The position numbers were made by a program, and so were the translations under genes. A DNA stretch of 64,000 bases from an uncultured Owenweeksia sp. (GTDB lineage: Bacteria > Bacteroidota > Bacteroidia > Flavobacteriales > Schleiferiaceae): NCBI GenBank assembly GCA_937146805.1, contig CAKZRR010000027.1, positions 1 through 64,000 on the forward strand. The letters run 5' to 3'. This document shows, one piece after another, positions 1 through 64,000 of the stretch. Under the pieces are notes generated by a model. The model was not told the DNA's origin, did not search any database, and saw only the letters and a program-made list of their open reading frames with translations. Each line of letters starts with the position of its first letter. Position 1 is the stretch's first letter.

Positions 1-67
1 AATTTCATACACTATATTTAAGATTAGTCTCCCAATATAGCATAAACACTTAATTAACCACTAAACC

Positions 68-297
68 GATAAATCCGTTCTATTATTCATTTTGATAATT
101 GGTTTCGTAACCAGGGCTCAGATATAATCTTAAAATTAAGCTCAATTGAGAGTGACACCATTAAAATAGATTATGAAACAATCCCTGGTTCTTGTATTGG
201 TGGAGTTAAAATAAATGGATTTTACTATAACGAAAAAGTTTACTACAGTGGACAACCAGAGGATTTTGGCAGTTATATTATAAGTATTTCAAAATAA
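68..297 (+). pseudogene. Remnant of a small secreted protein, frameshifted and without a start codon
   Basis: In one frame, 71-121 reads as a typical signal peptide (Lys-Ser, a hydrophobic run, then Thr-Arg-Ala-Gln). That frame stops at once at 125-127. The next frame over, from about 115 to 297, continues as a plausible 58-residue secreted-type C-terminus ending in IISISK. No ATG, GTG or TTG is suitably placed ahead of the signal peptide. I read this as a decayed gene with one frameshift at the signal-peptide junction. The alternative is chance open frames in AT-rich DNA. The product family is not recognised. Confidence 0.35.
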
Positions 298-423
298 AAC
301 TAATGCTAGCAGGCGTATTGCAAACATGGGGCTTCACGCTTTTGCCACCAACATTCAAGTCCTTTCGGACGTTGAAGTCTACTGAATTCGCACTATTTTT
401 ATTTAACCGTTATGGGCAACAAT
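298..423. other. Intergenic spacer with hairpin and GCTAGC motif
   Basis: This spacer between the remnant and the first lipoprotein gene is more GC-rich than its surroundings. It contains GCTAGC at 305-310 and an imperfect hairpin at 354-376 (TTCAAGTCC, loop TTTC, GGAC-G-TTGAA). It ends in AACCGTTATGGGC just before the next gene. GCTAGC recurs in the spacers near 1032, 4255 and 6507. The layout recalls spacers between mobile single-gene units, but no integrase gene lies in the window. Confidence 0.4.
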
Positions 424-978
424 ATGAAAACAGTAATACTGACATTAATAATTTTAACATTCTTGTGTTCTTGTGGACAACAAAGCAAACAACACGAACA
501 AGAAGCTCAAGCGGTTGAAAAAAGCCAATTAGATTCAACTCTAGTAAAAAAAAATGATAGCCAGATAATTAAAAAAAAGGTCGGTAAAGAGTTGTTTCAA
601 TCCATTTTGGATACTATAAAAACTAAAGGTGTAACGGTTGTTTTGCTAACTAGAAATGAATGGATTTACCAACCATTTGAAAACTGCGAGTCCTTTCTGA
701 AGTTTCATGAAAATGGAATAGGTGTGAGTTATAATTGCGAAATGGACGAAGATTATGAACTCACATACAAGATTGAAGGTAACAAAATATTTATTTCAGA
801 ATATGATATTCCACACGTTAACAATGAAGAACAGAAAAAAATAAAATTTAGGGAGGACACTTATGTTTATAATGGACATTCACTCGTAATGATTGACTCG
901 AAAATGTGCAATATTGGGGGACTTCAATGGATACCTAACATTGAAGTTGTAATTGATTATAAAAGCATGAAATACTAA
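424..978 (+). CDS. Hypothetical lipoprotein
   Basis: A 184-residue protein of unknown function. It begins with a lipoprotein signal peptide (Met-Lys, hydrophobic stretch, lipobox LCSC with the lipidated Cys at residue 17). A polar Gln/Lys/Glu-rich linker follows to about residue 50, then a compact domain to the end. I chose ATG 424 rather than the in-frame ATG 412 because it places the charged N-region directly before the hydrophobic core. It should be anchored in the periplasm or outer membrane. No catalytic motif is visible. Spacers on both sides separate it from its neighbours, so it is probably a single-gene unit. Confidence 0.7.
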   Translation: MKTVILTLIILTFLCSCGQQSKQHEQEAQAVEKSQLDSTLVKKNDSQIIKKKVGKELFQSILDTIKTKGVTVVLLTRNEWIYQPFENCESFLKFHENGIGVSYNCEMDEDYELTYKIEGNKIFISEYDIPHVNNEEQKKIKFREDTYVYNGHSLVMIDSKMCNIGGLQWIPNIEVVIDYKSMKY

Positions 979-1046
979 CCGCAACAACACCTGTATGCAA
1001 TACCCTTCGAGACACCGCGCATAACTAATCCGCTAGCAGTAATTGT

Positions 1047-1598
1047 ATGAGACCGACAACGAACAATATATTAACAACTATTCTGATGACTTTTTTTGTA
1101 TTCAATCTGGCTTTCGGACAGACGATCAAAAAGGACGGAGAAGAAGTAAAGCCTAACCCTGATACAAAAAAGAATGTGTCAATGTTGGTTGACAGTTTGA
1201 CTGGAACATGGAAATTGATAAGGACTATTCGATATGAAAACGGTGATACAATAATTCAGGAGCCTTCTACACAGCTTTGGTTTACTTCAGGTGCAAAACC
1301 ATCGACAAAAATTGTTTTAGATTCTTTGAGAAATTTTGAACTTGAACAAGCCTGTATGAAATGTCCATATCTTCACTGGATTGGCCGTTTTGAACTTGAA
1401 ACTAGAACTTATAATGGACTCGAGTTTTTCTATTTAAGTTTTATTGATGACCGGGTTAAGGAAACAAAAAAGAAGAAAAGAAAAAACGCATCTGTCCTAG
1501 AATTTAATGGTTATCTAACTGACCTTGGTAATGGTGAAATGACTTTAATGGATAAAGAAGGAAGAGAATGGATTTATAAACTAGAGGAAGAAGAGTAA
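1047..1598 (+). CDS. Hypothetical secreted protein, lipocalin-like start
   Basis: A 183-residue protein with an N-terminal signal peptide that probably ends after Ala-Phe-Gly at about residue 24. The mature part opens with a GTWKLI motif followed by alternating strands, which resembles the first strand of small lipocalin-like domains found in many Bacteroidota secreted proteins. This is a weak structural hint only. A Cys pair (Cys-Met-Lys-Cys, around residue 110) and a Lys/Arg-rich patch near residue 140 are visible. It lies alone between repeat-bearing spacers. Its function is unknown. Confidence 0.65.
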   Translation: MRPTTNNILTTILMTFFVFNLAFGQTIKKDGEEVKPNPDTKKNVSMLVDSLTGTWKLIRTIRYENGDTIIQEPSTQLWFTSGAKPSTKIVLDSLRNFELEQACMKCPYLHWIGRFELETRTYNGLEFFYLSFIDDRVKETKKKKRKNASVLEFNGYLTDLGNGEMTLMDKEGREWIYKLEEEE

Positions 1599-1983
1599 AA
1601 AACGCCTTAATTTCTAGTTAATTTTATTTTGAAAGTCCTTTTTTTTGGTGAAGGCCTTTCTACAAGGAAAACACATCGGTGCTTTGGAGATAGGAAATGG
1701 AATTTAGAGAGTATTTTATAGAAATGTATTTTTAGGTTTCTTTAACCAAAATCAATTAAGAACTAAACCCGTCCGAATGGCTCAGCCGGGCGGAGAACAA
1801 TCGGTAAGGTTAGAAACTAATTTAGTGTAAACCATGTCTCTTAACAAATATTCCAACGTATCATTATCGTATATTTTCGTATCGTATCGTATCGTTTCTT
1901 CAAACTAATATCGTATCATTATCGTGTATTTTCGTATCCTATCGTATCCATGTTGAAATATTCTTCTTAATATTGTTACCGTT
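1599..1983. other. 385-bp intergenic region with repeats
   Basis: No gene is supported here. Its left edge (about 1601-1640) resembles the first part of the dispersed repeat seen at 3127-3215 and 7180-7300. A 7-bp stem (CCGTCCG at 1769-1775, CGGGCGG at 1787-1793, one G-T pair) could form a hairpin. The right part holds the TCGTA-rich tandem repeat listed separately. Confidence 0.5.
1857..1949. repeat. Tandem repeat of about 55 bp rich in TCGTA
   Basis: Two near-identical units lie at 1857-1895 and 1912-1949. Each reads as CGTATCATTATCG followed by a TATTTTCGTATC block and further ATCGTATC steps. The spacing between unit starts is 55 bp. The array ends 35 bp before the TTG start of the Fic gene, so it could be an operator or promoter-associated element. 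Internal TCGTA steps also repeat every 5 bp within each unit. Confidence 0.75.
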
Positions 1984-3021
1984 TTGAATCAAGTACACAC
2001 ATTAAATATCGAAATTGATTGGAAATTAATTTCAATCATTAGCAAAATAGACCGATTTGATGCAGAATGGACTTCTATCGAAAAAAAAGAACATCAAAGC
2101 TTAAAACAATTAAAAGCAATCGCAACGATAAGAAGTGTTGGTGCATCTACAAGAATTGAAGGATCCAAAATGAGCAATGAAGAAGTAGATGTTCTTTTAA
2201 GCGATTTAACAATTGATAAGTTAGAAGATAGAGATTCTCAAGAAGTTGCTGGTTATTTTGAAGTTTTAGATTTAATTTCTGAATCATACGATGGAATTAA
2301 CATAACGGAAAATTCACTCAAAAATTTACACAATAGATTGTTAAGGTATAGTGCTAAAGATGCTTGGCATAAAGGAAATTATAAACAACTTAGCAACAGT
2401 GTAGAAGCGACATTCCCAGATGGTCCAACTCAAATAATTTTTGAAACAGCAACTCCTGGAATAGAAACTGAGGATGCCATGAGAGCATTAATGGAATGGT
2501 ATGCTAATGACAAAGAAACACATCCATTAGTTAAAACTGCAATATTTTGTTATGACTTTGTAAGTATTCATCCATTTCAAGATGGTAATGGTCGACTTAG
2601 CAGATTGCTTTCATCCTTATTACTTATCAAGTATGGTTATAAATGGATTCAATATGTAAGTTTTGAGCATGAAATAGAAAGTCGAAAAATTGAATATTAT
2701 CAAGAATTAAGAAAATGTCAAGCTCAACGTCCAAGGGAAGAAATTACTTCATGGATATATTTTTTCTTTGATGCATTAATCAATATCCAAAATAAACTAA
2801 TTGAAAAACTTAATAATCAAGGCATTGAATCAACTCTTTCTCCAAAAGAAAAGTCTATTTTAGTATTCATTGCAGATCATCCAGGAACGAAATCTGGTGA
2901 AATAGCGACTAAACTTAATATCCCAAATCCAACAGTTAAAAAAATACTCTCTGTACTTGTCAATAAAAACCTAATTGAAAAATATGGTTCAGGTCCAGGA
3001 ACAAATTATGGAATAAAATAG
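1984..3021 (+). CDS. Fic family protein (class II) with C-terminal winged helix
   Basis: A 345-residue Fic protein. The catalytic motif HPFQDGNGRLSR starts at His196 and is intact, so AMP-transfer (or other nucleotidyl or phosphocholine transfer) to a hydroxyl side chain is expected. The N-terminal inhibitory helix carries STRIEG (Ser55 to Glu59-Gly60), matching the (S/T)xxxE(G/N) motif of class II, self-inhibited Fic proteins. Residues about 285-345 form a winged-helix-like segment (SGEIATKLNI, then a recognition-helix-like PTVKKIL), which suggests DNA binding or autoregulation. The frame is closed upstream at 1954 and has no ATG before the conserved N-terminus, so TTG 1984 is the likely start. 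It stands alone downstream of the tandem repeat, with no separate antitoxin gene. Confidence 0.85.
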   Translation: MNQVHTLNIEIDWKLISIISKIDRFDAEWTSIEKKEHQSLKQLKAIATIRSVGASTRIEGSKMSNEEVDVLLSDLTIDKLEDRDSQEVAGYFEVLDLISESYDGINITENSLKNLHNRLLRYSAKDAWHKGNYKQLSNSVEATFPDGPTQIIFETATPGIETEDAMRALMEWYANDKETHPLVKTAIFCYDFVSIHPFQDGNGRLSRLLSSLLLIKYGYKWIQYVSFEHEIESRKIEYYQELRKCQAQRPREEITSWIYFFFDALINIQNKLIEKLNNQGIESTLSPKEKSILVFIADHPGTKSGEIATKLNIPNPTVKKILSVLVNKNLIEKYGSGPGTNYGIK

Positions 3022-3347
3022 GGTCAGGAATGGCCAACAATTGGAACCAATAAATACAATTATAAAAAGTAAAACTGGATCGCATTAATGATATTGAACC
3101 ACTACACTTAACAAAGAACTGTGCTAAAATCCAACTAAAAACTGCCTTAATTTCTATTTTTTTTCTTTTGAAAACCTCTTTGAATGGCTGGCGTTTACCG
3201 TGATTCTTCCTCACCCAAGCTTGAAAGAGTTTTAAAAAGGAAGCCCAAAACATTTGAGCACCTACTACATAAATACAGAGCCCATTTCTTTGGATGAGCC
3301 CTGAAACCTTGAGACGAATCCGGAATTATTGATTTGAGTCAAGAGAT
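3022..3347. other. 326-bp intergenic region carrying a dispersed repeat copy
   Basis: No gene is supported. Positions 3127-3215 match the repeat at 7180-7300: an AAAACTGCCTTA start, a T-rich run, TTTTGAAAACC, then AATGGCTGGCGTTTACCGTG. The remainder shows no clear promoter or terminator. Confidence 0.55.
3127..3215. repeat. Dispersed intergenic repeat, copy 1
   Basis: It aligns by eye with 7180-7300 over its whole length: GCCTTA, a T-rich tract, CTTTTGAA, a short variable part, AATGG, TTTACC and a pyrimidine-rich end. A shorter resemblance to its left half occurs at 1601-1640. Confidence 0.5.
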
Positions 3348-4220
3348 TTGATAACTAGCTTTCCCACATTTGCCCAGATTTTAAATCAAAGGATTGTGAT
3401 AAAGAACCCTAAAATAAACGCACTCGTTAAATCAATCGGTTTCATAGCCACGTACCTATTGTTTGGTGCAATTTTATCTCAAATAAAATATATGTTCCCA
3501 CCGCAATACGAGCGTTATGCACAAGGAATATTAGGCACAATAGGTGCAATTATTACGGTTATTATATTTCTTCGAATTGAGAAGAAAACCTTCAAAGACT
3601 ATGGATTAAATTGGGAAAACACTTCCTTCAAAAAATTCGGAATAGGACTGTCTCTAGGTATTGTGCTCGCTACAGTCATGATTCTTTCTCAAGTTCAATA
3701 CAGTGACTTAGTAATGACATACAATACCGATGTTAACCTAGTATCCTTTTTACCATGGTCTTTGGCTTTTATTCCATTAGCTTTTATGGAAGAGATTGCC
3801 TTCCGTTCATACCCTCTCCTAAAACTCAATAAATCCTTTGGATTGAGGACAACCCAAGTCATCTTAGCTGTACTATTCGCGCTTTATCATATGCTTATGA
3901 TGTGGTCTCCTCAATCCTCAATTCTTGGACCCGGAATTTGGGCATTGGCTTATGCCTTAACTGCGGTAGCATCTAATGGCATTGCTATGCCCACAGGGCT
4001 GCATTTCGGGCTAAATTTTGTGCAATCTGTATTAGGTGGACAAAAAGGAATTGAGCCCATTTGGAATTTAGATTACCCCGAAGGTGTTTCCGAAGCGGCA
4101 ATTACAGCGAATGAAAATTTTGGATTAGGCCTACAGATTAGCTTACTTATCGTAAGTATAATAGCAACCGAGATGTATATAAGGAATAAAACTAAAAACA
4201 AAAATATATACAGTGAATAG
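3348..4220 (+). CDS. CPBP-family intramembrane metalloprotease
   Basis: A 290-residue multi-pass membrane protein of the CPBP (CAAX protease and bacteriocin-processing, Abi) family. Family hallmarks are Glu148-Glu149 with Arg153 (EEIAFR), a His in the next helix (LYHML, near residue 181), and HFGLN with His and Asn in a later helix. These are the expected metal and catalytic positions in the membrane. About seven hydrophobic segments are visible. No ATG lies before the conserved part. TTG 3348 gives the longest product; GTG 3396, preceded by AAAGGATT, is an equally good start. In bacteria this family has roles in maturation, immunity to bacteriocins or unknown processing; the substrate here is unknown. 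Confidence 0.8.
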   Translation: MITSFPTFAQILNQRIVIKNPKINALVKSIGFIATYLLFGAILSQIKYMFPPQYERYAQGILGTIGAIITVIIFLRIEKKTFKDYGLNWENTSFKKFGIGLSLGIVLATVMILSQVQYSDLVMTYNTDVNLVSFLPWSLAFIPLAFMEEIAFRSYPLLKLNKSFGLRTTQVILAVLFALYHMLMMWSPQSSILGPGIWALAYALTAVASNGIAMPTGLHFGLNFVQSVLGGQKGIEPIWNLDYPEGVSEAAITANENFGLGLQISLLIVSIIATEMYIRNKTKNKNIYSE

Positions 4221-4277
4221 CGTCTTTCGGGATGCTAGAACTCCAAAAACGAAACGCTAGCGTAAATTTTTAAAACA

Positions 4278-5417
4278 ATGAAAATAGGAATAATAGGAGG
4301 TGGAATTACTGGATTAACAACTGCACTTGCTTTGCAGAAATTAGGAATTTCTTCGGTGGTATATGAGCAATCTAAAGAACTGAATGAAGTTGGTGCTGGC
4401 ATATGGCTACAACCTAATGCTATTAAAATTTTAGATTGGTTGGGACTCAAAGACGAAATTAGGGAGCAAGGTTATGAACTCGATAAAATGGAAATCACAA
4501 ACTCACAATTGGTTCCTTTTAAAAAAATAAAGAGTAAAGTAGTTCAAGACGAAGAAGGAAATAAAACAATAGCTATTCACCGAGCCAGGCTTCAAAAAGT
4601 CCTCTACAACAAGTTACTAGAGTCAAACACAATTGAACTCGGCAAAAAGTACAAAAGTCATAATGTAGAATCCGACTCCATTCAAATAGAATTTGAAAAC
4701 AGTAGTGATAGGGTTGATGTACTTTTAGGTGCCGATGGCATAAACTCAAAGGTTAGACAGTCCATAGAGCCGCAAGCTACTTTACGCGATTCGGGACAAG
4801 TGTGCTGGAGGGGTGTTGCCAAAATGACCCTACCTGATGAACTTAAGGATTTTGGGCGAGAAGCCTGGGGGAATCAAATTAGGTTTGGATTTTCATCCAT
4901 TAATGATGAAGAGATCTATTGGTTTGCTGTAGCGAATGCTTCCCATAGGGAGAGGGCTAATAAAACGGGGCTAAAACAATATATCACTAACATGTTTCAA
5001 GATTTTTCTCCAGTTGTCACGGAGCTTATCGCAGCCACAAAACCAGAAAGCATTCACCAAGGAATTCTTCAAGACTTGAAAAAAATCTCCCCTTGGCATC
5101 ATCATAGGGTTTGCTTAATTGGCGATGCAGCACATGCCACCACACCTAATATGGGACAAGGTGCCTGCCAAGGGATTGAAGATGCTTACTACCTCAGTAA
5201 CTGTATCTCTGCATCACTTCCAAACGCAGAAAAGGCTTTCAGAGTGTTTGAGCAAAAGAGAAGAAAAAAAGTAGATTCGATTGTCAACACTTCTTGGCAA
5301 ATAGGACAAATGGCGCATAGTAAAATTGGCCAACCCATTATGAAACTCATGATGAAAATAACTCCTGAAAGTGTGGTGAGCGCACAAATGAATAAATTGT
5401 ATACCATTGATAAGTAA
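4278..5417 (+). CDS. FAD-dependent monooxygenase (UbiH/salicylate-hydroxylase type)
   Basis: A 379-residue flavoprotein of the group A aromatic hydroxylase family. The N-terminal Rossmann motif GGGITG (residues 7-12) binds the FAD ADP part, the GADGIN segment near residue 150 is the DG motif for FAD and NAD(P)H, and IGDAAHATTPNMGQG (about 275-290) is the GD motif that contacts the FAD ribose. It probably inserts one oxygen atom into a small aromatic or polycyclic substrate using NAD(P)H; substrate unknown. TetX-like or zeaxanthin-epoxidase-like roles are possible alternatives. It is cytoplasmic, with no signal peptide. The start ATG lies in a 57-bp spacer containing GCTAGC, so it is probably an independent unit. 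Confidence 0.85.
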   Translation: MKIGIIGGGITGLTTALALQKLGISSVVYEQSKELNEVGAGIWLQPNAIKILDWLGLKDEIREQGYELDKMEITNSQLVPFKKIKSKVVQDEEGNKTIAIHRARLQKVLYNKLLESNTIELGKKYKSHNVESDSIQIEFENSSDRVDVLLGADGINSKVRQSIEPQATLRDSGQVCWRGVAKMTLPDELKDFGREAWGNQIRFGFSSINDEEIYWFAVANASHRERANKTGLKQYITNMFQDFSPVVTELIAATKPESIHQGILQDLKKISPWHHHRVCLIGDAAHATTPNMGQGACQGIEDAYYLSNCISASLPNAEKAFRVFEQKRRKKVDSIVNTSWQIGQMAHSKIGQPIMKLMMKITPESVVSAQMNKLYTIDK

Positions 5418-5486
5418 AAATAATACGGAACAAAGCGTTTAGTGCATACCCTTAGGAAGCTTAGATACTTTGCTGGGTTCGTTGTG

Positions 5487-5557
5487 CTTACCTTGCTCCC
5501 TCCTGTTTTCTTACTACCTTCCTCCAAAATAAAGCCGAAGCTAACATAGGTTAATGC
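5487..5557. repeat. Dispersed intergenic repeat, copy 2
   Basis: A 71-bp element beginning CTTACCTTGCTCCCTCC and ending CTAACATAGGTTAATGC. It is about 85-90% identical by eye to 6439-6508, and its pyrimidine-rich first half also matches 7261-7300. The last part contains a short TAAC-ATAG-GTTA hairpin. Confidence 0.8.
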
Positions 5558-5641
5558 GAATAAACACGAAGCAACGGTATAGCTACCATCAATGCTTCTT
5601 AGGTAATGAGCATTGCCGAAGAAAATTATATTACATCTAAA

Positions 5642-6352
5642 ATGAGATATTTTATATTAATACTATTAATTCCAATATTTACGAAGGTGTACTCTCAATG
5701 CGAAGGAAATCCTTTGGAATATTTGGATGCTAATGGAGAAAAATTCACTTATCATAAACTTGATTCATTGAATTTAACTCAGTTTTATTATTTAAATGGT
5801 ACACTTTCGTTATGCTCTTTATATGAACCAGCATTTACCAATGAGGTTCAAAATTCGTATAATGGCACATCACCTAAGCTCTACAATCTCCAAAGTAACG
5901 ATAGCCCGAGAATTTCTTCTACGTGGCCAATTGACACCTGTGTTACATGCTACTCTAAAAAAGTTAAGATCATTGATTCAATAGATGTAAACAAAGATGG
6001 GGTAAAAGAATTATTCTTATATCGAGAGTGGTACTGTACTGCTCCTTACTACCATAGTATACCGCATAATTCTCAAAGACAATCACAAAGACTAAGTCAG
6101 TATGAGGTTTGGGATATCCAATCGAATAGAAATATTTTTCAAGTAAAAAACAGATGCGAAAGCAGCATTCCTTTTACAGTAAATGTTATGAATACAGTAG
6201 GATATAGTTTTGATTTATTAATCAAAAAAAATGGTTCTATCTCGGCACCAAACTGGACGAAACATCGCAGACCATATGATAACAATCCTGAAGAAATAAA
6301 TGAGGCTGTTTATGTATATAATTTTAGAACTAAAAAATATGAAAAGAAGTAA
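5642..6352 (+). CDS. Hypothetical secreted protein
   Basis: A 236-residue protein of unknown function with a clear signal peptide (MRYF, hydrophobic core, cleavage after Val-Tyr-Ser at about residue 18). ATG 5642 is chosen over the upstream in-frame ATG 5606 because it begins the signal peptide correctly. A DVNKDGVKELFLY segment near residue 118 looks like the DxNxDG calcium loop of FG-GAP/VCBS-type repeats, present here as a single copy. Six or more Cys residues in the mature part suggest disulfides. It sits between two copies of the dispersed repeat. Confidence 0.65.
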   Translation: MRYFILILLIPIFTKVYSQCEGNPLEYLDANGEKFTYHKLDSLNLTQFYYLNGTLSLCSLYEPAFTNEVQNSYNGTSPKLYNLQSNDSPRISSTWPIDTCVTCYSKKVKIIDSIDVNKDGVKELFLYREWYCTAPYYHSIPHNSQRQSQRLSQYEVWDIQSNRNIFQVKNRCESSIPFTVNVMNTVGYSFDLLIKKNGSISAPNWTKHRRPYDNNPEEINEAVYVYNFRTKKYEKK

Positions 6353-6438
6353 CGTAGTATGAATTATATAAACTCATTTTACATTAAACGTTAGGGCATG
6401 GTGATCCTTAGCCAAAACGCTCCCAGGTGCGGCCAGCA

Positions 6439-6508
6439 CTTACCTTACTCCCTCCTATTTTTCACTACCTTCCTCCCAAATAAAACCGAACCTAACATAG
6501 GTTAATGC
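6439..6508. repeat. Dispersed intergenic repeat, copy 3
   Basis: A 70-bp element matching 5487-5557 almost throughout (CTTACCTTACTCCCTCC to CTAACATAGGTTAATGC). It is followed directly by GCTAGC at 6507-6512, the palindrome found in other spacers of this zone. An AACGTTAGGGC motif lies upstream near 6384. Confidence 0.8.
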
Positions 6509-6560
6509 TAGCTGTAGTATGTTACGTAACTAAGGTTGTGGTGCATTTAACAAAACGATA

Positions 6561-7160
6561 TTGAAAACTATTTCATTTTACATCTTAGTACTTTTAACAT
6601 TAACTTCTTGCGACTGCTACCAAGTTGTTACAGGATCTGTGCCGGATAGAGAAACTAAAGAACCTTTAAAAGGTGTAAGGGTTTTTAATAAGAAAAAGAA
6701 TTGGAGTGAAATTAAAACTGATTCTTTTGGACATTTTGAATTATCCAACGTATCCGGAGGGTTTGGCTGCCCACTAATGGAAATTGTAATCGAAGGCCCT
6801 GAATATAAAACTAAAGAGGCCAAAATTGAAGCAGGAGGATTTACAGAAATCTATTTGACTAAAAGGCAAAATTTACCACAAGGGAGGTTCATTTTCGAGT
6901 TATACTTTGCTGAGTTTGGGGGGCGAATGGCAAATTCGAAATGTGAAGTAACAATTAATGGAAATAAAATAACTGTTGAACAAACTGAAACCACAAATTT
7001 ATCTGGCGGCAAGGAAATATTTCGAGGATTGATTTTAAAGCATAAATCTGGGAAATGGATTTTAGCAGACCATGAAGATGACATCAATGCTGATGAAATT
7101 GGAGGCTGTACTGACATTCCGATTATTGAATTTGACAGAAACTTAATAGAGTGGTGCTAA
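6561..7160 (+). CDS. Lipoprotein with carboxypeptidase-regulatory-like domain
   Basis: A 199-residue lipoprotein. The signal peptide ends in the lipobox LTSC, with the lipidated Cys at about residue 17. The next segment (VTGSVPDRETKEPLKGVRV, then a phenylalanine-glycine turn DSFGHFELSNV) is the start of a carboxypeptidase-regulatory-like (CarboxypepD_reg/CNA-B type) beta-sandwich, common in Bacteroidota surface proteins. The C-terminal half (about 105-199) is not recognised. The only good start for the signal peptide is TTG 6561. It stands alone between repeat copies. No enzymatic motif is visible. Confidence 0.65.
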   Translation: MKTISFYILVLLTLTSCDCYQVVTGSVPDRETKEPLKGVRVFNKKKNWSEIKTDSFGHFELSNVSGGFGCPLMEIVIEGPEYKTKEAKIEAGGFTEIYLTKRQNLPQGRFIFELYFAEFGGRMANSKCEVTINGNKITVEQTETTNLSGGKEIFRGLILKHKSGKWILADHEDDINADEIGGCTDIPIIEFDRNLIEWC

Positions 7161-7179
7161 AAAAAACGACACCACAGCA

Positions 7180-7300
7180 AAAAACTAGGCTAGAATCCAG
7201 CAAAAAACAGCCTTATTTTTATTTATGCTTCTCTTTTGAATGCCCTTTCTAATGGATGATCTTTACCATGCTACCTCCTATTTTCTCACTACCTTCCTCT
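7180..7300. repeat. Dispersed intergenic repeat, longest copy
   Basis: This copy joins both halves of the family. The left half (about 7188-7262) matches 3127-3215, and the right half (7261-7300, CTTTACCATGCTACCTCC then TCACTACCTTCCTC) matches 5487 and 6439 onward. It shows that the shorter copies are fragments of one element. No open frame of note lies within it. Confidence 0.6.
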
Positions 7301-7391
7301 CACTTAACCGTTCGCCTAAAAGCGAATTCCTAAAAGATAAAAATGCGGTGTTTTATTCAATCTTCACTAAAACACCCATATATTGTTCACT

Positions 7392-8120
7392 ATGTTGCGA
7401 AGCTTTTTTACTTATACCCTAATATTAATGACCGTGTTACAAACAAGCTGCTCAGAAGATGAGGCACTTACTTTAAAGATACCTAAAGAGGGCTTTGAGG
7501 TAGTCCAACATATTCCTAAAGACTCTGTTGGAAGAGACCAAAACGCACTCTATCTAAATGCAAGAAGAATTAAAAGCGAAGAATTCAATTCTGTTGAACT
7601 CAACACTCTTATAGATAGTATGTACGCAATTATGCTTAAAAAGGCTGGTGTGGGCATCGCAGCTAATCAACTGGGGAAAAGGTTACAAATATTTATTATC
7701 GAAGCTAAGGTTGAAAATCCTAGATACAAAGTATTAGGCCCCGTGGTAAAACAGATTTTTGTAAATCCAAAAATTACCAACGTTTCTAAAACTCGTAAAA
7801 ACTTTTGGCATGGCTGTTTAAGTGCCCAAGGAGAAAAAAAAGGTAACGTAGCAACCTTTGAATGGATTGAATACGAGTGTCAAAATCAAAAAGGTGAAAT
7901 TAAACGTGGAAAATTAGATGGATTTGCGGCTGTAATATTCCAACATGAATTTAGACATTTAATGAAGGGTACTTATTTAGACCATGCCACTCACTTTCTT
8001 TCTAAGGATGTCTTAGAGAAAAAACTTGAAACTGGAGAAGTGCCATTTTTTGAACTTGCAAAAGATACCTTACCCCTACTTATAAATGGCTACCAATTAA
8101 AAGAGAACCTTGAATACTAA
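7392..8120 (+). CDS. Lipoprotein peptide deformylase-like metalloenzyme
   Basis: A 242-residue protein with a lipoprotein signal peptide (lipobox ending in Cys20 of LQTSC) fused to a peptide-deformylase fold. Motif 1 is GVGIAANQLG (87-95, family GxGxAAxQ), motif 2 is HGCLS with the metal-ligand Cys142 (family EGCLS; Glu is replaced by His), and motif 3 is HEFRH with His185, Glu186 and His189 (family HExDH; Asp is replaced by Arg). All three metal ligands and the catalytic Glu are therefore present. Normal deformylase acts on ribosome-bound chains in the cytoplasm; this one should lie outside the inner membrane, so its substrate is unknown. ATG 7392 begins the signal peptide. Confidence 0.8.
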   Translation: MLRSFFTYTLILMTVLQTSCSEDEALTLKIPKEGFEVVQHIPKDSVGRDQNALYLNARRIKSEEFNSVELNTLIDSMYAIMLKKAGVGIAANQLGKRLQIFIIEAKVENPRYKVLGPVVKQIFVNPKITNVSKTRKNFWHGCLSAQGEKKGNVATFEWIEYECQNQKGEIKRGKLDGFAAVIFQHEFRHLMKGTYLDHATHFLSKDVLEKKLETGEVPFFELAKDTLPLLINGYQLKENLEY

Positions 8121-8178
8121 AAGTTAAAACAGGTTAAGCCGAAAACTGACTAGAGTAGGCGAAAAAGAAAAATTTAAA

Positions 8179-8634
8179 ATGGAAAATTCACATTTAGAAA
8201 CATTTAAAGCAGAAGCTAGCGGCCGTGGATGGCAAACTAAGGTGGATATTACTGGTACCGAGTGGAACTTTCAATTAGATGAGCCTACCGAGGATGGAGG
8301 AACTAATTCAGGAGCTAATCCGATGCAGTACTTCGCGGCTTCTTTGGCTGGTTGCCAAAATGAACAGGCTCAAGTAGTAGCCGATGAACTTTCTTTGAGC
8401 ATCAATCAAATTGGCATTAGCTTAGAAATTGACTTAGATCTTTCGGGCTTTATGGGGGTTAGCGATCACTCCAACGGAAGTTATAAGGCCGTGCGTATTG
8501 ATGCTTTTGTGAGTGGAGAGGTAACTGATGAGCAAGTAAAAAATTTGGGCAAAAAAGTAGATGAGCGCTGCCCCATTTTAGCATTGCTACGTTCAAGTGG
8601 TTGTAACATTACAAGTAACTGGAGTAAGAAGTAA
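8179..8634 (+). CDS. OsmC family protein
   Basis: A 151-residue OsmC/Ohr-superfamily protein. The two redox cysteines are in the expected places: Cys59 in LAGCQ on the central helix and Cys131 in ERCPILALL. The NPMQYFAASLAGC segment is characteristic of the YhfA/OsmC-like branch rather than Ohr. It probably reduces organic or lipid hydroperoxides with a dithiol reductant in the cytoplasm. It is followed by a strong bidirectional hairpin shared with the convergent protease gene. The start ATG is preceded by an A-rich leader, usual for Bacteroidota. Confidence 0.9.
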   Translation: MENSHLETFKAEASGRGWQTKVDITGTEWNFQLDEPTEDGGTNSGANPMQYFAASLAGCQNEQAQVVADELSLSINQIGISLEIDLDLSGFMGVSDHSNGSYKAVRIDAFVSGEVTDEQVKNLGKKVDERCPILALLRSSGCNITSNWSKK

Positions 8635-8656
8635 AACCTTCATTAAATCAAAAAAC

Positions 8657-8691
8657 AAACCCCCAGTAAGCATGCAGCTTATTGGGGGTTT
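8657..8691. terminator. Bidirectional rho-independent terminator
   Basis: A 14-bp stem, AAACCCCCAGTAAG paired with CTTATTGGGGGTTT (one G-T pair), around a 7-nt loop. It lies between the convergent OsmC and C1-peptidase genes and has A-rich and T-rich flanks for both directions. Confidence 0.85.
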
Positions 8692-8725
8692 CAATTTATC
8701 AATCGGCTAAAAGCCAAAAACAAAC

Positions 8726-9913
8726 TTAAAGACTTAACTTCTTTTTCACATCCTTAGGCAATGCATCTTTGTGCATTAAAACCGAAATAGTTTTGTAATC
8801 AAAAAAGGCTTTTGAAGCATAAATATAACCTGAACGGTTATCATTCTCACGTTCACCCCAGCTGTTTTTTACCATATAATACTCACTTCCATTTTGATCT
8901 TTTACCATTCCGGTAATCTGCATACCGTGGTCATCGGTGGTGGTATAATTATCATAACCATCCTGGCGGCTTTCTTGTGTTATTTTCATTTCCGTTTTAG
9001 GTGCGCTAAACATCTCTGCACGTTCCTCCTTGGTCATATCGCTGTATTTCTTTTCGGGCACAATAGCCAAACCATTTTTAAGCGAAAAACCTTTCTCGCT
9101 TACATCACAAGCCCAACCAACAGAGTAGCCTTCTGTAAGCGCAGCATCCACAACATTGTGCATTGAATTTACAGGCACGTTATAGCTTAATCCCCAAGTC
9201 CAGTTATCAGGAACTTGAATCATTACGGGGCTAAACATGGGTTGATGTGTAAAACTTGTAATCTGAACATAATCGTCCGCTTTTACGCCTACTACCTCAT
9301 CGGCAAAACTACGTGGAGTATAGGTTTTTCCATTCCACTTAAAAGTCTCAGGGTAAGCACCTAAATAGGCATCCAAAGTGGCTTCAAAGGCCACTTTCCA
9401 AGATTTGGTAAGTGTTTTATTAGGATTTTTCACCACCTGCTCCAACTGTGCTTTTAAAATACTTTCTAACTCGCCATGGTTGTTCTTTTCAGTTCCGTAA
9501 TCCAATCCTTCATACACTTCTTGAGGTACTGCACCGTACTTTTTTAATACATGCATTACATCTGGCAAAGCACCACCTTGACCAAAGTTTAAATAACCAT
9601 GCAGGCGCACATATTTTTCGGCTTTATCCAAATACACCATACGCACGGTAAACATTTCCGAAATATCAACCGGCTCTTTACCCATTCTAATCATCTCGCT
9701 TTCTACAAACGATGTAGTGGCATAACTCCAACAGGTGCCGCTTCTTCCCTGGTCCTTTACAGGTGTAGCCTCAATATCTACTATCGTTTCAAATTTATAG
9801 CCTTCGCTAGATTCGCCTCCGTTGTCTTTTACCTTATTAATTAAATCATCTTGAGCAAAGGCAACTGAAAACAGTCCTAAACTCAAGGCGGTAAACATTC
9901 CTTTTCCGTTCAT
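8726..9913 (-). CDS. Secreted C1 family cysteine peptidase (aminopeptidase C/bleomycin hydrolase type)
   Basis: A 395-residue papain-superfamily protease with a signal peptide cleaved near AFA-QDD (residue 20). The oxyanion and catalytic segment DQGRSGTCWSYA contains Cys61. The catalytic His is His329 (DDHGMQITG) and Asn350 lies in VKNSWGE, completing the triad. The long gap between Cys and His fits the C1B (PepC/bleomycin hydrolase) subfamily, but unlike the cytoplasmic members it is exported, as is usual for Bacteroidota homologues. Expected role: aminopeptidase or peptide processing in the periplasm. It is monocistronic, converging on the OsmC gene. Confidence 0.9.
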   Translation of the reverse strand: MNGKGMFTALSLGLFSVAFAQDDLINKVKDNGGESSEGYKFETIVDIEATPVKDQGRSGTCWSYATTSFVESEMIRMGKEPVDISEMFTVRMVYLDKAEKYVRLHGYLNFGQGGALPDVMHVLKKYGAVPQEVYEGLDYGTEKNNHGELESILKAQLEQVVKNPNKTLTKSWKVAFEATLDAYLGAYPETFKWNGKTYTPRSFADEVVGVKADDYVQITSFTHQPMFSPVMIQVPDNWTWGLSYNVPVNSMHNVVDAALTEGYSVGWACDVSEKGFSLKNGLAIVPEKKYSDMTKEERAEMFSAPKTEMKITQESRQDGYDNYTTTDDHGMQITGMVKDQNGSEYYMVKNSWGERENDNRSGYIYASKAFFDYKTISVLMHKDALPKDVKKKLSL

Positions 9914-9975
9914 TATTATTTATATTAATTTACTGAAATTTGATAAGCTCGCTAAAGTATTAAACCTCGCCATAT

Positions 9976-10842
9976 ATGAAACTCTTAAAGCGGCTATTAA
10001 GCCCTAAGTTTTTGATTATTTTAACATTTATCGTGATTTTACTAGCGGCTTCTACCTCTTTCATCAATTTACAAATGGATGAAGGTGAAATTGAAGCCGC
10101 CTTTTTAAAAACCGATTACCAACCTACTCACCATTATAATGTCTTACCTGTACAATTGCATTATGTTACGGTAGGCGATAGTTCCAAAACTCCCCTTCTA
10201 TTAATTCACGGTTCACCCGGAAGTTGGGATGCTTTTGTCCCGTTTATCACGGAAACCAATCTTTTAAATCACTATTATATCATTGCCATTGATAGACCAG
10301 GCTATGGAAAAAGTACCACCATTGAAAAACAAAATTTAATGCATCAGGCGGAGGCCATACTACCTATAGTAAATCAATACTTCTCTAACAAAGGTGTTGT
10401 TATGGGACATTCGTACGGAGGTGCGCTTGCTTTGAAACTAGCCGCCAATCATCCTCATAAGTTTTCAGGTGTAGTTTCAGCTGCTGGATCTATTTCCAGC
10501 CAACTGCAAAAACCAAAGTGGTATAACTATCTTGTTAAATACAGTCCATTGCAATGGCTTTTAAAAGCAGAGTTTGTAGCCAGTAACAATGAAATGTGGA
10601 ACCTAAAAACGGATTTACTATTGCTGGAAAAAGATGCGCCCATGGTTAGTGGTAAAGTAGCTTTAATACAAGGTGGTAAGGATGTCCTAGTGAACCCCAA
10701 ATCGGCTGATAAATTTGAACCTTTTCTCACTAAAGCAAGCGTCAAAAAATACCAGCCCAGCTCCATGAATCATTTTATAATTTGGAGTGACAAAGAACTC
10801 CTAATAAATGCTTTAAAGTGGGTAAGTACCGATTTTAATTAG
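9976..10842 (+). CDS. Alpha/beta hydrolase, membrane-anchored
   Basis: A 288-residue alpha/beta-hydrolase-fold enzyme. The nucleophile elbow is GHSYGG (Ser146), the probable acid is Asp236 in GGKDVLV, and the His is His266 in SMNHFI. The oxyanion strand LLIHGSPGS precedes them. The N-terminus has one hydrophobic segment (residues about 11-31), which is probably a signal anchor that leaves the catalytic domain in the periplasm. It could be an esterase, lipase or peptidase; the substrate cannot be told. It is divergent from the C1 peptidase gene and followed by its own terminator. Confidence 0.85.
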   Translation: MKLLKRLLSPKFLIILTFIVILLAASTSFINLQMDEGEIEAAFLKTDYQPTHHYNVLPVQLHYVTVGDSSKTPLLLIHGSPGSWDAFVPFITETNLLNHYYIIAIDRPGYGKSTTIEKQNLMHQAEAILPIVNQYFSNKGVVMGHSYGGALALKLAANHPHKFSGVVSAAGSISSQLQKPKWYNYLVKYSPLQWLLKAEFVASNNEMWNLKTDLLLLEKDAPMVSGKVALIQGGKDVLVNPKSADKFEPFLTKASVKKYQPSSMNHFIIWSDKELLINALKWVSTDFN

Positions 10843-10855
10843 TTTAGTAAATCCA

Positions 10856-10890
10856 AAAAATCCCGCTATCATTTATGGAGCGGGATTTTT
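10856..10890. terminator. Rho-independent terminator, bidirectional
   Basis: AAAAATCCCGCT at 10856-10867 pairs perfectly with AGCGGGATTTTT at 10879-10890 around an 11-nt loop. It is placed between the alpha/beta hydrolase and the convergent M4 protease gene and can serve both. Confidence 0.9.
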
Positions 10891-10909
10891 AATGCTAATT
10901 TCAGTATGC

Positions 10910-13729
10910 TTAATGCACCGTTATTTTCTCGGTATAAATACCAGCACCTCTTTGCAACTGCACCAAATAAATACCTTTAGGTAAATAGCTTAAATCTAAC
11001 TGTATTTGGCTAGCACCATCAGCCGAAAAATCTTTGGATAGCACTTGCTCTCCTTTAGCATTTAACACTTGCAAACCTACTCCCTCCAAATTATTATCAA
11101 TCCAAGAAACTGTAACTACACCACTGGTTGGGTTAGGAAAAATTTTGGTGGAAGCCAAGTTCTCTTCTCCTAAATCAACAAAAGCAAAATCACCAAAAAG
11201 GATATTATCAATATACGAGTTATCTCCCAAGGTGGTAGATGGATCTTCGGCTCTGCTTAAAAAGTGTTTTCCTTCTAAACACAATTCAAACTGTTGGCCA
11301 ACCAACCTATCTAAACTTACATATTGGGTAACAAAAGTATCCTGGGTAGTGGTGGTAGGATGGTAAATCCAACCTTCTTGAACACCATCAACGGTTACTC
11401 TTAAGCTACTAACAATTTTATTGGCGCCTGGCCCTAGAAAAAAGCTGTAAACACCTGAATACGTTTGACGCAAATCAAACTGCAATGTGGCGTGTTGCAT
11501 ATTACTGGCATCTACACACATACAAACCTTGGCCGAAAACTCTGGGTTCTTATCAAAAACTTCACTTTCGTCTGCAGGAATATCTAAATCAAACAAATCG
11601 GCATCTTCGGCCGTAAGTACCGCCCCTCTAAAACCAGTGCTTTTTCCTTGAAAGTGGGCAAAAGCTTTTCCGTTGTCACCTTCAATTAAATTGTGAATTG
11701 TATTTTCATAGGCTGCTGAAAACGTTTCAAAGGTTACCGAATCTGTTTTAGTAAAAGGCGCCAATACATTTATTTTATGCGAAAAGATACTGTCATTTTC
11801 TCGCATAACATCCCTTGAATAAGCTACCCAAAAATTCAAGTTATATGATCCAGCTGCACTAAAATTGGCTGTACTATTAAAAGTATATGTTAAAGTATCC
11901 CCGCTATTAATTCGGCTAGCAGCCACCATAGGCTCCAATACAGGCGTGCCATTATTAATATTGTAACCCATCCAAATAGTATCGCCAGACTCTATTGTAC
12001 TATCACAACCTGAACGGTGGTAAGTATAGGTGAATTCTAAAGCTTCTTGACTGCCAATTTCGCAACTGTTATTTGGCGAGTTAATTTTTAAAATCTCTAC
12101 ATCCTGCGATAAGGTATCAGACCCAATACCAACCGCATACCAAGCTTGTGCAATTAGGTTGGCCTCATAAGAGCAGCTTCCATAAATATCCTCAGCAGCT
12201 GAGATGGAACCTCTTCTTGAATCGTAATAATCGGAACTAGGGGTTAAATAATAATTTAGGTTTCGATAGGCTATCTCAGTAGTTTTTACAATTCCAAAAC
12301 TATCTACCTGGTAGCTATTTCCTAAATCGTTGTTACCGGTTCCTCCCTCACAAAGTAAATAGAACCAATAATTTTGTACACCACTATTGGTATGCACTCC
12401 TCCGTTGTCACCAGTTCCTGTAAACCAGTTAATTCCGAAATAAGTATCTGGGTCACCAAAACTTTTAGGTGCATGAATATTTCTCAAATGAAAATCAAGC
12501 TTGCCCATCTCGTAATCAGCCGCGCCACCTAAAGTATAAAACTCTATAGCTGTTCCAAAAATATCGCTAAAAGACTCGTTTAAAGCACCTGATTCATTGG
12601 CATATACCAAAGCAGCAGAGTTGCCCGTAACACCATGTCCTAGCTCATGCCCAACAATATCAATAGATAATAATGGATTTCCGTTTCCATCTCCGTAACG
12701 CATAGCAATACCATTCCAACTGGCGTTAAACCAAGCGCTATCCCAATGGACAAAACTGGTAATCTTAGCACCATTGCCATCGTAGCTGTTCCTACCGTGC
12801 ATTTGCATAAAATAGTCATAAGTCATTTGAGCACCCCAATGTGCATCTGTTGCTGCATCATCTCCACCTATGGTGTTTTGCCAAACATTGTTGCTATCCG
12901 TAAAAGGTACCGAAGCAGCAACATCTGTAGTTTGCAATGCATTTCGAGTTTCAATTCCACCACCTCTTGTAACGTCATTCAATTCATAGTGATTAACCGA
13001 AATGGAATCGGTGATAATACTACGCTGTCCATGATACCTGGTATGCGCTGTTCCGTTGGCGGCACCGCTATGGCATTGGTGTTCTTCCCAAACCAATGCA
13101 CCCGTGTGGGCATCTAAGTAAAACACTTTGTGATCCTCGGTAGCTTTAAAAAATAAATCAAACTTATACGCTAACTGGTAATTATCGCCATTTTGAGCAA
13201 ATTCAGAATCTATCCAAACCAGTTCATTTTTAGGATAAAAAGTAGCGGTTGGATCGTTTTTTTGATCTTTGATCCAAGCTTCCATTTGCGGCATTTCCCA
13301 GTAAAACTGAGTAGCACCCGTATGAGCCTTAGCTAATTTCAAAGCCTCTTCAAACGAAAGTGTGGCAATCGAATTTCCTTGAATGCCCTTAACTAATCGT
13401 CCGTTGGCTTTTTCTACTAAACCATTTTTTTCGTGCAGTAAAAATTGAGCGCCTTCAACTTTTATATTTTTATAATGTTGTTGGTAGCGGTAATGGGTAA
13501 AGTCTAGTGGGTCACGCTCTTTCTTAATTAAAATAAAGGAAGTGTTGGCATCAAAGCCTAAGCTTGATTTATAGTTTTCGAAAAAACCATTTGTCGTTAC
13601 CTGATTTTGACTTTTAAACTGCCACCAGTTTCCGTGGTCATCGGCAGTAGCCACATAGTTAATATTGGCTTGTGCCAACAAACTTCCTGTAGCAAGAGCG
13701 CAAGCCGCTGCCAAAAATGCATTTCTCAT
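10910..13729 (-). CDS. T9SS-exported M4 (thermolysin-like) metallopeptidase
   Basis: A protein of about 939 residues. ATG 13729 starts a signal peptide (MRNAFLAAACALA, cleavage near LLAQA); an upstream in-frame start at 13774 would bury it. An FTP/PepSY-like propeptide covers roughly residues 40-210. The M4 catalytic domain has HELGH (about residue 358) with the third zinc ligand Glu in NESGALNESFSD some 20 residues on, and a distal HTNSGV segment holding the substrate-binding His. Beta-sandwich regions fill residues 580-850. The last 80 residues (FPNPTSGVV to KITVH) are a T9SS type A sorting domain, so it is exported across the outer membrane. Likely role: extracellular protein digestion. 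It is monocistronic. Confidence 0.93.
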   Translation of the reverse strand: MRNAFLAAACALATGSLLAQANINYVATADDHGNWWQFKSQNQVTTNGFFENYKSSLGFDANTSFILIKKERDPLDFTHYRYQQHYKNIKVEGAQFLLHEKNGLVEKANGRLVKGIQGNSIATLSFEEALKLAKAHTGATQFYWEMPQMEAWIKDQKNDPTATFYPKNELVWIDSEFAQNGDNYQLAYKFDLFFKATEDHKVFYLDAHTGALVWEEHQCHSGAANGTAHTRYHGQRSIITDSISVNHYELNDVTRGGGIETRNALQTTDVAASVPFTDSNNVWQNTIGGDDAATDAHWGAQMTYDYFMQMHGRNSYDGNGAKITSFVHWDSAWFNASWNGIAMRYGDGNGNPLLSIDIVGHELGHGVTGNSAALVYANESGALNESFSDIFGTAIEFYTLGGAADYEMGKLDFHLRNIHAPKSFGDPDTYFGINWFTGTGDNGGVHTNSGVQNYWFYLLCEGGTGNNDLGNSYQVDSFGIVKTTEIAYRNLNYYLTPSSDYYDSRRGSISAAEDIYGSCSYEANLIAQAWYAVGIGSDTLSQDVEILKINSPNNSCEIGSQEALEFTYTYHRSGCDSTIESGDTIWMGYNINNGTPVLEPMVAASRINSGDTLTYTFNSTANFSAAGSYNLNFWVAYSRDVMRENDSIFSHKINVLAPFTKTDSVTFETFSAAYENTIHNLIEGDNGKAFAHFQGKSTGFRGAVLTAEDADLFDLDIPADESEVFDKNPEFSAKVCMCVDASNMQHATLQFDLRQTYSGVYSFFLGPGANKIVSSLRVTVDGVQEGWIYHPTTTTQDTFVTQYVSLDRLVGQQFELCLEGKHFLSRAEDPSTTLGDNSYIDNILFGDFAFVDLGEENLASTKIFPNPTSGVVTVSWIDNNLEGVGLQVLNAKGEQVLSKDFSADGASQIQLDLSYLPKGIYLVQLQRGAGIYTEKITVH

Positions 13730-13988
13730 GTAAATAAAATTGATTGTAACTTCATGTAAAATAGGGTGCTGCAATTTACATCAAAAAGCCAAATTTTTAG
13801 CTACTCAAAAACACAGCGTTTATCTGTCACGGGTATCTCACTTATACTAAGATTTGCCAATCCTCCTAATTTTATGTTAAAACTCATACAACCTACTGTT
13901 AAAGACTTCGTCTAAACAATCAGAACACATTTCTTCTGGTTAGGTTTGTGTTATCCAAAATTCTGCTGCGCCTAAATCATTATTTGTT

Positions 13989-15317
13989 ATGAAAAAAATA
14001 ATATTGGCCAGCCTCGCTTTATGCGTTATTTCTGCCGCAGCCCAAGTACAGCCCTCCGCTCCAAAACACTTTGAAGAAAAGCTAAATAAAAAAGAAACTT
14101 TACAACTAGAACAGGAGCAGGCGCTGAAACAGAAAATCAATAAAAATGTAAAACTCAAAACTGCTGGTGGAATTGTTAGTCAGCGTATGAGTCATGCTGA
14201 CATTGCTTTTGATGTAAACAGTGGGACGCTCAGTCCGTTCTACTCGCCACTGGCTCCTGATAGCACCTTTTTACAAGATTTTGGCACTGGTGCTGATGGC
14301 ATTAATGTACATGGATTTGGACAAACTTTTGACCCTACCAGCGTGGGTTTCCCGCTACTTGGGCTTGATTATTTTGATACCGCTGACTCTTATACAATTG
14401 ATACTATTTACATTGGAGGCAGATACCGATTGGCCAGTCCTACAACAGGGCTTACGGGCGACACTTTAGAAGTAACGTATTTTATGGGTGATAATGCAAA
14501 CGACAATGTTTGGCGCGTTGGTATTGGTTATGCGGCCAATACGTTTCCTGGTCAAGCAAACAGACTTAATGTATTACCTCCTCGATTTACTGGTAACGCA
14601 AACATTGGAACACCTGGTATCATTGACGCCCCAAACAAAATAACCCTCAAAATTCCATTAAAGGCTCTTGATACAGCAAGTACTTTTATAAAAGTAGTGC
14701 CCAGCAGTCCTATTCAAGTTCCTGCCGGAGAAAAGTTTGGCGTTTTTTGCAGCTTTATCCCCGGGTATTCTTATGATCCATCCACACAGCTCTATTATAT
14801 TTCAGGCAGTAAATCAGATGTAAATTACTTTGCTCGTCTCTATTATAGAGGCAGTAATGCAAGTGATGACACTCCTTACTTTCTTGAAAAACACCAAATT
14901 GACCCCGATAGTGAAGGCATTGGATCTGCTCTATACTCTAACACCCGCTATGCAGCCTGGACGGGAACAGATGCCTTTAGAAACGAGTATGCATCCCCGA
15001 GCACTACTAGAGGTAATATTATTGACTTTTGGGTTTCAGGAAATTCAACCGTGGGATTAAAAGAACAATCCAACAAAACCATGGCAAAGCTATACCCAAC
15101 TCAAAGCAATGGTGTTATTAACCTCCAATTTAAACAAGGCGGCACTTACAACCTGCAGATTGTAAATCTACTAGGGCAAACGTTACACCAAGAAAATGTT
15201 GAGTTAAATGGCAACGAAAAACTAACTCGTGATGTAAGTCACCTAAAAAGTGGAGTCTATCTTTTCATTCTAGAAGGAGATGGAAATCGCCAAACCATTA
15301 AATTTTCCATTCAGTAA
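13989..15317 (+). CDS. T9SS type A cargo protein, tandem paralogue 1
   Basis: A 442-residue secreted protein of unknown function. It has a signal peptide (MKKIILASLALC, cleavage near AAAQ), a Lys/Glu/Gln-rich helical stretch (28-60), a conserved GGIVSQRMSH segment, a large beta-rich body, and a C-terminal T9SS type A sorting domain (about 365-442, ending IKFSIQ). It is about 50% identical by eye, and equal in length, to the protein encoded just downstream, so the pair arose by tandem duplication. In this copy the usual YPNPS-type motif of the sorting domain reads YPTQS. A TAGGTTTG -7-like box lies at 13941-13948, without a clear -33 element. It ends at its own terminator. Confidence 0.85.
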   Translation: MKKIILASLALCVISAAAQVQPSAPKHFEEKLNKKETLQLEQEQALKQKINKNVKLKTAGGIVSQRMSHADIAFDVNSGTLSPFYSPLAPDSTFLQDFGTGADGINVHGFGQTFDPTSVGFPLLGLDYFDTADSYTIDTIYIGGRYRLASPTTGLTGDTLEVTYFMGDNANDNVWRVGIGYAANTFPGQANRLNVLPPRFTGNANIGTPGIIDAPNKITLKIPLKALDTASTFIKVVPSSPIQVPAGEKFGVFCSFIPGYSYDPSTQLYYISGSKSDVNYFARLYYRGSNASDDTPYFLEKHQIDPDSEGIGSALYSNTRYAAWTGTDAFRNEYASPSTTRGNIIDFWVSGNSTVGLKEQSNKTMAKLYPTQSNGVINLQFKQGGTYNLQIVNLLGQTLHQENVELNGNEKLTRDVSHLKSGVYLFILEGDGNRQTIKFSIQ

Positions 15318-15336
15318 GCTCACCCTATTTAACTGC

Positions 15337-15366
15337 AAAATAGCCGCCATTACGCGGCTATTTTTT
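15337..15366 (+). terminator. Rho-independent terminator
   Basis: AAAATAGCCGC (15337-15347) pairs with GCGGCTATTTT (15354-15364) around a 6-nt loop and is followed by a T run. It separates the two paralogous T9SS genes, so each probably has its own promoter. Confidence 0.9.
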
Positions 15367-15477
15367 TGCCCTTTTGTTAACACTTTTTGTGATTTCTTTA
15401 ACCTACCCTCCTCAAAAGCTTCGGTATATTTGAATCACCCCTAAGGTTTGGCTCAGCGAAAACTAAAACCCTACAAA

Positions 15478-16806
15478 ATGAAAAAATTAATGCTAGCCTC
15501 TGCCCTATTTGGAGCAATAAGTCTCTCGGCACAGTGGGCACCCTCGCCCTCAAAAATTCAATCTTATGATTTGGAAACCGATCGAGCAACCCAGCTTCAA
15601 CATGATTTTGATAAAAAAACAGAAAACAACCGGCTTAAACAAAAAACAAATGGTGGTATTATTAGCCAGCGCATGAGTCATTTAGATGTTGCCAGAGATT
15701 CATATACTGGTTCTTTAAGGGCTGTGTATTCGCCTATAGCTCCTGATAGTACCTTTTATCAAGAATTTGGCACGGGGCCAGATGGAATTAACATTCACGG
15801 ATTTGGTCAAACCTTTGATCCAACATCCAATGCCTTTATTTTACTAGGCCAAAATAACTTCTCTAAAAACGATCCTTACTTTTTAGATACCATATACATC
15901 GGATCTCGATATAGAACCGCTAACCCCACAACTGGCTTTACCAATGACACTTTAAAGGTGACCATTTTTTATGGTAACAACTCCAATAATCAGGTTTGGC
16001 GTGTAGGCATAGGGTATCCTGCAAACACCTTTCCTGGTCAAGCCAATAGGCTTAACGTAAACACACCCAGATATATGGGTAACTCATCCATAGGAACACC
16101 AGGTCAAATTTTAGCTCCTAACAAAATCGTAATTAAATACCTTTTAAAGGATACAGATACCACGGGGAACTACATAAAAGTTGTTCCTGCAAGTCCTATT
16201 AACATTCCTGCTGGAAATAAAGTAGGCGTATTTTGCGAATTTGTACCAGGATACACATACAATCCTGCTACACAGGCCTATTACATTTCGGGAGCTAATG
16301 CAGATGTAAACAACCTAAGCTGGCTTTATCTAACAGCACAATCTAATAATGATGATACACCCTACTTTTTTGAAGCATTACAATTTGATGAAGAAAGTAA
16401 AGGTATCAGCACACTGCTCTACTCTCAAACCAGATACAATTCATGGACAGGAACCGATGCCTTTAGAAATGAATACATAAGTTCGGTAACAAATACAGGC
16501 AATTTGATCGACTTTTGGGTTCACGGGCGATCAACCGTTGGTTTAGAGGAATCAAAAATAGAAGCCCAACTCGTCAATCTTTACCCAAACCCCTCTACAG
16601 GCGTGGTTAATTTAAAAGCTGCCTATGGTGGGGAGTTTCATATTGAATTGCTATCAATTGATGGAAAACTATTGCATTCGGAAATTAGAACTCTAAATGC
16701 TAATGAAACCCATAAAAAGGAACTTGGTCATTTAGAATCTGGTGTCTACCTTATACGTATAGCCAAAGATTTACAGGTACAAACAATGAAGCTTCATATA
16801 TTATAA
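15478..16806 (+). CDS. T9SS type A cargo protein, tandem paralogue 2
   Basis: A 442-residue secreted protein, paralogous along its whole length to the preceding one. Shared blocks include GGIISQRMSH, APDSTF, GPDGINIHGFGQTFDPTS, TFPGQANRLNV and WTGTDAFRNEY. The signal peptide (MKKLMLASALFGAISLSAQ) fixes the start at ATG 15478 rather than TTG 15448. The C-terminal T9SS type A domain has the canonical YPNPSTG motif. No enzymatic motif is visible; a cell-surface or extracellular structural or binding role is a guess. A TATATTTG -7-like box lies at 15425-15432. It is followed by a strong terminator. Confidence 0.87.
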   Translation: MKKLMLASALFGAISLSAQWAPSPSKIQSYDLETDRATQLQHDFDKKTENNRLKQKTNGGIISQRMSHLDVARDSYTGSLRAVYSPIAPDSTFYQEFGTGPDGINIHGFGQTFDPTSNAFILLGQNNFSKNDPYFLDTIYIGSRYRTANPTTGFTNDTLKVTIFYGNNSNNQVWRVGIGYPANTFPGQANRLNVNTPRYMGNSSIGTPGQILAPNKIVIKYLLKDTDTTGNYIKVVPASPINIPAGNKVGVFCEFVPGYTYNPATQAYYISGANADVNNLSWLYLTAQSNNDDTPYFFEALQFDEESKGISTLLYSQTRYNSWTGTDAFRNEYISSVTNTGNLIDFWVHGRSTVGLEESKIEAQLVNLYPNPSTGVVNLKAAYGGEFHIELLSIDGKLLHSEIRTLNANETHKKELGHLESGVYLIRIAKDLQVQTMKLHIL

Positions 16807-16827
16807 AACAAATCCTTATATCTCAGT

Positions 16828-16865
16828 AAAAAGGGTAGATGCGCAAATGTGCGTCTACCCTTTTT
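16828..16865 (+). terminator. Rho-independent terminator
   Basis: AAAAAGGGTAGATGC pairs with GCGTCTACCCTTTTT (one G-T pair) around a short loop and is followed by a T-rich tail. It ends the second T9SS paralogue gene. Confidence 0.88.
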
Positions 16866-16877
16866 ATTTTAAGACCT

Positions 16878-16917
16878 GTCTCGTCCTAAAAACCGTCAAC
16901 TTATTTTAGGACGGGAC
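16878..16917. repeat. 14-bp inverted repeat
   Basis: GTCTCGTCCTAAAA (16878-16891) and TTTTAGGACGGGAC (16904-16917) are inverted copies with one G-T pair, separated by 12 nt. It follows immediately after a good terminator. It could be a second hairpin, a regulator site, or the remnant end of a mobile element; the sequence alone does not decide. Confidence 0.6.
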
Positions 16918-17134
16918 AATCCCATCGCCAAAAAAACTTCATATTGACTTATCTCTTGTCTATCATTTTAACTCATTTTGTATTTTTAACCATTCATCAC
17001 AGGAATAAAATAGAAAATAGACCAACCAAAAAAACTGACGGTTAGCTGGTTGTGTTTTTTAATGAAGATTTTGAATTATAAAGTATTAGGAAAACAGCCC
17101 TAATCGCTTTACAAATTAGGCAGGAATTAGAAAG

Positions 17135-18457
17135 ATGAATAGCATCAAAAGGTTTTACATTGGTAAGTTATTAGATAACGAAAAAGACATCATTAAGCGA
17201 GCCAATATTGAACTCATTTTTAATGTAATTGCCGTTTGCTGCGTTACCCTTTTTATCATTATGATTTTTGAGAGCGTAAACTTTAGAGCTACCAAAATCA
17301 CTCAGCACCTCGTAAGCCTATCTTTTTTTTTACTACTCCCCCTTTACTTGCGCTGGAAACAAGATATTATTCTTGTAACACATGTTTTGGTGATTTTCTC
17401 CATTATCAATAGCTTCTATAACATATGGCTGCACCAACATATCGATGAAATATTTGCTATTAACATTTGTATTAATGTTGTTTTTTCCTTTCACATTTTT
17501 GGTAAAAAAATGGGGATGGTCTACTCCGTACTTCAATTTGTAGTTGTACTCTGTTTGTATTTGGTTTTCCATACTAATGTTTATCCTATTTCAGCAAGCG
17601 CCTATAAAATATCTACATCCGAATATATTATGAGCTTTAGCCTAACAGCAGGAATCTTAATCTATTTAGTATATCACTACCATTCTGTTTTTCAACTAGC
17701 CTCTAGCCGACTAAATAGCACTATTGTAGAACTTAAGGAGGCCAAAGAAATAGCCGAGGAAATGAATCGCTTAAAAAGCAACTTTTTGGCAAACATGTCT
17801 CATGAAATTAGGACACCCATAAATGGTATTTTAGGCATTAGTCAAATCATTGAATTAGAAACTAAGGATGAGGCGATAAAGGAGTATGTCTCCTATCAAC
17901 GTGAAAGCGGAAAAAGATTGTTAACCACAATTGGCAGTATCCTATCACTATCAAGAATGGAAGCTCAAAGCAAAGAAATATCGCTTGCCTCCATTTCGGT
18001 AAACCAACTATTAAGAGACACTAAATCTCTTGAGAATCTAGCTGAGCAAAAAGAGCTATACTGGAGATTTAAAGAGTCTAAAAAAGATTTGTACTGTTTA
18101 GGTAACGAAACCCTTTTACACCAAATTCTCTACAATATTATTGGCAATGCCATTAAATTTACAGACAAGGGCGGTATTGAGCTTTCTGTACAAAAACATA
18201 AGCACCTAGAGGATACACTTGAAATATGTATCTCGGACACAGGAATTGGTATTTCAGAAGAGTTTCTGCCCAAGCTATTTGATTCTTTTGAGCAAGAAAG
18301 CTCTGGTCAAAACCGAACCTTTGAAGGGTCTGGGCTTGGACTCTCAATTGCCAAAAAATATGTAGAGCTATTAGAAGGTAAAATTACCGTGGATAGCATT
18401 AAAGGAGAAGGAAGCACCTTTACCATATTACTACCCATCCATCATACAGCCACATGA
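17135..18457 (+). CDS. Membrane sensor histidine kinase
   Basis: A 440-residue sensor kinase. The N-terminal 185 residues hold about six hydrophobic helices with only short loops, so the signal is probably sensed in or at the membrane. A coiled-coil linker (about 190-215) leads to the HisKA domain, with the phosphoacceptor His223 in [13 protein letters not shown]. The HATPase domain shows the N box ([13 protein letters not shown]), G1 (SDTGIGIS) and G2 ([16 protein letters not shown]). No receiver is fused; one is encoded by the next gene, which overlaps by 4 nt (ATGA). It is the likely first component of the phosphorelay controlling the exopolysaccharide genes downstream. Confidence 0.93.
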
Positions 18458-18819
18458 AAAAAGTACTATACGTTGAAGACGATAAAATAAACAGGTTTAT
18501 CGTTGGGAAGTTTTTAAAAGCCGACTTTGAATTAGACATGGCGGAAGATGGATCTACCGCCATAGAGCTGGTATCCAAAAATAAATACGACCTCATATTA
18601 ATGGATATTAACTTGGGCAAGGACAGCCCTGATGGTGTTGAGATGATGAAGGTGATTCGAAAAATTGGTAACTACTCCAATACTCCATTTTTTGCAGTTA
18701 CTGCTTTTGCCCTTACGGGAGATAAAGAACGTTTTATGGAAGCAGGTTTTGATTTGTATTTACCTAAGCCTTTAGAGCGGGAAGAGCTCATTCAAAACAT
18801 CTACACTTTTACCAATTAA
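18454..18819 (+). CDS. Single-domain response regulator
   Basis: A 121-residue stand-alone receiver domain. The acidic pocket (ED/D at residues 8-10), phosphoacceptor Asp51 (LILMDINLG), switch Thr (AVTAF) and Lys (YLPKPLE) are all present, so it should be phosphorylated. There is no output domain. Its start overlaps the kinase stop by 4 nt, implying translational coupling, so it is probably the direct partner of that kinase. It may pass phosphate to the HPt protein encoded about 2 kb downstream, in a CheY/Spo0F-like shuttle (inference). Confidence 0.92.
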
Positions 18820-19141
18820 GGAAGTACTTTACTCCTTGCCATTTCTTTCTAATTACATTCCTTTTTACCTCTCATTATAGGCGTCTAATTGACTCATCAT
18901 TTTACAATTTTGGGAATAAACACCCCGTTTCTTCTGTTTTTCCAATTTTTGTTCAATTTTTTTTTCGCTATCTCAAATTAGAAAGCTAAAAACACTAAAC
19001 CACTGATTAACATACTAAGATGATATACAATTAATTACACCCAAAACGAGAACGTGTAAATGGCACTTGGTATTTTTTTGAAAAAACATTCCAAATTTGA
19101 GAAACAATTATACATTTGGTGTTCAAAGCTCTTCTTTTAGA
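18820..19141. other. 322-bp intergenic region before the sigma-54 activator gene
   Basis: No gene is supported. The region is very AT-rich, with T-runs near 18950-18965. A TACATTTG box at 19111-19118 (listed separately) could be the -7 element for the following gene. TGGCAC at 19061 was examined as a sigma-54 site and rejected. Confidence 0.5.
19111..19118 (+). promoter_or_regulatory. Candidate -7 box (TACATTTG)
   Basis: It matches the Bacteroidota TAnnTTTG -7 consensus and lies 23 nt before the chosen start of the sigma-54 activator gene. The -33 position, 19 nt upstream, reads TTC instead of TTG, so the promoter is only partly supported. Confidence 0.4.
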
Positions 19142-20494
19142 ATGAATGAACTTAAAATTTTTGTAGTTGAAGATAACGAATTGTACGCCCGTACAAGTCA
19201 ACATCATTTATCATTAAATCCTGATAATGAGGTTGAAATATACATGACGGGTAAAGACTGTCTTCAAAATATTTACAAACGCCCCAATCTAATTTTCTTA
19301 GATTATTCACTTCCCGATATTTCAGGTATCGAGGTGCTCCGTGAAATCACAGAATCCAATCCCGAAATACCTGTAGTAATGGTAAGTGGACAAGAGGATG
19401 TAAAAACTGCGGTAGAGTTACTTAAAGAAGGCGCCTATGATTATATTGTTAAAGATGAGAATGCGCATGAAAGAATGTGGAATGCCTCCAACAATATTAG
19501 AGAAAATGCTGAACTGCGAAATGAGATAGATCGACTTAGAGAAGAAGTTGATATTAAATACGACTTTTCAAATATTAAGGGAAATAGTCCCTCTATAAAA
19601 AAGGTATATAAGTTAATTGAAAAAGCAGCTCAAACCAATATTACGGTTTCCATTACTGGTGAAACAGGTACTGGTAAAGAGCTTGTAGCTAAGGCGATTC
19701 ACTACAATTCTAAAAATCAAAAAAACAATGCCTTAGTGGCCGTAAATATTGCGGCTATACCTACCGAGCTTTTGGAAAGCGAGCTTTTTGGCCACGAAAA
19801 AGGAGCCTTTACAGGAGCAGTAAACAAGCGTATTGGAAAATTTGAAGAAGCCAATGGTGGAACCATTTTTTTAGATGAAATTGGTGAAATGGATCTGGCA
19901 TTGCAAGCCAAACTACTCAGAGTATTACAGGAAAAAGAGGTAACCCGAATTGGAAGTAATTCTGCTGTAAAAACTAACGCTCGTATTTTAGTTGCCACCC
20001 ATAGAAACTTAGCAGATGAAGTAAAAAATGGAAGATTTCGAGAGGATCTTTACTATCGCTTATTGGGTCTCCCAATTGAACTTCCACCACTTAGAAACAG
20101 AGGAAACGACATTATTTTAATGGCTAAATACTTTGTGGACGAATTTGTTAAGGAGAATGAAATGCCCAAGGTGCAACTAACACCAGAAGCACAAAAAAAA
20201 TTGATAAGCTACAACTGGCCAGGTAATGTAAGAGAGCTAAAAGCAGTACTCGAACTATCTGCAGTAATGTGTGATAGCGACAAAATTCAAAGTGAGGATA
20301 TTACGTTTAACTCGTCAGGTCAAGACCTCAGTGAAATGCTTAGCAAAGAATTAACCTTGAAAAAATATACTCAAAAAATAATTCAGCACTTTTTAGACAA
20401 ATACGAACGAAATGTGGTTGACGTTGCTAAACGATTAGATATTGGCAAAAGCACCATATACCGTATGATAAAAAACAACGAAATAGAAATTTAA
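19142..20494 (+). CDS. Sigma-54-dependent response regulator (NtrC family)
   Basis: A 450-residue protein with three domains in order. An N-terminal receiver has acidic Glu10/Asp11 and phosphoacceptor Asp54 in IFLDYSLPDISG. A central AAA+ sigma-54 activator has Walker A GETGTGKE, the sigma-54-contacting GAFTGA loop, and Walker B IFLDEIGEM. A C-terminal Fis-type helix-turn-helix covers DVAKRLDIGKSTIYRMI. It should activate RpoN-dependent promoters when phosphorylated. ATG 19142 is chosen because it begins the receiver directly; TTG 19097 would add 15 unrelated residues. The HPt, receiver and sugar-transferase genes follow within a few nucleotides, so exopolysaccharide genes are its probable targets or operon partners. 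Confidence 0.93.
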   Translation: MNELKIFVVEDNELYARTSQHHLSLNPDNEVEIYMTGKDCLQNIYKRPNLIFLDYSLPDISGIEVLREITESNPEIPVVMVSGQEDVKTAVELLKEGAYDYIVKDENAHERMWNASNNIRENAELRNEIDRLREEVDIKYDFSNIKGNSPSIKKVYKLIEKAAQTNITVSITGETGTGKELVAKAIHYNSKNQKNNALVAVNIAAIPTELLESELFGHEKGAFTGAVNKRIGKFEEANGGTIFLDEIGEMDLALQAKLLRVLQEKEVTRIGSNSAVKTNARILVATHRNLADEVKNGRFREDLYYRLLGLPIELPPLRNRGNDIILMAKYFVDEFVKENEMPKVQLTPEAQKKLISYNWPGNVRELKAVLELSAVMCDSDKIQSEDITFNSSGQDLSEMLSKELTLKKYTQKIIQHFLDKYERNVVDVAKRLDIGKSTIYRMIKNNEIEI

Positions 20495-20500
20495 GTCAAA

Positions 20501-20839
20501 ATGTCAGAATTACTCTATAATTTAAGTCAATTAGAAGAGCTTGCTGGTGGAAGCCAAGAGTTTGTTGAAAGTATGGTGGATACGTTTTTAGAACACACCC
20601 CGCAACAAGTAATTGACTTACGTGCGGCCTTTGATGCCAATGATATGGATAGTCTTGGCAAGCTAGGTCATAAAATAAAACCAAATATTGATTTGTTTGG
20701 GATTACCAGTTTACACGAAGCAATTCGGGTGATAGAGCACAATGGAAAACACGGGGTTAACGACCCGGTACTCGAAAAAAGTCTAAACACAGTAGAAACT
20801 GTGTTGAATGAAACATTTAACCAATTACGAGACCGATGA
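20501..20839 (+). CDS. HPt (histidine phosphotransfer) domain protein
   Basis: A 112-residue all-helical HPt protein. The phosphorylatable residue is His57 in GHKIKPNIDLFG, which matches the HxxK...G pattern of HPt domains. It has no other domain. It begins 6 nt after the sigma-54 activator gene and overlaps the next receiver gene by 4 nt. It should relay phosphate between receiver domains, here among the regulators encoded on either side (inference from gene order). Confidence 0.88.
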   Translation: MSELLYNLSQLEELAGGSQEFVESMVDTFLEHTPQQVIDLRAAFDANDMDSLGKLGHKIKPNIDLFGITSLHEAIRVIEHNGKHGVNDPVLEKSLNTVETVLNETFNQLRDR

Positions 20840-21215
20840 GCAAAACGCAAAAACAAGTTCTTGTAATCGATGATGAACCCATCATGAGAACGCTACTAAT
20901 GCAAATATTAAAGGATAAACACGAGGTTATTCTTAAAGAAAATGGAAGGGAAGCATTGGAATGGATGTATTCTGGCCATATCCCCGATTTAGTAGTGGCT
21001 GATTTAAACATGCCTGAAATTAATGGTTTTGAATACATTGAGAAAGTACGAGAAAGTGGCTTTTTTAGTGATGTGCCGTTAATTGTTTTATCAGGAGAAG
21101 AAAGTAGCTCCGAACGCATTAAATGCCTTAAACTAGGTGCCAACGACTACTTAATAAAACCGTTTAACCCTGAAGAATTAGGGCTGCGAATTGACAACTT
21201 GATTAAGCTACGATC

Positions 21216-21219
<4 letters not shown>
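20836..21219 (+). CDS. Single-domain response regulator
   Basis: A 127-residue stand-alone receiver. The acidic pair Asp12-Asp13, phosphoacceptor Asp56 (LVVADLNMPEINGF), switch Ser (IVLSGEE) and Lys (YLIKPFN) are intact. The start overlaps the HPt gene by 4 nt and the stop overlaps the sugar-transferase TTG start by 4 nt, so the three are translationally coupled. It is a likely phosphoryl partner of the HPt protein and may act by binding the fused pseudo-receiver of the next protein (speculation). Confidence 0.92.
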
Positions 21220-22383
<1,164 letters not shown>

Positions 22384-22391
<8 letters not shown>

Positions 22392-23145
22392 AATGATGAA
22401 TAGATTAAAAATCGCCAGCATTACTCTTTCCGTTTTTCTGAGTTTAAATATAAACGCTCAAATAGAACCTAAGGTAAGCGCACCAAATTCACCAGAGTCT
22501 GTTGAAGTAATTGATTTAGCACAATACTTACCACCGCTCAGTATTTTGATTGACACTGCTATTGCTAATTCGCCAGCTGTAAAACAAATTGAAAATCAAA
22601 TAATGATGCAGGAATATAACGTACGAATAGTGCGTAAAGACTGGACCGAAATGATATCCGCTTCAGGAGGGGCATATTATTCCAGTAATAGCCAAAGCAC
22701 CATTTCTGAAGATTTTGGTCTATTACCTGAATCACAGGCTTTAACTTACCGTGTTGGTGGTGGTGTTAACGTTCCTCTCGATTTTTTTGCCACCCGAGGT
22801 GATCGAATTGCGATTGAAAAATTACAAGTGGAAAATCTCAAAATGCAGAGGGAAATAATAAAAGATGCTGTAGCCAAACAAGTGTTGGAAACATATAATT
22901 TACTTTTACTATCACAACGATTACTTAGCATAAGTACCGCAGAGAAGGAAGCAGCTGTTATTATTTACGAGATGTCTGAAAAAAAATTTAGAGATGGTGA
23001 ATTGACACTTGATCAACTTGCCGCCAATACAGGTTTCAAGGCTAAATCTGCCACCTCTTACGAAAAGCAACGCACCCAGTTTAGTGATGCTTACAACCGA
23101 CTAGAACGTTTAGTTGGGGTACCTTTAAGTAAAATTGAATATTAA
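22384..23145 (+). CDS. TolC-like outer membrane protein, half length
   Basis: A 253-residue exported protein of the outer-membrane efflux (TolC) superfamily. A signal peptide (cleaved near NINAQ) is followed by helix-strand-helix: a first long helix (about 55-80), beta strands (ISASGGAYYSS to YRVGGGVNVPL, 90-135), then a second long coiled-coil helix pair (about 145-235). Only one TolC repeat is present, about half of the classical 430-500 residues, so it would need to assemble as a higher oligomer or with a partner. It overlaps the sugar-transferase gene by 8 nt and lies 11 nt before the Wzz-like gene, suggesting a role in glycan export. Confidence 0.8.
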
Positions 23146-23156
23146 AATTAGGTAAC

Positions 23157-25481
23157 ATGACTATAGTTCAATTTTTTAGGGTTTTAAATAAAAACCTAAA
23201 TCTTCTTTTGCTCTGCTCTTTAGCACTTGCGGTATTAGTGTTCTTTTTCACCCGTAACCTACCTAAAACGTACGCCTCAAAAACTGAAATTTATACAGGC
23301 TTAGCATCTGGCTCTAGTGTGGATGCCATTGGTGGGAAGAGAGTTGATTGGGCCGCTACCACTAATGAATTTGACAATTTGTTTTATGTAATAAAATCTG
23401 AACAAACGCTGTCAGAGGTTGGAGAGATCTTATTTTCGAAACACCTAATTGAGTTAAACAAAAACCCCGAGTCAGAAAAAATTGGAGAGTCAACCATTGA
23501 ATTCTTAAACAACATATTTCCTATTGAGGAACGTGATACTCTTTTAGTACCTGAGAGTGAAACTATGACTCTCAAAAATGTTAAAAAGTTAAAAGAGCAA
23601 CATATACAATCGTGGGCAGTCCAACAAATTTTTCAAAACCCTATTTCACCCTATAGTTTTGCGGCACTCTCTAGCTTAGAGGCAGGTAGAATTAAAAACT
23701 CTGACCTAGTTGCCATTTCCTATCAATGGACTAATCCCTACACTTGCCAATTGTCTTTATCTATTCTCAATGAAGTATTTGCCAAAAAACTATTGGAAAT
23801 TAAGATTGGGCAAACCAATGATATTATTAAATATTTTAGAGATCAGACGCGAAATGCCAAGATTGCGCTACAAAATAAAGAGGATACTCTAAAAGACTTT
23901 AGAATTGAGCATAAGATTATTAATTACGATCAGCAAACCGAGAATATTGCCGCTTTACAAAACCAATTGGAAGGTCAATACCAAACAGAGCTGAGAAATA
24001 GAGCCGCCTCTGCCGCAACAGTAAGACAGCTTGATCAAAAATTAAAACTAAACAAAAAGCTAATTGCACTTTCTGATGAGCTACTTAGAAAAAAGAATAA
24101 ACTCACCACACTTAATGCAGAGATTGCCAAGCTTGAAGTATTAAACTATGATGGTGAAAAACTAGCAGAGCTCCATAGACAGGCTCAAACGCTGGAAGCG
24201 GAATTAAGTAACAGTGTTTTTAATCGTTACCAACATACCAAAACTAAAGAAGGTATTAGTGTTCAGAAGCTGTTACAAGAATGGATTGCGGCCACTATTG
24301 AGTTGGATGCCACTAATGCCAAACTGGAAGTTTTGGCTAACCGAAGTGAGTATTTTCAAAAATCATACAATCAATTTTCACCTTTGGGTTCTGAATTAGG
24401 TCGATTGGAACGGTCGGTTGATTTAGCCGAGCAGAAGTATTTATCTCTTCACAATAGCTTAAACACAGCTCTTACCAAGCAACAAAGTGAGTCGCTAAGC
24501 ACCAGTGGTATTTTTGTAACCGTACCTCCTAAACTGCCCCTTGCACCAGAAAAATCTAAGCAAATGCTCTTAGTTCTAGTGTCTGCCGTAGTCGGATTTG
24601 TATTCCCCTTTATGATTATTGTGTTAATTGAATTTTTGGATTCTACGGTACACAGCCCGATTAGAGGAGAAGAACTTACTGGTCTAAAGCTATTAGGTGC
24701 TTACCCCGATTTAACGCCTAGAAGTGAATACAAAAACATTAAAATGGAGTGGTTGGTTGAAAAATCAGTTGGCCACTTGGCTCAAAATTTACGCTTAGAG
24801 GCCAGAGGCTTAGCTGATAATAAATCGAAACCAAAAACGATACTCACATTTAGCACCAGAACAAGCGAGGGTAAATCGGTAGTTAACCACGAGCTTAGTA
24901 ATTCCATTGAAAAACTAGGAAAAAAAGTACTAGTAGTAAGTTATAAGGAGTATCCCTTTGATGATGAGGAAAAAGAATATCAACAGATAACCTATACGCA
25001 TAACAATGACTTTTTAAATAAATCCAGCGTTTTTGATTTAATCGATCCTAGCATAAGAACAGCTGATTTCGACTTTATAATTCTTGACATCAAAGGCATA
25101 TTAAGCGAACAATATCCTATTGAAATGGTGGAGAAATTTGACATTGCTATTTGTGTGCTTTCTAGTAAGCGTGCTTGGAATAAGGCTGATCGTTTTGCCT
25201 TAAATGAGTTTAAAGAAACCCTTAATGTTGAACCCCGATTAATAGTAAATGCTGTTGACCCTGATTACTTAGATATGGTAATCGGTGAAATATCTAAAAC
25301 TAGATCAGCTCTAAGGAAGTTTATTAAGGCTACGCTTACCATGCAGTTTCACAACGAGAAAATTGCTGCGGAAAAACAAAAAGAAAAAGAGTTTGTTAAA
25401 CCTCCAAAAAAGAAAAAGAACAAAAAAGATAATGACACATCGGAATTAGATGATGAGTTAGAGTCTGAGATTAACGCTTAA
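23157..25481 (+). CDS. Wzz/GumC-type polysaccharide co-polymerase with degenerate BY-kinase domain
   Basis: A 774-residue inner-membrane protein. A Wzz-type N-terminus has a first transmembrane helix at about 16-33. A long periplasmic coiled-coil part spans to about 470, followed by a second helix (about 467-490, LLVLVSAVVGFVF). The cytoplasmic C-terminus has the fold order of a bacterial tyrosine kinase: a degenerate Walker A (RTSEGKSVV, near residue 566; the PG usual before EGKS is missing), a Walker A' position without its Asp residues (VLVVSYKEY), and FIILDIKG at Walker B. The tail is Lys/Asp/Glu-rich with no Tyr cluster. It probably sets chain length or guides export; kinase activity is doubtful. 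The 3' end overlaps the convergent ABC gene by 4 nt. Confidence 0.87.
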   Translation: MTIVQFFRVLNKNLNLLLLCSLALAVLVFFFTRNLPKTYASKTEIYTGLASGSSVDAIGGKRVDWAATTNEFDNLFYVIKSEQTLSEVGEILFSKHLIELNKNPESEKIGESTIEFLNNIFPIEERDTLLVPESETMTLKNVKKLKEQHIQSWAVQQIFQNPISPYSFAALSSLEAGRIKNSDLVAISYQWTNPYTCQLSLSILNEVFAKKLLEIKIGQTNDIIKYFRDQTRNAKIALQNKEDTLKDFRIEHKIINYDQQTENIAALQNQLEGQYQTELRNRAASAATVRQLDQKLKLNKKLIALSDELLRKKNKLTTLNAEIAKLEVLNYDGEKLAELHRQAQTLEAELSNSVFNRYQHTKTKEGISVQKLLQEWIAATIELDATNAKLEVLANRSEYFQKSYNQFSPLGSELGRLERSVDLAEQKYLSLHNSLNTALTKQQSESLSTSGIFVTVPPKLPLAPEKSKQMLLVLVSAVVGFVFPFMIIVLIEFLDSTVHSPIRGEELTGLKLLGAYPDLTPRSEYKNIKMEWLVEKSVGHLAQNLRLEARGLADNKSKPKTILTFSTRTSEGKSVVNHELSNSIEKLGKKVLVVSYKEYPFDDEEKEYQQITYTHNNDFLNKSSVFDLIDPSIRTADFDFIILDIKGILSEQYPIEMVEKFDIAICVLSSKRAWNKADRFALNEFKETLNVEPRLIVNAVDPDYLDMVIGEISKTRSALRKFIKATLTMQFHNEKIAAEKQKEKEFVKPPKKKKNKKDNDTSELDDELESEINA

Positions 25482-27310
25482 ACTTCTTCATTTTTAAATT
25501 GCATTTCGTACAAGCGGGTGTAGTATCCATTTTGAGCCAAAAGCTCTTGGTGCTTACCCGCTTCTACAATTTCACCCTTTTCCATTACCAAAATTGTATC
25601 GGCCTTTTTAATAGTGGCCAACCTGTGTGCAATTATGATGGAGGTACGTCCCTCTGTAATTTTATCTATCGCTTTTTGAATTAACAATTCACTATGTGTA
25701 TCAATAGAACTGGTGGCTTCATCCAAAATTAAAACCGATGGATTGGAAACATAAGCCCGTAAAAAAGCCAACAATTGGCGCTGTCCTACCGATATCATAT
25801 TACCTCGTTCTCGTACATTGTAATCGTAACCGCCTGGTAAACTCTCTATAAAATCACTTACGCCAATAAAGGCTGCGGCCTTTTCTACGTCCTTTCTTTC
25901 TACCTTTTGATTGAGCGTAATGTTATTCAATATCGTATCCGAAAAAAGGAAAACATCTTGCAACACCACCGCCAAATGCTTCCGTAACGATTCCAGTTTC
26001 ACCTCCTTAATATCAACTCCATCCAATAAAATTTGTCCTTTGTCAATTTCGTAAAAACGGTTTAGCAGATTTACGATAGTAGATTTACCTGCCCCAGTAG
26101 CTCCAACTATTGCTAAGGTCTCTCCTGCTTTAACTTTAAAGCTTATCCCCTTTAAAATTAAATCTTCAGGGTTATAACTAAAAAAAACATCCTTAAATTC
26201 TATACCACCATAAACTTCTTCCAAGGTTTTTCTACCAGCATCCTCAATGGTAGATTGGGTGTTTAATATTTTGAATACACGCTCAGAAGCCACCATACCC
26301 ATTTGCAGCGTATTAAATCTATCCGCCAATTGGCGAAGCGGCCTAAACAGCATATTAATAAAAATAATTACTGCTGTAATTTCTCCTAAAGTAACCAGCT
26401 GCATTGATTCTGCAATAGGCCAATCCATCCAACCGTAAATGGCATTTTGCAACGATATTTTGGCCGACCCACTTGCAGCGTTTAACCCACCAAACCAAAC
26501 TGCCAAACCAATGCTTATGGCACTCATAATTTCTATTACTGGTAAAAAGATAGAGAAATACCATATCGATCGAACATTCGCTTTTTTATGCTTCTCGTTT
26601 ATCACCTTAAACTCCGCTAACTCTGCTTTTTCGCGATTAAAAACCTGCACAATGCTCATACCACTGATACGCTCTTGCACAAAGGCATTTAACTCTGACA
26701 CCTGTGTGCGAACATCTTGAAAAGATCCTTTTATTTTAAGCTGAAACATACGCGTAGCATAAAATAGAACAGGAACAACGGCCAAAGAAACCAATACCAG
26801 GCGTACATCAAAAAAGTAGAACATAGCCCCTATCATTACGGCTATCTTTAATAAATCTCCAAAAATGGTTAAAATGCCTTCCGAAAAAATATTAGCGATC
26901 GTTTCTATATCAGATACTGCTCGGGTTACGAGTGTACCAATTGGGGTGCGATCAAAATATTGTAGTTTAAAGGAAATAATGTGTCGATATAGCTGCATCC
27001 GCATATCTCTAATAATATTTTGACCCAAATAATTGGCCCCATAAATAAATACAAACTGCACTAATGACTCCACTAAAAGTAGTACGGTTAATAATATACA
27101 ATAGCGCGTTAAACCATCTCCATTGGGCGTAATCACAAAATTATCGATTACATATTGTATTAGTATGGGTCGAGCCGTGCTTAAAGCAGATAATACTACG
27201 GTTAATAAAATAGCCGTGTAAAAGAGCCCTTTATATGGCTTTACGTAAGTTAAAATTCTACGTAACAATTTAAGGTCAAAAGCCTTTCCGCTTACGCTAC
27301 TCGACATCAA
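25478..27310 (-). CDS. ABC exporter, fused permease-ATPase (MsbA-like)
   Basis: A 610-residue half-transporter. The first 330 residues carry six transmembrane helices. The nucleotide-binding domain has Walker A GATGAGKST, a Q loop (VLQDVFLFSD), signature ISVGQRQ (usual LSGGQ; the second residue is Ser and Leu is replaced by Ile), Walker B VLILDEATSSID and switch His in IIAHRL. It works as a homodimer or heterodimer and exports lipids, drugs or peptides; MsbA-like lipid A export is one option. Its start overlaps truA by 14 nt, so the two are cotranscribed. Confidence 0.92.
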   Translation of the reverse strand: MMSSSVSGKAFDLKLLRRILTYVKPYKGLFYTAILLTVVLSALSTARPILIQYVIDNFVITPNGDGLTRYCILLTVLLLVESLVQFVFIYGANYLGQNIIRDMRMQLYRHIISFKLQYFDRTPIGTLVTRAVSDIETIANIFSEGILTIFGDLLKIAVMIGAMFYFFDVRLVLVSLAVVPVLFYATRMFQLKIKGSFQDVRTQVSELNAFVQERISGMSIVQVFNREKAELAEFKVINEKHKKANVRSIWYFSIFLPVIEIMSAISIGLAVWFGGLNAASGSAKISLQNAIYGWMDWPIAESMQLVTLGEITAVIIFINMLFRPLRQLADRFNTLQMGMVASERVFKILNTQSTIEDAGRKTLEEVYGGIEFKDVFFSYNPEDLILKGISFKVKAGETLAIVGATGAGKSTIVNLLNRFYEIDKGQILLDGVDIKEVKLESLRKHLAVVLQDVFLFSDTILNNITLNQKVERKDVEKAAAFIGVSDFIESLPGGYDYNVRERGNMISVGQRQLLAFLRAYVSNPSVLILDEATSSIDTHSELLIQKAIDKITEGRTSIIIAHRLATIKKADTILVMEKGEIVEAGKHQELLAQNGYYTRLYEMQFKNEEV

Positions 27311-28043
27311 AAATAGTATTAGGATAAATTACTTTGGATAAATACAACCCATGAGCTGGGGCTGATTTACCGGCAAATCTACGGTTCTTTGCACGGATAA
27401 TTTCGTGCATCTCATTTACTTCCTGCTTTCCGCTACCTATAGATACTAGCGTTCCTACAATGGCTCGCACCATATTTCTCAAAAAACGATTGGCGCTTAT
27501 TTCAAATACCAGCCCATCTTTCGTTTCCACTATTCTAGCCTGTTCAATTTTACAAAGCTTCGTGTGTGTTATCACTTTGCTCTTACAAAAGGAGGTGAAA
27601 TCCTCGTATTCAAGTAGAATTTTTGCCGCGGCCTGCATCTTCTCCACATTTAGTGGATATGGGTACTCCCAGCTAAGATCTTGTAGAAAAGGGTTTTTAT
27701 GAAAGCCAAAATGATACTCGTAACTACGAGACAAGGCATCAAAACGAGCGTGACTTCTATCCTTAACGGGTTTTACTTGATGCAACACCACATCTTTATC
27801 AAGTACTCTATTTAATCTAAAGATCAAGTTTTCAGGAAGTGATCCGCTAAACTCAAAATGACCCCACATTTCTTTGGCATGCACACCCGTATCAGTTCTG
27901 CCCGCCCCCATCACTTTTATAGGAGTATTAAACACTACACTTAAAGCTCGATCCAGCTCTTCTTGAACAGATCGTGCATTGGGCTGATACTGCCAACCGT
28001 GAAAATGTTTACCGAAATAAGAAAGCTGAATGAAGTAACGCAA
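27297..28043 (-). CDS. truA: tRNA pseudouridine(38-40) synthase
   Basis: A 248-residue TruA that makes pseudouridine at positions 38-40 of the tRNA anticodon stem. The catalytic Asp51 is in GAGRTDTGVHA. Other family landmarks are SYFGKHFHGWQYQP at the N-terminus, SRSYEYHF in the middle, and NRFLRNMVRAIVGT near the C-terminus. The length is normal. TACTTTTG (complement of 28069-28076) is a candidate -7 box 26 nt before the start, but no -33 TTG is present. It heads a two-gene unit with the ABC exporter. Confidence 0.96.
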   Translation of the reverse strand: MRYFIQLSYFGKHFHGWQYQPNARSVQEELDRALSVVFNTPIKVMGAGRTDTGVHAKEMWGHFEFSGSLPENLIFRLNRVLDKDVVLHQVKPVKDRSHARFDALSRSYEYHFGFHKNPFLQDLSWEYPYPLNVEKMQAAAKILLEYEDFTSFCKSKVITHTKLCKIEQARIVETKDGLVFEISANRFLRNMVRAIVGTLVSIGSGKQEVNEMHEIIRAKNRRFAGKSAPAHGLYLSKVIYPNTIFDVE

Positions 28044-28094
28044 GGATTCTTGAAAATTTTTAATCTTGCAAAAGTAATTAAAGCCCCTGTAAAT

Positions 28095-28589
28095 TTGCTT
28101 CGTATTTCCCTATTAAGCGATACCCATTCGCACATTGATGACAAGGTTTTAAAATTGTGTAACGGGAGTGATGAAATATGGCATGCCGGAGATATTGGAG
28201 ACCTAGCTGTAACCGATAAGCTTCAAAATGTGGCTCCAGTTAGAGCCGTTTATGGAAACATTGACGGCTCTCAAATCCGTAGCACTTGGCCTTTACATCA
28301 ACGTTTTATGGCCGAAAATGTGGACGTTTGGATAACACATATTGGTGGTTACCCTGGCAGGTATGCCCCTAGAGTTAAAGATGCTATAAATCAAGACCCT
28401 CCCAAACTTTTTATTACTGGGCACAGCCACATTTTAAAGGTGGTAAACGATAAAAAGCTAGACCTGTTACACATGAACCCAGGAGCCATTGGCATGTACG
28501 GTTTACACCAAGTGCGTACTCTGCTTCGTTTTAGTATTGAAGGGAACCGAATTTTTGATTTGGAGGTAGCGGAAATTCCAAGGAAGTGA
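28095..28589 (+). CDS. YfcE/MJ0936-type metallophosphoesterase
   Basis: A small calcineurin-like phosphodiesterase of about 164 residues. Metal-binding motifs are present in order: SDTHSH (Asp and His), WHAGDIGD (GD), VYGNIDG (GNxD, close to the usual GNCD or GNHD), ITHIGG, and TGHSH near the C-terminus. It probably hydrolyses phosphodiesters with Mn or a similar metal in the cytoplasm. The frame is open back to ATG 27963, but that would overlap the divergent truA start by 81 nt and add unrelated sequence. TTG 28095, directly before the first strand, is preferred; the start remains uncertain. Confidence 0.87.
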   Translation: MLRISLLSDTHSHIDDKVLKLCNGSDEIWHAGDIGDLAVTDKLQNVAPVRAVYGNIDGSQIRSTWPLHQRFMAENVDVWITHIGGYPGRYAPRVKDAINQDPPKLFITGHSHILKVVNDKKLDLLHMNPGAIGMYGLHQVRTLLRFSIEGNRIFDLEVAEIPRK

Positions 28590-28595
28590 AATTAC

Positions 28596-29276
28596 CTATA
28601 GGTTTAGTTCTTTTTTAACTTTTTCAAACCACTTTTGCTGCATGCCTGCCGAAAAATGCAAACCATCTTTTGCTACCATATCTGGTTGATTGAGTGCCGT
28701 ACGACTTAGTTCTGTTATCTCAACGTACCGCACTTCCATGGAATCACTTACCTCTCTGTTTATCAGATTAAAAACATCTATATCTTTTGCAATAGCATCC
28801 TTGTTTTCTATAGAAACTGGGCAAACACCGTAATCGGGAATGCTTAAAACAAATACACTATCATTATTATTTTTAGCCAAGCCAATGGCCCGTTTTAACA
28901 ATTCTCTAAACTCCTTACGGTAGATGTTTTTGCTCAAACCTTGGTATTGATTATTCACACCAATAAGTAAACTCACCACATCAAAATCACGATTAAAACT
29001 AGCAGCATCCATCCCTCCAATCAAATCAGTGGTGGTCCATCCATTTTTGGCAATTACCTTAAAGTCAAATTGCTCATCTTCTTTATCTCCCTTTAAATAT
29101 AAGCACAATTTGGCAGCGTACGAGCTGTCTTCACCAATAGCGGTGCCTATGGTATAGCTATCGCCCAAAGCCAAATAGCTACTTGTAGTACTTTGTATCT
29201 TGCTAGTACAGCCCAGCATCGTAAAAACTAGTGCTGCTCCAAAAACAGTCAAAAAACGTAGCCTTTTACAAATCAT
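28596..29276 (-). CDS. SGNH/GDSL hydrolase lipoprotein
   Basis: A 226-residue lipoprotein (lipobox MLGC, Cys23) with an SGNH hydrolase fold. Block I is LGDSYT with nucleophile Ser40, Gly is in NGWTTTDL, block III is GVNNQYQG with Asn, and block V is DGLHFS with the catalytic Asp and His near residue 206. It is probably a periplasmic esterase or lipase acting on lipids or acetylated glycans. Its start overlaps the end of dapA by 11 nt, so the pair form one operon although no functional link is evident. Confidence 0.9.
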   Translation of the reverse strand: MICKRLRFLTVFGAALVFTMLGCTSKIQSTTSSYLALGDSYTIGTAIGEDSSYAAKLCLYLKGDKEDEQFDFKVIAKNGWTTTDLIGGMDAASFNRDFDVVSLLIGVNNQYQGLSKNIYRKEFRELLKRAIGLAKNNNDSVFVLSIPDYGVCPVSIENKDAIAKDIDVFNLINREVSDSMEVRYVEITELSRTALNQPDMVAKDGLHFSAGMQQKWFEKVKKELNL

Positions 29277-30150
29277 GTTTCAAAATTTCTTTAGAAATAG
29301 ATTCCTCTAATTCTTTACTTATTGGCCATAAAGGTAAACGCATGTACTTACCACAAATGCCTTTGTGATGAAGCGCAGCCTTAACTCCTCCTGGGTTACC
29401 TTCAGCAAAAAGCATCTTGGTAACTTCAAATAATTTGTAATGGGCTTGTCTTGCCGTAACAAAGTCTCCTTCAATGGCCGCATTTACCATTTGACTAAAA
29501 GTAGCGGGAAATGCCTGCCCACTTACGGAAATCACTCCATTACCTCCACTAGCAATCATTGGTAGTGTGAGGTTGTCGTCTCCACTAATCACTAAAAAGT
29601 CAGAAGGGCGTTCATTGCAAATTTTCATCACTTGCTCCAACTCCCCACTGGCCTCTTTAATAGCCACAATATTATCAAAATCATGTGCCAGCCTTAAAGT
29701 AGTTTCGGCCTGCATGTTAGAGGAGGTCCTCCCTGGCACATTATACACTATAATGGGTAGATTGGTGGATTCACTAACTGCCTTAAAATGCTGGTATACT
29801 CCTTCTTGAGTAGGTTTATTGTAGTATGGAGATACAGAAAGAATCGCATCCACGCCATCCAAATTAGTTGATTTAAGAGCGGCTGTAACTTCGGCAGTAC
29901 AATTACCACCAATTCCATAAACAATGGGAAGTTTTTTGGCATTCACCTTTATAACATGAGCCAGTATTGCCAACTTTTCATCTGATTGCAACACCGGATT
30001 CTCGGCTGTAGTACCCATTACTACGAGGTAATCAATACCACCATCAAAGCAATGGTTTACCAATTTAGTTAATCCTTCAAAATCAATATCTCCTCCCTCT
30101 AAAAAAGGCGTTACCAAAGCCACTCCCGAACCGCTAATTTTCTTCATCAA
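29266..30150 (-). CDS. dapA: 4-hydroxy-tetrahydrodipicolinate synthase
   Basis: A 294-residue class I aldolase-fold enzyme that condenses pyruvate with aspartate semialdehyde, the first step of the lysine and diaminopimelate pathway. The Schiff-base Lys is in VAIKEASG, the catalytic Tyr in IVYNVPGRTS, and the active-site Thr pair in MGTTAENP (the more common form is GTTGE). Length is normal for DapA. The start could be Met1 or Met2 (30150 or 30147). A TATCTTTG box lies 29 nt upstream. NAL/KDG-aldolase relatives are less likely given the motif set. Confidence 0.95.
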   Translation of the reverse strand: MMKKISGSGVALVTPFLEGGDIDFEGLTKLVNHCFDGGIDYLVVMGTTAENPVLQSDEKLAILAHVIKVNAKKLPIVYGIGGNCTAEVTAALKSTNLDGVDAILSVSPYYNKPTQEGVYQHFKAVSESTNLPIIVYNVPGRTSSNMQAETTLRLAHDFDNIVAIKEASGELEQVMKICNERPSDFLVISGDDNLTLPMIASGGNGVISVSGQAFPATFSQMVNAAIEGDFVTARQAHYKLFEVTKMLFAEGNPGGVKAALHHKGICGKYMRLPLWPISKELEESISKEILKHDL

Positions 30151-30598
30151 ACTAAAATATTAATGTGTGTTAAGTAGGCCAAAGATAAAACTTGAGGTGA
30201 CTTTTTTGTTTGGTTTTTCACATAAATCAAAAGGAACTTTAGCAACTACCATATGGCGAGAAACAAGCTGCTCAACCAATATGATTACAGAATAGGACTA
30301 CTTTTTCGGGGTTCAGTTGAAAAAAGTTACACTCTATCAAAATCATCAAATAAACTCGCCACTGCACTTTTTCTTTCCCGTTTTTAGTCGAAAAAACTTT
30401 AGTAGTAAAGACTATCACTCAATACTTACCGTCCCTTTTATAAGTATTTACAACCTGATATAATTACTATAAATATTTAATCAACTACTTAAAAAACAAA
30501 TAATTACGTTTAATTTTTTTGTTAAGCAACTCTTAGTTTACAAAATCCAAATTGTATTTTAGTCGGGTCATATTACTCAAAACTAAATACTCACACTC
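30151..30598. other. 448-bp intergenic region between divergent genes
   Basis: No gene is supported on either strand. The left end holds the dapA promoter candidate. The middle and right parts are highly AT-rich and presumably hold the promoter of the outer-membrane barrel gene; no convincing TTG/TAnnTTTG pair was found for it by eye. No repeat or hairpin of note was seen. Confidence 0.5.
30180..30187 (-). promoter_or_regulatory. Candidate -7 box for dapA (TATCTTTG)
   Basis: The complement of 30180-30187 reads TATCTTTG, a full match to the Bacteroidota TAnnTTTG consensus, 29 nt before the dapA start. The -33 TTG is not present at 19 nt spacing, so confidence is moderate. Confidence 0.5.
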
Positions 30599-31267
30599 AT
30601 GAAACCTTTTCTACTCACCTTTACATTAAGTTTACTTAGCTTATTCAAATTACATGCTCAACTTCCTGCTACCATGCTTCGAGTGGGAACTGTTGGTGTA
30701 AGAGGCGAAACCACTACGCAACCTATTATGAAGGAAGATTACGGTTTTGATATTTCCGGAACGTTTATGTATCCTTTAGCCAATGAGCAATTCAATGTTT
30801 TTGCAGAAGTAAATTATTCAACGGCCAAACTTGAAGACGTATTTAGTTCTAATTACTACTTTAAAAATGGTGCTCCCTCCAACGTTATCACAAGCTCGGT
30901 AGGACATGCCTACTTTGGAGCGGGTATGCGATTTTACCTTACGGGCGAAGTAAGACGCTTCAATCCTTATTTTGGTCAAATTTTACCATTTGTTGGTTTA
31001 AGTGCCGGCTTTACCCATATTAGCACCGATGTTGATTTCCCAACGGGATACGATGTAAGTTTTGACATTGCCGAAAAAAGCTTTACTGAATTTGCCTTTC
31101 AATTAGATGGCGGTGTTGTTTTTGTTTTGGACAAGCAATGGGCTGTTGAGCTGTACGGTGCCGCACGTCCTGGTATTTCAGATTATTATGATGGTATTAA
31201 AGGAATTAGCGATGTAAAAGACTGGTTGGTTAGACTAGGCGTGGGTGTTCAATATAGATTAGACTAA
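30599..31267 (+). CDS. Outer membrane beta-barrel protein
   Basis: A 222-residue exported protein with a signal peptide (cleaved near KLHAQ, residue 21) and an all-beta body of alternating amphipathic strands typical of small 8-10-strand barrels (OmpA/OmpW-like size). Strand pairs such as FNVFAEVNYSTAKL, YFGAGMRFYLTG and WAVELYGAARPG are visible, and the last strand ends LGVGVQYRLD. There is no OmpA-type peptidoglycan domain. Function unknown; surface structural or porin-like. It is monocistronic after a long AT-rich upstream region. Confidence 0.75.
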   Translation: MKPFLLTFTLSLLSLFKLHAQLPATMLRVGTVGVRGETTTQPIMKEDYGFDISGTFMYPLANEQFNVFAEVNYSTAKLEDVFSSNYYFKNGAPSNVITSSVGHAYFGAGMRFYLTGEVRRFNPYFGQILPFVGLSAGFTHISTDVDFPTGYDVSFDIAEKSFTEFAFQLDGGVVFVLDKQWAVELYGAARPGISDYYDGIKGISDVKDWLVRLGVGVQYRLD

Positions 31268-31295
31268 ATCTAAAAAAGTACAACCTATAATACTT

Positions 31296-31871
31296 TTAGC
31301 TCTTTAAAAAAGAAACCAATTTAGCCACCGCTCTACCACGGTGGCTAATTTCATTTTTAGTTTCGGGTGCCATTTGGGCAAAACTTTTAGAATAACCTTT
31401 CGGGATAAAAATCGGATCGTAGCCGAACCCCTGTTCTCCAATTTTTTCGAGACTGATCTCGCCCTCAACTAATCCTTCAAAGTAATGAATCTCTTGAGCG
31501 CTGTTTACCAGGGTTATTACAGTTTTGAAACGAGCTTTTCTGTTTTCCTTACCTTCTAGGGCTTCTAAAAGTTTTGCCATATTATTCTCTGAATTAGCTG
31601 GTTCACCCGCATAACGAGCCGAGTAAACACCCGGAGCTGCATTTAAGGCTTGCACCTCCAAACCTGTATCATCCGCAAAACACGCTTCTCCCGTCTTCCG
31701 AAAAACCGTCATAGCTTTAAGCAAGGAGTTTTCATGTAGTGTACTCCCCGTTTCTTCAATCTCCTCATTCCAGTCAATATCACTAAGTGAGAGGATATTA
31801 TAACCGGATATAAGCTTGCGCAATTCGTTTACCTTATTTTGGTTGTGAGATGCAAAAACTATTTTTTTCAT
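31296..31871 (-). CDS. rdgB: XTP/dITP diphosphatase (HAM1/RdgB)
   Basis: A 191-residue non-canonical purine NTP pyrophosphatase that removes dITP, XTP and similar from the nucleotide pool. Family motifs are ASHNQNKVNELR at the N-terminus (triphosphate binding), FADDTGLEVQAL with the general-base Asp, PGVYSARYAG, GFGYDPIFIP and the C-terminal SHRGRAVAKL. Its start overlaps the end of the rlmH gene by 4 nt, so the two are coupled. Confidence 0.96.
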   Translation of the reverse strand: MKKIVFASHNQNKVNELRKLISGYNILSLSDIDWNEEIEETGSTLHENSLLKAMTVFRKTGEACFADDTGLEVQALNAAPGVYSARYAGEPANSENNMAKLLEALEGKENRKARFKTVITLVNSAQEIHYFEGLVEGEISLEKIGEQGFGYDPIFIPKGYSKSFAQMAPETKNEISHRGRAVAKLVSFLKS

Positions 31872-32341
31872 TCGTGATGGTAGGGGTCGTTATTTAAAAT
31901 ACTAATGCCACGATACAGCTGCTCAGCAAAAATGGCTCGAATTATTTGATGCGAGAAGGTCATTTTAGAAAGTGAAAGTTTTTCGGTCGCCAACCCATAC
32001 ATCTCAGAATCGAAACCATAAGGCCCACCAATCACAAACACTATTCTTTTAGGGGATCTATTCATTAGTTTTTGAAGGTGATTAGCAAACTCAACGGATT
32101 TGTATTGTTTGCCTTTATCATCTAACAAAATAATTAGGTCATTGGGCTCAAAATATCTTTTTAAAAGTACAGCTTCTTGCCTGTTTACCTCTAGTGGTTT
32201 TAAGTTTTTGGCGTTTTTTAGATCTGGAACCACTACCCTTTCAAACTGCACATAGCGCTTAATCCGCTTGTAATACTCACTCTCTAAAGATTCTATCTCT
32301 TTAGAGTTTGTTTTTCCCGTTTGTATAAATACTATTTTCAA
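31868..32341 (-). CDS. rlmH: 23S rRNA pseudouridine-1915 N3-methyltransferase
   Basis: A SPOUT-class methyltransferase of about 157 residues that methylates pseudouridine 1915 of 23S rRNA. Hallmarks are KIVFIQTGKT at the N-terminus, the SAM-binding knot FVIGGPYGFD, and the C-terminal SHQIIRAIFAEQLYRGISILNNDPYHHE. Both possible starts are TTG. TTG 32341 gives a length and N-terminus equal to the usual family (about 155 residues), while 32362 adds seven unrelated residues. It is upstream of and overlapping rdgB. Confidence 0.95.
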   Translation of the reverse strand: MKIVFIQTGKTNSKEIESLESEYYKRIKRYVQFERVVVPDLKNAKNLKPLEVNRQEAVLLKRYFEPNDLIILLDDKGKQYKSVEFANHLQKLMNRSPKRIVFVIGGPYGFDSEMYGLATEKLSLSKMTFSHQIIRAIFAEQLYRGISILNNDPYHHE

Positions 32342-32381
32342 AACGTTTGATTGTTGGGGCAAAAGTTAGGTAATTTGCCGT

Positions 32382-33227
32382 ATGAATTTTGACGAAAAAC
32401 TAGACCGTGTAATTACACTTGCTCTAGCAGAAGATATTGGAGATGGCGATCACAGCAGTAATTGCAGTATTCCGGAGGATGCCATTGGAAAGATGCAGCT
32501 AATAGCGAAAGAAGATGGGATTATTGCGGGATTAGAAGTAGCTCGCAAAGTTTTTAAAAAAACCAACGAGAGTTCGCAGTTAAAAGAATTTATGAAAGAT
32601 GGTGACTCTATTAAAAAAGGAGATATTATTTTTGATTTATGGGGGCCTAAACGTGCCTTGCTTCAGGGCGAAAGAGTAGCATTAAATTTAATGCAGCGCA
32701 TGAGCGGCATTGCCACCAAAACAAATCAACTGGCAAGTTTGGTAAGCTCTACTCCGGTAAAATTGTTAGATACGCGTAAAACTACTCCCAACCTTCGGTT
32801 TTTAGAAAAGCAGGCCGTAGTGTTAGGTGGCGGGCACAACCATCGTATGGGTTTGTACGATATGATTATGCTTAAGGACAACCATATTGATTTTGCAGGA
32901 GGCATTGCTCCAGCTGTGGAAAAAGCGCAAAATTATTTGGCTAAAAACCATTTAAACATTCCGATTGAGGTTGAAACCAGAAACCTAGATGAGTTGACGC
33001 AAGTGATGGGGTGCAGCGGAATTCAACGTGTTATGTTCGATAATTATACTGTTGAGGAAACCTACAAAGCGGTACAATTGGTAAATGGTAAAATTGAAAC
33101 CGAATCGTCTGGTGGAATAACAGAGGAAACCATATTAGCGTACGCACAAACGGGGGTTGAATTTATTAGTGTGGGTGCGCTTACACATTCGGTAAAAAGT
33201 TTAGACATGAGTTTAATAGTTTGTTGA
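32382..33227 (+). CDS. nadC: Nicotinate-nucleotide pyrophosphorylase (carboxylating)
   Basis: A 281-residue quinolinate phosphoribosyltransferase that makes nicotinate mononucleotide from quinolinate and PRPP in de novo NAD synthesis. Motifs are EDIGDGDHSS near the N-terminus, LLDTRKTTPNLR (substrate-binding Arg and Lys), GGGHNHRMGLYDMIMLKDNH, and VEVETRNLDE-type and SSGGI segments in the barrel. The length is normal. It is divergent from rlmH, with only 40 bp between the starts, and overlaps the following membrane-protein gene by 7 nt. Confidence 0.96.
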   Translation: MNFDEKLDRVITLALAEDIGDGDHSSNCSIPEDAIGKMQLIAKEDGIIAGLEVARKVFKKTNESSQLKEFMKDGDSIKKGDIIFDLWGPKRALLQGERVALNLMQRMSGIATKTNQLASLVSSTPVKLLDTRKTTPNLRFLEKQAVVLGGGHNHRMGLYDMIMLKDNHIDFAGGIAPAVEKAQNYLAKNHLNIPIEVETRNLDELTQVMGCSGIQRVMFDNYTVEETYKAVQLVNGKIETESSGGITEETILAYAQTGVEFISVGALTHSVKSLDMSLIVC

Positions 33228-34147
33228 AAATAAAGCAAATACTAAAAAGTATTTGGCGGGAAGCCATGAAAAAGGCTCAGGTTATTAAGCTGCCTCTTTT
33301 TGATGGACTGAGTCTATATGACGTCTCCCTCTTCTTTTTCAAGGGAATTGTTCATGGCAATGTAACCAATAGGGCTTCAAGCGTAGCTTTTAGCTTTTTT
33401 ACGGCTCTCTTCCCAGGCATTATTTTTATTTTCAACCTTATTCCCTATATCCCCATTGAGGGAATGGAGACGGAGGTTTTTGCCACTTTTGAACGTGTAC
33501 TACCACCAGACACCTATGAAGCGGTAAAACAAACGATTGATGATATTTTAAATAACAAGCGATCCGATCTCCTGTCTATCGGTTTTTTTCTTGCCCTGTT
33601 GTTTGCTACAAACGGAATTAACGCGCTTATTTCTAACTTTAATAGTACCATTCACGATATAGAAACACGTAATTTTTTCAAGCAACAGCTGGCCGCCATT
33701 TCACTCACCGTGGTACTCTCAAATCTCTTTTTAATAGGTTTAATTTTAATTATTTTTAGTTCCTCTGCCATCAACGGAATTCTTGGGTTTTTCGGATTAG
33801 ACTCTATCTCTACAATGGCTATTGAACTAACCCGATTGGGCTCCATGTTGTTAATTGTACTCCTTTCTATTGCGCTTTTATACAATTTTGGCCCTGCCAA
33901 AAAACGGGAATGGCGATTTATATCTCCAGGCTCCATACTCGCTACGGTTCTTATCTTGTTAGCCTCTTACGGCTTTAGCTATTACGTAAGCAACTTTGCC
34001 CAGTACAACAAGCTTTATGGCAGTATTGGCACCTTGTTAATTATAATGCTTTGGATATATTTAAACTCGTTGGTATTAATAATTGGCTTTGAACTCAATG
34101 CCAGTATTGCATCGGTTAAGCATCAAAAAAGAACAATCTCTTCTTAA
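33221..34147 (+). CDS. YihY/UPF0761-type inner membrane protein
   Basis: A 308-residue integral membrane protein of the YihY (formerly BrkB-like) family. About six transmembrane helices start near residue 55. Family motifs are RASSVAFSFFTALFPGIIF in the first helix region and FAQYNKLYGSIGTLLIIMLWIYLNSLVLIIGFELNA split over the last two helices. The function of the family is not settled. The start is TTG 33221 (or 33224), overlapping nadC; ATG 33266 is an alternative that removes 15 residues before MKKAQVIKLP. Confidence 0.87.
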   Translation: MLKIKQILKSIWREAMKKAQVIKLPLFDGLSLYDVSLFFFKGIVHGNVTNRASSVAFSFFTALFPGIIFIFNLIPYIPIEGMETEVFATFERVLPPDTYEAVKQTIDDILNNKRSDLLSIGFFLALLFATNGINALISNFNSTIHDIETRNFFKQQLAAISLTVVLSNLFLIGLILIIFSSSAINGILGFFGLDSISTMAIELTRLGSMLLIVLLSIALLYNFGPAKKREWRFISPGSILATVLILLASYGFSYYVSNFAQYNKLYGSIGTLLIIMLWIYLNSLVLIIGFELNASIASVKHQKRTISS

Positions 34148-34156
34148 TTATCTGTT

Positions 34157-34597
34157 ATGAAAACACTCCTAACCGCCCTTTATATTCTTGCATTTGGGTT
34201 TTCCATTCAGGCGCAAGCCGATAAAATTATTGGTACCTGGTATAACGAACCAAAGGACAGTAAGATTAAAATTTATAAGAAAAATAACCAGTATTACGGA
34301 AAAGTGGTATGGCTAAAAGATAATACAAATGACGATGGTTCCTCTCCGAAATTGGATAATAACAATGCCGATGAGGCTAAAAGAAAACTGCCCATTGTAG
34401 GCTCAATAATAGTAATGAACCTTGTTTGGGACGAAGATGACCAAGAGTGGGATGATGGTGAAATATACGATCCCAGAGGTGGTAGTACCTACAGTGCGTA
34501 CGCCAAACTGGAAAACCCGAACAAGCTGTTTTTAAAGGGTTACATCGGTTTTTCACTTATTGGACGAAGTACTTATTGGTTTAGGGTATCTGAATAA
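34157..34597 (+). CDS. DUF2147 family secreted protein
   Basis: A 146-residue exported protein with a signal peptide cleaved near IQAQA (residue 20). The mature part begins IIGTWYNEPKDSKIKIYKK and contains the GGSTYSAYAKLENPNKLFLKGYIG core, the pattern of DUF2147 proteins, which form a small lipocalin-like beta barrel. No enzymatic motif is present; ligand unknown. It lies 9 nt after the YihY-type gene in the same direction and may be cotranscribed. Confidence 0.85.
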   Translation: MKTLLTALYILAFGFSIQAQADKIIGTWYNEPKDSKIKIYKKNNQYYGKVVWLKDNTNDDGSSPKLDNNNADEAKRKLPIVGSIIVMNLVWDEDDQEWDDGEIYDPRGGSTYSAYAKLENPNKLFLKGYIGFSLIGRSTYWFRVSE

Positions 34598-34710
34598 AAA
34601 AGTCCTATCTCCCTCCTATCAAAAATCAACAACAGGCAAGCAACTAGCATAACATTAAGTAACTAAAGTATATTACTTTAGCCGCTTACCCAAAAGTATT
34701 TCCTTTTAGT

Positions 34711-35607
34711 ATGTATCAAATTTTATACGCGCCCGGTTTCAACAAGTTTTACAGAAACCTCATTAAAACAGTAGCTCCTAACTGGAAGTGGAAAAGTAAA
34801 ATTCCGGTGAGCGGGATTGTAAAATTGGGTACCGAAAAGGGGACATTGCTGGTAGAAACGAACCCAACAAGTTTTGCAACCAAGCATATTTTTTGGAGCG
34901 GCATGGATCAGTTTGAATACATCCCTATCTTTAAAAAGATGATTCCAAAATTTAATTCATTTGTTGATATTGGAGCCAACACAGGAATTTACAGCACGTT
35001 AGGCTGCTTGTTTAATCCCGAATTAAAAGTTCTTTCGTTTGAGCCATCGGTTGGTCCTTTTGAGTACTTAAAACGGAATATCAAAAACAACCATTTTGAA
35101 AACCGTATTACTCCATACCAATTGGCGGCTTCCAGTGAAAAAGGAGAAGCTGAGTTTTACGAAGTTTCCAATCTTAAATACACCTACCTAAAATTCAACC
35201 TAGGCGGTGTGGGTAATTTGGCAAAGAAGATTGCACATCGCAGCATGGAAACAAATCTTGTACCTACCGAGATGCTGGATAATTTGCTCGCTGAAAAACA
35301 TCCGAAATTCGTTCCTGATTTAATTAAAATTGACACGGAAGCCACCGAAGACATTGTTTTAAGAGGCATGCCTAAGGTTATTACCGATCACCGCCCAATC
35401 TTTATTTGTGAAACACTTTATCATAGAATTGAAGATAACATTGAAGCCATTTTTGCTCCACATGACTATTTATTTTTTAACCATGTAAAGGATAAAAACA
35501 CACTTATTCAAGTAAACACATTGGCTCGGGAAACTGACAATGGCGTACGAGATTGCTTTATTGTTCCTAAAGAAAAAGTAGCGCTTATTCAGGAGTTTGT
35601 AAGCTAG
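34711..35607 (+). CDS. FkbM family methyltransferase
   Basis: A 298-residue SAM-dependent methyltransferase. Motif I is VDIGANTGIYSTL, motif II is VLSFEPSVGPFEYLKRNI (acidic residue for the SAM ribose), and LIKIDTEATEDIVLRGM is the post-motif region typical of the FkbM family (usual D-x-E-G, here D-T-E-A). It probably O-methylates a sugar hydroxyl, consistent with the glycan cluster it borders. Its end overlaps the convergent sulfotransferase gene by 4 nt. Confidence 0.87.
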   Translation: MYQILYAPGFNKFYRNLIKTVAPNWKWKSKIPVSGIVKLGTEKGTLLVETNPTSFATKHIFWSGMDQFEYIPIFKKMIPKFNSFVDIGANTGIYSTLGCLFNPELKVLSFEPSVGPFEYLKRNIKNNHFENRITPYQLAASSEKGEAEFYEVSNLKYTYLKFNLGGVGNLAKKIAHRSMETNLVPTEMLDNLLAEKHPKFVPDLIKIDTEATEDIVLRGMPKVITDHRPIFICETLYHRIEDNIEAIFAPHDYLFFNHVKDKNTLIQVNTLARETDNGVRDCFIVPKEKVALIQEFVS

Positions 35608-36455
35608 AACGCGTAACTGAAGTGATTCATAACACTTATAAAATCAGGTACATTATTAAGTTTCTCTAGCTCAAACTCCTCCAACACTTTTTTACCTTTA
35701 TTAACTGGTATTTTGGTTAAGCCTTCCAACTCCTTACTAGATATAGTATCCAGACCTAAAAACTGCAGCGATTTGACCAATTGTTCATTACCCGCAAATA
35801 AATCTTCCGACTTTAGCGTGTAGCAACGGTTTGGATATTTACTTTGAAAATCAATACCAAATTGATTAGTGGCAGCCCATAACCAGGCAATTTTTTCATG
35901 TTGATTACAGGTATCAAAAAAGGCTTTATCCTTTATTCTTCCTTCATCATACAGGGTTTTACCGCTGTACCAATTTCTGCTTAATCCACTTTTAATAAAG
36001 GCTTTAGGATGACGCACCAAATGAATAAACTGAGCCTTTGGAAATAACTCAGCTAAGTAATGTGCAAAAAAACTGATGCGATTATTGGTTTCCACATATC
36101 GCTGACCTAGCAAATAAGTATCCCTTATATATTCGTAACGAACGGCATCAATAGCCATTTTTAAACCTGGGTCGTTCATTGGTTTTTTAAAAGCCAAGCT
36201 AGAGTGAAAACTAAGCTCTGGAACGGGCTCATGAACAGCAGCTAAACCAGCGTTTTTTTTAAAAACTTCCGTTAAAAGTGCCGTACCACAGCGGCCAGTA
36301 GAAATAATAAAAATAGGAGCTGACTTTTGATGTACTTCGTCATAAAGATGATCGAAATTTCTATCCAACCCATGTATTTTACTTTGGTTTTTTAGATCCT
36401 TCCAATAGCGCTTTTGATCGCTCCAATATTTTTCCAGTAGCGCTTGTATTTTCAT
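35604..36455 (-). CDS. Sulfotransferase family protein
   Basis: A 283-residue PAPS-dependent sulfotransferase. The 5'-phosphosulfate loop is IISTGRCGTALL, and the 3'-phosphate motif is HLVRHPKAFIKSGLSRN. It probably transfers sulfate to a sugar or lipid carrier in the cytoplasm. It is the last gene of a five-gene run on the minus strand (41219 to 35604) with overlaps or gaps of 0-11 nt: sulfotransferase, flippase, deacetylase-like protein, glycosyltransferase, sulfotransferase. The context points to a sulfated surface glycan. Confidence 0.85.
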   Translation of the reverse strand: MKIQALLEKYWSDQKRYWKDLKNQSKIHGLDRNFDHLYDEVHQKSAPIFIISTGRCGTALLTEVFKKNAGLAAVHEPVPELSFHSSLAFKKPMNDPGLKMAIDAVRYEYIRDTYLLGQRYVETNNRISFFAHYLAELFPKAQFIHLVRHPKAFIKSGLSRNWYSGKTLYDEGRIKDKAFFDTCNQHEKIAWLWAATNQFGIDFQSKYPNRCYTLKSEDLFAGNEQLVKSLQFLGLDTISSKELEGLTKIPVNKGKKVLEEFELEKLNNVPDFISVMNHFSYAF

Positions 36456-36465
36456 ATTCGCAAAC

Positions 36466-37593
36466 TTAAATCATTTGGCCAAACCGTTCTCTAAATCCTG
36501 CGGCATCAAATTGCTCAGCATTTGCTATCAATATTTGAGATAGCGATTTCAACTCTGACTCCGGTTTGCTAAACACTCTGTTCAATACCGAAACCGCGTC
36601 CTTTTTATCTTTATAACGGAGCTCATCCTTAATCACTATTTCCTTTTGCCCGCCAGAGTTATGTACCACCGGTATACAACCCGCTTCTATTGCTTGTACC
36701 GGAGTAATTCCAAAAGGCTCATTTCGCATGGAGTGAATAAAAAACCAAGCTTCTTTTAACTCCTTCTCCAAGTCCTCTTTACTAGCGTCCGAAAGGATTT
36801 TTATGTTTCTAACCTCCTTATCCTCAATAAATTGCTTGCATTTAGAAAAATAATCGGGTTCACTTATAAATCCAATAAATGTAAATGGAATATGCGGTAA
36901 TTGAGCTGCTATTTTAATTTGTTCTAACTGGCGTTTGGCTCCTGCAAAGCGACCAAGGCTTACCACTTTTTTGGTTTTTTGAGACCAATTCACCTTAGAG
37001 GAAAATTTTACCGGAGGATATAATACCTCCACGGTACTGCCCTCTATACTTGGATAAACTTCTAAAATCTTTGATTTGGTGAACTCTGAATTAGCAATCA
37101 AAGTATCATTGGGCAAAAACTTGGTATCCCTACGGTAAAACCACCGCATCATATTCAACAAATCCTTGCCTGCATTTACCAAGGGTGTTTTACCCTTTTC
37201 GGGAAAGTGTACATCCTTTAAACCACTCATCAATCTCGCCTTTCGCGGAAAATGAATATAACTTAGTATAGCCGTAGTTGTTTTGAGTCCGTAGCTGGTA
37301 TTATTATGATTAATTACCCAATCGTAATCTCCTAATAAAGCAGATACTTTTTTGTTGAACCACCAAATGTTCCATTCAAAAGGCAACTTTGGCGGTGCAT
37401 CTACCAATACCACGTTATACTTTAATTCTTTACCATAAAAAGCGGCTACCTTATCGGCATTTAACCTACTTCTAAAACACAAAATATCTGGGATAATCTC
37501 TTTCTCATTAAGCACAAAAATCATTTCGGCCATAACCTGAAAGCGCCCACCTGGCTGCACTCTATTTTGAATTAAGGCTACTCTTTTTTTCAT
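36466..37593 (-). CDS. Glycosyltransferase, GT-B fold (GT4-like)
   Basis: A 375-residue retaining-type GT-B glycosyltransferase. The C-terminal nucleotide-sugar domain begins at VVSLGRFAGAKRQLEQI (a GRFAxxKR variant of the phosphate-binding loop) and contains the E-x7-E motif in NEPFGITPVQAIEAGCIPV. The N-terminal half has a PGGRFQVMAEM acceptor-side segment. It adds a sugar to a growing lipid-linked glycan at the inner membrane. It abuts the deacetylase-like gene by 1 nt and belongs to the same minus-strand operon. Confidence 0.88.
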   Translation of the reverse strand: MKKRVALIQNRVQPGGRFQVMAEMIFVLNEKEIIPDILCFRSRLNADKVAAFYGKELKYNVVLVDAPPKLPFEWNIWWFNKKVSALLGDYDWVINHNNTSYGLKTTTAILSYIHFPRKARLMSGLKDVHFPEKGKTPLVNAGKDLLNMMRWFYRRDTKFLPNDTLIANSEFTKSKILEVYPSIEGSTVEVLYPPVKFSSKVNWSQKTKKVVSLGRFAGAKRQLEQIKIAAQLPHIPFTFIGFISEPDYFSKCKQFIEDKEVRNIKILSDASKEDLEKELKEAWFFIHSMRNEPFGITPVQAIEAGCIPVVHNSGGQKEIVIKDELRYKDKKDAVSVLNRVFSKPESELKSLSQILIANAEQFDAAGFRERFGQMI

Positions 37594-38894
37594 TATGCTT
37601 CTTTAATTTCCCTCATCATTTTAGCCAATTCATGTGCTGTGGTATAACTAACTACGTTCTTATTTTGCGCTAAAAACTTAGCGTAAACTGATCGCCAGCC
37701 GGCAAACTTATAATCTGAAAAATAATTATTGTGCCATAGTAAGCAAAAAACACCTCCCCATTTTTTAGTCTCGGTAAAAATTGCATTTAAGTCTTTACCG
37801 GCCATATCTGGGCTTAAACCCAAATACTTTTTATGCTGCAATGTGGTATCCATAACATGCAACGGAATGGATACAAAATGGGCGGGTCTATTCTCTTCAA
37901 AATTGTACAAGTAAAACGGAAAACTGGTGCCATTTCTAAAACCTATGGTATCCGGAAAGCCCATGGTGGCATCATAAGTCACGCCACTCCTTTCTAATAC
38001 CGAAACTGTTTTATTGATATTAAATTTTAAATAGTGAAACCTGTTTCCAAATGCTTGGCTCGTACCCTTCAGCTTTTTCCATTCCTCATTAAACTGTGTT
38101 TTTAACCTGTGACTACCCAAACTACCATGCAAAGCTACCTCACTATTTCCTTGCCGTATTTGTTCAACTTGAGCTTGTACTTCCGCTTGATTAAAATCAT
38201 AATCGGCATTTATACCCTCGGGCACCTTGCCTTTTTTGGTTAGGAAAAAATAGGTGGACTTTGCGCCAGCCTCTTCCTCCAATTGCGCTATCTCATCCAA
38301 ATTAAACCAGGGGTCTTTGGAAGCCAACAGTCCTTTTATGCCCTTTAAAACATCTCCCTTTTTTAGGACATTAAAACTTCCTTCAAGTCTTCCCGAAAAT
38401 ATTTTATCGATATCATGAGACAAAAATACCGTTACTGGTTTCCCCGAAAACAACTTCTTTTTAATCAGATTTCCGGTGTAAAGTTCCGCTGCTTTTGCCA
38501 AGATAGAAAAATAGGAGTCTACTAATGCATAGCGCTCAAAACCATTGCTGCCTTGCCAACTATCTCGGCAATAAAAACGATCATCCGCAGCCGTTTTCCC
38601 TCGTTCTTGCCATCCTGAAAGGAGAAAAAATATACCCGAAATAATATCTGCGGTTACGCGAATACCTGCCTCTGTTTTTTCAATAAGCTCTTTATCATCC
38701 TCAGCAAAAAGTACTGGTAAACCATCAATCATTTTATAGGATGGTGCCGAATCATCTGAATCAAAACAAGAGATACCAGTATTGCTTACCTGTAAGCTTC
38801 CCTCCAAACCATGTGAAATAACAACGTTATCTACTCCAGTATAATAGAGGTTAAAGTGATAAAGTACGTATTGACAATACTCTTTACGCCACAT
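37593..38894 (-). CDS. Polysaccharide deacetylase-like protein
   Basis: A 433-residue protein. The N-terminal 130 residues are unassigned (they resemble the extra domain seen in long Bacteroidota deacetylase-like proteins). The second half has NodB-type motifs: FLSHDIDK (motif 1; usual TFDD, here HDID), EVALHGSLGSHR (motif 2, H-x3-5-H/S type) and CLLWHNNYFSD (motif with His). It could remove N- or O-acetyl groups from glycan intermediates, although the altered motif 1 leaves catalytic activity uncertain. It has no signal peptide. It overlaps the flippase gene by 11 nt. Confidence 0.8.
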   Translation of the reverse strand: MWRKEYCQYVLYHFNLYYTGVDNVVISHGLEGSLQVSNTGISCFDSDDSAPSYKMIDGLPVLFAEDDKELIEKTEAGIRVTADIISGIFFLLSGWQERGKTAADDRFYCRDSWQGSNGFERYALVDSYFSILAKAAELYTGNLIKKKLFSGKPVTVFLSHDIDKIFSGRLEGSFNVLKKGDVLKGIKGLLASKDPWFNLDEIAQLEEEAGAKSTYFFLTKKGKVPEGINADYDFNQAEVQAQVEQIRQGNSEVALHGSLGSHRLKTQFNEEWKKLKGTSQAFGNRFHYLKFNINKTVSVLERSGVTYDATMGFPDTIGFRNGTSFPFYLYNFEENRPAHFVSIPLHVMDTTLQHKKYLGLSPDMAGKDLNAIFTETKKWGGVFCLLWHNNYFSDYKFAGWRSVYAKFLAQNKNVVSYTTAHELAKMMREIKEA

Positions 38895-40350
38895 ACTTCT
38901 TCAATTTTTTCTGAATAAGATTCGTAAATTCAGGTGATATTTTAAATCCATAAACCAATACCAAAAATACCAAGGTAACAACGCTTGATCTGGCCAAGAT
39001 TTCAATAATTGGATGGCTAAAAACATTAAAATAAGTGCCTAATATAAAAGTTACCACAAACACGATTAACAAGCCAAAAACTCTTTTCTCGTAGGGCCAA
39101 AGACTCAATTTTATTTTAATATAAATGAGCTTACTTAAGTTAAAAATCGATAAAGAAATAGCGGTGGCTATTGCGGCTCCCATTAACCCCATTTTTGGAA
39201 TAAGGATTATATTACTGCCAACGGTCAATACTAACAGAACTAAAATTGCAATCAAATTGAACTTGTAATATTTTGAAAAAGATAGAACTACACCATTTTG
39301 CCCAGCAGATAAATTAATTAACTGCCCAGTTGCTATTAGCCACACTATATTTTGTCCTTCACGGTATGATTCAGGTAGCAAATAAAAAATATCTTCTAGG
39401 TTGGTCAGTAATAAAGAAAATAGTAAAAATCCCACCAACATCAAATTTAGGGCAGAGGCTTTATACAATTCAGCCACTTTACTTAAATTATTTTCAGCAA
39501 ATGCCTTAGACATCATTGGACGCATGATATTACCAAGAGATTTATTAGGAATATTTAAGCTAGCACCCATAAAAACTACCACGGAATAGTACCCAACACT
39601 TTCCAAATCAATATAGTGCCCCACCATTAAGACATCAATTTTATTAACCAACAAAGTAGCTCCGCTCGTTACAATCAAAAAGCCACCAAAAGCCATCATC
39701 TGCTTTAAGGGTAATGTGCCAAACGAAATGTTGATGTCAAGTTGCTTTTTAAAATACAATCTTAGCCATAAAATGAATAATAACCCAAAGGAACAAGCAA
39801 TGTACAGGTTTAAAAAAGTGCCTAAATCTATCCATCCAATCCAAAAAAACAGCAACAATACCGTGGCAATTAGCCTTCGTCCTACCTCCTTTAAAAACAA
39901 TGGTAACTGGGTTTGCAGATAACTTTGAGAAATACCTCCTAAAATTTCGAAATAAATGTGCGAAATGGCGAGTGGAACTAACACCCACCAATACTGTAAA
40001 AATAAAACTTCAGAATTAAGCCAAGGGATAATTTGAGTTTGAAAATTTAAAATAACAAGACCCAAAAGAAACAACAGCGGCAAAGGATACAACAGGGAAA
40101 AACTGATTAATTTTGCTTGATCCATCTTCTCCAAACGCGGAAAGTATTTAATAAACATGCTTGGAACACCTAAAGAACCAAAAGTCGAAACCAAAATCGC
40201 ATAACCCAAAATCAATTGAATTAAACCAAAATAATCTTGGTGTCCTTCAAAAACACGGGGATATAAAAATGTTAAATTAAAAGCGCCCAGTATTAAGCCA
40301 ACATAGTTGCTTAAGGCATTTCTAACTGTTTGTTTTATAACTATTCCCAC
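38884..40350 (-). CDS. Wzx-type oligosaccharide flippase
   Basis: A 488-residue multi-pass membrane protein of the MATE/MVF superfamily (polysaccharide biosynthesis branch). About 14 hydrophobic helices fill the protein, in the pattern of Wzx/RfbX. Its role would be to flip undecaprenyl-linked oligosaccharides from the cytoplasmic to the periplasmic side. It lies between the two glycan-modifying genes, overlapping the upstream sulfotransferase gene by 1 nt. No Wzy polymerase was recognised in the window. Confidence 0.88.
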   Translation of the reverse strand: MGIVIKQTVRNALSNYVGLILGAFNLTFLYPRVFEGHQDYFGLIQLILGYAILVSTFGSLGVPSMFIKYFPRLEKMDQAKLISFSLLYPLPLLFLLGLVILNFQTQIIPWLNSEVLFLQYWWVLVPLAISHIYFEILGGISQSYLQTQLPLFLKEVGRRLIATVLLLFFWIGWIDLGTFLNLYIACSFGLLFILWLRLYFKKQLDINISFGTLPLKQMMAFGGFLIVTSGATLLVNKIDVLMVGHYIDLESVGYYSVVVFMGASLNIPNKSLGNIMRPMMSKAFAENNLSKVAELYKASALNLMLVGFLLFSLLLTNLEDIFYLLPESYREGQNIVWLIATGQLINLSAGQNGVVLSFSKYYKFNLIAILVLLVLTVGSNIILIPKMGLMGAAIATAISLSIFNLSKLIYIKIKLSLWPYEKRVFGLLIVFVVTFILGTYFNVFSHPIIEILARSSVVTLVFLVLVYGFKISPEFTNLIQKKLKKYVA

Positions 40351-41219
40351 TACAATACCCAGCCCTTTAAATCCAAATGTTTAAACTGACTTTGTAAGGC
40401 TTTATTCTGCATTTTAAATTTTTGCTTCAATTCCTCTATCAGCTCTTTCTCTTCTTTCAACTTTCCAGGCATTTTTCCACTGTTTAACTTCATATACAGC
40501 GGAATTATTCTTTCCTGTAATGCAATTGGAACCAAAGGTTGAATTTTCAGCCCTAAACGGTGAAGTTTAGTGTTCTTCAACTTAACAGTTTCATTGCGGT
40601 GGAAGAAGTCGAAATCATCGTAAAAGGAAGGGTCTATTTTTAAAAACTCAGCCACTTTTTTCATAAAAGCTACCTTATCGCTAATCAACTCCTCAAACAA
40701 AAATACGCCTACCCTTTCCTTACCTAAAGTATCAATCCAATTTTGCAAATAGTTATGGTATTCGCTTTCTTCAAAATGAAAACCACTCCCAAACTCTCCA
40801 CCTAAAGAGCACCATTCTTTAAAATCACCGGTAAAATTTTTGAGCTTGTACTTATTAAACTTAAACTTTGAATATATCCTAGCCGCTGGCTCTCTCAATA
40901 TAAAAATAGCCGTGGGTTTGGTATCCATAACCTTAGCCTGTTCTAAGGCATTGTTACAATACAAATAAGTGGAGGACGATTCAAATATTACCTTTTTTCC
41001 TTCCGCATGCTGGGGATTAAAAAGCTTTACATAACCCTCTAAGCCATCATTAATAAAACTTAAGCCCTTATTAAATCGCGAAATTTCATCTGCCAAAAAA
41101 AAACTATCCTTACGTTTAGATCCCAAGGCCTCGGGATGATGTGCTAACCAAAAATGCAGCGAACTGGTTCCGCATTTAGGAGCCCCTCCTATCAACATAT
41201 TGGGTAAAAAAAGTGCCAT
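40350..41219 (-). CDS. Sulfotransferase domain protein
   Basis: A 289-residue PAPS-dependent sulfotransferase of the type acting on glycans (heparan N-deacetylase/sulfotransferase-like pattern). The 5'-phosphosulfate loop is IGGAPKCGTSSL and the 3'-phosphate motif is FILREPAARIYSKFKF. It is different in sequence from the second sulfotransferase at 35604-36455. It is the first gene of the minus-strand glycan operon. Confidence 0.86.
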   Translation of the reverse strand: MALFLPNMLIGGAPKCGTSSLHFWLAHHPEALGSKRKDSFFLADEISRFNKGLSFINDGLEGYVKLFNPQHAEGKKVIFESSSTYLYCNNALEQAKVMDTKPTAIFILREPAARIYSKFKFNKYKLKNFTGDFKEWCSLGGEFGSGFHFEESEYHNYLQNWIDTLGKERVGVFLFEELISDKVAFMKKVAEFLKIDPSFYDDFDFFHRNETVKLKNTKLHRLGLKIQPLVPIALQERIIPLYMKLNSGKMPGKLKEEKELIEELKQKFKMQNKALQSQFKHLDLKGWVL

Positions 41220-41264
41220 AAACGTTTGCTAATTTCTGTATTTCTTACTCCTGCAAATTAAGTT

Positions 41265-41280
41265 CTTTTAGGCCTAAAAG
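41265..41280. other. 16-bp perfect palindrome
   Basis: CTTTTAGGCCTAAAAG is a perfect palindrome in the 233-bp region between the divergent sulfotransferase and YfhO genes. It sits 46 bp ahead of the sulfotransferase start and could be an operator for a dimeric regulator; there is no independent support. Confidence 0.4.
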
Positions 41281-41452
41281 CCTATTTGGGTTAAGCTATT
41301 TACTAGCTTACATTGTTTACATTTTTTGAGCGGTAATCTTCCCAAAAAACGTCCAACTAATTCAGGCAAATCCTTTAAATTGCGGCCAACCTATGGTTAC
41401 CAACGTGTAGCTAAGGGCTTTTTTAAAATCCGAATTTTCAAAGCTTAGCAGT

Positions 41453-43930
41453 ATGCTTAAAAAACTTCAATTTTTACTACCAATTTTGGCACTTATGGCC
41501 ATTAATTTGGTTTATTTTTTTCCCGTAACCCAAGGAAAAGTTCTTTCACAAAGTGACATTCAACAGGGAAAAGGTACGGGGCATAACCTGAGGGAATACC
41601 GTGCCGAGCATAATGAAGAAGCTCTATGGAGTCCTGCTATGTTTAGTGGTATGCCTGCTTTTCAAATTTCGGTAGTGTATGCCAATAACTGGGTAGCCTA
41701 TTTACAAAAAGGCATTTCCACTATTGGTGGAAAGCCTTCAGGCATATACATTGTATTTAGCTTAATGTTAGGGTTTTATGTTCTGTTGAGTGGCTACAAA
41801 GTCAACCCTTGGTTGGCGGTGGTAGGAGCTGTTGCTTTTGCATTTTCGGCCTTTTTTATAATATCCTACGGGGCTGGTCACAACGCTAAAGTGCGTACCG
41901 CTGCATATATAGCACCCATAATATTAAGTGTTTTGCTCGCTTACCGCGAGAAATATGTTCCGGCATTTTTAATTGCCATGCTAGGTGTGGGACTTTCCAT
42001 CCAATCCAATCACATTCAAATCACCTATTACATGGCTATTATCATTTTTGCCATTGCGGTAGTAGAATTTGTTTTTGCTTTACGCGAAAAACAACTGTCT
42101 CGCTTTGTAAAGGGATCAGCAACATTGCTAGTGGCAGCTATTTTAGGACTCGGTCCAAATATTGGCAAACTATGGACCACTTACGAATACACCAAAGAAA
42201 CCAACCGTGGTGGGAGTTCTGAATTGAGTTCCATGGAAGAGTCAAAAGGTGGACTTACCTTAGATTATGCCATGGCTTGGAGTTATGGAGTGAGCGAAAC
42301 ATTCAACCTCATTTTTCCAAACTTTAGTGGTGGTGGTAGCGAACAAAGCTACGAAGGCACTGAAATGCACGATCAATACCACCGTAACTTTGTATCCAGT
42401 TTATCGCAACAAGGTTACCCTCGAGCGCAAGCCGAAAAACAAGCCGACAGGTATATCTCAAGCATGTTTTATTGGGGTGATCAAGGCATGGTACATGGGG
42501 GCTATTATCTAGGAGCAGTCGTTTTCTTCCTCTTCGTTTTTGGATTTTTTGTAGTGGAAAGCAGAATAAAATGGTGGGTTGGTGTAACCTGTGTGCTGGC
42601 TATTTTTATGGCTTGGGGAAAAAACTTCCTTGGATTTAACGAGATATTATTCAACCACTTACCGCTGTACAATAAGTTTAGGGTGCCATCTATGGCCTTT
42701 ATAATTTTAATATTAAACATCCCCTTTCTAGGGTTTTTAGCGGCCAATCAAATCATAAGTGGCAACTACGATAAAGCCGACATTAAAAAGAAACTACTTA
42801 AGGCTCTTTACGTAAGTGGCGGCCTGTGTTTACTTATTGCACTATTAGGTTCTAGCCTATTTACCATGGAGGGCGTAAACGATAGTAAGCTAGCACAACA
42901 AGGTATGGACTTAGATATTTTAGGTTCGGACAGAATAACTTTAATGCGTAATAGCGCCCTGCGAACGCTTGTATTTTGTGGGTTAACCTTCGGTACACTC
43001 TGGTTAGTTATTGGCGGTAAGTTGAAACCTATGATGGCAATTGGCGCCTTGGCATTATTAGTATTAGTGGATCAATGGAGTTTTGACAAACAACATTTGA
43101 GCAGCGAAGATTTTGTAAGCGACAGAATGTACAACGCGGCTTTTAACCCCAGCCCTGCTGATCAAACTATTTTACAAGACAAGGATCCGCATTACCGTGT
43201 GTTAAACACCACAGCCGGTTTTACAGGAGATGCTTTTACACCTTACTTTCATAAAAGTTTAGGAGGCTATCATGCTGCCAAGCTTATCCGATATCAGGAT
43301 TTAATTGACCATCAACTAGACAAAAATAGCATGAGCTGTTTTAATATGTTGAATGCCAAATGGGTGATTAGCGCCAATAAGCAAGGTCAAAAGTTTGCAC
43401 AACAAAACCCCAACGCCTGTGGCAATAGCTGGTTTGTACAAAACATACAATGGGCCGCCAATGCCGATGCCGAAATGGAAGCTCTAAGCACATTTGAACC
43501 TAAAAGTACCGTAGTTATTGATGAGCGTTTTCGCGAAAAAGTTCCGGCCAACCTAAACAGCAACCCCAGCTCTACTATAACACTTAGTAGCTTTGACCAT
43601 AAACACCTAACATACCAAGTTAATGTGCAGTCGGAAGAAGAGTTTGCCGTGTTTTCTGAGGTGTACTACGAAGGTGGGGACCACGACTGGAAGGCCTATA
43701 TTGATGGTAAGCCAGCCGAACACATTAGAGTAAACTACTTGTTACGCGGTATGACTTTACCAAAAGGCCAATACACAGTAGAATTTAAATTTGAGCCTCA
43801 CTCCTACTTTGCGGGCGAAAAAATATCACTAGCCTTTTCTATACTAATGGTGTTGGCTTTAGCCGGTGGTCTTTTTTGGATGTGGAAAAATAAAGAAACT
43901 GAAAACGTTGAAACTAAGGAGGCCGCCTAA
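41453..43930 (+). CDS. YfhO family membrane protein
   Basis: An 825-residue multi-pass protein with about 12 hydrophobic helices and a C-terminal soluble part. The first helix and loop (VYFFPVTQGKVLSQSDIQQ), a large loop with WSPAMFSGMPAFQ, and the C-terminal beta-rich region ending in one last helix (about 790-812) match the YfhO family, thought to be GT-C-type glycosyltransferases or lipoteichoic-acid/LPS-modifying enzymes. An Asp in the first loop (SDIQQ) is the usual GT-C catalytic position, though function is unproven. It converges with the next GT gene, overlapping by 4 nt. Confidence 0.85.
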   Translation: MLKKLQFLLPILALMAINLVYFFPVTQGKVLSQSDIQQGKGTGHNLREYRAEHNEEALWSPAMFSGMPAFQISVVYANNWVAYLQKGISTIGGKPSGIYIVFSLMLGFYVLLSGYKVNPWLAVVGAVAFAFSAFFIISYGAGHNAKVRTAAYIAPIILSVLLAYREKYVPAFLIAMLGVGLSIQSNHIQITYYMAIIIFAIAVVEFVFALREKQLSRFVKGSATLLVAAILGLGPNIGKLWTTYEYTKETNRGGSSELSSMEESKGGLTLDYAMAWSYGVSETFNLIFPNFSGGGSEQSYEGTEMHDQYHRNFVSSLSQQGYPRAQAEKQADRYISSMFYWGDQGMVHGGYYLGAVVFFLFVFGFFVVESRIKWWVGVTCVLAIFMAWGKNFLGFNEILFNHLPLYNKFRVPSMAFIILILNIPFLGFLAANQIISGNYDKADIKKKLLKALYVSGGLCLLIALLGSSLFTMEGVNDSKLAQQGMDLDILGSDRITLMRNSALRTLVFCGLTFGTLWLVIGGKLKPMMAIGALALLVLVDQWSFDKQHLSSEDFVSDRMYNAAFNPSPADQTILQDKDPHYRVLNTTAGFTGDAFTPYFHKSLGGYHAAKLIRYQDLIDHQLDKNSMSCFNMLNAKWVISANKQGQKFAQQNPNACGNSWFVQNIQWAANADAEMEALSTFEPKSTVVIDERFREKVPANLNSNPSSTITLSSFDHKHLTYQVNVQSEEEFAVFSEVYYEGGDHDWKAYIDGKPAEHIRVNYLLRGMTLPKGQYTVEFKFEPHSYFAGEKISLAFSILMVLALAGGLFWMWKNKETENVETKEAA

Positions 43931-45201
43931 CTAAATAACTTAGTTAAGGTACCTGTTAAGTTTTCGCGCGAATATTGAATGGAGCTACTTTGGTGGCTCC
44001 ATTTTTTTTGAATTAATTGCTCTATAAAAGAGTACATCTCATCCTTACTATCATAATCAAGCATAGCTCCAGCAGCCGTTTCAGTAAGTATTTGTGCAGC
44101 ATCGCCATGGCTTGGCCCTATTCCTATAATCGGTTTTTGAGCCGCTAGGTATTCAAAAATTTTACCGGTAAGTATTCCTTCGTTATTCTTAATTTTGGGA
44201 ATGGCCAATAGCAAAGCATGGCAACTTTTCATCACCTGCACGGCCTCTTTGTGGCTCACCAATCCTAAGAGCTCTATCTTAAAATCACCATCATATTCCT
44301 TTAACAGCTTCTCGGTTTGCTCATCTCGCTTACCAATAAATTGCAGGCGTATTTTACGCTCAGTAGTTTTCTGCAAACGCTTTAAAACTTCCAAAAAAGT
44401 CTCAACCTTATAATCGCTGGTAATCGTGCCTGTATAGCAAATCAAGAAATCACTTTCAGGTACCTCAGCTACCTCCGCCTCAAAATCTTGGGCATCAAAA
44501 CCATTCGGCAACACCACAATCTTTTCCGGGTTTATATCCTTCGATTTTTCGGCAAATAACCGCTTAATATCTGCGCTTACGCAAGCCACATTATCAGCCT
44601 GCTCCAATACTTTTCTTTCTAAACCTGCGTCAATTTTTTGAGCCACTTTCGTGGGATAAAATTGGTGGTAATAATAAATATCAGTCCATGGATCACGTAA
44701 ATCGGCCAACCAATTTATAGCGCGTTGTTGCTTTAATTTTAAACCAATTAATTGCGTTGAGTGTGGCGGACTGGTGGTTACCACATTGGTAATTTGATAT
44801 TTATCAATCAGCTCCAATGCTTTTGGAATAGCATGCTTGTTCCAGCCTTTGCGCGGGTCGGGAATAAAAAAATTGCCTCGTACAAATTTAGCCAGCTTCT
44901 GTCTGGGCCCAGGTTTATCACTCTCGTTGGCAAAACCCGAATAAGGCACTTCCTTTCTCCCGCTGGCCTTTTGATAGGTTCCAAAAAGCTCTGAAGTACT
45001 GGTATGATGAACCTCCATTTTAGAAGTTTCTCCTAGTAAACTTTCGTCTCTAACCGGATAAGTAGCCTCATCAGGGTGTACCGTAAGTATAATCGGCTCA
45101 AAGCCAAATTGTGGTAAATACTTAGCAAATTTAAGCCAGCGCTGTACACCAGGCCCACCAGCCGGAGGCCAATAATAGCTTATAATTAGTACCTTTTTCA
45201 A
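43927..45201 (-). CDS. Glycosyltransferase, GT-B fold (GT4-like)
   Basis: A 424-residue GT-B enzyme. The N-terminal domain begins KVLIISYYWPPAGGPGVQRWLKF, split by a Gly-rich loop typical of the WcaI-like GT4 subgroup. The C-terminal domain has LICYTGTITSDYKVETFLE and KIFEYLAAQKPIIGIG (acidic residue of the sugar-nucleotide site). It adds a sugar to a lipid-linked glycan. It abuts wecB (no gap to 45202) and follows it in transcription, so the two are probably one operon. Confidence 0.88.
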   Translation of the reverse strand: MKKVLIISYYWPPAGGPGVQRWLKFAKYLPQFGFEPIILTVHPDEATYPVRDESLLGETSKMEVHHTSTSELFGTYQKASGRKEVPYSGFANESDKPGPRQKLAKFVRGNFFIPDPRKGWNKHAIPKALELIDKYQITNVVTTSPPHSTQLIGLKLKQQRAINWLADLRDPWTDIYYYHQFYPTKVAQKIDAGLERKVLEQADNVACVSADIKRLFAEKSKDINPEKIVVLPNGFDAQDFEAEVAEVPESDFLICYTGTITSDYKVETFLEVLKRLQKTTERKIRLQFIGKRDEQTEKLLKEYDGDFKIELLGLVSHKEAVQVMKSCHALLLAIPKIKNNEGILTGKIFEYLAAQKPIIGIGPSHGDAAQILTETAAGAMLDYDSKDEMYSFIEQLIQKKWSHQSSSIQYSRENLTGTLTKLFS

Positions 45202-46263
45202 TCAGAAATTATTTAAGGCTAAAATAATCTTCTCAGCCGTATTTCCATCACCATATACTTGAGGGTACTCCCCAAACCTTCGATTGCTAAAATTGCTATA
45301 AGCCTGCGCTATTTTAGCTCCATCCGAACCGCAAAGCACATTTACACCCAGGTCAAGTAACTCTGTCCATTCCGTGTTTTCTCGCAGTGTAATGCAAAAC
45401 TTATTTACATAAAAAGCTTCCTTTTGCAAACCTCCCGAATCGGTTAAAACCAAATCTGCCTGCTGTAAATAGTTTAGCATTTGGAAATAGCCCACCGGCT
45501 CCATCAAAGTAGCATGCGTGCTTAAATTCCATTCTTCCATTTTTTTCCGTGTCCGCGGATGTACAGGGAAAATCACCTCAACTTCCTTGGTTATATTATC
45601 AATAGCCTTCAAAATACGCGTCAAAACTTCTTTTGAATCAGTGTTGGCCGCCCTATGAAGTGTGAGTAAAACAAATGGGGCTTTTGGTTTACTTATCGTT
45701 TGATGTTGGATTTTTTTAAGATAAAAAAGCAATGCGTCATGCATAATATCACCTACCTCAACTACACCGTTATCAAGCGCTTGTATGTTTTCTAACTGTA
45801 AATTGGCCGTGGCTTTATTAGAGGGCACCAACAGCAAATCACTCAATTCATCAGTAGCTATACGGTTTAACTCTTCCGGCATCTGTTTATCAAAACTGCG
45901 TAAACCCGCCTCTACATGCGCTAACTTTATTCCATTAGCCTTGGCCGCTTTCGCTCCCGCCAAGGTAGAATTGGTGTCACCGTACACCAGCACCCAATCG
46001 GGGTTTTCCTTTTGCAATACCTTTTCTATTTCAGTCTGCATTTGGGCAATCATCTCTTCTCGTGTAAGCGAATCAATGCCTAAAAAATACTGAGGGGCTG
46101 GAATGGACATTTCCTCAAAAAAAACGGCACTCATATTGGCATCAAAATGCTGACCTGTATGCACCATCACTTCTTCCCAATTTGTGTTTTCGCTAATTTT
46201 ACGGCTCAAAACAGCCGCTTTTACAAATTGGGGCCGAGCACCCACAATGCTTACAATTTTCAT
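45202..46263 (-). CDS. wecB: UDP-N-acetylglucosamine 2-epimerase (non-hydrolysing)
   Basis: A 353-residue enzyme interconverting UDP-GlcNAc and UDP-ManNAc. Family motifs are VGARPQFVKAAVLSR at the N-terminus, VHTGQHFDANMS, VYGDTNSTLAGA, HVEAGLRSFD, PEELNRIATD, and TDSGGLQKEAFY plus RENTEWTEL in the C-terminal lobe. UDP-ManNAc would supply the surface-glycan or enterobacterial-common-antigen-like pathway encoded here. The length is close to the usual 370. It is 10 nt downstream of the DUF4834 gene. Confidence 0.95.
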   Translation of the reverse strand: MKIVSIVGARPQFVKAAVLSRKISENTNWEEVMVHTGQHFDANMSAVFFEEMSIPAPQYFLGIDSLTREEMIAQMQTEIEKVLQKENPDWVLVYGDTNSTLAGAKAAKANGIKLAHVEAGLRSFDKQMPEELNRIATDELSDLLLVPSNKATANLQLENIQALDNGVVEVGDIMHDALLFYLKKIQHQTISKPKAPFVLLTLHRAANTDSKEVLTRILKAIDNITKEVEVIFPVHPRTRKKMEEWNLSTHATLMEPVGYFQMLNYLQQADLVLTDSGGLQKEAFYVNKFCITLRENTEWTELLDLGVNVLCGSDGAKIAQAYSNFSNRRFGEYPQVYGDGNTAEKIILALNNF

Positions 46264-46273
46264 TGGATTTTTT

Positions 46274-46504
46274 TTACTCCTTTACCTCCTCGTAATCTAC
46301 GTATTCACCCACCGAGTGCTCCTTCGATTTACTTTTTTGAGGATCAAATTCAATACTCACTTCTCCTTCGCGCTTAGGCGACTTGCTATTGGAACCTTGG
46401 TTTGACCGCTGGTTTTGATATCCCTTGGTAAAGGGAACCAGCACCAACCTTTTTAACAAGCTGAAAATGAGATAAACAAATATGAGTATGAATAAAATGC
46501 GCAC
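46274..46504 (-). CDS. DUF4834 family small membrane protein
   Basis: A 76-residue protein with one N-terminal transmembrane helix (about residues 2-17) followed by a basic, Ser/Lys-rich segment and an acidic tail that ends GEYVDYEEVKE. That tail is the hallmark of DUF4834, a Bacteroidota family of unknown function. It overlaps the stop of carB by 1 nt and lies 10 nt before wecB, so it is in the carB transcript. Confidence 0.8.
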   Translation of the reverse strand: MRILFILIFVYLIFSLLKRLVLVPFTKGYQNQRSNQGSNSKSPKREGEVSIEFDPQKSKSKEHSVGEYVDYEEVKE

Positions 46505-49353
46505 TATTTATTGAGATATAAATTTCGTTCGGAATAAATTTTTCTAAAAACAGGGTCTTTTAAGCTATCAATAAAATAAATTTTTTCGCCCGTAGATTTC
46601 ATTTCTGGCCCTAAGTTTTTATTTACGTTAGGAAACTTGTTAAATGAAAACACGGGTTGCTTAATAGCCCAACCCTTCAGTTGAGGGTTAAACTTAAAAT
46701 CTTTGACTTTATTTTTACGAAGCATCACTTTTGTGGCATAATTCACATAAGGCTCATCATAAGCTTTGGCTATAAAAGGCACCGTACGTGAAGCTCTAGG
46801 ATTGGCCTCAATAATAAATACCGTATCGTTTTTAACGGCAAACTGAATATTGATAAGCCCTACCGTGTTTAATGCCTTGGCAATTTTTACGGTATGATCT
46901 TTAATTTGCTGCATTACCAATTCACCCAAATTAAATGGCGGTAAAGTGGCGTTACTATCGCCCGAGTGAATTCCGCAAGGCTCTACATGCTCCATTATTC
47001 CTATAATGTACACATCTTCTCCATCGCAAATAGCATCGGCTTCGGCCTCTATGGCACCTTCTAAATAATGGTCTAATAAAACTCGGTTACCCGGAAACTG
47101 TCTAAACAACTCGATAACATGATGCTCCAATTCATCTTGGTTAATCACAATTTTCATTCCCTGACCACCTAGCACATAAGACGGACGCACCAGAATTGGG
47201 AATCCTAACTTTTCGGCTAAATCATGCGCTTCATCGGCATTGGTGATTACACCAAAACGTGGGTAAGGAATCTCATTTTCTTTCAATAACTCAGAGAACC
47301 TTCCACGATCTTCTGCTAAATCCAATGACTTATAATCGGTACCTAAAATCGGAATACCAAAACGCTCCAATTTTTCGGCCAATTTTAAGGCCGTTTGTCC
47401 ACCCAGTTGCACTATTACACCTTCCGGCTTTTCATTTAAAATGATATCGTAAATATGCTCCCAAAATACCGGCTCAAAGTAGAGCTTATCAGCTGTGTCA
47501 AAATCGGTTGAAACCGTTTCGGGATTGCAATTAATCATAATGGTTTCGTAACCACACTCTTTAGCGGCTAACACTCCATGCACGCAGCAATAGTCAAATT
47601 CAATGCCTTGGCCAATACGATTTGGACCCGAGCCCAACACAATTACCTTAGGTTTATCACTAGGGTTACTTTCATTTTTTGCTGCTAATTGACCCTGTGC
47701 GTTTTGCATCGGGTACTCAAAAGTAGAATAGTAGTACGGTGTTTGAGCCTTAAACTCTGCCGCACAAGTATCTACTAATTTCCAAACGCGCTTTACATCC
47801 ATTTCATGGCGTTTGGCGTGTACTTCGCTTTCTAAACAGCCCATCATATGCGCTATTTGTCTATCGGCAAAGCCTTTAATTTTAGCCTCCATCATTAACT
47901 CCTGAGGCAATGTATTTAGTTGATGCTTTTCTATTTCGCTTTGTACCTGTACCAGTTCTTCAAATTGACGCAAATACCACATATCAATACGGGTAATTTC
48001 GTGAATTCGTCTTAATGGAATCCCCAACTGAATGGCATCGTAAATTACAAATACACGATTCCAACTGGCTTTTTCCAGCATTTCCAACACCTCATCTTGG
48101 TCGGTATACCCTTTGCCATCGGCTCCCAGTCCATTCCTCTTTACCTCTAAAGATTGAGCAGCTTTATGCAAGGCCTCCTGAAAAGAGCGACCAATTCCCA
48201 TTACCTCACCTACTGATTTCATTTGAAGCCCTAAACGTCTGTCGGCACCTTCAAATTTGTCGAAATTCCAACGTGGAATTTTTACAATTACATAATCCAG
48301 CGTAGGCTCAAAGTAAGCACTGGTAGTTTTGGTGATTTGATTCATCAGCTCATCTAAATGATAACCGATGGCCAATTTGGTGGCTATTTTAGCAATAGGA
48401 TAACCCGTTGCTTTACTGGCTAATGCCGATGAGCGCGAAACACGTGGGTTAATTTCAATAGCCACAATGTCTTCGTTTTCATCATCACTCACCGCAAACT
48501 GCACGTTACAACCACCCGCAAAGGTGCCAATAGAGCGCATCATTTTAATAGCCATATCACGCATCTTTTGATACGTTTTATCAGATAAAGTCATTGCGGG
48601 CGCCACGGTAATCGAATCTCCTGTGTGGATTCCCATTGGATCCATATTCTCTATGGAGCAAATGATAACTACATTGTCACTTGCATCTCTAAGTAGCTCT
48701 AATTCATACTCTTTCCATCCCAAAAGTGCTTTATCAATAAGCACCTCATGTATTGGAGATGCTTCAAGGCCACGACTTAAAGCAATTTCAAATTCATCTT
48801 CGGTAAACACAAAAGTAGCTCCCGAACCACCCAATGTAAAAGAAGGACGAATACATAAAGGGAAACCGAATTCTTGCGCAATTTCTTTACCCTTAAGAGC
48901 CGATGTAGCAATTTTAGCGGGTGCCACCGGAATTTCAATTTTATTCATCAGCAGCCTAAACTGCTCTCTATCCTCGGTAATGTTAATGGCGTCAATATCA
49001 ACCCCAATAATTTTTACATTATGGTCTTCCCAAATACCTTGCTTATCCGCTTCAATACAAAGGTTTAAAGCAGTTTGCCCTCCCATGGTAGGTAGTACGG
49101 CATCAATTCGTTGCTCTTCTAATATTTTTTCAATGGATTCCGGCTCCAGCGGCAATAGATATACATGATCGGCCACTACCTTATCCGTCATAATGGTAGC
49201 CGGGTTGGAGTTAATCAGCGTTACTTCTATTCCTTCTTCACGAAGAGAACGAGCGGCTTGAGAACCTGCATAATCAAACTCACAAGCTTGACCAATTACA
49301 ATAGGACCACTTCCTATTATTAAAACCGATTTGATTGAATTATCCTTTGGCAT
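46504..49353 (-). CDS. carB: Carbamoyl-phosphate synthase large subunit (lacks MGS domain)
   Basis: A 949-residue CarB. Two ATP-grasp halves are visible. Half one starts SVLIIGSGPIVIGQACEFDYAG with PTMGGQTALN. Half two begins near residue 570 with VIVLGSGPNRIGQGIEFDYCCVH and VQLGGQTALKLA. It makes carbamoyl phosphate from ammonia (from CarA), bicarbonate and 2 ATP, for pyrimidines and arginine. The protein ends shortly after the second ATP-grasp half (SERNLYLNK). The C-terminal methylglyoxal-synthase-like domain (about 120 residues, the UMP/ornithine site in E. coli) is absent. carA is not in the window. Confidence 0.96.
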   Translation of the reverse strand: MPKDNSIKSVLIIGSGPIVIGQACEFDYAGSQAARSLREEGIEVTLINSNPATIMTDKVVADHVYLLPLEPESIEKILEEQRIDAVLPTMGGQTALNLCIEADKQGIWEDHNVKIIGVDIDAINITEDREQFRLLMNKIEIPVAPAKIATSALKGKEIAQEFGFPLCIRPSFTLGGSGATFVFTEDEFEIALSRGLEASPIHEVLIDKALLGWKEYELELLRDASDNVVIICSIENMDPMGIHTGDSITVAPAMTLSDKTYQKMRDMAIKMMRSIGTFAGGCNVQFAVSDDENEDIVAIEINPRVSRSSALASKATGYPIAKIATKLAIGYHLDELMNQITKTTSAYFEPTLDYVIVKIPRWNFDKFEGADRRLGLQMKSVGEVMGIGRSFQEALHKAAQSLEVKRNGLGADGKGYTDQDEVLEMLEKASWNRVFVIYDAIQLGIPLRRIHEITRIDMWYLRQFEELVQVQSEIEKHQLNTLPQELMMEAKIKGFADRQIAHMMGCLESEVHAKRHEMDVKRVWKLVDTCAAEFKAQTPYYYSTFEYPMQNAQGQLAAKNESNPSDKPKVIVLGSGPNRIGQGIEFDYCCVHGVLAAKECGYETIMINCNPETVSTDFDTADKLYFEPVFWEHIYDIILNEKPEGVIVQLGGQTALKLAEKLERFGIPILGTDYKSLDLAEDRGRFSELLKENEIPYPRFGVITNADEAHDLAEKLGFPILVRPSYVLGGQGMKIVINQDELEHHVIELFRQFPGNRVLLDHYLEGAIEAEADAICDGEDVYIIGIMEHVEPCGIHSGDSNATLPPFNLGELVMQQIKDHTVKIAKALNTVGLINIQFAVKNDTVFIIEANPRASRTVPFIAKAYDEPYVNYATKVMLRKNKVKDFKFNPQLKGWAIKQPVFSFNKFPNVNKNLGPEMKSTGEKIYFIDSLKDPVFRKIYSERNLYLNK

Positions 49354-49403
49354 TTGTAAAACTCTTAAAAGTCAGAAAGTTGGGGGAAATTTGGATACTT
49401 GAC

Positions 49404-49439
49404 AAAAAAAAAGGTGTTACCATTGGCAACACCTTTTTT
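49404..49439. terminator. Rho-independent terminator of rpmH
   Basis: AAGGTGTT (49411-49418) pairs with AACACCTT (49428-49435), extended by flanking A and T runs. It lies between the start of carB and the stop of rpmH, both on the minus strand. It is oriented to end rpmH transcription ahead of carB. Confidence 0.88.
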
Positions 49440-49466
49440 GAATATTATTTGAAATGCAAAGCTCAA

Positions 49467-49625
49467 TTAGGCTTTGTGATTAGCACCATCAGAAACGGTC
49501 AACCTCTTACGGCCCTTCGCTCTACGTAAAGCTAAAACCTTACGTCCGCTAGCAGATGCCATTCTTTCACGAAATCCGTGCTTATTTTTTCTTTTTCTGT
49601 TCGATGGTTGATAAGTCCGTTTCAT
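49467..49625 (-). CDS. rpmH: 50S ribosomal protein L34
   Basis: A 52-residue L34. It begins [20 protein letters not shown] and continues [20 protein letters not shown], the highly conserved L34 sequence, with a slightly extended C-terminus (SDGANHKA). It is part of the large ribosomal subunit. The promoter upstream matches the Bacteroidota consensus closely. No rnpA is adjacent on the same strand; the next gene upstream is a divergent SDR, unlike the common rpmH-rnpA order. Confidence 0.98.
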
Positions 49626-49666
49626 CTTAATATATCTTTACCGTGGGTTTTTCTATTTTCGGGCTG

Positions 49667-49696
49667 CAAATATACAAGTATCTTTAAATGATACAA
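49667..49696 (-). promoter_or_regulatory. Promoter of rpmH (TTG-N19-TATATTTG)
   Basis: On the minus strand, TTG (complement of 49694-49696, within TGTTG) is followed by exactly 19 nt and then TATATTTG (complement of 49667-49674). Both match the Bacteroidota -33 TTG and -7 TAnnTTTG elements. The box ends 41 nt before the rpmH ATG. Confidence 0.88.
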
Positions 49697-49717
49697 CACT
49701 TATAAAACAGTTATTTT

Positions 49718-50497
49718 ATGTCTTATTTTAAAGACAAAACTATTTGGCTTACAGGCGCTTCCTCTGGAATTGGCGAAGCCACTGCCAAGGCGCTATCATC
49801 TGAGGGTTGCAAGCTAATAATTTCGGCTAGACGCGAGAGCGAGCTGCAACGCGTAAAAAACGAATGCGCCCACCCCGAAATGGTGACAATTTTGGCATTA
49901 GACCTTGAAAAACACCAGCAAGCCGCACAATGGGTAGCCCAAGCTTGGGATATTTTTGGGGGTATTGACGTTTTGTTTAACAATGGTGGTATTGGTCAAT
50001 TAAGCGCAGCGCTTGACACCCAGGAACAGGTGGAACGCAAAATTTTCGAAATCAATTATTTTGGAAATATTGCTCTAAGTAAGGCTCTACTCCCTAAAAT
50101 GCTCAAAGCCAACAAAGGTCAAATTGTGGCTACTGCTAGCATTGCCGCTAATTTTGGGCAAGCCAATTTAGCCGCCTACTCTGCCTCTAAAGCCGCCCTT
50201 AAACTATACTATGAAAGCCTTTGGCAGGAGTTAAAACAAACACCCTTAAAAATTCAAGTTGTAAGTCCCGGTTTTATTCAAACACAGGTAACCCTTAATT
50301 CGCTTACCGCAGATGGAGCCGCATTGGGTAAAAACAGCCCTGCCCAAGAAAAAGGAATGCCTACTTCCGTATTCGCTAAAAAGCTGATGAAAGTCATGGC
50401 GGGAAGTAAATTTCACAGCTACATTGGCCGCAAAGAATTATTGGCCGTGCCATTACATGCTTTGTTTCCTCGGTTGTTTTATAAACTGTTAAAATAA
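49718..50497 (+). CDS. Short-chain dehydrogenase/reductase
   Basis: A 259-residue classical SDR. The cofactor motif is TGASSGIGEA (about 12-21), NNGG lies near residue 90 and the catalytic YSASK motif near 154, with Ser in VATASIAAN. It reduces a carbonyl or oxidises an alcohol with NAD(P)H. The sequence style resembles the DHRS7-type subgroup, with a hydrophobic C-terminus (HALFPRLFYKLLK) that may associate with membrane. The substrate is unknown. It is divergent from rpmH. Confidence 0.88.
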   Translation: MSYFKDKTIWLTGASSGIGEATAKALSSEGCKLIISARRESELQRVKNECAHPEMVTILALDLEKHQQAAQWVAQAWDIFGGIDVLFNNGGIGQLSAALDTQEQVERKIFEINYFGNIALSKALLPKMLKANKGQIVATASIAANFGQANLAAYSASKAALKLYYESLWQELKQTPLKIQVVSPGFIQTQVTLNSLTADGAALGKNSPAQEKGMPTSVFAKKLMKVMAGSKFHSYIGRKELLAVPLHALFPRLFYKLLK

Positions 50498-50538
50498 GCT
50501 CTTGACTTCTAGCCACAGGCTGCAAGTAATTTTATCCA

Positions 50539-50895
50539 ATGAAGAATTTTAAGAAACTGTTAATTTGGCAAAAAGGAATGGATATTGTTAAGGAAGTTTA
50601 CCGCCTTACGGCAGTATTACCAACTGAAGAAAAATACGGCCTTAGCTCGCAAATGAAAAGATGTGCTGTTAGTATTCCATCAAATATTGCTGAAGGCAGT
50701 TGTAAAAAAAGCCCAAAACATCAGGCGCATTTTATCGAAATAGCTATTGGATCAACATTTGAACTTGAAACCCAACTACTCATTTGTATAGAAAATGCAT
50801 TAATTTTAAAGGATGACGCAAAACCTTTACTAACGTTAATTGAAGAAGAACAAAAAATGACGTATGCCTACCAGCAAAGATTAACAAATGATTAG
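50539..50895 (+). CDS. Four helix bundle protein (23S rRNA intervening-sequence type)
   Basis: A 118-residue all-helical protein. Family hallmarks are LIWQKGMDIVKEVYRLT at the start, YGLSSQMKRCAVSIPSNIAEGSCK in two pieces in the middle, and ELETQLLICI in the third helix. The family was first described from intervening sequences of 23S rRNA genes but is also found free-standing in many Bacteroidota, as here. It forms a homopentamer and its function is unsettled. It is bordered on the right by short GCTTGTA repeats. Confidence 0.9.
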   Translation: MKNFKKLLIWQKGMDIVKEVYRLTAVLPTEEKYGLSSQMKRCAVSIPSNIAEGSCKKSPKHQAHFIEIAIGSTFELETQLLICIENALILKDDAKPLLTLIEEEQKMTYAYQQRLTND

Positions 50896-50898
50896 CCA

Positions 50899-50924
50899 TA
50901 GCTTGTAGCTTGTAGCTTGTAGCT
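50899..50924. repeat. Tandem 7-bp repeat (GCTTGTA)
   Basis: ATAGCTTGTAGCTTGTAGC then TTGTAGCT: about three and a half units of a 7-bp GCTTGTA repeat immediately after the four-helix-bundle gene. Such short arrays are prone to slippage. Confidence 0.85.
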
Positions 50925-50963
50925 AAAAATAATAGTAATTTTGAAATCTCTAAAAAACCTATA

Positions 50964-51785
50964 ATGAGTATCCCTCTTATTAACCCAAAATATACTTCCG
51001 CGGAGGCGCAAAAAGAGCTGCGCAGCCAATTTGATAATGCTGTGCCTTGTCGCCACTTGGTGCTAGATAATTTCCTAGATGAGGACTTGGCTGATAAATT
51101 GTTTGCCAACTTTCCAAGCTTAGACTCTTTAAACGTAAAGCGTAAAAGCCTGAACGAAGAAAAAGCGGAGGACTACCATTTTGAGCGCTGGGATCCTGCC
51201 TTTACTGATTTACGTAAAGTGGTAGGTAGCGATGAGTTTTACCAATGGATGCGGAAGGTTACGGGTGTTGAAGGACTTATCACCACTACCGATTCGCTAG
51301 GATCAGGGGTGCACCAAGGTGGAGATGGCAGCTATGTAGATGTACATGTAGATGTAAACATGAACCCCGAAGCGGGCTTGTGGCGAAGAGTAAACTTATT
51401 GATTTACCTAAATAAAGAGTGGAAAGAAGAGTACGGTGGCCACTTAGAACTTTGGGATAAACCCATGAAGGTAAAGCACCAGCATGTAGCGCCTAGCCAC
51501 AATAGAGCGGTTATTTTTTATACCGATGATAACTCGCCCCACGGTTATTCTAAAATAAATATACCCAAAGGCGAAAGCCGTAAATCCTTTTACACCTACT
51601 ATTACACCGAAATTGGTGAAGGCTTTAAATACCGCGATTCCAAATTTGTTTCTCGCCCAGATGACAGCGTACGTAAAAAGATTTTAACCGAAACCAAGGA
51701 AACGATTAAGATTAGAGCCAAGCAGTTTTTAAAAGCTTTAGGAGTGAAATCGCTCGACTTCCAAGATAAGAATAAGGATAAGTAG
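50964..51785 (+). CDS. 2OG-Fe(II) oxygenase (prolyl hydroxylase-like)
   Basis: A 273-residue double-stranded beta-helix dioxygenase. The iron site is the HxD pair in YVDVHVDVN plus the distal His in SPHGYSK, and Arg in GESRKSFYTYYYT is the likely 2-oxoglutarate carboxylate ligand. It resembles prolyl 4-hydroxylase-type members. It would hydroxylate a protein or small molecule in the cytoplasm; the substrate is unknown. The C-terminal 60 residues are polar and helical with many Lys. Confidence 0.87.
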   Translation: MSIPLINPKYTSAEAQKELRSQFDNAVPCRHLVLDNFLDEDLADKLFANFPSLDSLNVKRKSLNEEKAEDYHFERWDPAFTDLRKVVGSDEFYQWMRKVTGVEGLITTTDSLGSGVHQGGDGSYVDVHVDVNMNPEAGLWRRVNLLIYLNKEWKEEYGGHLELWDKPMKVKHQHVAPSHNRAVIFYTDDNSPHGYSKINIPKGESRKSFYTYYYTEIGEGFKYRDSKFVSRPDDSVRKKILTETKETIKIRAKQFLKALGVKSLDFQDKNKDK

Positions 51786-51844
51786 CGGGGTAATAGGTAG
51801 TATTGAGATGTAATATTTTATTACTTAGTTGGTAATCTATAAAA

Positions 51845-52378
51845 TCAATCACTCGAGGCAAGTACTAATATAGTAGCAATAAGCCCTATTCCTAAAATGG
51901 CGCTATTTTGCATTCTTTTTCTTTGTTCATCTTCATAAGCCTGTTGTCTTTTTTCTTGTTGGACTAGCTGTAACTGTCTATTCTGCAACCTATACCAATG
52001 CCTCAAAAGAATCTCTTTCACCTGTTCGAGTGTTTTACTCGGTTCATTTGGATTTAACTCAACATAGTCATGACCATATTTGAATCCACCATATTTCTCA
52101 TTCACTCCTTTTTCAAATATTATCAAACTTGGCTTTTTCTTAGCCTCTAAATATCCAATTTCTTCACGAACAAACCCTGATGTCAAACCACTTTCAGTTA
52201 ATAAAATCAATGAGACATCACAATCCTCTATCATCAATTTAATTTTTTCAGTAATTGAGTTCTGCATGTCGACCTTATGCTCGGCTATAAACAACTCTAT
52301 TCCGCCCGAGCCAACTTCATTCTGTATTCCATCAAGCAATGCTTCATCTTTCATTGAGTGACTCACAAAAACTTTCAT
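51845..52378 (-). CDS. TIR-like domain protein with C-terminal transmembrane anchor
   Basis: A 177-residue protein. Residues 1-125 have the TIR-like pattern: strand FVSHS, an acidic helix, ELFIAEHKV with a BB-loop-like stretch, VSLILLTESGLTSGF, and REEIGYLEAK with the candidate catalytic Glu72 or Glu73. It matches the bacterial TIR_2-type proteins that sense or cleave NAD. A Gln/Arg-rich coiled linker (128-155) leads to a single C-terminal transmembrane helix (about 158-174) with a short tail. It has no recognisable partner gene. A role in defence or NAD-based signalling is possible but not shown. Confidence 0.8.
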   Translation of the reverse strand: MKVFVSHSMKDEALLDGIQNEVGSGGIELFIAEHKVDMQNSITEKIKLMIEDCDVSLILLTESGLTSGFVREEIGYLEAKKKPSLIIFEKGVNEKYGGFKYGHDYVELNPNEPSKTLEQVKEILLRHWYRLQNRQLQLVQQEKRQQAYEDEQRKRMQNSAILGIGLIATILVLASSD

Positions 52379-52419
52379 ACCTATTTAGCTTAAAGACTTA
52401 TAAAATATTTTCAAATCAA

Positions 52420-53316
52420 TCACCCCATCTGTTCACTCAAAACTGCAATGCCTTCGGCAAACGAATGTGGATTGTAACCCAGCTCATTACGGGCCTTATC
52501 TAAAACAAAACCGGTTACAGGCGGGCGCTTAGCACGTTGGTTTAAGGTGGTGGAGCTAATGGGGTTTATAATGGATTTATCCAAGTTCCAAAAGTCGGCC
52601 ACCGCCTCTACAATTTGCATAACGTTTAATTGGTCTTTACCCGAAATATTATACACCCCCGTTGCCTTTTGTTTGGCTGCCAAAATGCAACCATCGGCTA
52701 AATCTTCGGCTAGTGTAGGAGATCTAAATTGATCGTTTACTACATTAATGGCTTCCCCTTTTTCAAGGGCGCCTTTGGCCCATAATACAATATTAGAGCG
52801 GCTCATATCTTCTACAATACCATACACTAAAACGGTGCGTAAAATGGCAGCAGCCACTCCGCTTTCCTGCACAATTTTTTCTGCTTTTAGCTTTGATTCT
52901 CCGTAATAACTCACCGGATTTGGCTCGTCTTCCTCTTTGTATGGGCCAGCGGTTCCATCAAAAATAAAATCGGTAGATAGATGCACCAAGTGGCAATTGT
53001 TGGCCTTGCAACCATCTACAATATACTGCACGGCATCTACATTTAGTTTGTCGCAGCCTAGCTTATCGTCTTCGCAAGCATCTACATTGGTCATAGCAGC
53101 TGTGTTTATAACCACATCTGGCTGGTGCTGACCAATTACATCCAACACTTGCTTACGGTTGGTAATATCCAAACTAGTATAGGTATAGTTGGTGGCTTTG
53201 GTCAGTCGGTTTTTTCCCCTAGCCGTAGCTATTAGCTCTACTTCCTTATCCTGCGAAAGCTTTAATACTAACTTTTGCCCCAACAGGCCGTTTGATCCGG
53301 TAATAAGTATTTTCAT
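52420..53316 (-). CDS. RmlD-like NAD(P)-dependent sugar-nucleotide reductase
   Basis: A 298-residue extended SDR of the RmlD (dTDP-4-dehydrorhamnose reductase) type. The nucleotide motif is ILITGSNGLLGQKL, the substrate-side Thr/Ser in LVHLSTDFIFDG, and the catalytic YxxxK is in VSYYGESKLKAE. The fold continues DQFRSPTLAEDLADG. It would reduce a 4-keto sugar nucleotide; no rmlA, B or C gene lies in the window, so the exact product is uncertain. It lies 3 nt after the small PspC-like gene on the same strand. Confidence 0.85.
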   Translation of the reverse strand: MKILITGSNGLLGQKLVLKLSQDKEVELIATARGKNRLTKATNYTYTSLDITNRKQVLDVIGQHQPDVVINTAAMTNVDACEDDKLGCDKLNVDAVQYIVDGCKANNCHLVHLSTDFIFDGTAGPYKEEDEPNPVSYYGESKLKAEKIVQESGVAAAILRTVLVYGIVEDMSRSNIVLWAKGALEKGEAINVVNDQFRSPTLAEDLADGCILAAKQKATGVYNISGKDQLNVMQIVEAVADFWNLDKSIINPISSTTLNQRAKRPPVTGFVLDKARNELGYNPHSFAEGIAVLSEQMG

Positions 53317-53319
53317 AGT

Positions 53320-53481
53320 TTACACTCTGGGCTTTATAAACGCCAGTATTAAATAGATAATGATGGGAGAACCAAATCCAAAAATGGTGGCCAGTAAAAA
53401 TACCCAACGCGTGGCTACTAAATCAACGCCAAAACGTCCACTAAGCCAGGTACAAACACCCAGTACGTTTACATTATTCAT
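53320..53481 (-). CDS. PspC-like small membrane protein (53 residues)
   Basis: A 53-residue product: a short N-terminal segment (MNNVNVLGVCTWLSGRFGVD) and one transmembrane helix with the FGFGSPIIIYLILAFI signature of PspC domains. It overlaps the channel gene by 4 nt (start at 53481) and sits 3 nt from the reductase gene. It is strongly related to the 74-residue product at 54502-54726 on the other side of the channel gene. It may be a regulator or subunit of the channel; this is inference from gene order only. Confidence 0.8.
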   Translation of the reverse strand: MNNVNVLGVCTWLSGRFGVDLVATRWVFLLATIFGFGSPIIIYLILAFIKPRV

Positions 53482-54500
53482 GTGTTTAATAATTTATAAA
53501 GTAATTCTATTTCTTCAGGTTTACCCAACACAAACAAGCGCGAGTGTTGGTCAATTTTAATATCAGGGTTGGGGTTTATAACATACTCACCAGAAGGGTT
53601 TTTTAACCCAATAATAGAGCAACCCGTTTTCTGTCGTAAGGCTAAATCTTTAATTTGAATACTTTCAATAGTATCGGTAATTTGGCTTACTTCAATCTCT
53701 TCTAGGTTAATAGCCGAACTGCCCTCTACGGACAAAAATTCTAAAAACTCAACAATATTGGGAGACATTACCAAGGTAGCCATATGGGCACCTCCCACCC
53801 CTTCGGGCATTACCACATGATTGGCGCCTACTACTTTCAGTTTCTTCTCGGCACTTTCGTGAGCCGCACGGCTAATAATATTTATTTTAGGATTTAGCGA
53901 ACGTGCACTAATTACCACATACAAATTATCGGCATCTTTACTCAAGGTGCTTATTAATGATTTGGCGCGCAAAGCACCAGCACGCGTTAAATCCTCATCC
54001 GATGTAGCGTCACCTTCAATAAAGTTAATATCCTTATCTATTAAGTGCTCCTCAATAATTTGTCGATCACTTTCTATCACCACAAAATCCTGATGGTAGG
54101 CCTTTAACTTTACCGCAGCACGCCTTCCGTTTCGGCCAAAGCCGCAAATGATTACATGGTTGTTTAATTTTCCGATTCTGTTTTCCAACTGATATATTTT
54201 ATAGTAAGAGGCTAGTTCGCCAGTGAGCACGGCACGTGTAACCACACTTACCCCAAAAGCGAAAGTACCAAAACTGCTAATAATTAATATAGAGGTAAAA
54301 AGCTGGCCATAGGCGCTTAGTTCTCGCACTTCTTTAAAACCTACGGTGCTAACGGTAATTACCGTCATGTAAAAGGACTCCATTAAAGAGTAATCCTCAA
54401 TAAAATAAAAGCCAAAAACTCCTAAACCCAGTACACCAAAAAGTACTATTAAAGCAATGTATAATTGTCCGAAAACGCCAAACCGCGATTTTCTTACCAT
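53478..54500 (-). CDS. Two-helix ion channel with RCK (TrkA-N/TrkA-C) domains
   Basis: A 340-residue channel. Transmembrane helix 1 is near residues 12-33, the pore loop near 40-57, and helix 2 near 65-88. A coiled linker leads to the TrkA-N Rossmann domain (VIICGFGRNGRRA, near 117, then FVVIESD and FIEGDATSDEDL) and a TrkA-C domain (about 250-335, ending RLFVLGKPEEIELLYKLL). The selectivity filter, normally TVGYGD, reads TVGFKE (52-57), with the second Gly replaced by Lys, so K+ selectivity is questionable. It lies between two PspC-like genes in one minus-strand transcript. Confidence 0.9.
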   Translation of the reverse strand: MVRKSRFGVFGQLYIALIVLFGVLGLGVFGFYFIEDYSLMESFYMTVITVSTVGFKEVRELSAYGQLFTSILIISSFGTFAFGVSVVTRAVLTGELASYYKIYQLENRIGKLNNHVIICGFGRNGRRAAVKLKAYHQDFVVIESDRQIIEEHLIDKDINFIEGDATSDEDLTRAGALRAKSLISTLSKDADNLYVVISARSLNPKINIISRAAHESAEKKLKVVGANHVVMPEGVGGAHMATLVMSPNIVEFLEFLSVEGSSAINLEEIEVSQITDTIESIQIKDLALRQKTGCSIIGLKNPSGEYVINPNPDIKIDQHSRLFVLGKPEEIELLYKLLNT

Positions 54501-54501
54501 C

Positions 54502-54726
54502 TTATAAATCTAAAACTGAGCTACGTGACTGGCGCCAGTAATCTTTAATGCGAAGCCAAAACGCCAGTACCAAATAAATAATGAGTGGAGAACCGAAAGC
54601 CAAAAAGGACGTATAAATAAAATACATGCGCACCACACCCGGTTTTATTCCTATTCGCTCGCCCATACGGGTGCAAACTTCAAAACCTCTGCGTTCGCAA
54701 AAATCTCTAATACGCTCTAAATTCAT
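54502..54726 (-). CDS. PspC domain protein
   Basis: A 74-residue PspC domain protein. A cytoplasmic N-terminal region (about 1-30, EVCTRMGERIGIKPGVVRMYF) precedes one transmembrane helix (FLAFGSPLIIYLVLAFWL). PspC proteins act in envelope-stress signalling in Proteobacteria; in Bacteroidota they are small stand-alone membrane proteins of unclear role. It is 1 nt before the channel gene and 3 nt after DUF2851, so it is in the same operon. Confidence 0.87.
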   Translation of the reverse strand: MNLERIRDFCERRGFEVCTRMGERIGIKPGVVRMYFIYTSFLAFGSPLIIYLVLAFWLRIKDYWRQSRSSVLDL

Positions 54727-54729
54727 TAT

Positions 54730-56001
54730 TTAACTTCTTTTTAGTAGGTGATTTCCAATGGCGCAATTTAAGCATTTTTTGGGCTGACAATAGACACCAT
54801 ATAATTGCAACTGCGCTTGACTCTCAAAGGCACTGCGCGGTGTATAACCTAAGTCCTCATATATTCTGGTAACTTTGTTATTCTCGGCTCCCAATTGGTC
54901 CAGCAAATCCAGCGCACGCTGTTTGTAAAACGACTCATCTTTTAAACTTCCGTACAAAAACAAAAAAGGCACTAAAACATTAATCACCATTATTTCTATA
55001 AAGGGCTTACCCATGGCACCCTTGCTTTTGGGATGCTCTAAACCAAAGCGGTAATGTGCCTGCCAATAAGGCGATGGCGATTGACTTAGTAACTGCTGCA
55101 ATACCTTTAACGAACCCGTAGCCAGTATTTTAGAAAACAGATTTTCGCTGTTATAAATTAAGTTGGCAAATTGTGCTATACGCAACTCAGGGAAGGAAGG
55201 AGGACGCAAACGAGCCAACTTCCAAATGCTCGGTTTTAATACCGTAAGATTGTATTTCGCCTTTAAAAACTTAAACTCAGTTTGCAACTCTTTGGCATAA
55301 TCATCTGTAGAATTTTGAAGCAAACCAGCCGCACCAAACAACAAAGCTTCTAATTGAAATCGGCTGTTTTTATGTTTGGCCAATATCTTTTGCGGAAGCA
55401 TCTGCGAAAGCAGCAACATAGACTCCGCATTTACCTTGAGACCAAAACCATACGCCATCCATTGGTAAAATGTTTCGTTCCAATCTTTTTCATTTTCCTG
55501 CCAAAGGCTTTCAATTTTTTGTGATTTTTCTTGAAGCCTTTCTGCCAATACACGCTCTGTCATGCTTTCGCGGATAAGCGTTTCCGTATCCCTAAAGTTG
55601 GCTGCGCAGGGTATAGGTGTTGAATTGCTTACCAAACGTTGATACTTAAAAAACAGCTCGTGGTTTAGATGTTTATTCAACACCAAAGTGGGAATTTCAT
55701 TTCCGCTTGGATCTAAAACAGGCTTGGTGTATTCATACACTACATGTAAAATCACGTTGTTATAGGCAGCATCATTTTGGTGACCATGCTTATGCCAATC
55801 GTCACTTTTAATGTGAATTTCTACATGTCCTGCCCAAATTTTTTCACCTATCTGTATTTTCGCTTCTGAAAAATCAGGACCTGCATTATTGTTATGATTC
55901 CCCGGATGAAATACCTGTACCAACTCCCCTTTTTGAGTAAACAGCGGCTGGCTGCCGTAATTCCTGAATTTCCAAGTATAGTGTAAAAAATCTTCCGTCA
56001 T
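54730..56001 (-). CDS. DUF2851 family protein
   Basis: A 423-residue protein of a Bacteroidota family of unknown function. The N-terminal part (LHYTWKFRNYG, AGPDFSEAKIQIGEKIWAGHVEIHIKSDDWHKH in two parts) contains the conserved NAGPDF and H-x-E-x-H-type residues and is thought to resemble a nuclease-like fold (GxDF, hVExK), though that is not proven. The C-terminal half is helical and ends with a Cys pair (CLNCA). It is probably cytoplasmic. It heads the operon with the PspC-like proteins, the channel and possibly the reductase. Confidence 0.85.
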   Translation of the reverse strand: MTEDFLHYTWKFRNYGSQPLFTQKGELVQVFHPGNHNNNAGPDFSEAKIQIGEKIWAGHVEIHIKSDDWHKHGHQNDAAYNNVILHVVYEYTKPVLDPSGNEIPTLVLNKHLNHELFFKYQRLVSNSTPIPCAANFRDTETLIRESMTERVLAERLQEKSQKIESLWQENEKDWNETFYQWMAYGFGLKVNAESMLLLSQMLPQKILAKHKNSRFQLEALLFGAAGLLQNSTDDYAKELQTEFKFLKAKYNLTVLKPSIWKLARLRPPSFPELRIAQFANLIYNSENLFSKILATGSLKVLQQLLSQSPSPYWQAHYRFGLEHPKSKGAMGKPFIEIMVINVLVPFLFLYGSLKDESFYKQRALDLLDQLGAENNKVTRIYEDLGYTPRSAFESQAQLQLYGVYCQPKKCLNCAIGNHLLKRS

Positions 56002-56026
56002 TGTGCACTGTTTATCCTCCTATTAT

Positions 56027-57010
56027 CTACTTAGCAAACAAAAACACCCTGGGCTCTTCCATTTCCCTTACGTACCCTCTAAACATCCCCTGTGTGTTAA
56101 AGTCCATTACCACATTTCCGCTTTTATCAATGGCAATTAAACCGCCCAATGCTTTTACAGCCGCTAATCGCTCATGCAAAATTTGGTAGGTCGCATGCTC
56201 TAAACTTTGCAAGCCATACAGCATACGAGCATGCATATCAAAGGCAACGCCATGTCTAATAAAAAACTCACCATGCCCCGTGCAGCTTACCGCGCAGCTA
56301 CGGTTGTTGGCATAAGTCCCTGCCCCAATTATGGGTGAATCACCAATTCTTCCATAGCGCTTACCCGTCATACCTCCTGTGCTGGTGCCAGCGGCCAAAT
56401 TTCCATCTCTATCTAAAGCTACACAACCTACCGTACCCATTTTACTATCCTCCCATTGGCTACCCCAAGTAGCACTCGTTTTCTTTTTATACCTGTCTAT
56501 TGATTTCTGACTTTTAGCGGTTTCAAAATATTTGGGCGCTACCATTTCCAGTTTTTGAGTTTTGCAAAAATCATTAGCACCATCACCGCTTAGCATTACA
56601 TGTTTAGAGTTTTCCATTACCTTTCTAGCTCCACTAATGGGATTTTTCACCCTTGTAACTCCAGCTACAGCACCAGCATTTAAACCGGAACCACTCATAA
56701 TAGACGCGTCCATTTCACAATTCTCATCATAGGTCATTACCGCCCCTTTACCGGCATTAAACAGAGGCGAATTCTCTAATATTATTATAGCCTGTTCTAC
56801 AGCATCTACCGCACTACCGCCTGAATCTAACACTACCTTGGCGGCCAACAAAGCCTCACTCAATTTGGCTTTGTATGCGTCTTGTTCCTCTTGGGTAAAA
56901 CGCTCCTCATTTATAAAACCTGCACCGCCATGCACCGCTACCACATACGATTGCGAAAAAGCTGAAAACGACAGGCAAAGTAGTAGAGCCTGTAAAGTTT
57001 TTTTGATCAT
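56027..57010 (-). CDS. Isoaspartyl peptidase/L-asparaginase (Ntn hydrolase)
   Basis: A 327-residue plant-type asparaginase family protein with a signal peptide (cleaved near SFSAFS, residue 19), so it is periplasmic. Autoproteolysis is expected before Thr193 in GTVGCVALD, releasing the nucleophile. Other motifs are VAVHGGAGFI at the start, FNAGKGAV, GNLAAGTSTGG (oxyanion and substrate site) and GRIGDSPIIGAGTYA. It would hydrolyse beta-aspartyl dipeptides and/or asparagine. It is 25 nt downstream of the DUF2851 gene's opposite end and has no obvious partner. Confidence 0.92.
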   Translation of the reverse strand: MIKKTLQALLLCLSFSAFSQSYVVAVHGGAGFINEERFTQEEQDAYKAKLSEALLAAKVVLDSGGSAVDAVEQAIIILENSPLFNAGKGAVMTYDENCEMDASIMSGSGLNAGAVAGVTRVKNPISGARKVMENSKHVMLSGDGANDFCKTQKLEMVAPKYFETAKSQKSIDRYKKKTSATWGSQWEDSKMGTVGCVALDRDGNLAAGTSTGGMTGKRYGRIGDSPIIGAGTYANNRSCAVSCTGHGEFFIRHGVAFDMHARMLYGLQSLEHATYQILHERLAAVKALGGLIAIDKSGNVVMDFNTQGMFRGYVREMEEPRVFLFAK

Positions 57011-57067
57011 TTTATTTTTTGTTTAACACTGAAAGTTACATTTTATGGTAGTGCCGCTCGCAGTTAT

Positions 57068-58342
57068 TCAACCGTGATTCTCATATTTCAGAGCATCAAA
57101 CTTCTTAGACATCTTTTTTATAAACTTACCCGTATTTTGTTTTCCCCAGTTTCTAGCAACAAAATATTCATTCCCCTCTAAAATCAACTCTGGTTCTAAA
57201 TTAACTTTATATTTTCCATATTTTTTTTCATTCTCTGTTACCTCTTCAAGCTTTTTGAGAAGTTGAAAGCTGCATGTTCTATCTGTCCTTAAAAATTTGA
57301 ATATTTCCTCATTTATTAAGTCATGTTTATCAAGAATGTGAATAGTTGAAAAACCTATATCAGATTTCCTAATCCTTTCTACCTCTATTTCTCCCTTATA
57401 TGAAATTGAATATAGACTTCTATCTCTATTTGAACTAGATAAATTGGTAAGAGCAGATGTTGCATCATCCCTAACATCTTTCTCTTGCTCCGGGTCTGAG
57501 CTAATAGCATATAATGTTGCTAATATTAACTTCTGATTTTTATCCCAAAATTTAGTCAGCAAACTTCTTTCTTCGGTTCCTAACGCCATAATTAGTCCTT
57601 GTTTATAAGCTTCCTCATCTTTATCCAATGTTGGTTGACTTAAAGATTGCAAGTATTCGTTAATAATAATTTTTGTTCTATCTCCTATGTTCCTCTCGAT
57701 AGCTGGCTCAAAGATATAATCGACCAGCGCTTGATAATTAATTTGTATAAATTCCTTTGAGCTACATTCAGGCTCAGATCTTTCAATCAACTCCAGCCCT
57801 GATATCGGGGTTAGAAATACATACAGAATAATATCATCTCCCCTTTTGGTAGAATCAAAATAATTAAAGTATTTTAATGTTTGATCGCTATGTTCCTTTG
57901 TACTAACCTTATTCTCAACAACAATTTTTATCTTTTCATACTTTCCGTTATAAGAAATCATTGACTCAATCAATAGATCGATTCGCCCTACATTCTCAAT
58001 GACTTTTTCAGTTTCTACTTGTATTTCTGAGAGTTTATAGTCTGTTACAATTATGCTATCAAACAACTCCTTATGCTCATCTAATTGAATTTCTTGAGAA
58101 TGTATTACTAAAAGTTCAAGAAACTTTTGGACGGGAAACTTTCCAAGTGAGTGACTTTCGTGCTCATTTAATATCCAGGCAATAAAATTGCTATGTACCA
58201 ACTCCCTTCTACTTACACCCATAATCTCTAAGAAAGATTTGGAGTGATAAAGGTTTTCTAACTTTTGAGCATTAATATCATTGTTGAATTGAATGATTTC
58301 ATTCCTCAATTCATCTAAGGTAATACCAACAATTTCGTTCAT
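57068..58342 (-). CDS. PD-(D/E)XK nuclease-superfamily protein
   Basis: A 424-residue protein of the PD-(D/E)XK-type family often annotated as PDDEXK_4. The core motif is GRIDLLIES (Asp) followed about 25 residues later by IVVENKVST (Glu-x-Lys), and a helix with DQTLKYFNYF follows. An N-terminal helix region (HSNFIAWILNEHE) is typical. The nuclease core occupies about residues 60-240; the C-terminal part is unassigned. It could be a defence or repair nuclease. It is monocistronic, and its codon use appears more AT-rich than its neighbours, suggesting recent acquisition. Confidence 0.83.
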   Translation of the reverse strand: MNEIVGITLDELRNEIIQFNNDINAQKLENLYHSKSFLEIMGVSRRELVHSNFIAWILNEHESHSLGKFPVQKFLELLVIHSQEIQLDEHKELFDSIIVTDYKLSEIQVETEKVIENVGRIDLLIESMISYNGKYEKIKIVVENKVSTKEHSDQTLKYFNYFDSTKRGDDIILYVFLTPISGLELIERSEPECSSKEFIQINYQALVDYIFEPAIERNIGDRTKIIINEYLQSLSQPTLDKDEEAYKQGLIMALGTEERSLLTKFWDKNQKLILATLYAISSDPEQEKDVRDDATSALTNLSSSNRDRSLYSISYKGEIEVERIRKSDIGFSTIHILDKHDLINEEIFKFLRTDRTCSFQLLKKLEEVTENEKKYGKYKVNLEPELILEGNEYFVARNWGKQNTGKFIKKMSKKFDALKYENHG

Positions 58343-58456
58343 CTATTTTTTCGTATCAACAATGGCATAAAGTAAATACAAATTGAAGGATTAAAAACTT
58401 TTTGAAGGGCAAATTACCAGTTTGGATTACTTTTGTGGCCGCACAAAATTTACGGT

Positions 58457-58906
58457 ATGCCTATAGGCGATGACATTCAACAAAAAGAGTTTAGAGATAG
58501 CCACCAAAAAGCTATGATTAACTTGATGTACACCAGCACTTGGCTAAACGAGCGGATGCGTGTTTTTTTAGCTCCAACCGATTTAACGCCTCAGCAGTTT
58601 AACGTACTCCGTATTTTACGTGGCGCCCAACCTGAACCTTTAAGTACCTTGCAAATAAGGGAGCGGATGATTGATAAAATGAGCGATACTTCGCGCATTG
58701 TTGATCGGCTGGTAAAAAAGGGTTTTGTAGAAAAATCTACCTGTAAGCAGGATAAAAGATTGGTGGATATTTTTATTAGCCAACAAGGTTTAAACCTGCT
58801 AAAAACCATGGACGAACAGGAGCTTCAGTTTCCATCGCACCTAAGCGCGCTAAGCCCAGAAGAAGCGGAACACCTCAGTTTTTTATTAGATAAAATTAGA
58901 GACTAA
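58457..58906 (+). CDS. MarR family transcriptional regulator
   Basis: A 149-residue winged-helix repressor-type protein. The DNA-binding part is LTPQQFNVLRILRGAQP, IRERMIDKMSDTSRIVDRLVKK (recognition helix) and the wing CKQDKRLVDIFISQQG. Dimerisation helices lie at both ends. ATG 58457 is preferred; TTG 58433 would add eight residues. A TACTTTTG box (58428-58435) lies just upstream, but a TTTG at 58401 is 23 nt away, longer than the usual 19. The target genes are unknown; it converges on the T9SS protein gene with a 2-bp gap. Confidence 0.9.
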   Translation: MPIGDDIQQKEFRDSHQKAMINLMYTSTWLNERMRVFLAPTDLTPQQFNVLRILRGAQPEPLSTLQIRERMIDKMSDTSRIVDRLVKKGFVEKSTCKQDKRLVDIFISQQGLNLLKTMDEQELQFPSHLSALSPEEAEHLSFLLDKIRD

Positions 58907-58908
58907 AT

Positions 58909-59940
58909 TTATCTAATTAAAGAAAAGCTCGAAGTAAAATCATGCTTTTTGCCTTTGTTGTCCCACACTTCTATTTTATAAATATAGGCTTCAACTTGTG
59001 CCGGCTCCCCTCGGTAAAATCCATCCCATCCTTCAAGTTCTCGGTTATTATCCCATTGATAAATTTGTGCTCCCCATCTATCGTAAATAACAGCATTGTA
59101 GTTTCTAATGCCAATGCCTTTAAACAAAAACACATCATTTATACCATCTCCATTTGGTGAAAACACATTGGGTATAAACACCTTAAACTCATCTACAACC
59201 ACAACCGTTTTACACAGCGAATCGCTGCATGTGCCATCCATTACTACCTGGCATACCTCAAAAGTTCCCGTAGTTTTAAACTGTCTCAACATTTCTCTTC
59301 CGCTGGCTTGAGGCACACCATTTACAAACCAAAGTACGGTTTGTGCTGCTTGACCTAAATAAAACAAACGAACACTACTGTTTAGCTGAATAGTATCTTC
59401 CAGCTTACTCATAGATGTAGTGGGCGGATCTACTACTTCTACCGTATGAAACACCGTATCGTTGGCACATGGATTGTTTATACCCACAGCAAACAAACTA
59501 GTATCATTTTGAGCAGTAAACGAAATGGTAGGGTCATTTTTCCCGCCCTGCCATTTATGCCTTAAAGCTTGATTGACCTCTAACGTTACCAAGCTCCCTT
59601 TACATACTTGTATGGGGCCATTGATATTAATACCTCCTCCAATGAAAATCATTATTTCGGAGGTATCGCTAGGGCAATTATATTGGTTTACAATAGTGAG
59701 GCCTACTTTATAAAAACCAGGCACTTGGTTCCATTGCACCGTTATATCGCTCGAATCAGTTTTACTTACTATTACACCGCCTTGTACGTTCCACAAATAA
59801 TGCATACCCGCTTGATGCGATACCGCAAAGTGAGACGTGCTTTGAGTTATACAAATCGTGTCTGTAGCGGCTTGCTGTGCGGCAATTTGTGAAACGCAAA
59901 GGGATAGGAGTAGGCCTAAAAACCCTTTACGTATCGTCAT
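58909..59940 (-). CDS. T9SS type B sorting-domain protein with Ig/PKD-like repeats
   Basis: A 343-residue exported protein with a signal peptide (MTIRKGFLGLLLSLC, cleaved near IAAQQ). The body has PKD-like beta domains (about 30-250). The C-terminal 90 residues (FIPNVFSPNGDGINDVF, AVIYDRWG, ...FSLIR) form the CHU_C-type domain of T9SS type B cargo, found in gliding-motility and surface proteins. It is probably anchored or released at the outer membrane by the T9SS. It is the last gene of a three-gene minus-strand set of secreted adhesin-like proteins. Confidence 0.9.
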   Translation of the reverse strand: MTIRKGFLGLLLSLCVSQIAAQQAATDTICITQSTSHFAVSHQAGMHYLWNVQGGVIVSKTDSSDITVQWNQVPGFYKVGLTIVNQYNCPSDTSEIMIFIGGGININGPIQVCKGSLVTLEVNQALRHKWQGGKNDPTISFTAQNDTSLFAVGINNPCANDTVFHTVEVVDPPTTSMSKLEDTIQLNSSVRLFYLGQAAQTVLWFVNGVPQASGREMLRQFKTTGTFEVCQVVMDGTCSDSLCKTVVVVDEFKVFIPNVFSPNGDGINDVFLFKGIGIRNYNAVIYDRWGAQIYQWDNNRELEGWDGFYRGEPAQVEAYIYKIEVWDNKGKKHDFTSSFSLIR

Positions 59941-59949
59941 ATTTCGCTA

Positions 59950-60594
59950 TTAGTAGTGGTAAATATTTCCTGGTGTTGGCGATGGGTAAACATGTACGTT
60001 AACCGCTGGTAATACGGAGGTATCTGCCGCACAAGTATTGTTATCGGTTACTCCCGTTACTGTAATAGTTTGAGAAGCCGTATAGTTTGGTAATGAAATG
60101 GTGTGAGGCGATGCATTGGCCACCGAATTATAATTATTACTACCATCAGTATAATCAATACTCCATGGTGCAGTACCAGTTAGGGTAACAGTTAGGGTAG
60201 CCGAAAAGCCCGGACAAACAGAATCGGAAACTGCTACCGCTGTTGGTAATGGATTTACCACCACATCTAACAAAATAGAATCACCAATACATCCATTAAT
60301 ACTAGTTTCAATAGCATAAAGCCTGTAGGTGCCTGCTGTTACACCCCAATCAATTTCAATAATGCTATCATTTGGAACAATACTGTTATCAATAGTACCA
60401 CCTGTTGCGGGCGAAATATACCATTGGTAGGTACTTGTTGGATTTGAGTTAGTAATACCATACACTTTATCCTGTGTAACGGCACAAACCGTATCAGTAG
60501 TTAAAACTTGAGCGTAGGCCGATGTGCTAAATGCCACCAAACAAATGGCTATGGTAAATCCTTTTACAAGGGAGTTTGAGAGTAGAGCTTTCAT
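59950..60594 (-). CDS. Secreted Ig/PKD-like protein ending in IYHY
   Basis: A 214-residue exported protein. The signal peptide ends near AYAQ (residue 29). Two beta-sandwich-like segments rich in Thr, Ser and paired Cys (DTVCAVTQ, NGCIGDS; DSVCPGFS, NNTCAADT) resemble PKD/Ig-like adhesin modules. No CHU_C or type A domain is present; the protein simply ends VYPSPTPGNIYHY. The gene upstream (60619-61983) ends with EPIYHF, so the two share a terminal IYH-aromatic signature. It lies 9 nt before the type B protein gene. Confidence 0.75.
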   Translation of the reverse strand: MKALLSNSLVKGFTIAICLVAFSTSAYAQVLTTDTVCAVTQDKVYGITNSNPTSTYQWYISPATGGTIDNSIVPNDSIIEIDWGVTAGTYRLYAIETSINGCIGDSILLDVVVNPLPTAVAVSDSVCPGFSATLTVTLTGTAPWSIDYTDGSNNYNSVANASPHTISLPNYTASQTITVTGVTDNNTCAADTSVLPAVNVHVYPSPTPGNIYHY

Positions 60595-60618
60595 AGTATT
60601 TAGGGTTTATGTTTAATA

Positions 60619-61983
60619 TTAAAAATGATATATAGGTTCGGTGGTAACAGATCCAAAATCGCTGAAGTAACCATACATACAGCCAGTGGTGCTACCTCCA
60701 TTAATAATTCCCAAGTGAAAATTCTTTTTAGCATTTTCAATGCGATAGGTTTGACCTGTAGTAATAATATTATCTGCAAATTTGGCTCTGGCAGCCATCC
60801 ATTGCCCACCAGTACCGGGCACTGCCGTAAACTGTGTTGATCGTAAAACGTTAGCTACACCATTAACCAAAAAGCTGGTCTCTCCACCAGCCGGAACTAA
60901 TACTACCATGTAAAAATCTAATTTTTGGCTACGAGTTATGGTTACCACTTCGCTACCTGTACATTGCACTGAAGGAAGAACCGCAGCCCCTACCTCGCAA
61001 CCAAAACCAGTAACATGAAGTACGTAAACATCATTACTAGCCTGTATGTATACTGTAGGGTCTGACAATGATATTTCGTATTGCTGGCCTTGTTGCAGAA
61101 CTACACTGGGTACCGGGTTACCATTAATATAAATAGATGTATTATTCGTAATGGCTAACACATAAACTTTATCATCAAACGAGGTTCCTGATTTGTTAAG
61201 GAAACCCTTCATCACTATGTATTCATTACCAATTTTGTTAGTTGGAATTAGCTGATCTCCCATTAAATCCTTACAGCCTCCATACTTACCGTTCTCTACT
61301 GAATCGTCCGAAATAGTAACAGCTATACCTTTGTCACTGGTAATTTTAGTTCCTCCCAATTTATTGGTTGTGGCAGTACCAATAGCTACTAATGAATAGG
61401 TTTGTCCTTTTTGCAATAGCACAGTAAACGGTACGTTGGCCGCATGGCCTATACAATTTACACTGGGAGTAATGATTACCGTGGTGTTTTTTCGTGTAGC
61501 TACAATATCAATAGCATTTACTGCTTGAGGTGAATACTTGGAAGCGCTAGCCCAAAACTCTTGGGCAGGTACCCAAAACTCTAGTCCTACACCATTGCTT
61601 GCTTTTAATGAAAAAATATCAGTATTGTTTCCCGTTTCAACTTCATAATAAGCAGCTATAGTGCCCGTAGCAGTAATTCTAATACCGTAGTTAAGAACAG
61701 TATTAGCTGGTTTATTTTCTATAAAATTAATAAAAGGACTAAGGTCAATACTTTGGGTGCTATTGGCCTGCAGGTTAAACACAATATTGGCAAAACTGGG
61801 GTTTGCAGGTTGAGAAATCTTAACCTTAACTGGATTGGCAAAAGACGAAACACGAAGCGTGATAGGACGATCACCATGACCTTTAGTAACCTCAGGCGCG
61901 ACAAACCAAAAATCTACCCCCGTTTGGGAGTAGATATTTTGACAAAGCAGAAGTAATAAAATAGAGTAGAGTAGTTGCTTCAC
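60619..61983 (-). CDS. Secreted IgGFc-binding-domain-like protein ending in IYHF
   Basis: A 454-residue exported protein, signal peptide cleaved near IYSQ (residue 20). The mature sequence opens GVDFWFVAPEV and continues as a large beta-rich domain in the pattern of the IgGFc_binding family N-terminal module (VYVLHVTGFGCEVGAAVLP is a hallmark). No T9SS type A or B domain is seen. It ends EPIYHF. It is the first gene of the three-gene set, upstream of the PKD-like and type B proteins, so together they may form one surface assembly. Function: probable adhesion or matrix binding. Confidence 0.82.
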   Translation of the reverse strand: MKQLLYSILLLLLCQNIYSQTGVDFWFVAPEVTKGHGDRPITLRVSSFANPVKVKISQPANPSFANIVFNLQANSTQSIDLSPFINFIENKPANTVLNYGIRITATGTIAAYYEVETGNNTDIFSLKASNGVGLEFWVPAQEFWASASKYSPQAVNAIDIVATRKNTTVIITPSVNCIGHAANVPFTVLLQKGQTYSLVAIGTATTNKLGGTKITSDKGIAVTISDDSVENGKYGGCKDLMGDQLIPTNKIGNEYIVMKGFLNKSGTSFDDKVYVLAITNNTSIYINGNPVPSVVLQQGQQYEISLSDPTVYIQASNDVYVLHVTGFGCEVGAAVLPSVQCTGSEVVTITRSQKLDFYMVVLVPAGGETSFLVNGVANVLRSTQFTAVPGTGGQWMAARAKFADNIITTGQTYRIENAKKNFHLGIINGGSTTGCMYGYFSDFGSVTTEPIYHF

Positions 61984-62249
61984 GCTGCCTAAGCTTTAAT
62001 ATTTTTCCTTAAATAAAACCAATACACATTGGTTATAAACAGTGGAATAGGACTACAATATTAAGCTCTTTAAATTATGATTAACTATTTAGCTCATTTG
62101 GTAAGAGTTAGCCCAGTTTAGCTTTTGAATTTTACTAAACCATGCGGGAAAACATAACACTAAACCAACGCTCCAGACTATCAAACACTTGATTTAGTAC
62201 CGTTTAAGTTATGAGAAAAAGAAAGAAATAATTCTTTCTACAAGGGAAC

Positions 62250-63062
62250 TTATAAAAATTTAGCCATTTGCATCGCCAAAGATTCAGCCTCTTTCGCAGC
62301 TCTTACAGCAAACAGTTCGCTAGAATCGGCATAAATAATGCCCCTTGATGAGTTTATAAGCAGAGCTGGATCGTTTATTATTCCATGTGTTAAAACCTCC
62401 TCTAAGCTTCCGCCTTGAGCGCCAACACCCGGCACCAATAAAAAGTGGTTAGGTACAATATCTCGTATTTTTTTGAAATAATCTGCACGCGTTGCTCCCA
62501 CTACAAACATCAAATTATTTTCAGTACCCCATTGTGCGCTTTTACGCAATACCTCTTCAAACAATTGCCCACCATTTTGCAGCTCCAAAGTTTGAAAATC
62601 TTTACCACCAGGATTAGACGTTAGTGCCAACAAAATACTCCACTTGTTTTCGAAAGCCAAAAACGGCTTTACAGAATCAGCCCCCATATAAGGCGCAACG
62701 GTAATGGAATCACAACCTAGCTCCTCAAAAAATGCTTTGGCATAACGAGTTGCGGTATTGCCTATATCTCCACGCTTAGCATCGGCAATAGTAAAAACCT
62801 CTGGGTAATTTGTTTGAAGATACTGCAACGTTTTTTGAAGGCTTTTCCAACCTGATAACCCCATGGCTTCATAAAACGCAATATTGGGTTTATAGGCAAC
62901 GGTAAAAGGGTGCGTGGCATCAATAATGGCTTTGTTAAACTCAAAAACAGGATCTTCCAGCTTTAACAAATGAGAAGGAATACGTTCTATATCGGTATCC
63001 AGTCCCACACAAAGCATCGATTTTTTTTTGGCAATTTGCGCTAGCAATTCCTGTCTTGTCAT
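62250..63062 (-). CDS. pyrF: Orotidine-5'-phosphate decarboxylase
   Basis: A 270-residue OMP decarboxylase of the longer (type 2) PyrF group, final step of UMP synthesis. Motifs are [12 protein letters not shown] at the N-terminus, [14 protein letters not shown] (Lys binding the phosphate side), and the catalytic Asp-Lys-Asp set in [13 protein letters not shown]. Further blocks are SNPGG and [12 protein letters not shown], and NSSRGIIYA near the C-terminus. It lies 19 nt after the release-factor gene, likely cotranscribed with it. Confidence 0.95.
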
Positions 63063-63081
63063 GAGCCTAAGTTGTATTTGT

Positions 63082-64000
63082 CTATTCGCTGCCTTCTTTC
63101 ATTCGTTCGGCATTCTCAGCCAATCGTAATTCGTCTATAAAGTTTTGGATATTCCCATTCATCACATCATCCAAGTTATACACGGTATAATTGATGCGGT
63201 GATCCGTTACCCTGCCTTGCGGGTAATTATAGGTTCTAATTTTGGCAGATCTATCACCAGTAGAAACCAGCGTTTTACGCCTGCTAGATATAGCTTCATT
63301 GTGTTTGGCCAATTCTTGCTCGTAGAGCTTGGTACGCAGCATTTGCATGGCCAATTCGCGATTAGCCAATTGCGAACGCTCTACCTGACAAACTACCACA
63401 ATACCCGATGGCTTATGCGTTAACTGTACCTTGGTTTCTACCTTGTTTACATTCTGTCCTCCAGCACCTCCCGATCGAGATGTTTGTAACTCTATGTCTG
63501 CCGGATTTAACTCTACATCCACTTCCTCCGCCTCTGGCATTACTGCTACCGTAGCTGCAGATGTATGTACTCTTCCTTGAGTTTCTGTAGCGGGAACGCG
63601 CTGTACACGGTGCACTCCAGATTCAAACTTCATAGTACCAAATACATCCTCACCACTTACTTTTACTACTACCTCTTTGTAGCCGCCCATAGTACCTTGG
63701 CTCACATCCATTACCTCTGCCTTCCAACCCATGCTGGCAATATAACGTGTGTACATATCGTATAAATCACCCGCAAAAATAGCTGCTTCATCTCCGCCTG
63801 TACCACCTCTAATCTCCAAAATGGCGTTTTTAGCATCTTCTGGGTCCTTAGGAATTAGCATCATGCGAATTTCCTCCTCCAGCTCAACTAAGGCCGGCTC
63901 GGCATCGTCTAATTCCATCTTAGCCATTTCCTTTAACTCCTCGTCACTGCCAGTCGTTAAGATGTCTTTTGCCTCCTCAATACCATTGGTTAGGGCTACA
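63082..64000 (-). CDS. prfA: Peptide chain release factor 1, 5' end outside the window
   Basis: The C-terminal 305 or so residues of RF1, which terminates translation at UAA and UAG. The stop-codon recognition motif PAT is in [14 protein letters not shown], and the peptidyl-transferase GGQ is in [15 protein letters not shown]. The frame stays open to 64000 beyond the internal Met at 63927 (reading upstream as [10 protein letters not shown], typical of RF1), so about 50 N-terminal residues lie outside the window. The PAT motif separates it from RF2. Confidence 0.96.

Follow-up and report, generated by a model that had tools for sequence, protein, structure and literature searches.

The gene discussed here occupies positions 7392 to 8120 on the forward strand of the window, that is, the whole stretch of 64,000 nucleotides of an uncultured Owenweeksia sp. 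that was analysed. An ATG at 7392 opens an ORF of 242 amino acids, at the place given in a preliminary description of this DNA, and an in-frame TTG at 7383 is an alternative start that would add three residues. The gene sits between a lipoprotein-like ORF and a gene for an OsmC-type protein, neither of which belongs to any neighbour cluster common to at least three of the related loci treated below. Just 5' of the start codon, a nine-base inverted repeat can be discerned by eye (7347-7376, with arms 7347-7355 and 7368-7376), possibly a regulatory or terminator hairpin. Related intergenic repeats follow successive genes at 5488-5524, 6440-6476 and 7263-7299, and also occur at 1596-1641 and 3136-3181. 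An integron cassette is not supported, although the contig begins at base 1 of the window: the repeats fold no better than shuffled sequences in the four stretches compared, Rfam gave no match over positions 1-20000, and a repeat query (7225-7310) has matches at four places in the genome only, three of them in this stretch.

Peptide deformylase (PDF) is a protein-maturation enzyme, normally at work at the ribosome, and it is usually seen as ribosome-bound, cytoplasmic and an essential antibiotic target. The product of 7392-8120 is confirmed as a homologue of this enzyme. The Pfam profile PF01327 (Pep_deformylase) matches it at 9.7e-29, scoring 100.4 bits where the cut-off is 22.8; its score for TIGR00079, the canonical equivalog of NCBIfam, is 86.3 bits and lies below the cut-off of 103.95. 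An AlphaFold model, based on an alignment (A3) of 36 sequences made up of the window protein and 35 of the 44 related loci, has a mean pLDDT of 86.5. Its best match among PDB structures is 6jf8 (Z 22.1, rmsd 1.8 over 157 residues), and all solved structural matches among those listed are deformylases. A phmmer search against the PDB found 79 distinct sequences, and the best 60 of these 79 are all named as deformylases except one, which is labelled a phage membrane-associated protein. The deformylase fold proposed at the outset is thereby borne out. With the canonical type 1B PDFs (Acinetobacter 6jf8/6jes, Burkholderia 5kob, Leptospira 1sv2) the protein has in common the fold (Z 20-22), the Cys/His/His ligands, the Glu of HExxH and the Gln of motif I. 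It differs from them in its N-terminal export signal, in HGCLS, in Thr/Ser for Arg102 and Arg/Lys for Asp135, in an acidic C-terminal extension and in being an accessory copy.

A scan of one genome per species, covering 84,980 species, yielded 44 loci of the same kind, which together with the window gene are called clade A here. In the window protein, motif I reads GVGIAANQ (residues 86-93, 7647-7670 on the forward strand, as for all features below), with Gln93 kept. Motif II reads HGCLS (residues 140-144, 7809-7823), with the metal ligand Cys142 kept and His140 in the place of canonical Glu88, and motif III reads HEFRH (residues 185-189, 7944-7958), with the ligands His185 and His189 and the catalytic Glu186 kept and Arg188 in the place of Asp135. 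All of these residues and both unusual motifs are present as they had been described. A third change, absent from the preliminary description, is that of Arg102, whose place is taken by Thr155 (7854-7856) in the window and by Thr or Ser in the clade. The canonical residues bear E. coli numbers, anchored by the motifs.

The two motifs are a signature of the clade. In an alignment of 44 sequences (the window and 43 of the 44 loci, the incomplete L083 being left out), Gly86-Val-Gly-Ile-Ala90, Gln93, His140-Gly-Cys142, His185, Glu186 and His189 are invariant, and position 188 of HExR/KH holds Arg in 37 sequences and Lys in the remaining 7. This conservation is not due to chance, because HGC, the ligands and the catalytic Glu do not vary in any of the 44 sequences and dN/dS amounts to 0.05-0.09 in six of eight pairs, dS being undefined in the other two. 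The gene is kept by purifying selection, and the same observations rule out a pseudogene. When canonical PDFs and the clades B and C introduced below are compared with clade A (represented by the window, L135 and 42 of the 44 loci, without L080 and L083), Glu88, Arg102 and Asp135 are found to be replaced by His, Thr/Ser and Arg/Lys in 44/44 clade A sequences and kept in 28/28 canonical, 5/5 clade B and 17/17 clade C sequences. Since the three are lost together, they may constitute one charge network. The preliminary description had regarded two strict positions as altered. The step from EGCLS to HGCLS is a real departure, whereas the Asp of HExDH is not strict under the newer definition of motif III given in PMC12690207, HEXXH-Phi-X-G.

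Substituted conserved motifs, by which type 3 PDFs are defined, are found in clade A in the form of the altered motif II. The type 3 enzymes of S. aureus, S. pneumoniae, trypanosomes and archaea are likewise accessory and carry motif substitutions; the likeness is drawn from the descriptions in PMC5591237 and PMC12690207, where an export signal is not among the features mentioned for type 3. As motif-altered type 3 PDFs are, in the same two accounts, often weak or inactive, a motif II other than EGCLS argues against an active N-formyl hydrolase. It could be imagined that the clade consists of non-catalytic binding proteins, relatives of type 3 by virtue of the changed Glu88, Arg102 and Asp135, in which the PDF fold and the metal have been kept for other ends than catalysis. 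The three linked substitutions in 44/44 sequences and the weakness of type 3 enzymes are in accordance with such a protein, which we nevertheless consider unlikely, invariant metal ligands, Glu186 and Gln93 in 44/44 being unexpected if catalysis has been lost.

Three PDF genes are present in the genome of the window: a canonical one (172 bits, with EGCLS and HEYDH), a paralogue with a hydrophobic N-terminus and intact EGCLS and HEIDH, and the window gene itself. Likewise, a separate high-scoring canonical PDF accompanies the clade A gene in 43 of the 44 clade A genomes, the exception being G712, an assembly of 1.7 Mb. A normal def gene therefore exists elsewhere, as had been supposed, and the possibility that the window gene is the sole deformylase of its genome is ruled out.

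Clade A is rare and patchy. Its loci are mostly Bacteroidota by title; five are labelled Verrucomicrobiaceae and one is a gammaproteobacterial bin. A further copy, with 71% identity and without annotation, lies on a plasmid record of Persicobacter. In the window's family, 3 of 88 genomes contain the full gene and a fourth a fragment at a contig end, while the three other genomes of the window's genus lack it. A clade A profile found the gene in 1 of 395 genomes of the phylum, namely that of the window (E up to 1e-45). A DNA pattern for HGCLS matched in 88 of these 395 genomes, but the reversed control also matched many and the count was set aside. A phage or viral gene was considered and rejected: 27 phage records matched, all with less than 60% identity and none covering 80% of the query. 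A short-pattern scan of viral contigs found no clade A member.

In certain aspects, clade A is reminiscent of the accessory PDFs of integrons, plasmids and Vibrio described in PMC12690207. Both are extra copies beside an essential one, both are patchy, and the Persicobacter copy is likewise on a plasmid record. The accessory PDFs tested in that survey support growth or counter actinonin as deformylases, whereas clade A has an export signal. An anchored PDF fold might also serve as a decoy or sink for natural inhibitors such as actinonin and thus spare the essential cytoplasmic enzyme. The rare, patchy distribution would suit an optional resistance gene of this kind, the metal site and a basic residue at position 97 are kept (Arg in 42/44, Lys in the window, Arg or Lys in 43/44), and accessory PDFs lower the susceptibility of Vibrio cholerae to actinonin, as reported in PMC12690207. 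The effect described there is, however, that of a less sensitive active enzyme and not of binding, and a sink would require large amounts of protein. Furthermore, the same source reports for the Vibrio enzyme no or an intermediate effect of E87Q and L125F on actinonin resistance and a strong effect of R97Y, and at the positions of E87 and L125 clade A has Trp and Phe in 44/44 sequences, which would be odd for a sink (Phe125 is also found in clades B and C). We therefore hold this role to be quite improbable.

At the C-terminus, the basic tail of canonical PDFs is replaced by an acidic extension specific to the clade (7989-8117 in the window). The net charge after HExxH has a median of -4 (-8 to +1) in 44 clade A sequences, against +9 (+8 to +12) in 28 canonical ones. 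Since the C-terminal region of the E. coli enzyme aids ribosome contact, according to PMC12690207, a tail of this charge argues against ribosome binding.

The N-terminus (7392-7451) has the makings of an export signal: Arg3, a hydrophobic core, and LQTS followed by Cys20. In 41 of 46 clade A sequences (the window, the 44 loci and Persicobacter) a hydrophobic core precedes a conserved Cys, and the Cys is kept while the core drifts. The claim of export is thus upheld for most members, and export is well supported. With respect to lipidation, the situation is less certain. The preliminary description saw a lipobox before Cys20; the hydrophobic core and the Cys are there, and the strict pattern, which is the PROSITE form, is missed by LQTS-C with its non-standard Gln at -3. 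Only 12 of the 41 signals have a strict lipobox. The residue before the Cys is Ser, Ala or Gly in 30 and Lys, Gln, Thr or Arg in 11, and the latter four are hard for lipoprotein signal peptidase, so that true lipidation across the clade becomes less certain. These counts include L135, L054 and L081, in which the Cys was placed by hand and -1 is Ser, Lys and Gly, respectively (L135 is without a strict lipobox). At the clade A loci, a hydrophobic start together with a Cys is also seen in 43 other ORFs, 28 of which have Ser, Gly or Ala at -1. Because of the Ser at -1, lipidation of Cys20 in the window protein seems likely, not sure. As a whole, the picture of a lipid-anchored extracytoplasmic deformylase has stood as far as the export of most members, the signature and the separate def gene are concerned: the N-terminus is signal-like in 41/46, and the deformylase is not the only one of its genome. 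It has lost ground as regards the lipid.

In the window protein, a positive residue before the hydrophobic core and negative residues after it favour a location of the mature part outside the cytoplasm. The mature start C-S-E-D-E resembles the surface signal SDDFE derived for lipoproteins of F. johnsoniae (PMC5080379), a likeness that hints, and no more, at a surface location. Unlike the Bacteroidota surface lipoproteins as described in that paper, clade A does not have acidic residues in general: none occur at +2 to +6 in 8 of 41 sequences (three rows being counted from an earlier Cys).

Five of the 46 members, all labelled Verrucomicrobiaceae (L053, L056, L058, L059 and L063), have no signal, and none was seen upstream of these genes in any of three frames. 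The activity would therefore not be tied to one compartment, which argues against a purely surface role. Together with the low share of strict lipoboxes and the Lys, Gln, Thr or Arg at -1, these signal-less members count against an extracytoplasmic, lipid-anchored enzyme.

The neighbourhood of the gene adds a further element. Near the PDF and upstream of it in 4 of the 44 loci, L067, L069, L071 and L076, lies a lipoprotein-like ORF that by eye we take to be akin to the cyclase/kynurenine formamidase family; it is possibly another formyl-amide hydrolase. The neighbour kept most often is a two-domain GNAT acetyltransferase (PF00583 + PF18014). In 13 of the 44 loci it adjoins the PDF and runs in the same direction, 8 times with the GNAT first (in L054 the contig ends within it) and 5 times with the PDF first. 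A GNAT match exists in 19 of the 44 clade A genomes, 13 of these having it adjacent, and none was found in the other 25; the same query found none in the genome of the window. Each of the five signal-less genes is followed by a GNAT gene. The loci are closely related, so there are few independent instances of this adjacency; the two gene orders nevertheless argue for a working link between PDF and GNAT in those lineages.

Such a link supports the idea of a cytoplasmic enzyme for small N-formyl amines, which would deformylate its substrate and leave the free amine to be acetylated by the adjacent GNAT, the N-terminal stretch being a tether facing the cytoplasm or a feature variable among lineages. 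It counts against a purely extracellular role. The GNAT sequences examined begin without a hydrophobic stretch, and this fits a cytoplasmic substrate better and speaks against the explanation that we prefer. The lack of a GNAT match in 25 of the 44 genomes and in that of the window, and the charges flanking the hydrophobic core of the window protein, which favour a mature part on the outside, point the other way, and we give the cytoplasmic enzyme only a small probability.

Two further exported groups of PDF-like proteins were found in Bacteroidota. Clade B comprises L002 (1498-2181, in the genome of the window C8:31590-32030), L035 (2920-3549), L115 and L116, with intact EGCLS and HEIDH and N-terminal signals, and also a row without a signal, L117. 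Some members of this clade are lipoprotein-like: in three of those four copies a Cys follows directly on Ser or Gly (IASC, IASC, IIGC), and the own-genome copy has no Cys at that place. Clade C (17 loci, L118-L134, family code f2) has Sec signals whose end, judged by eye, lies before a Gln (as in NAQ-K), and in 17/17 the metal-binding Cys is replaced by Asp (EGDLS), a change that might suit an oxidising compartment. In the best trees, which are unrooted and include a single reference that does not come from these genomes, clade A (the window, L135 and 42 of the 44 loci, L080 and L083 being left out) and B+C are well supported (100/97 each) and stand apart. A joint clade of the exported forms A and B+C was not rejected in trees of 37 of the 95 rows (p-AU 0.199). 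It is tempting to speculate that in Bacteroidota the deformylase has left the cytoplasm, on one occasion or perhaps several, in clade A and in the clades B and C with their lipobox or Sec signals. These would then form an extracytoplasmic class that deformylates exported or foreign N-formyl peptides and could control formyl-peptide signals outside the cell. We regard this broader proposal as tentative and, on balance, doubtful.

For clade A itself, the reading that we prefer, and to which we would give an even chance, is that of an N-formyl hydrolase located outside the cytoplasm, probably held by a lipid anchor, whose substrate is a non-ribosomal one. An accessory PDF paralogue would have left the ribosome. 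Its Sec-type signal would take the protein across the inner membrane, where it would stay anchored, probably via a lipid on Cys20, and face the periplasm or the cell surface. The metal bound by Cys, His and His, in combination with Glu186, would probably hydrolyse the amide of an N-formyl or similarly small acyl group. Instead of the nascent chain, candidate substrates could be N-formyl peptides derived from the N-termini of membrane proteins, from cast-off signal peptides or from the surroundings, the formylated peptides of other cells, given as an example in the preliminary description, being one of several readings. A supply of formyl groups outside the cytoplasm is plausible, as N-out membrane proteins have been proposed, in PMC5454389, to escape deformylation. 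A literature search, with most subscription papers outside its coverage, found no paper on exported deformylases. In the main text of the accessory-PDF survey PMC12690207 the words "lipoprotein", "secreted" and "bacteroid" are absent, and "signal peptide" and "periplasm" appear once each, where substrates and cloning vectors are discussed.

In some aquatic bacteria an extra copy of the deformylase carries an export signal together with a changed active site and probably acts outside the cytoplasm. If this is true, formyl groups would be handled not only inside the cytoplasm but outside it as well, and a family of exported deformylases could bear on the formyl-peptide signals sensed by immune cells and on deformylase inhibitors in the environment.
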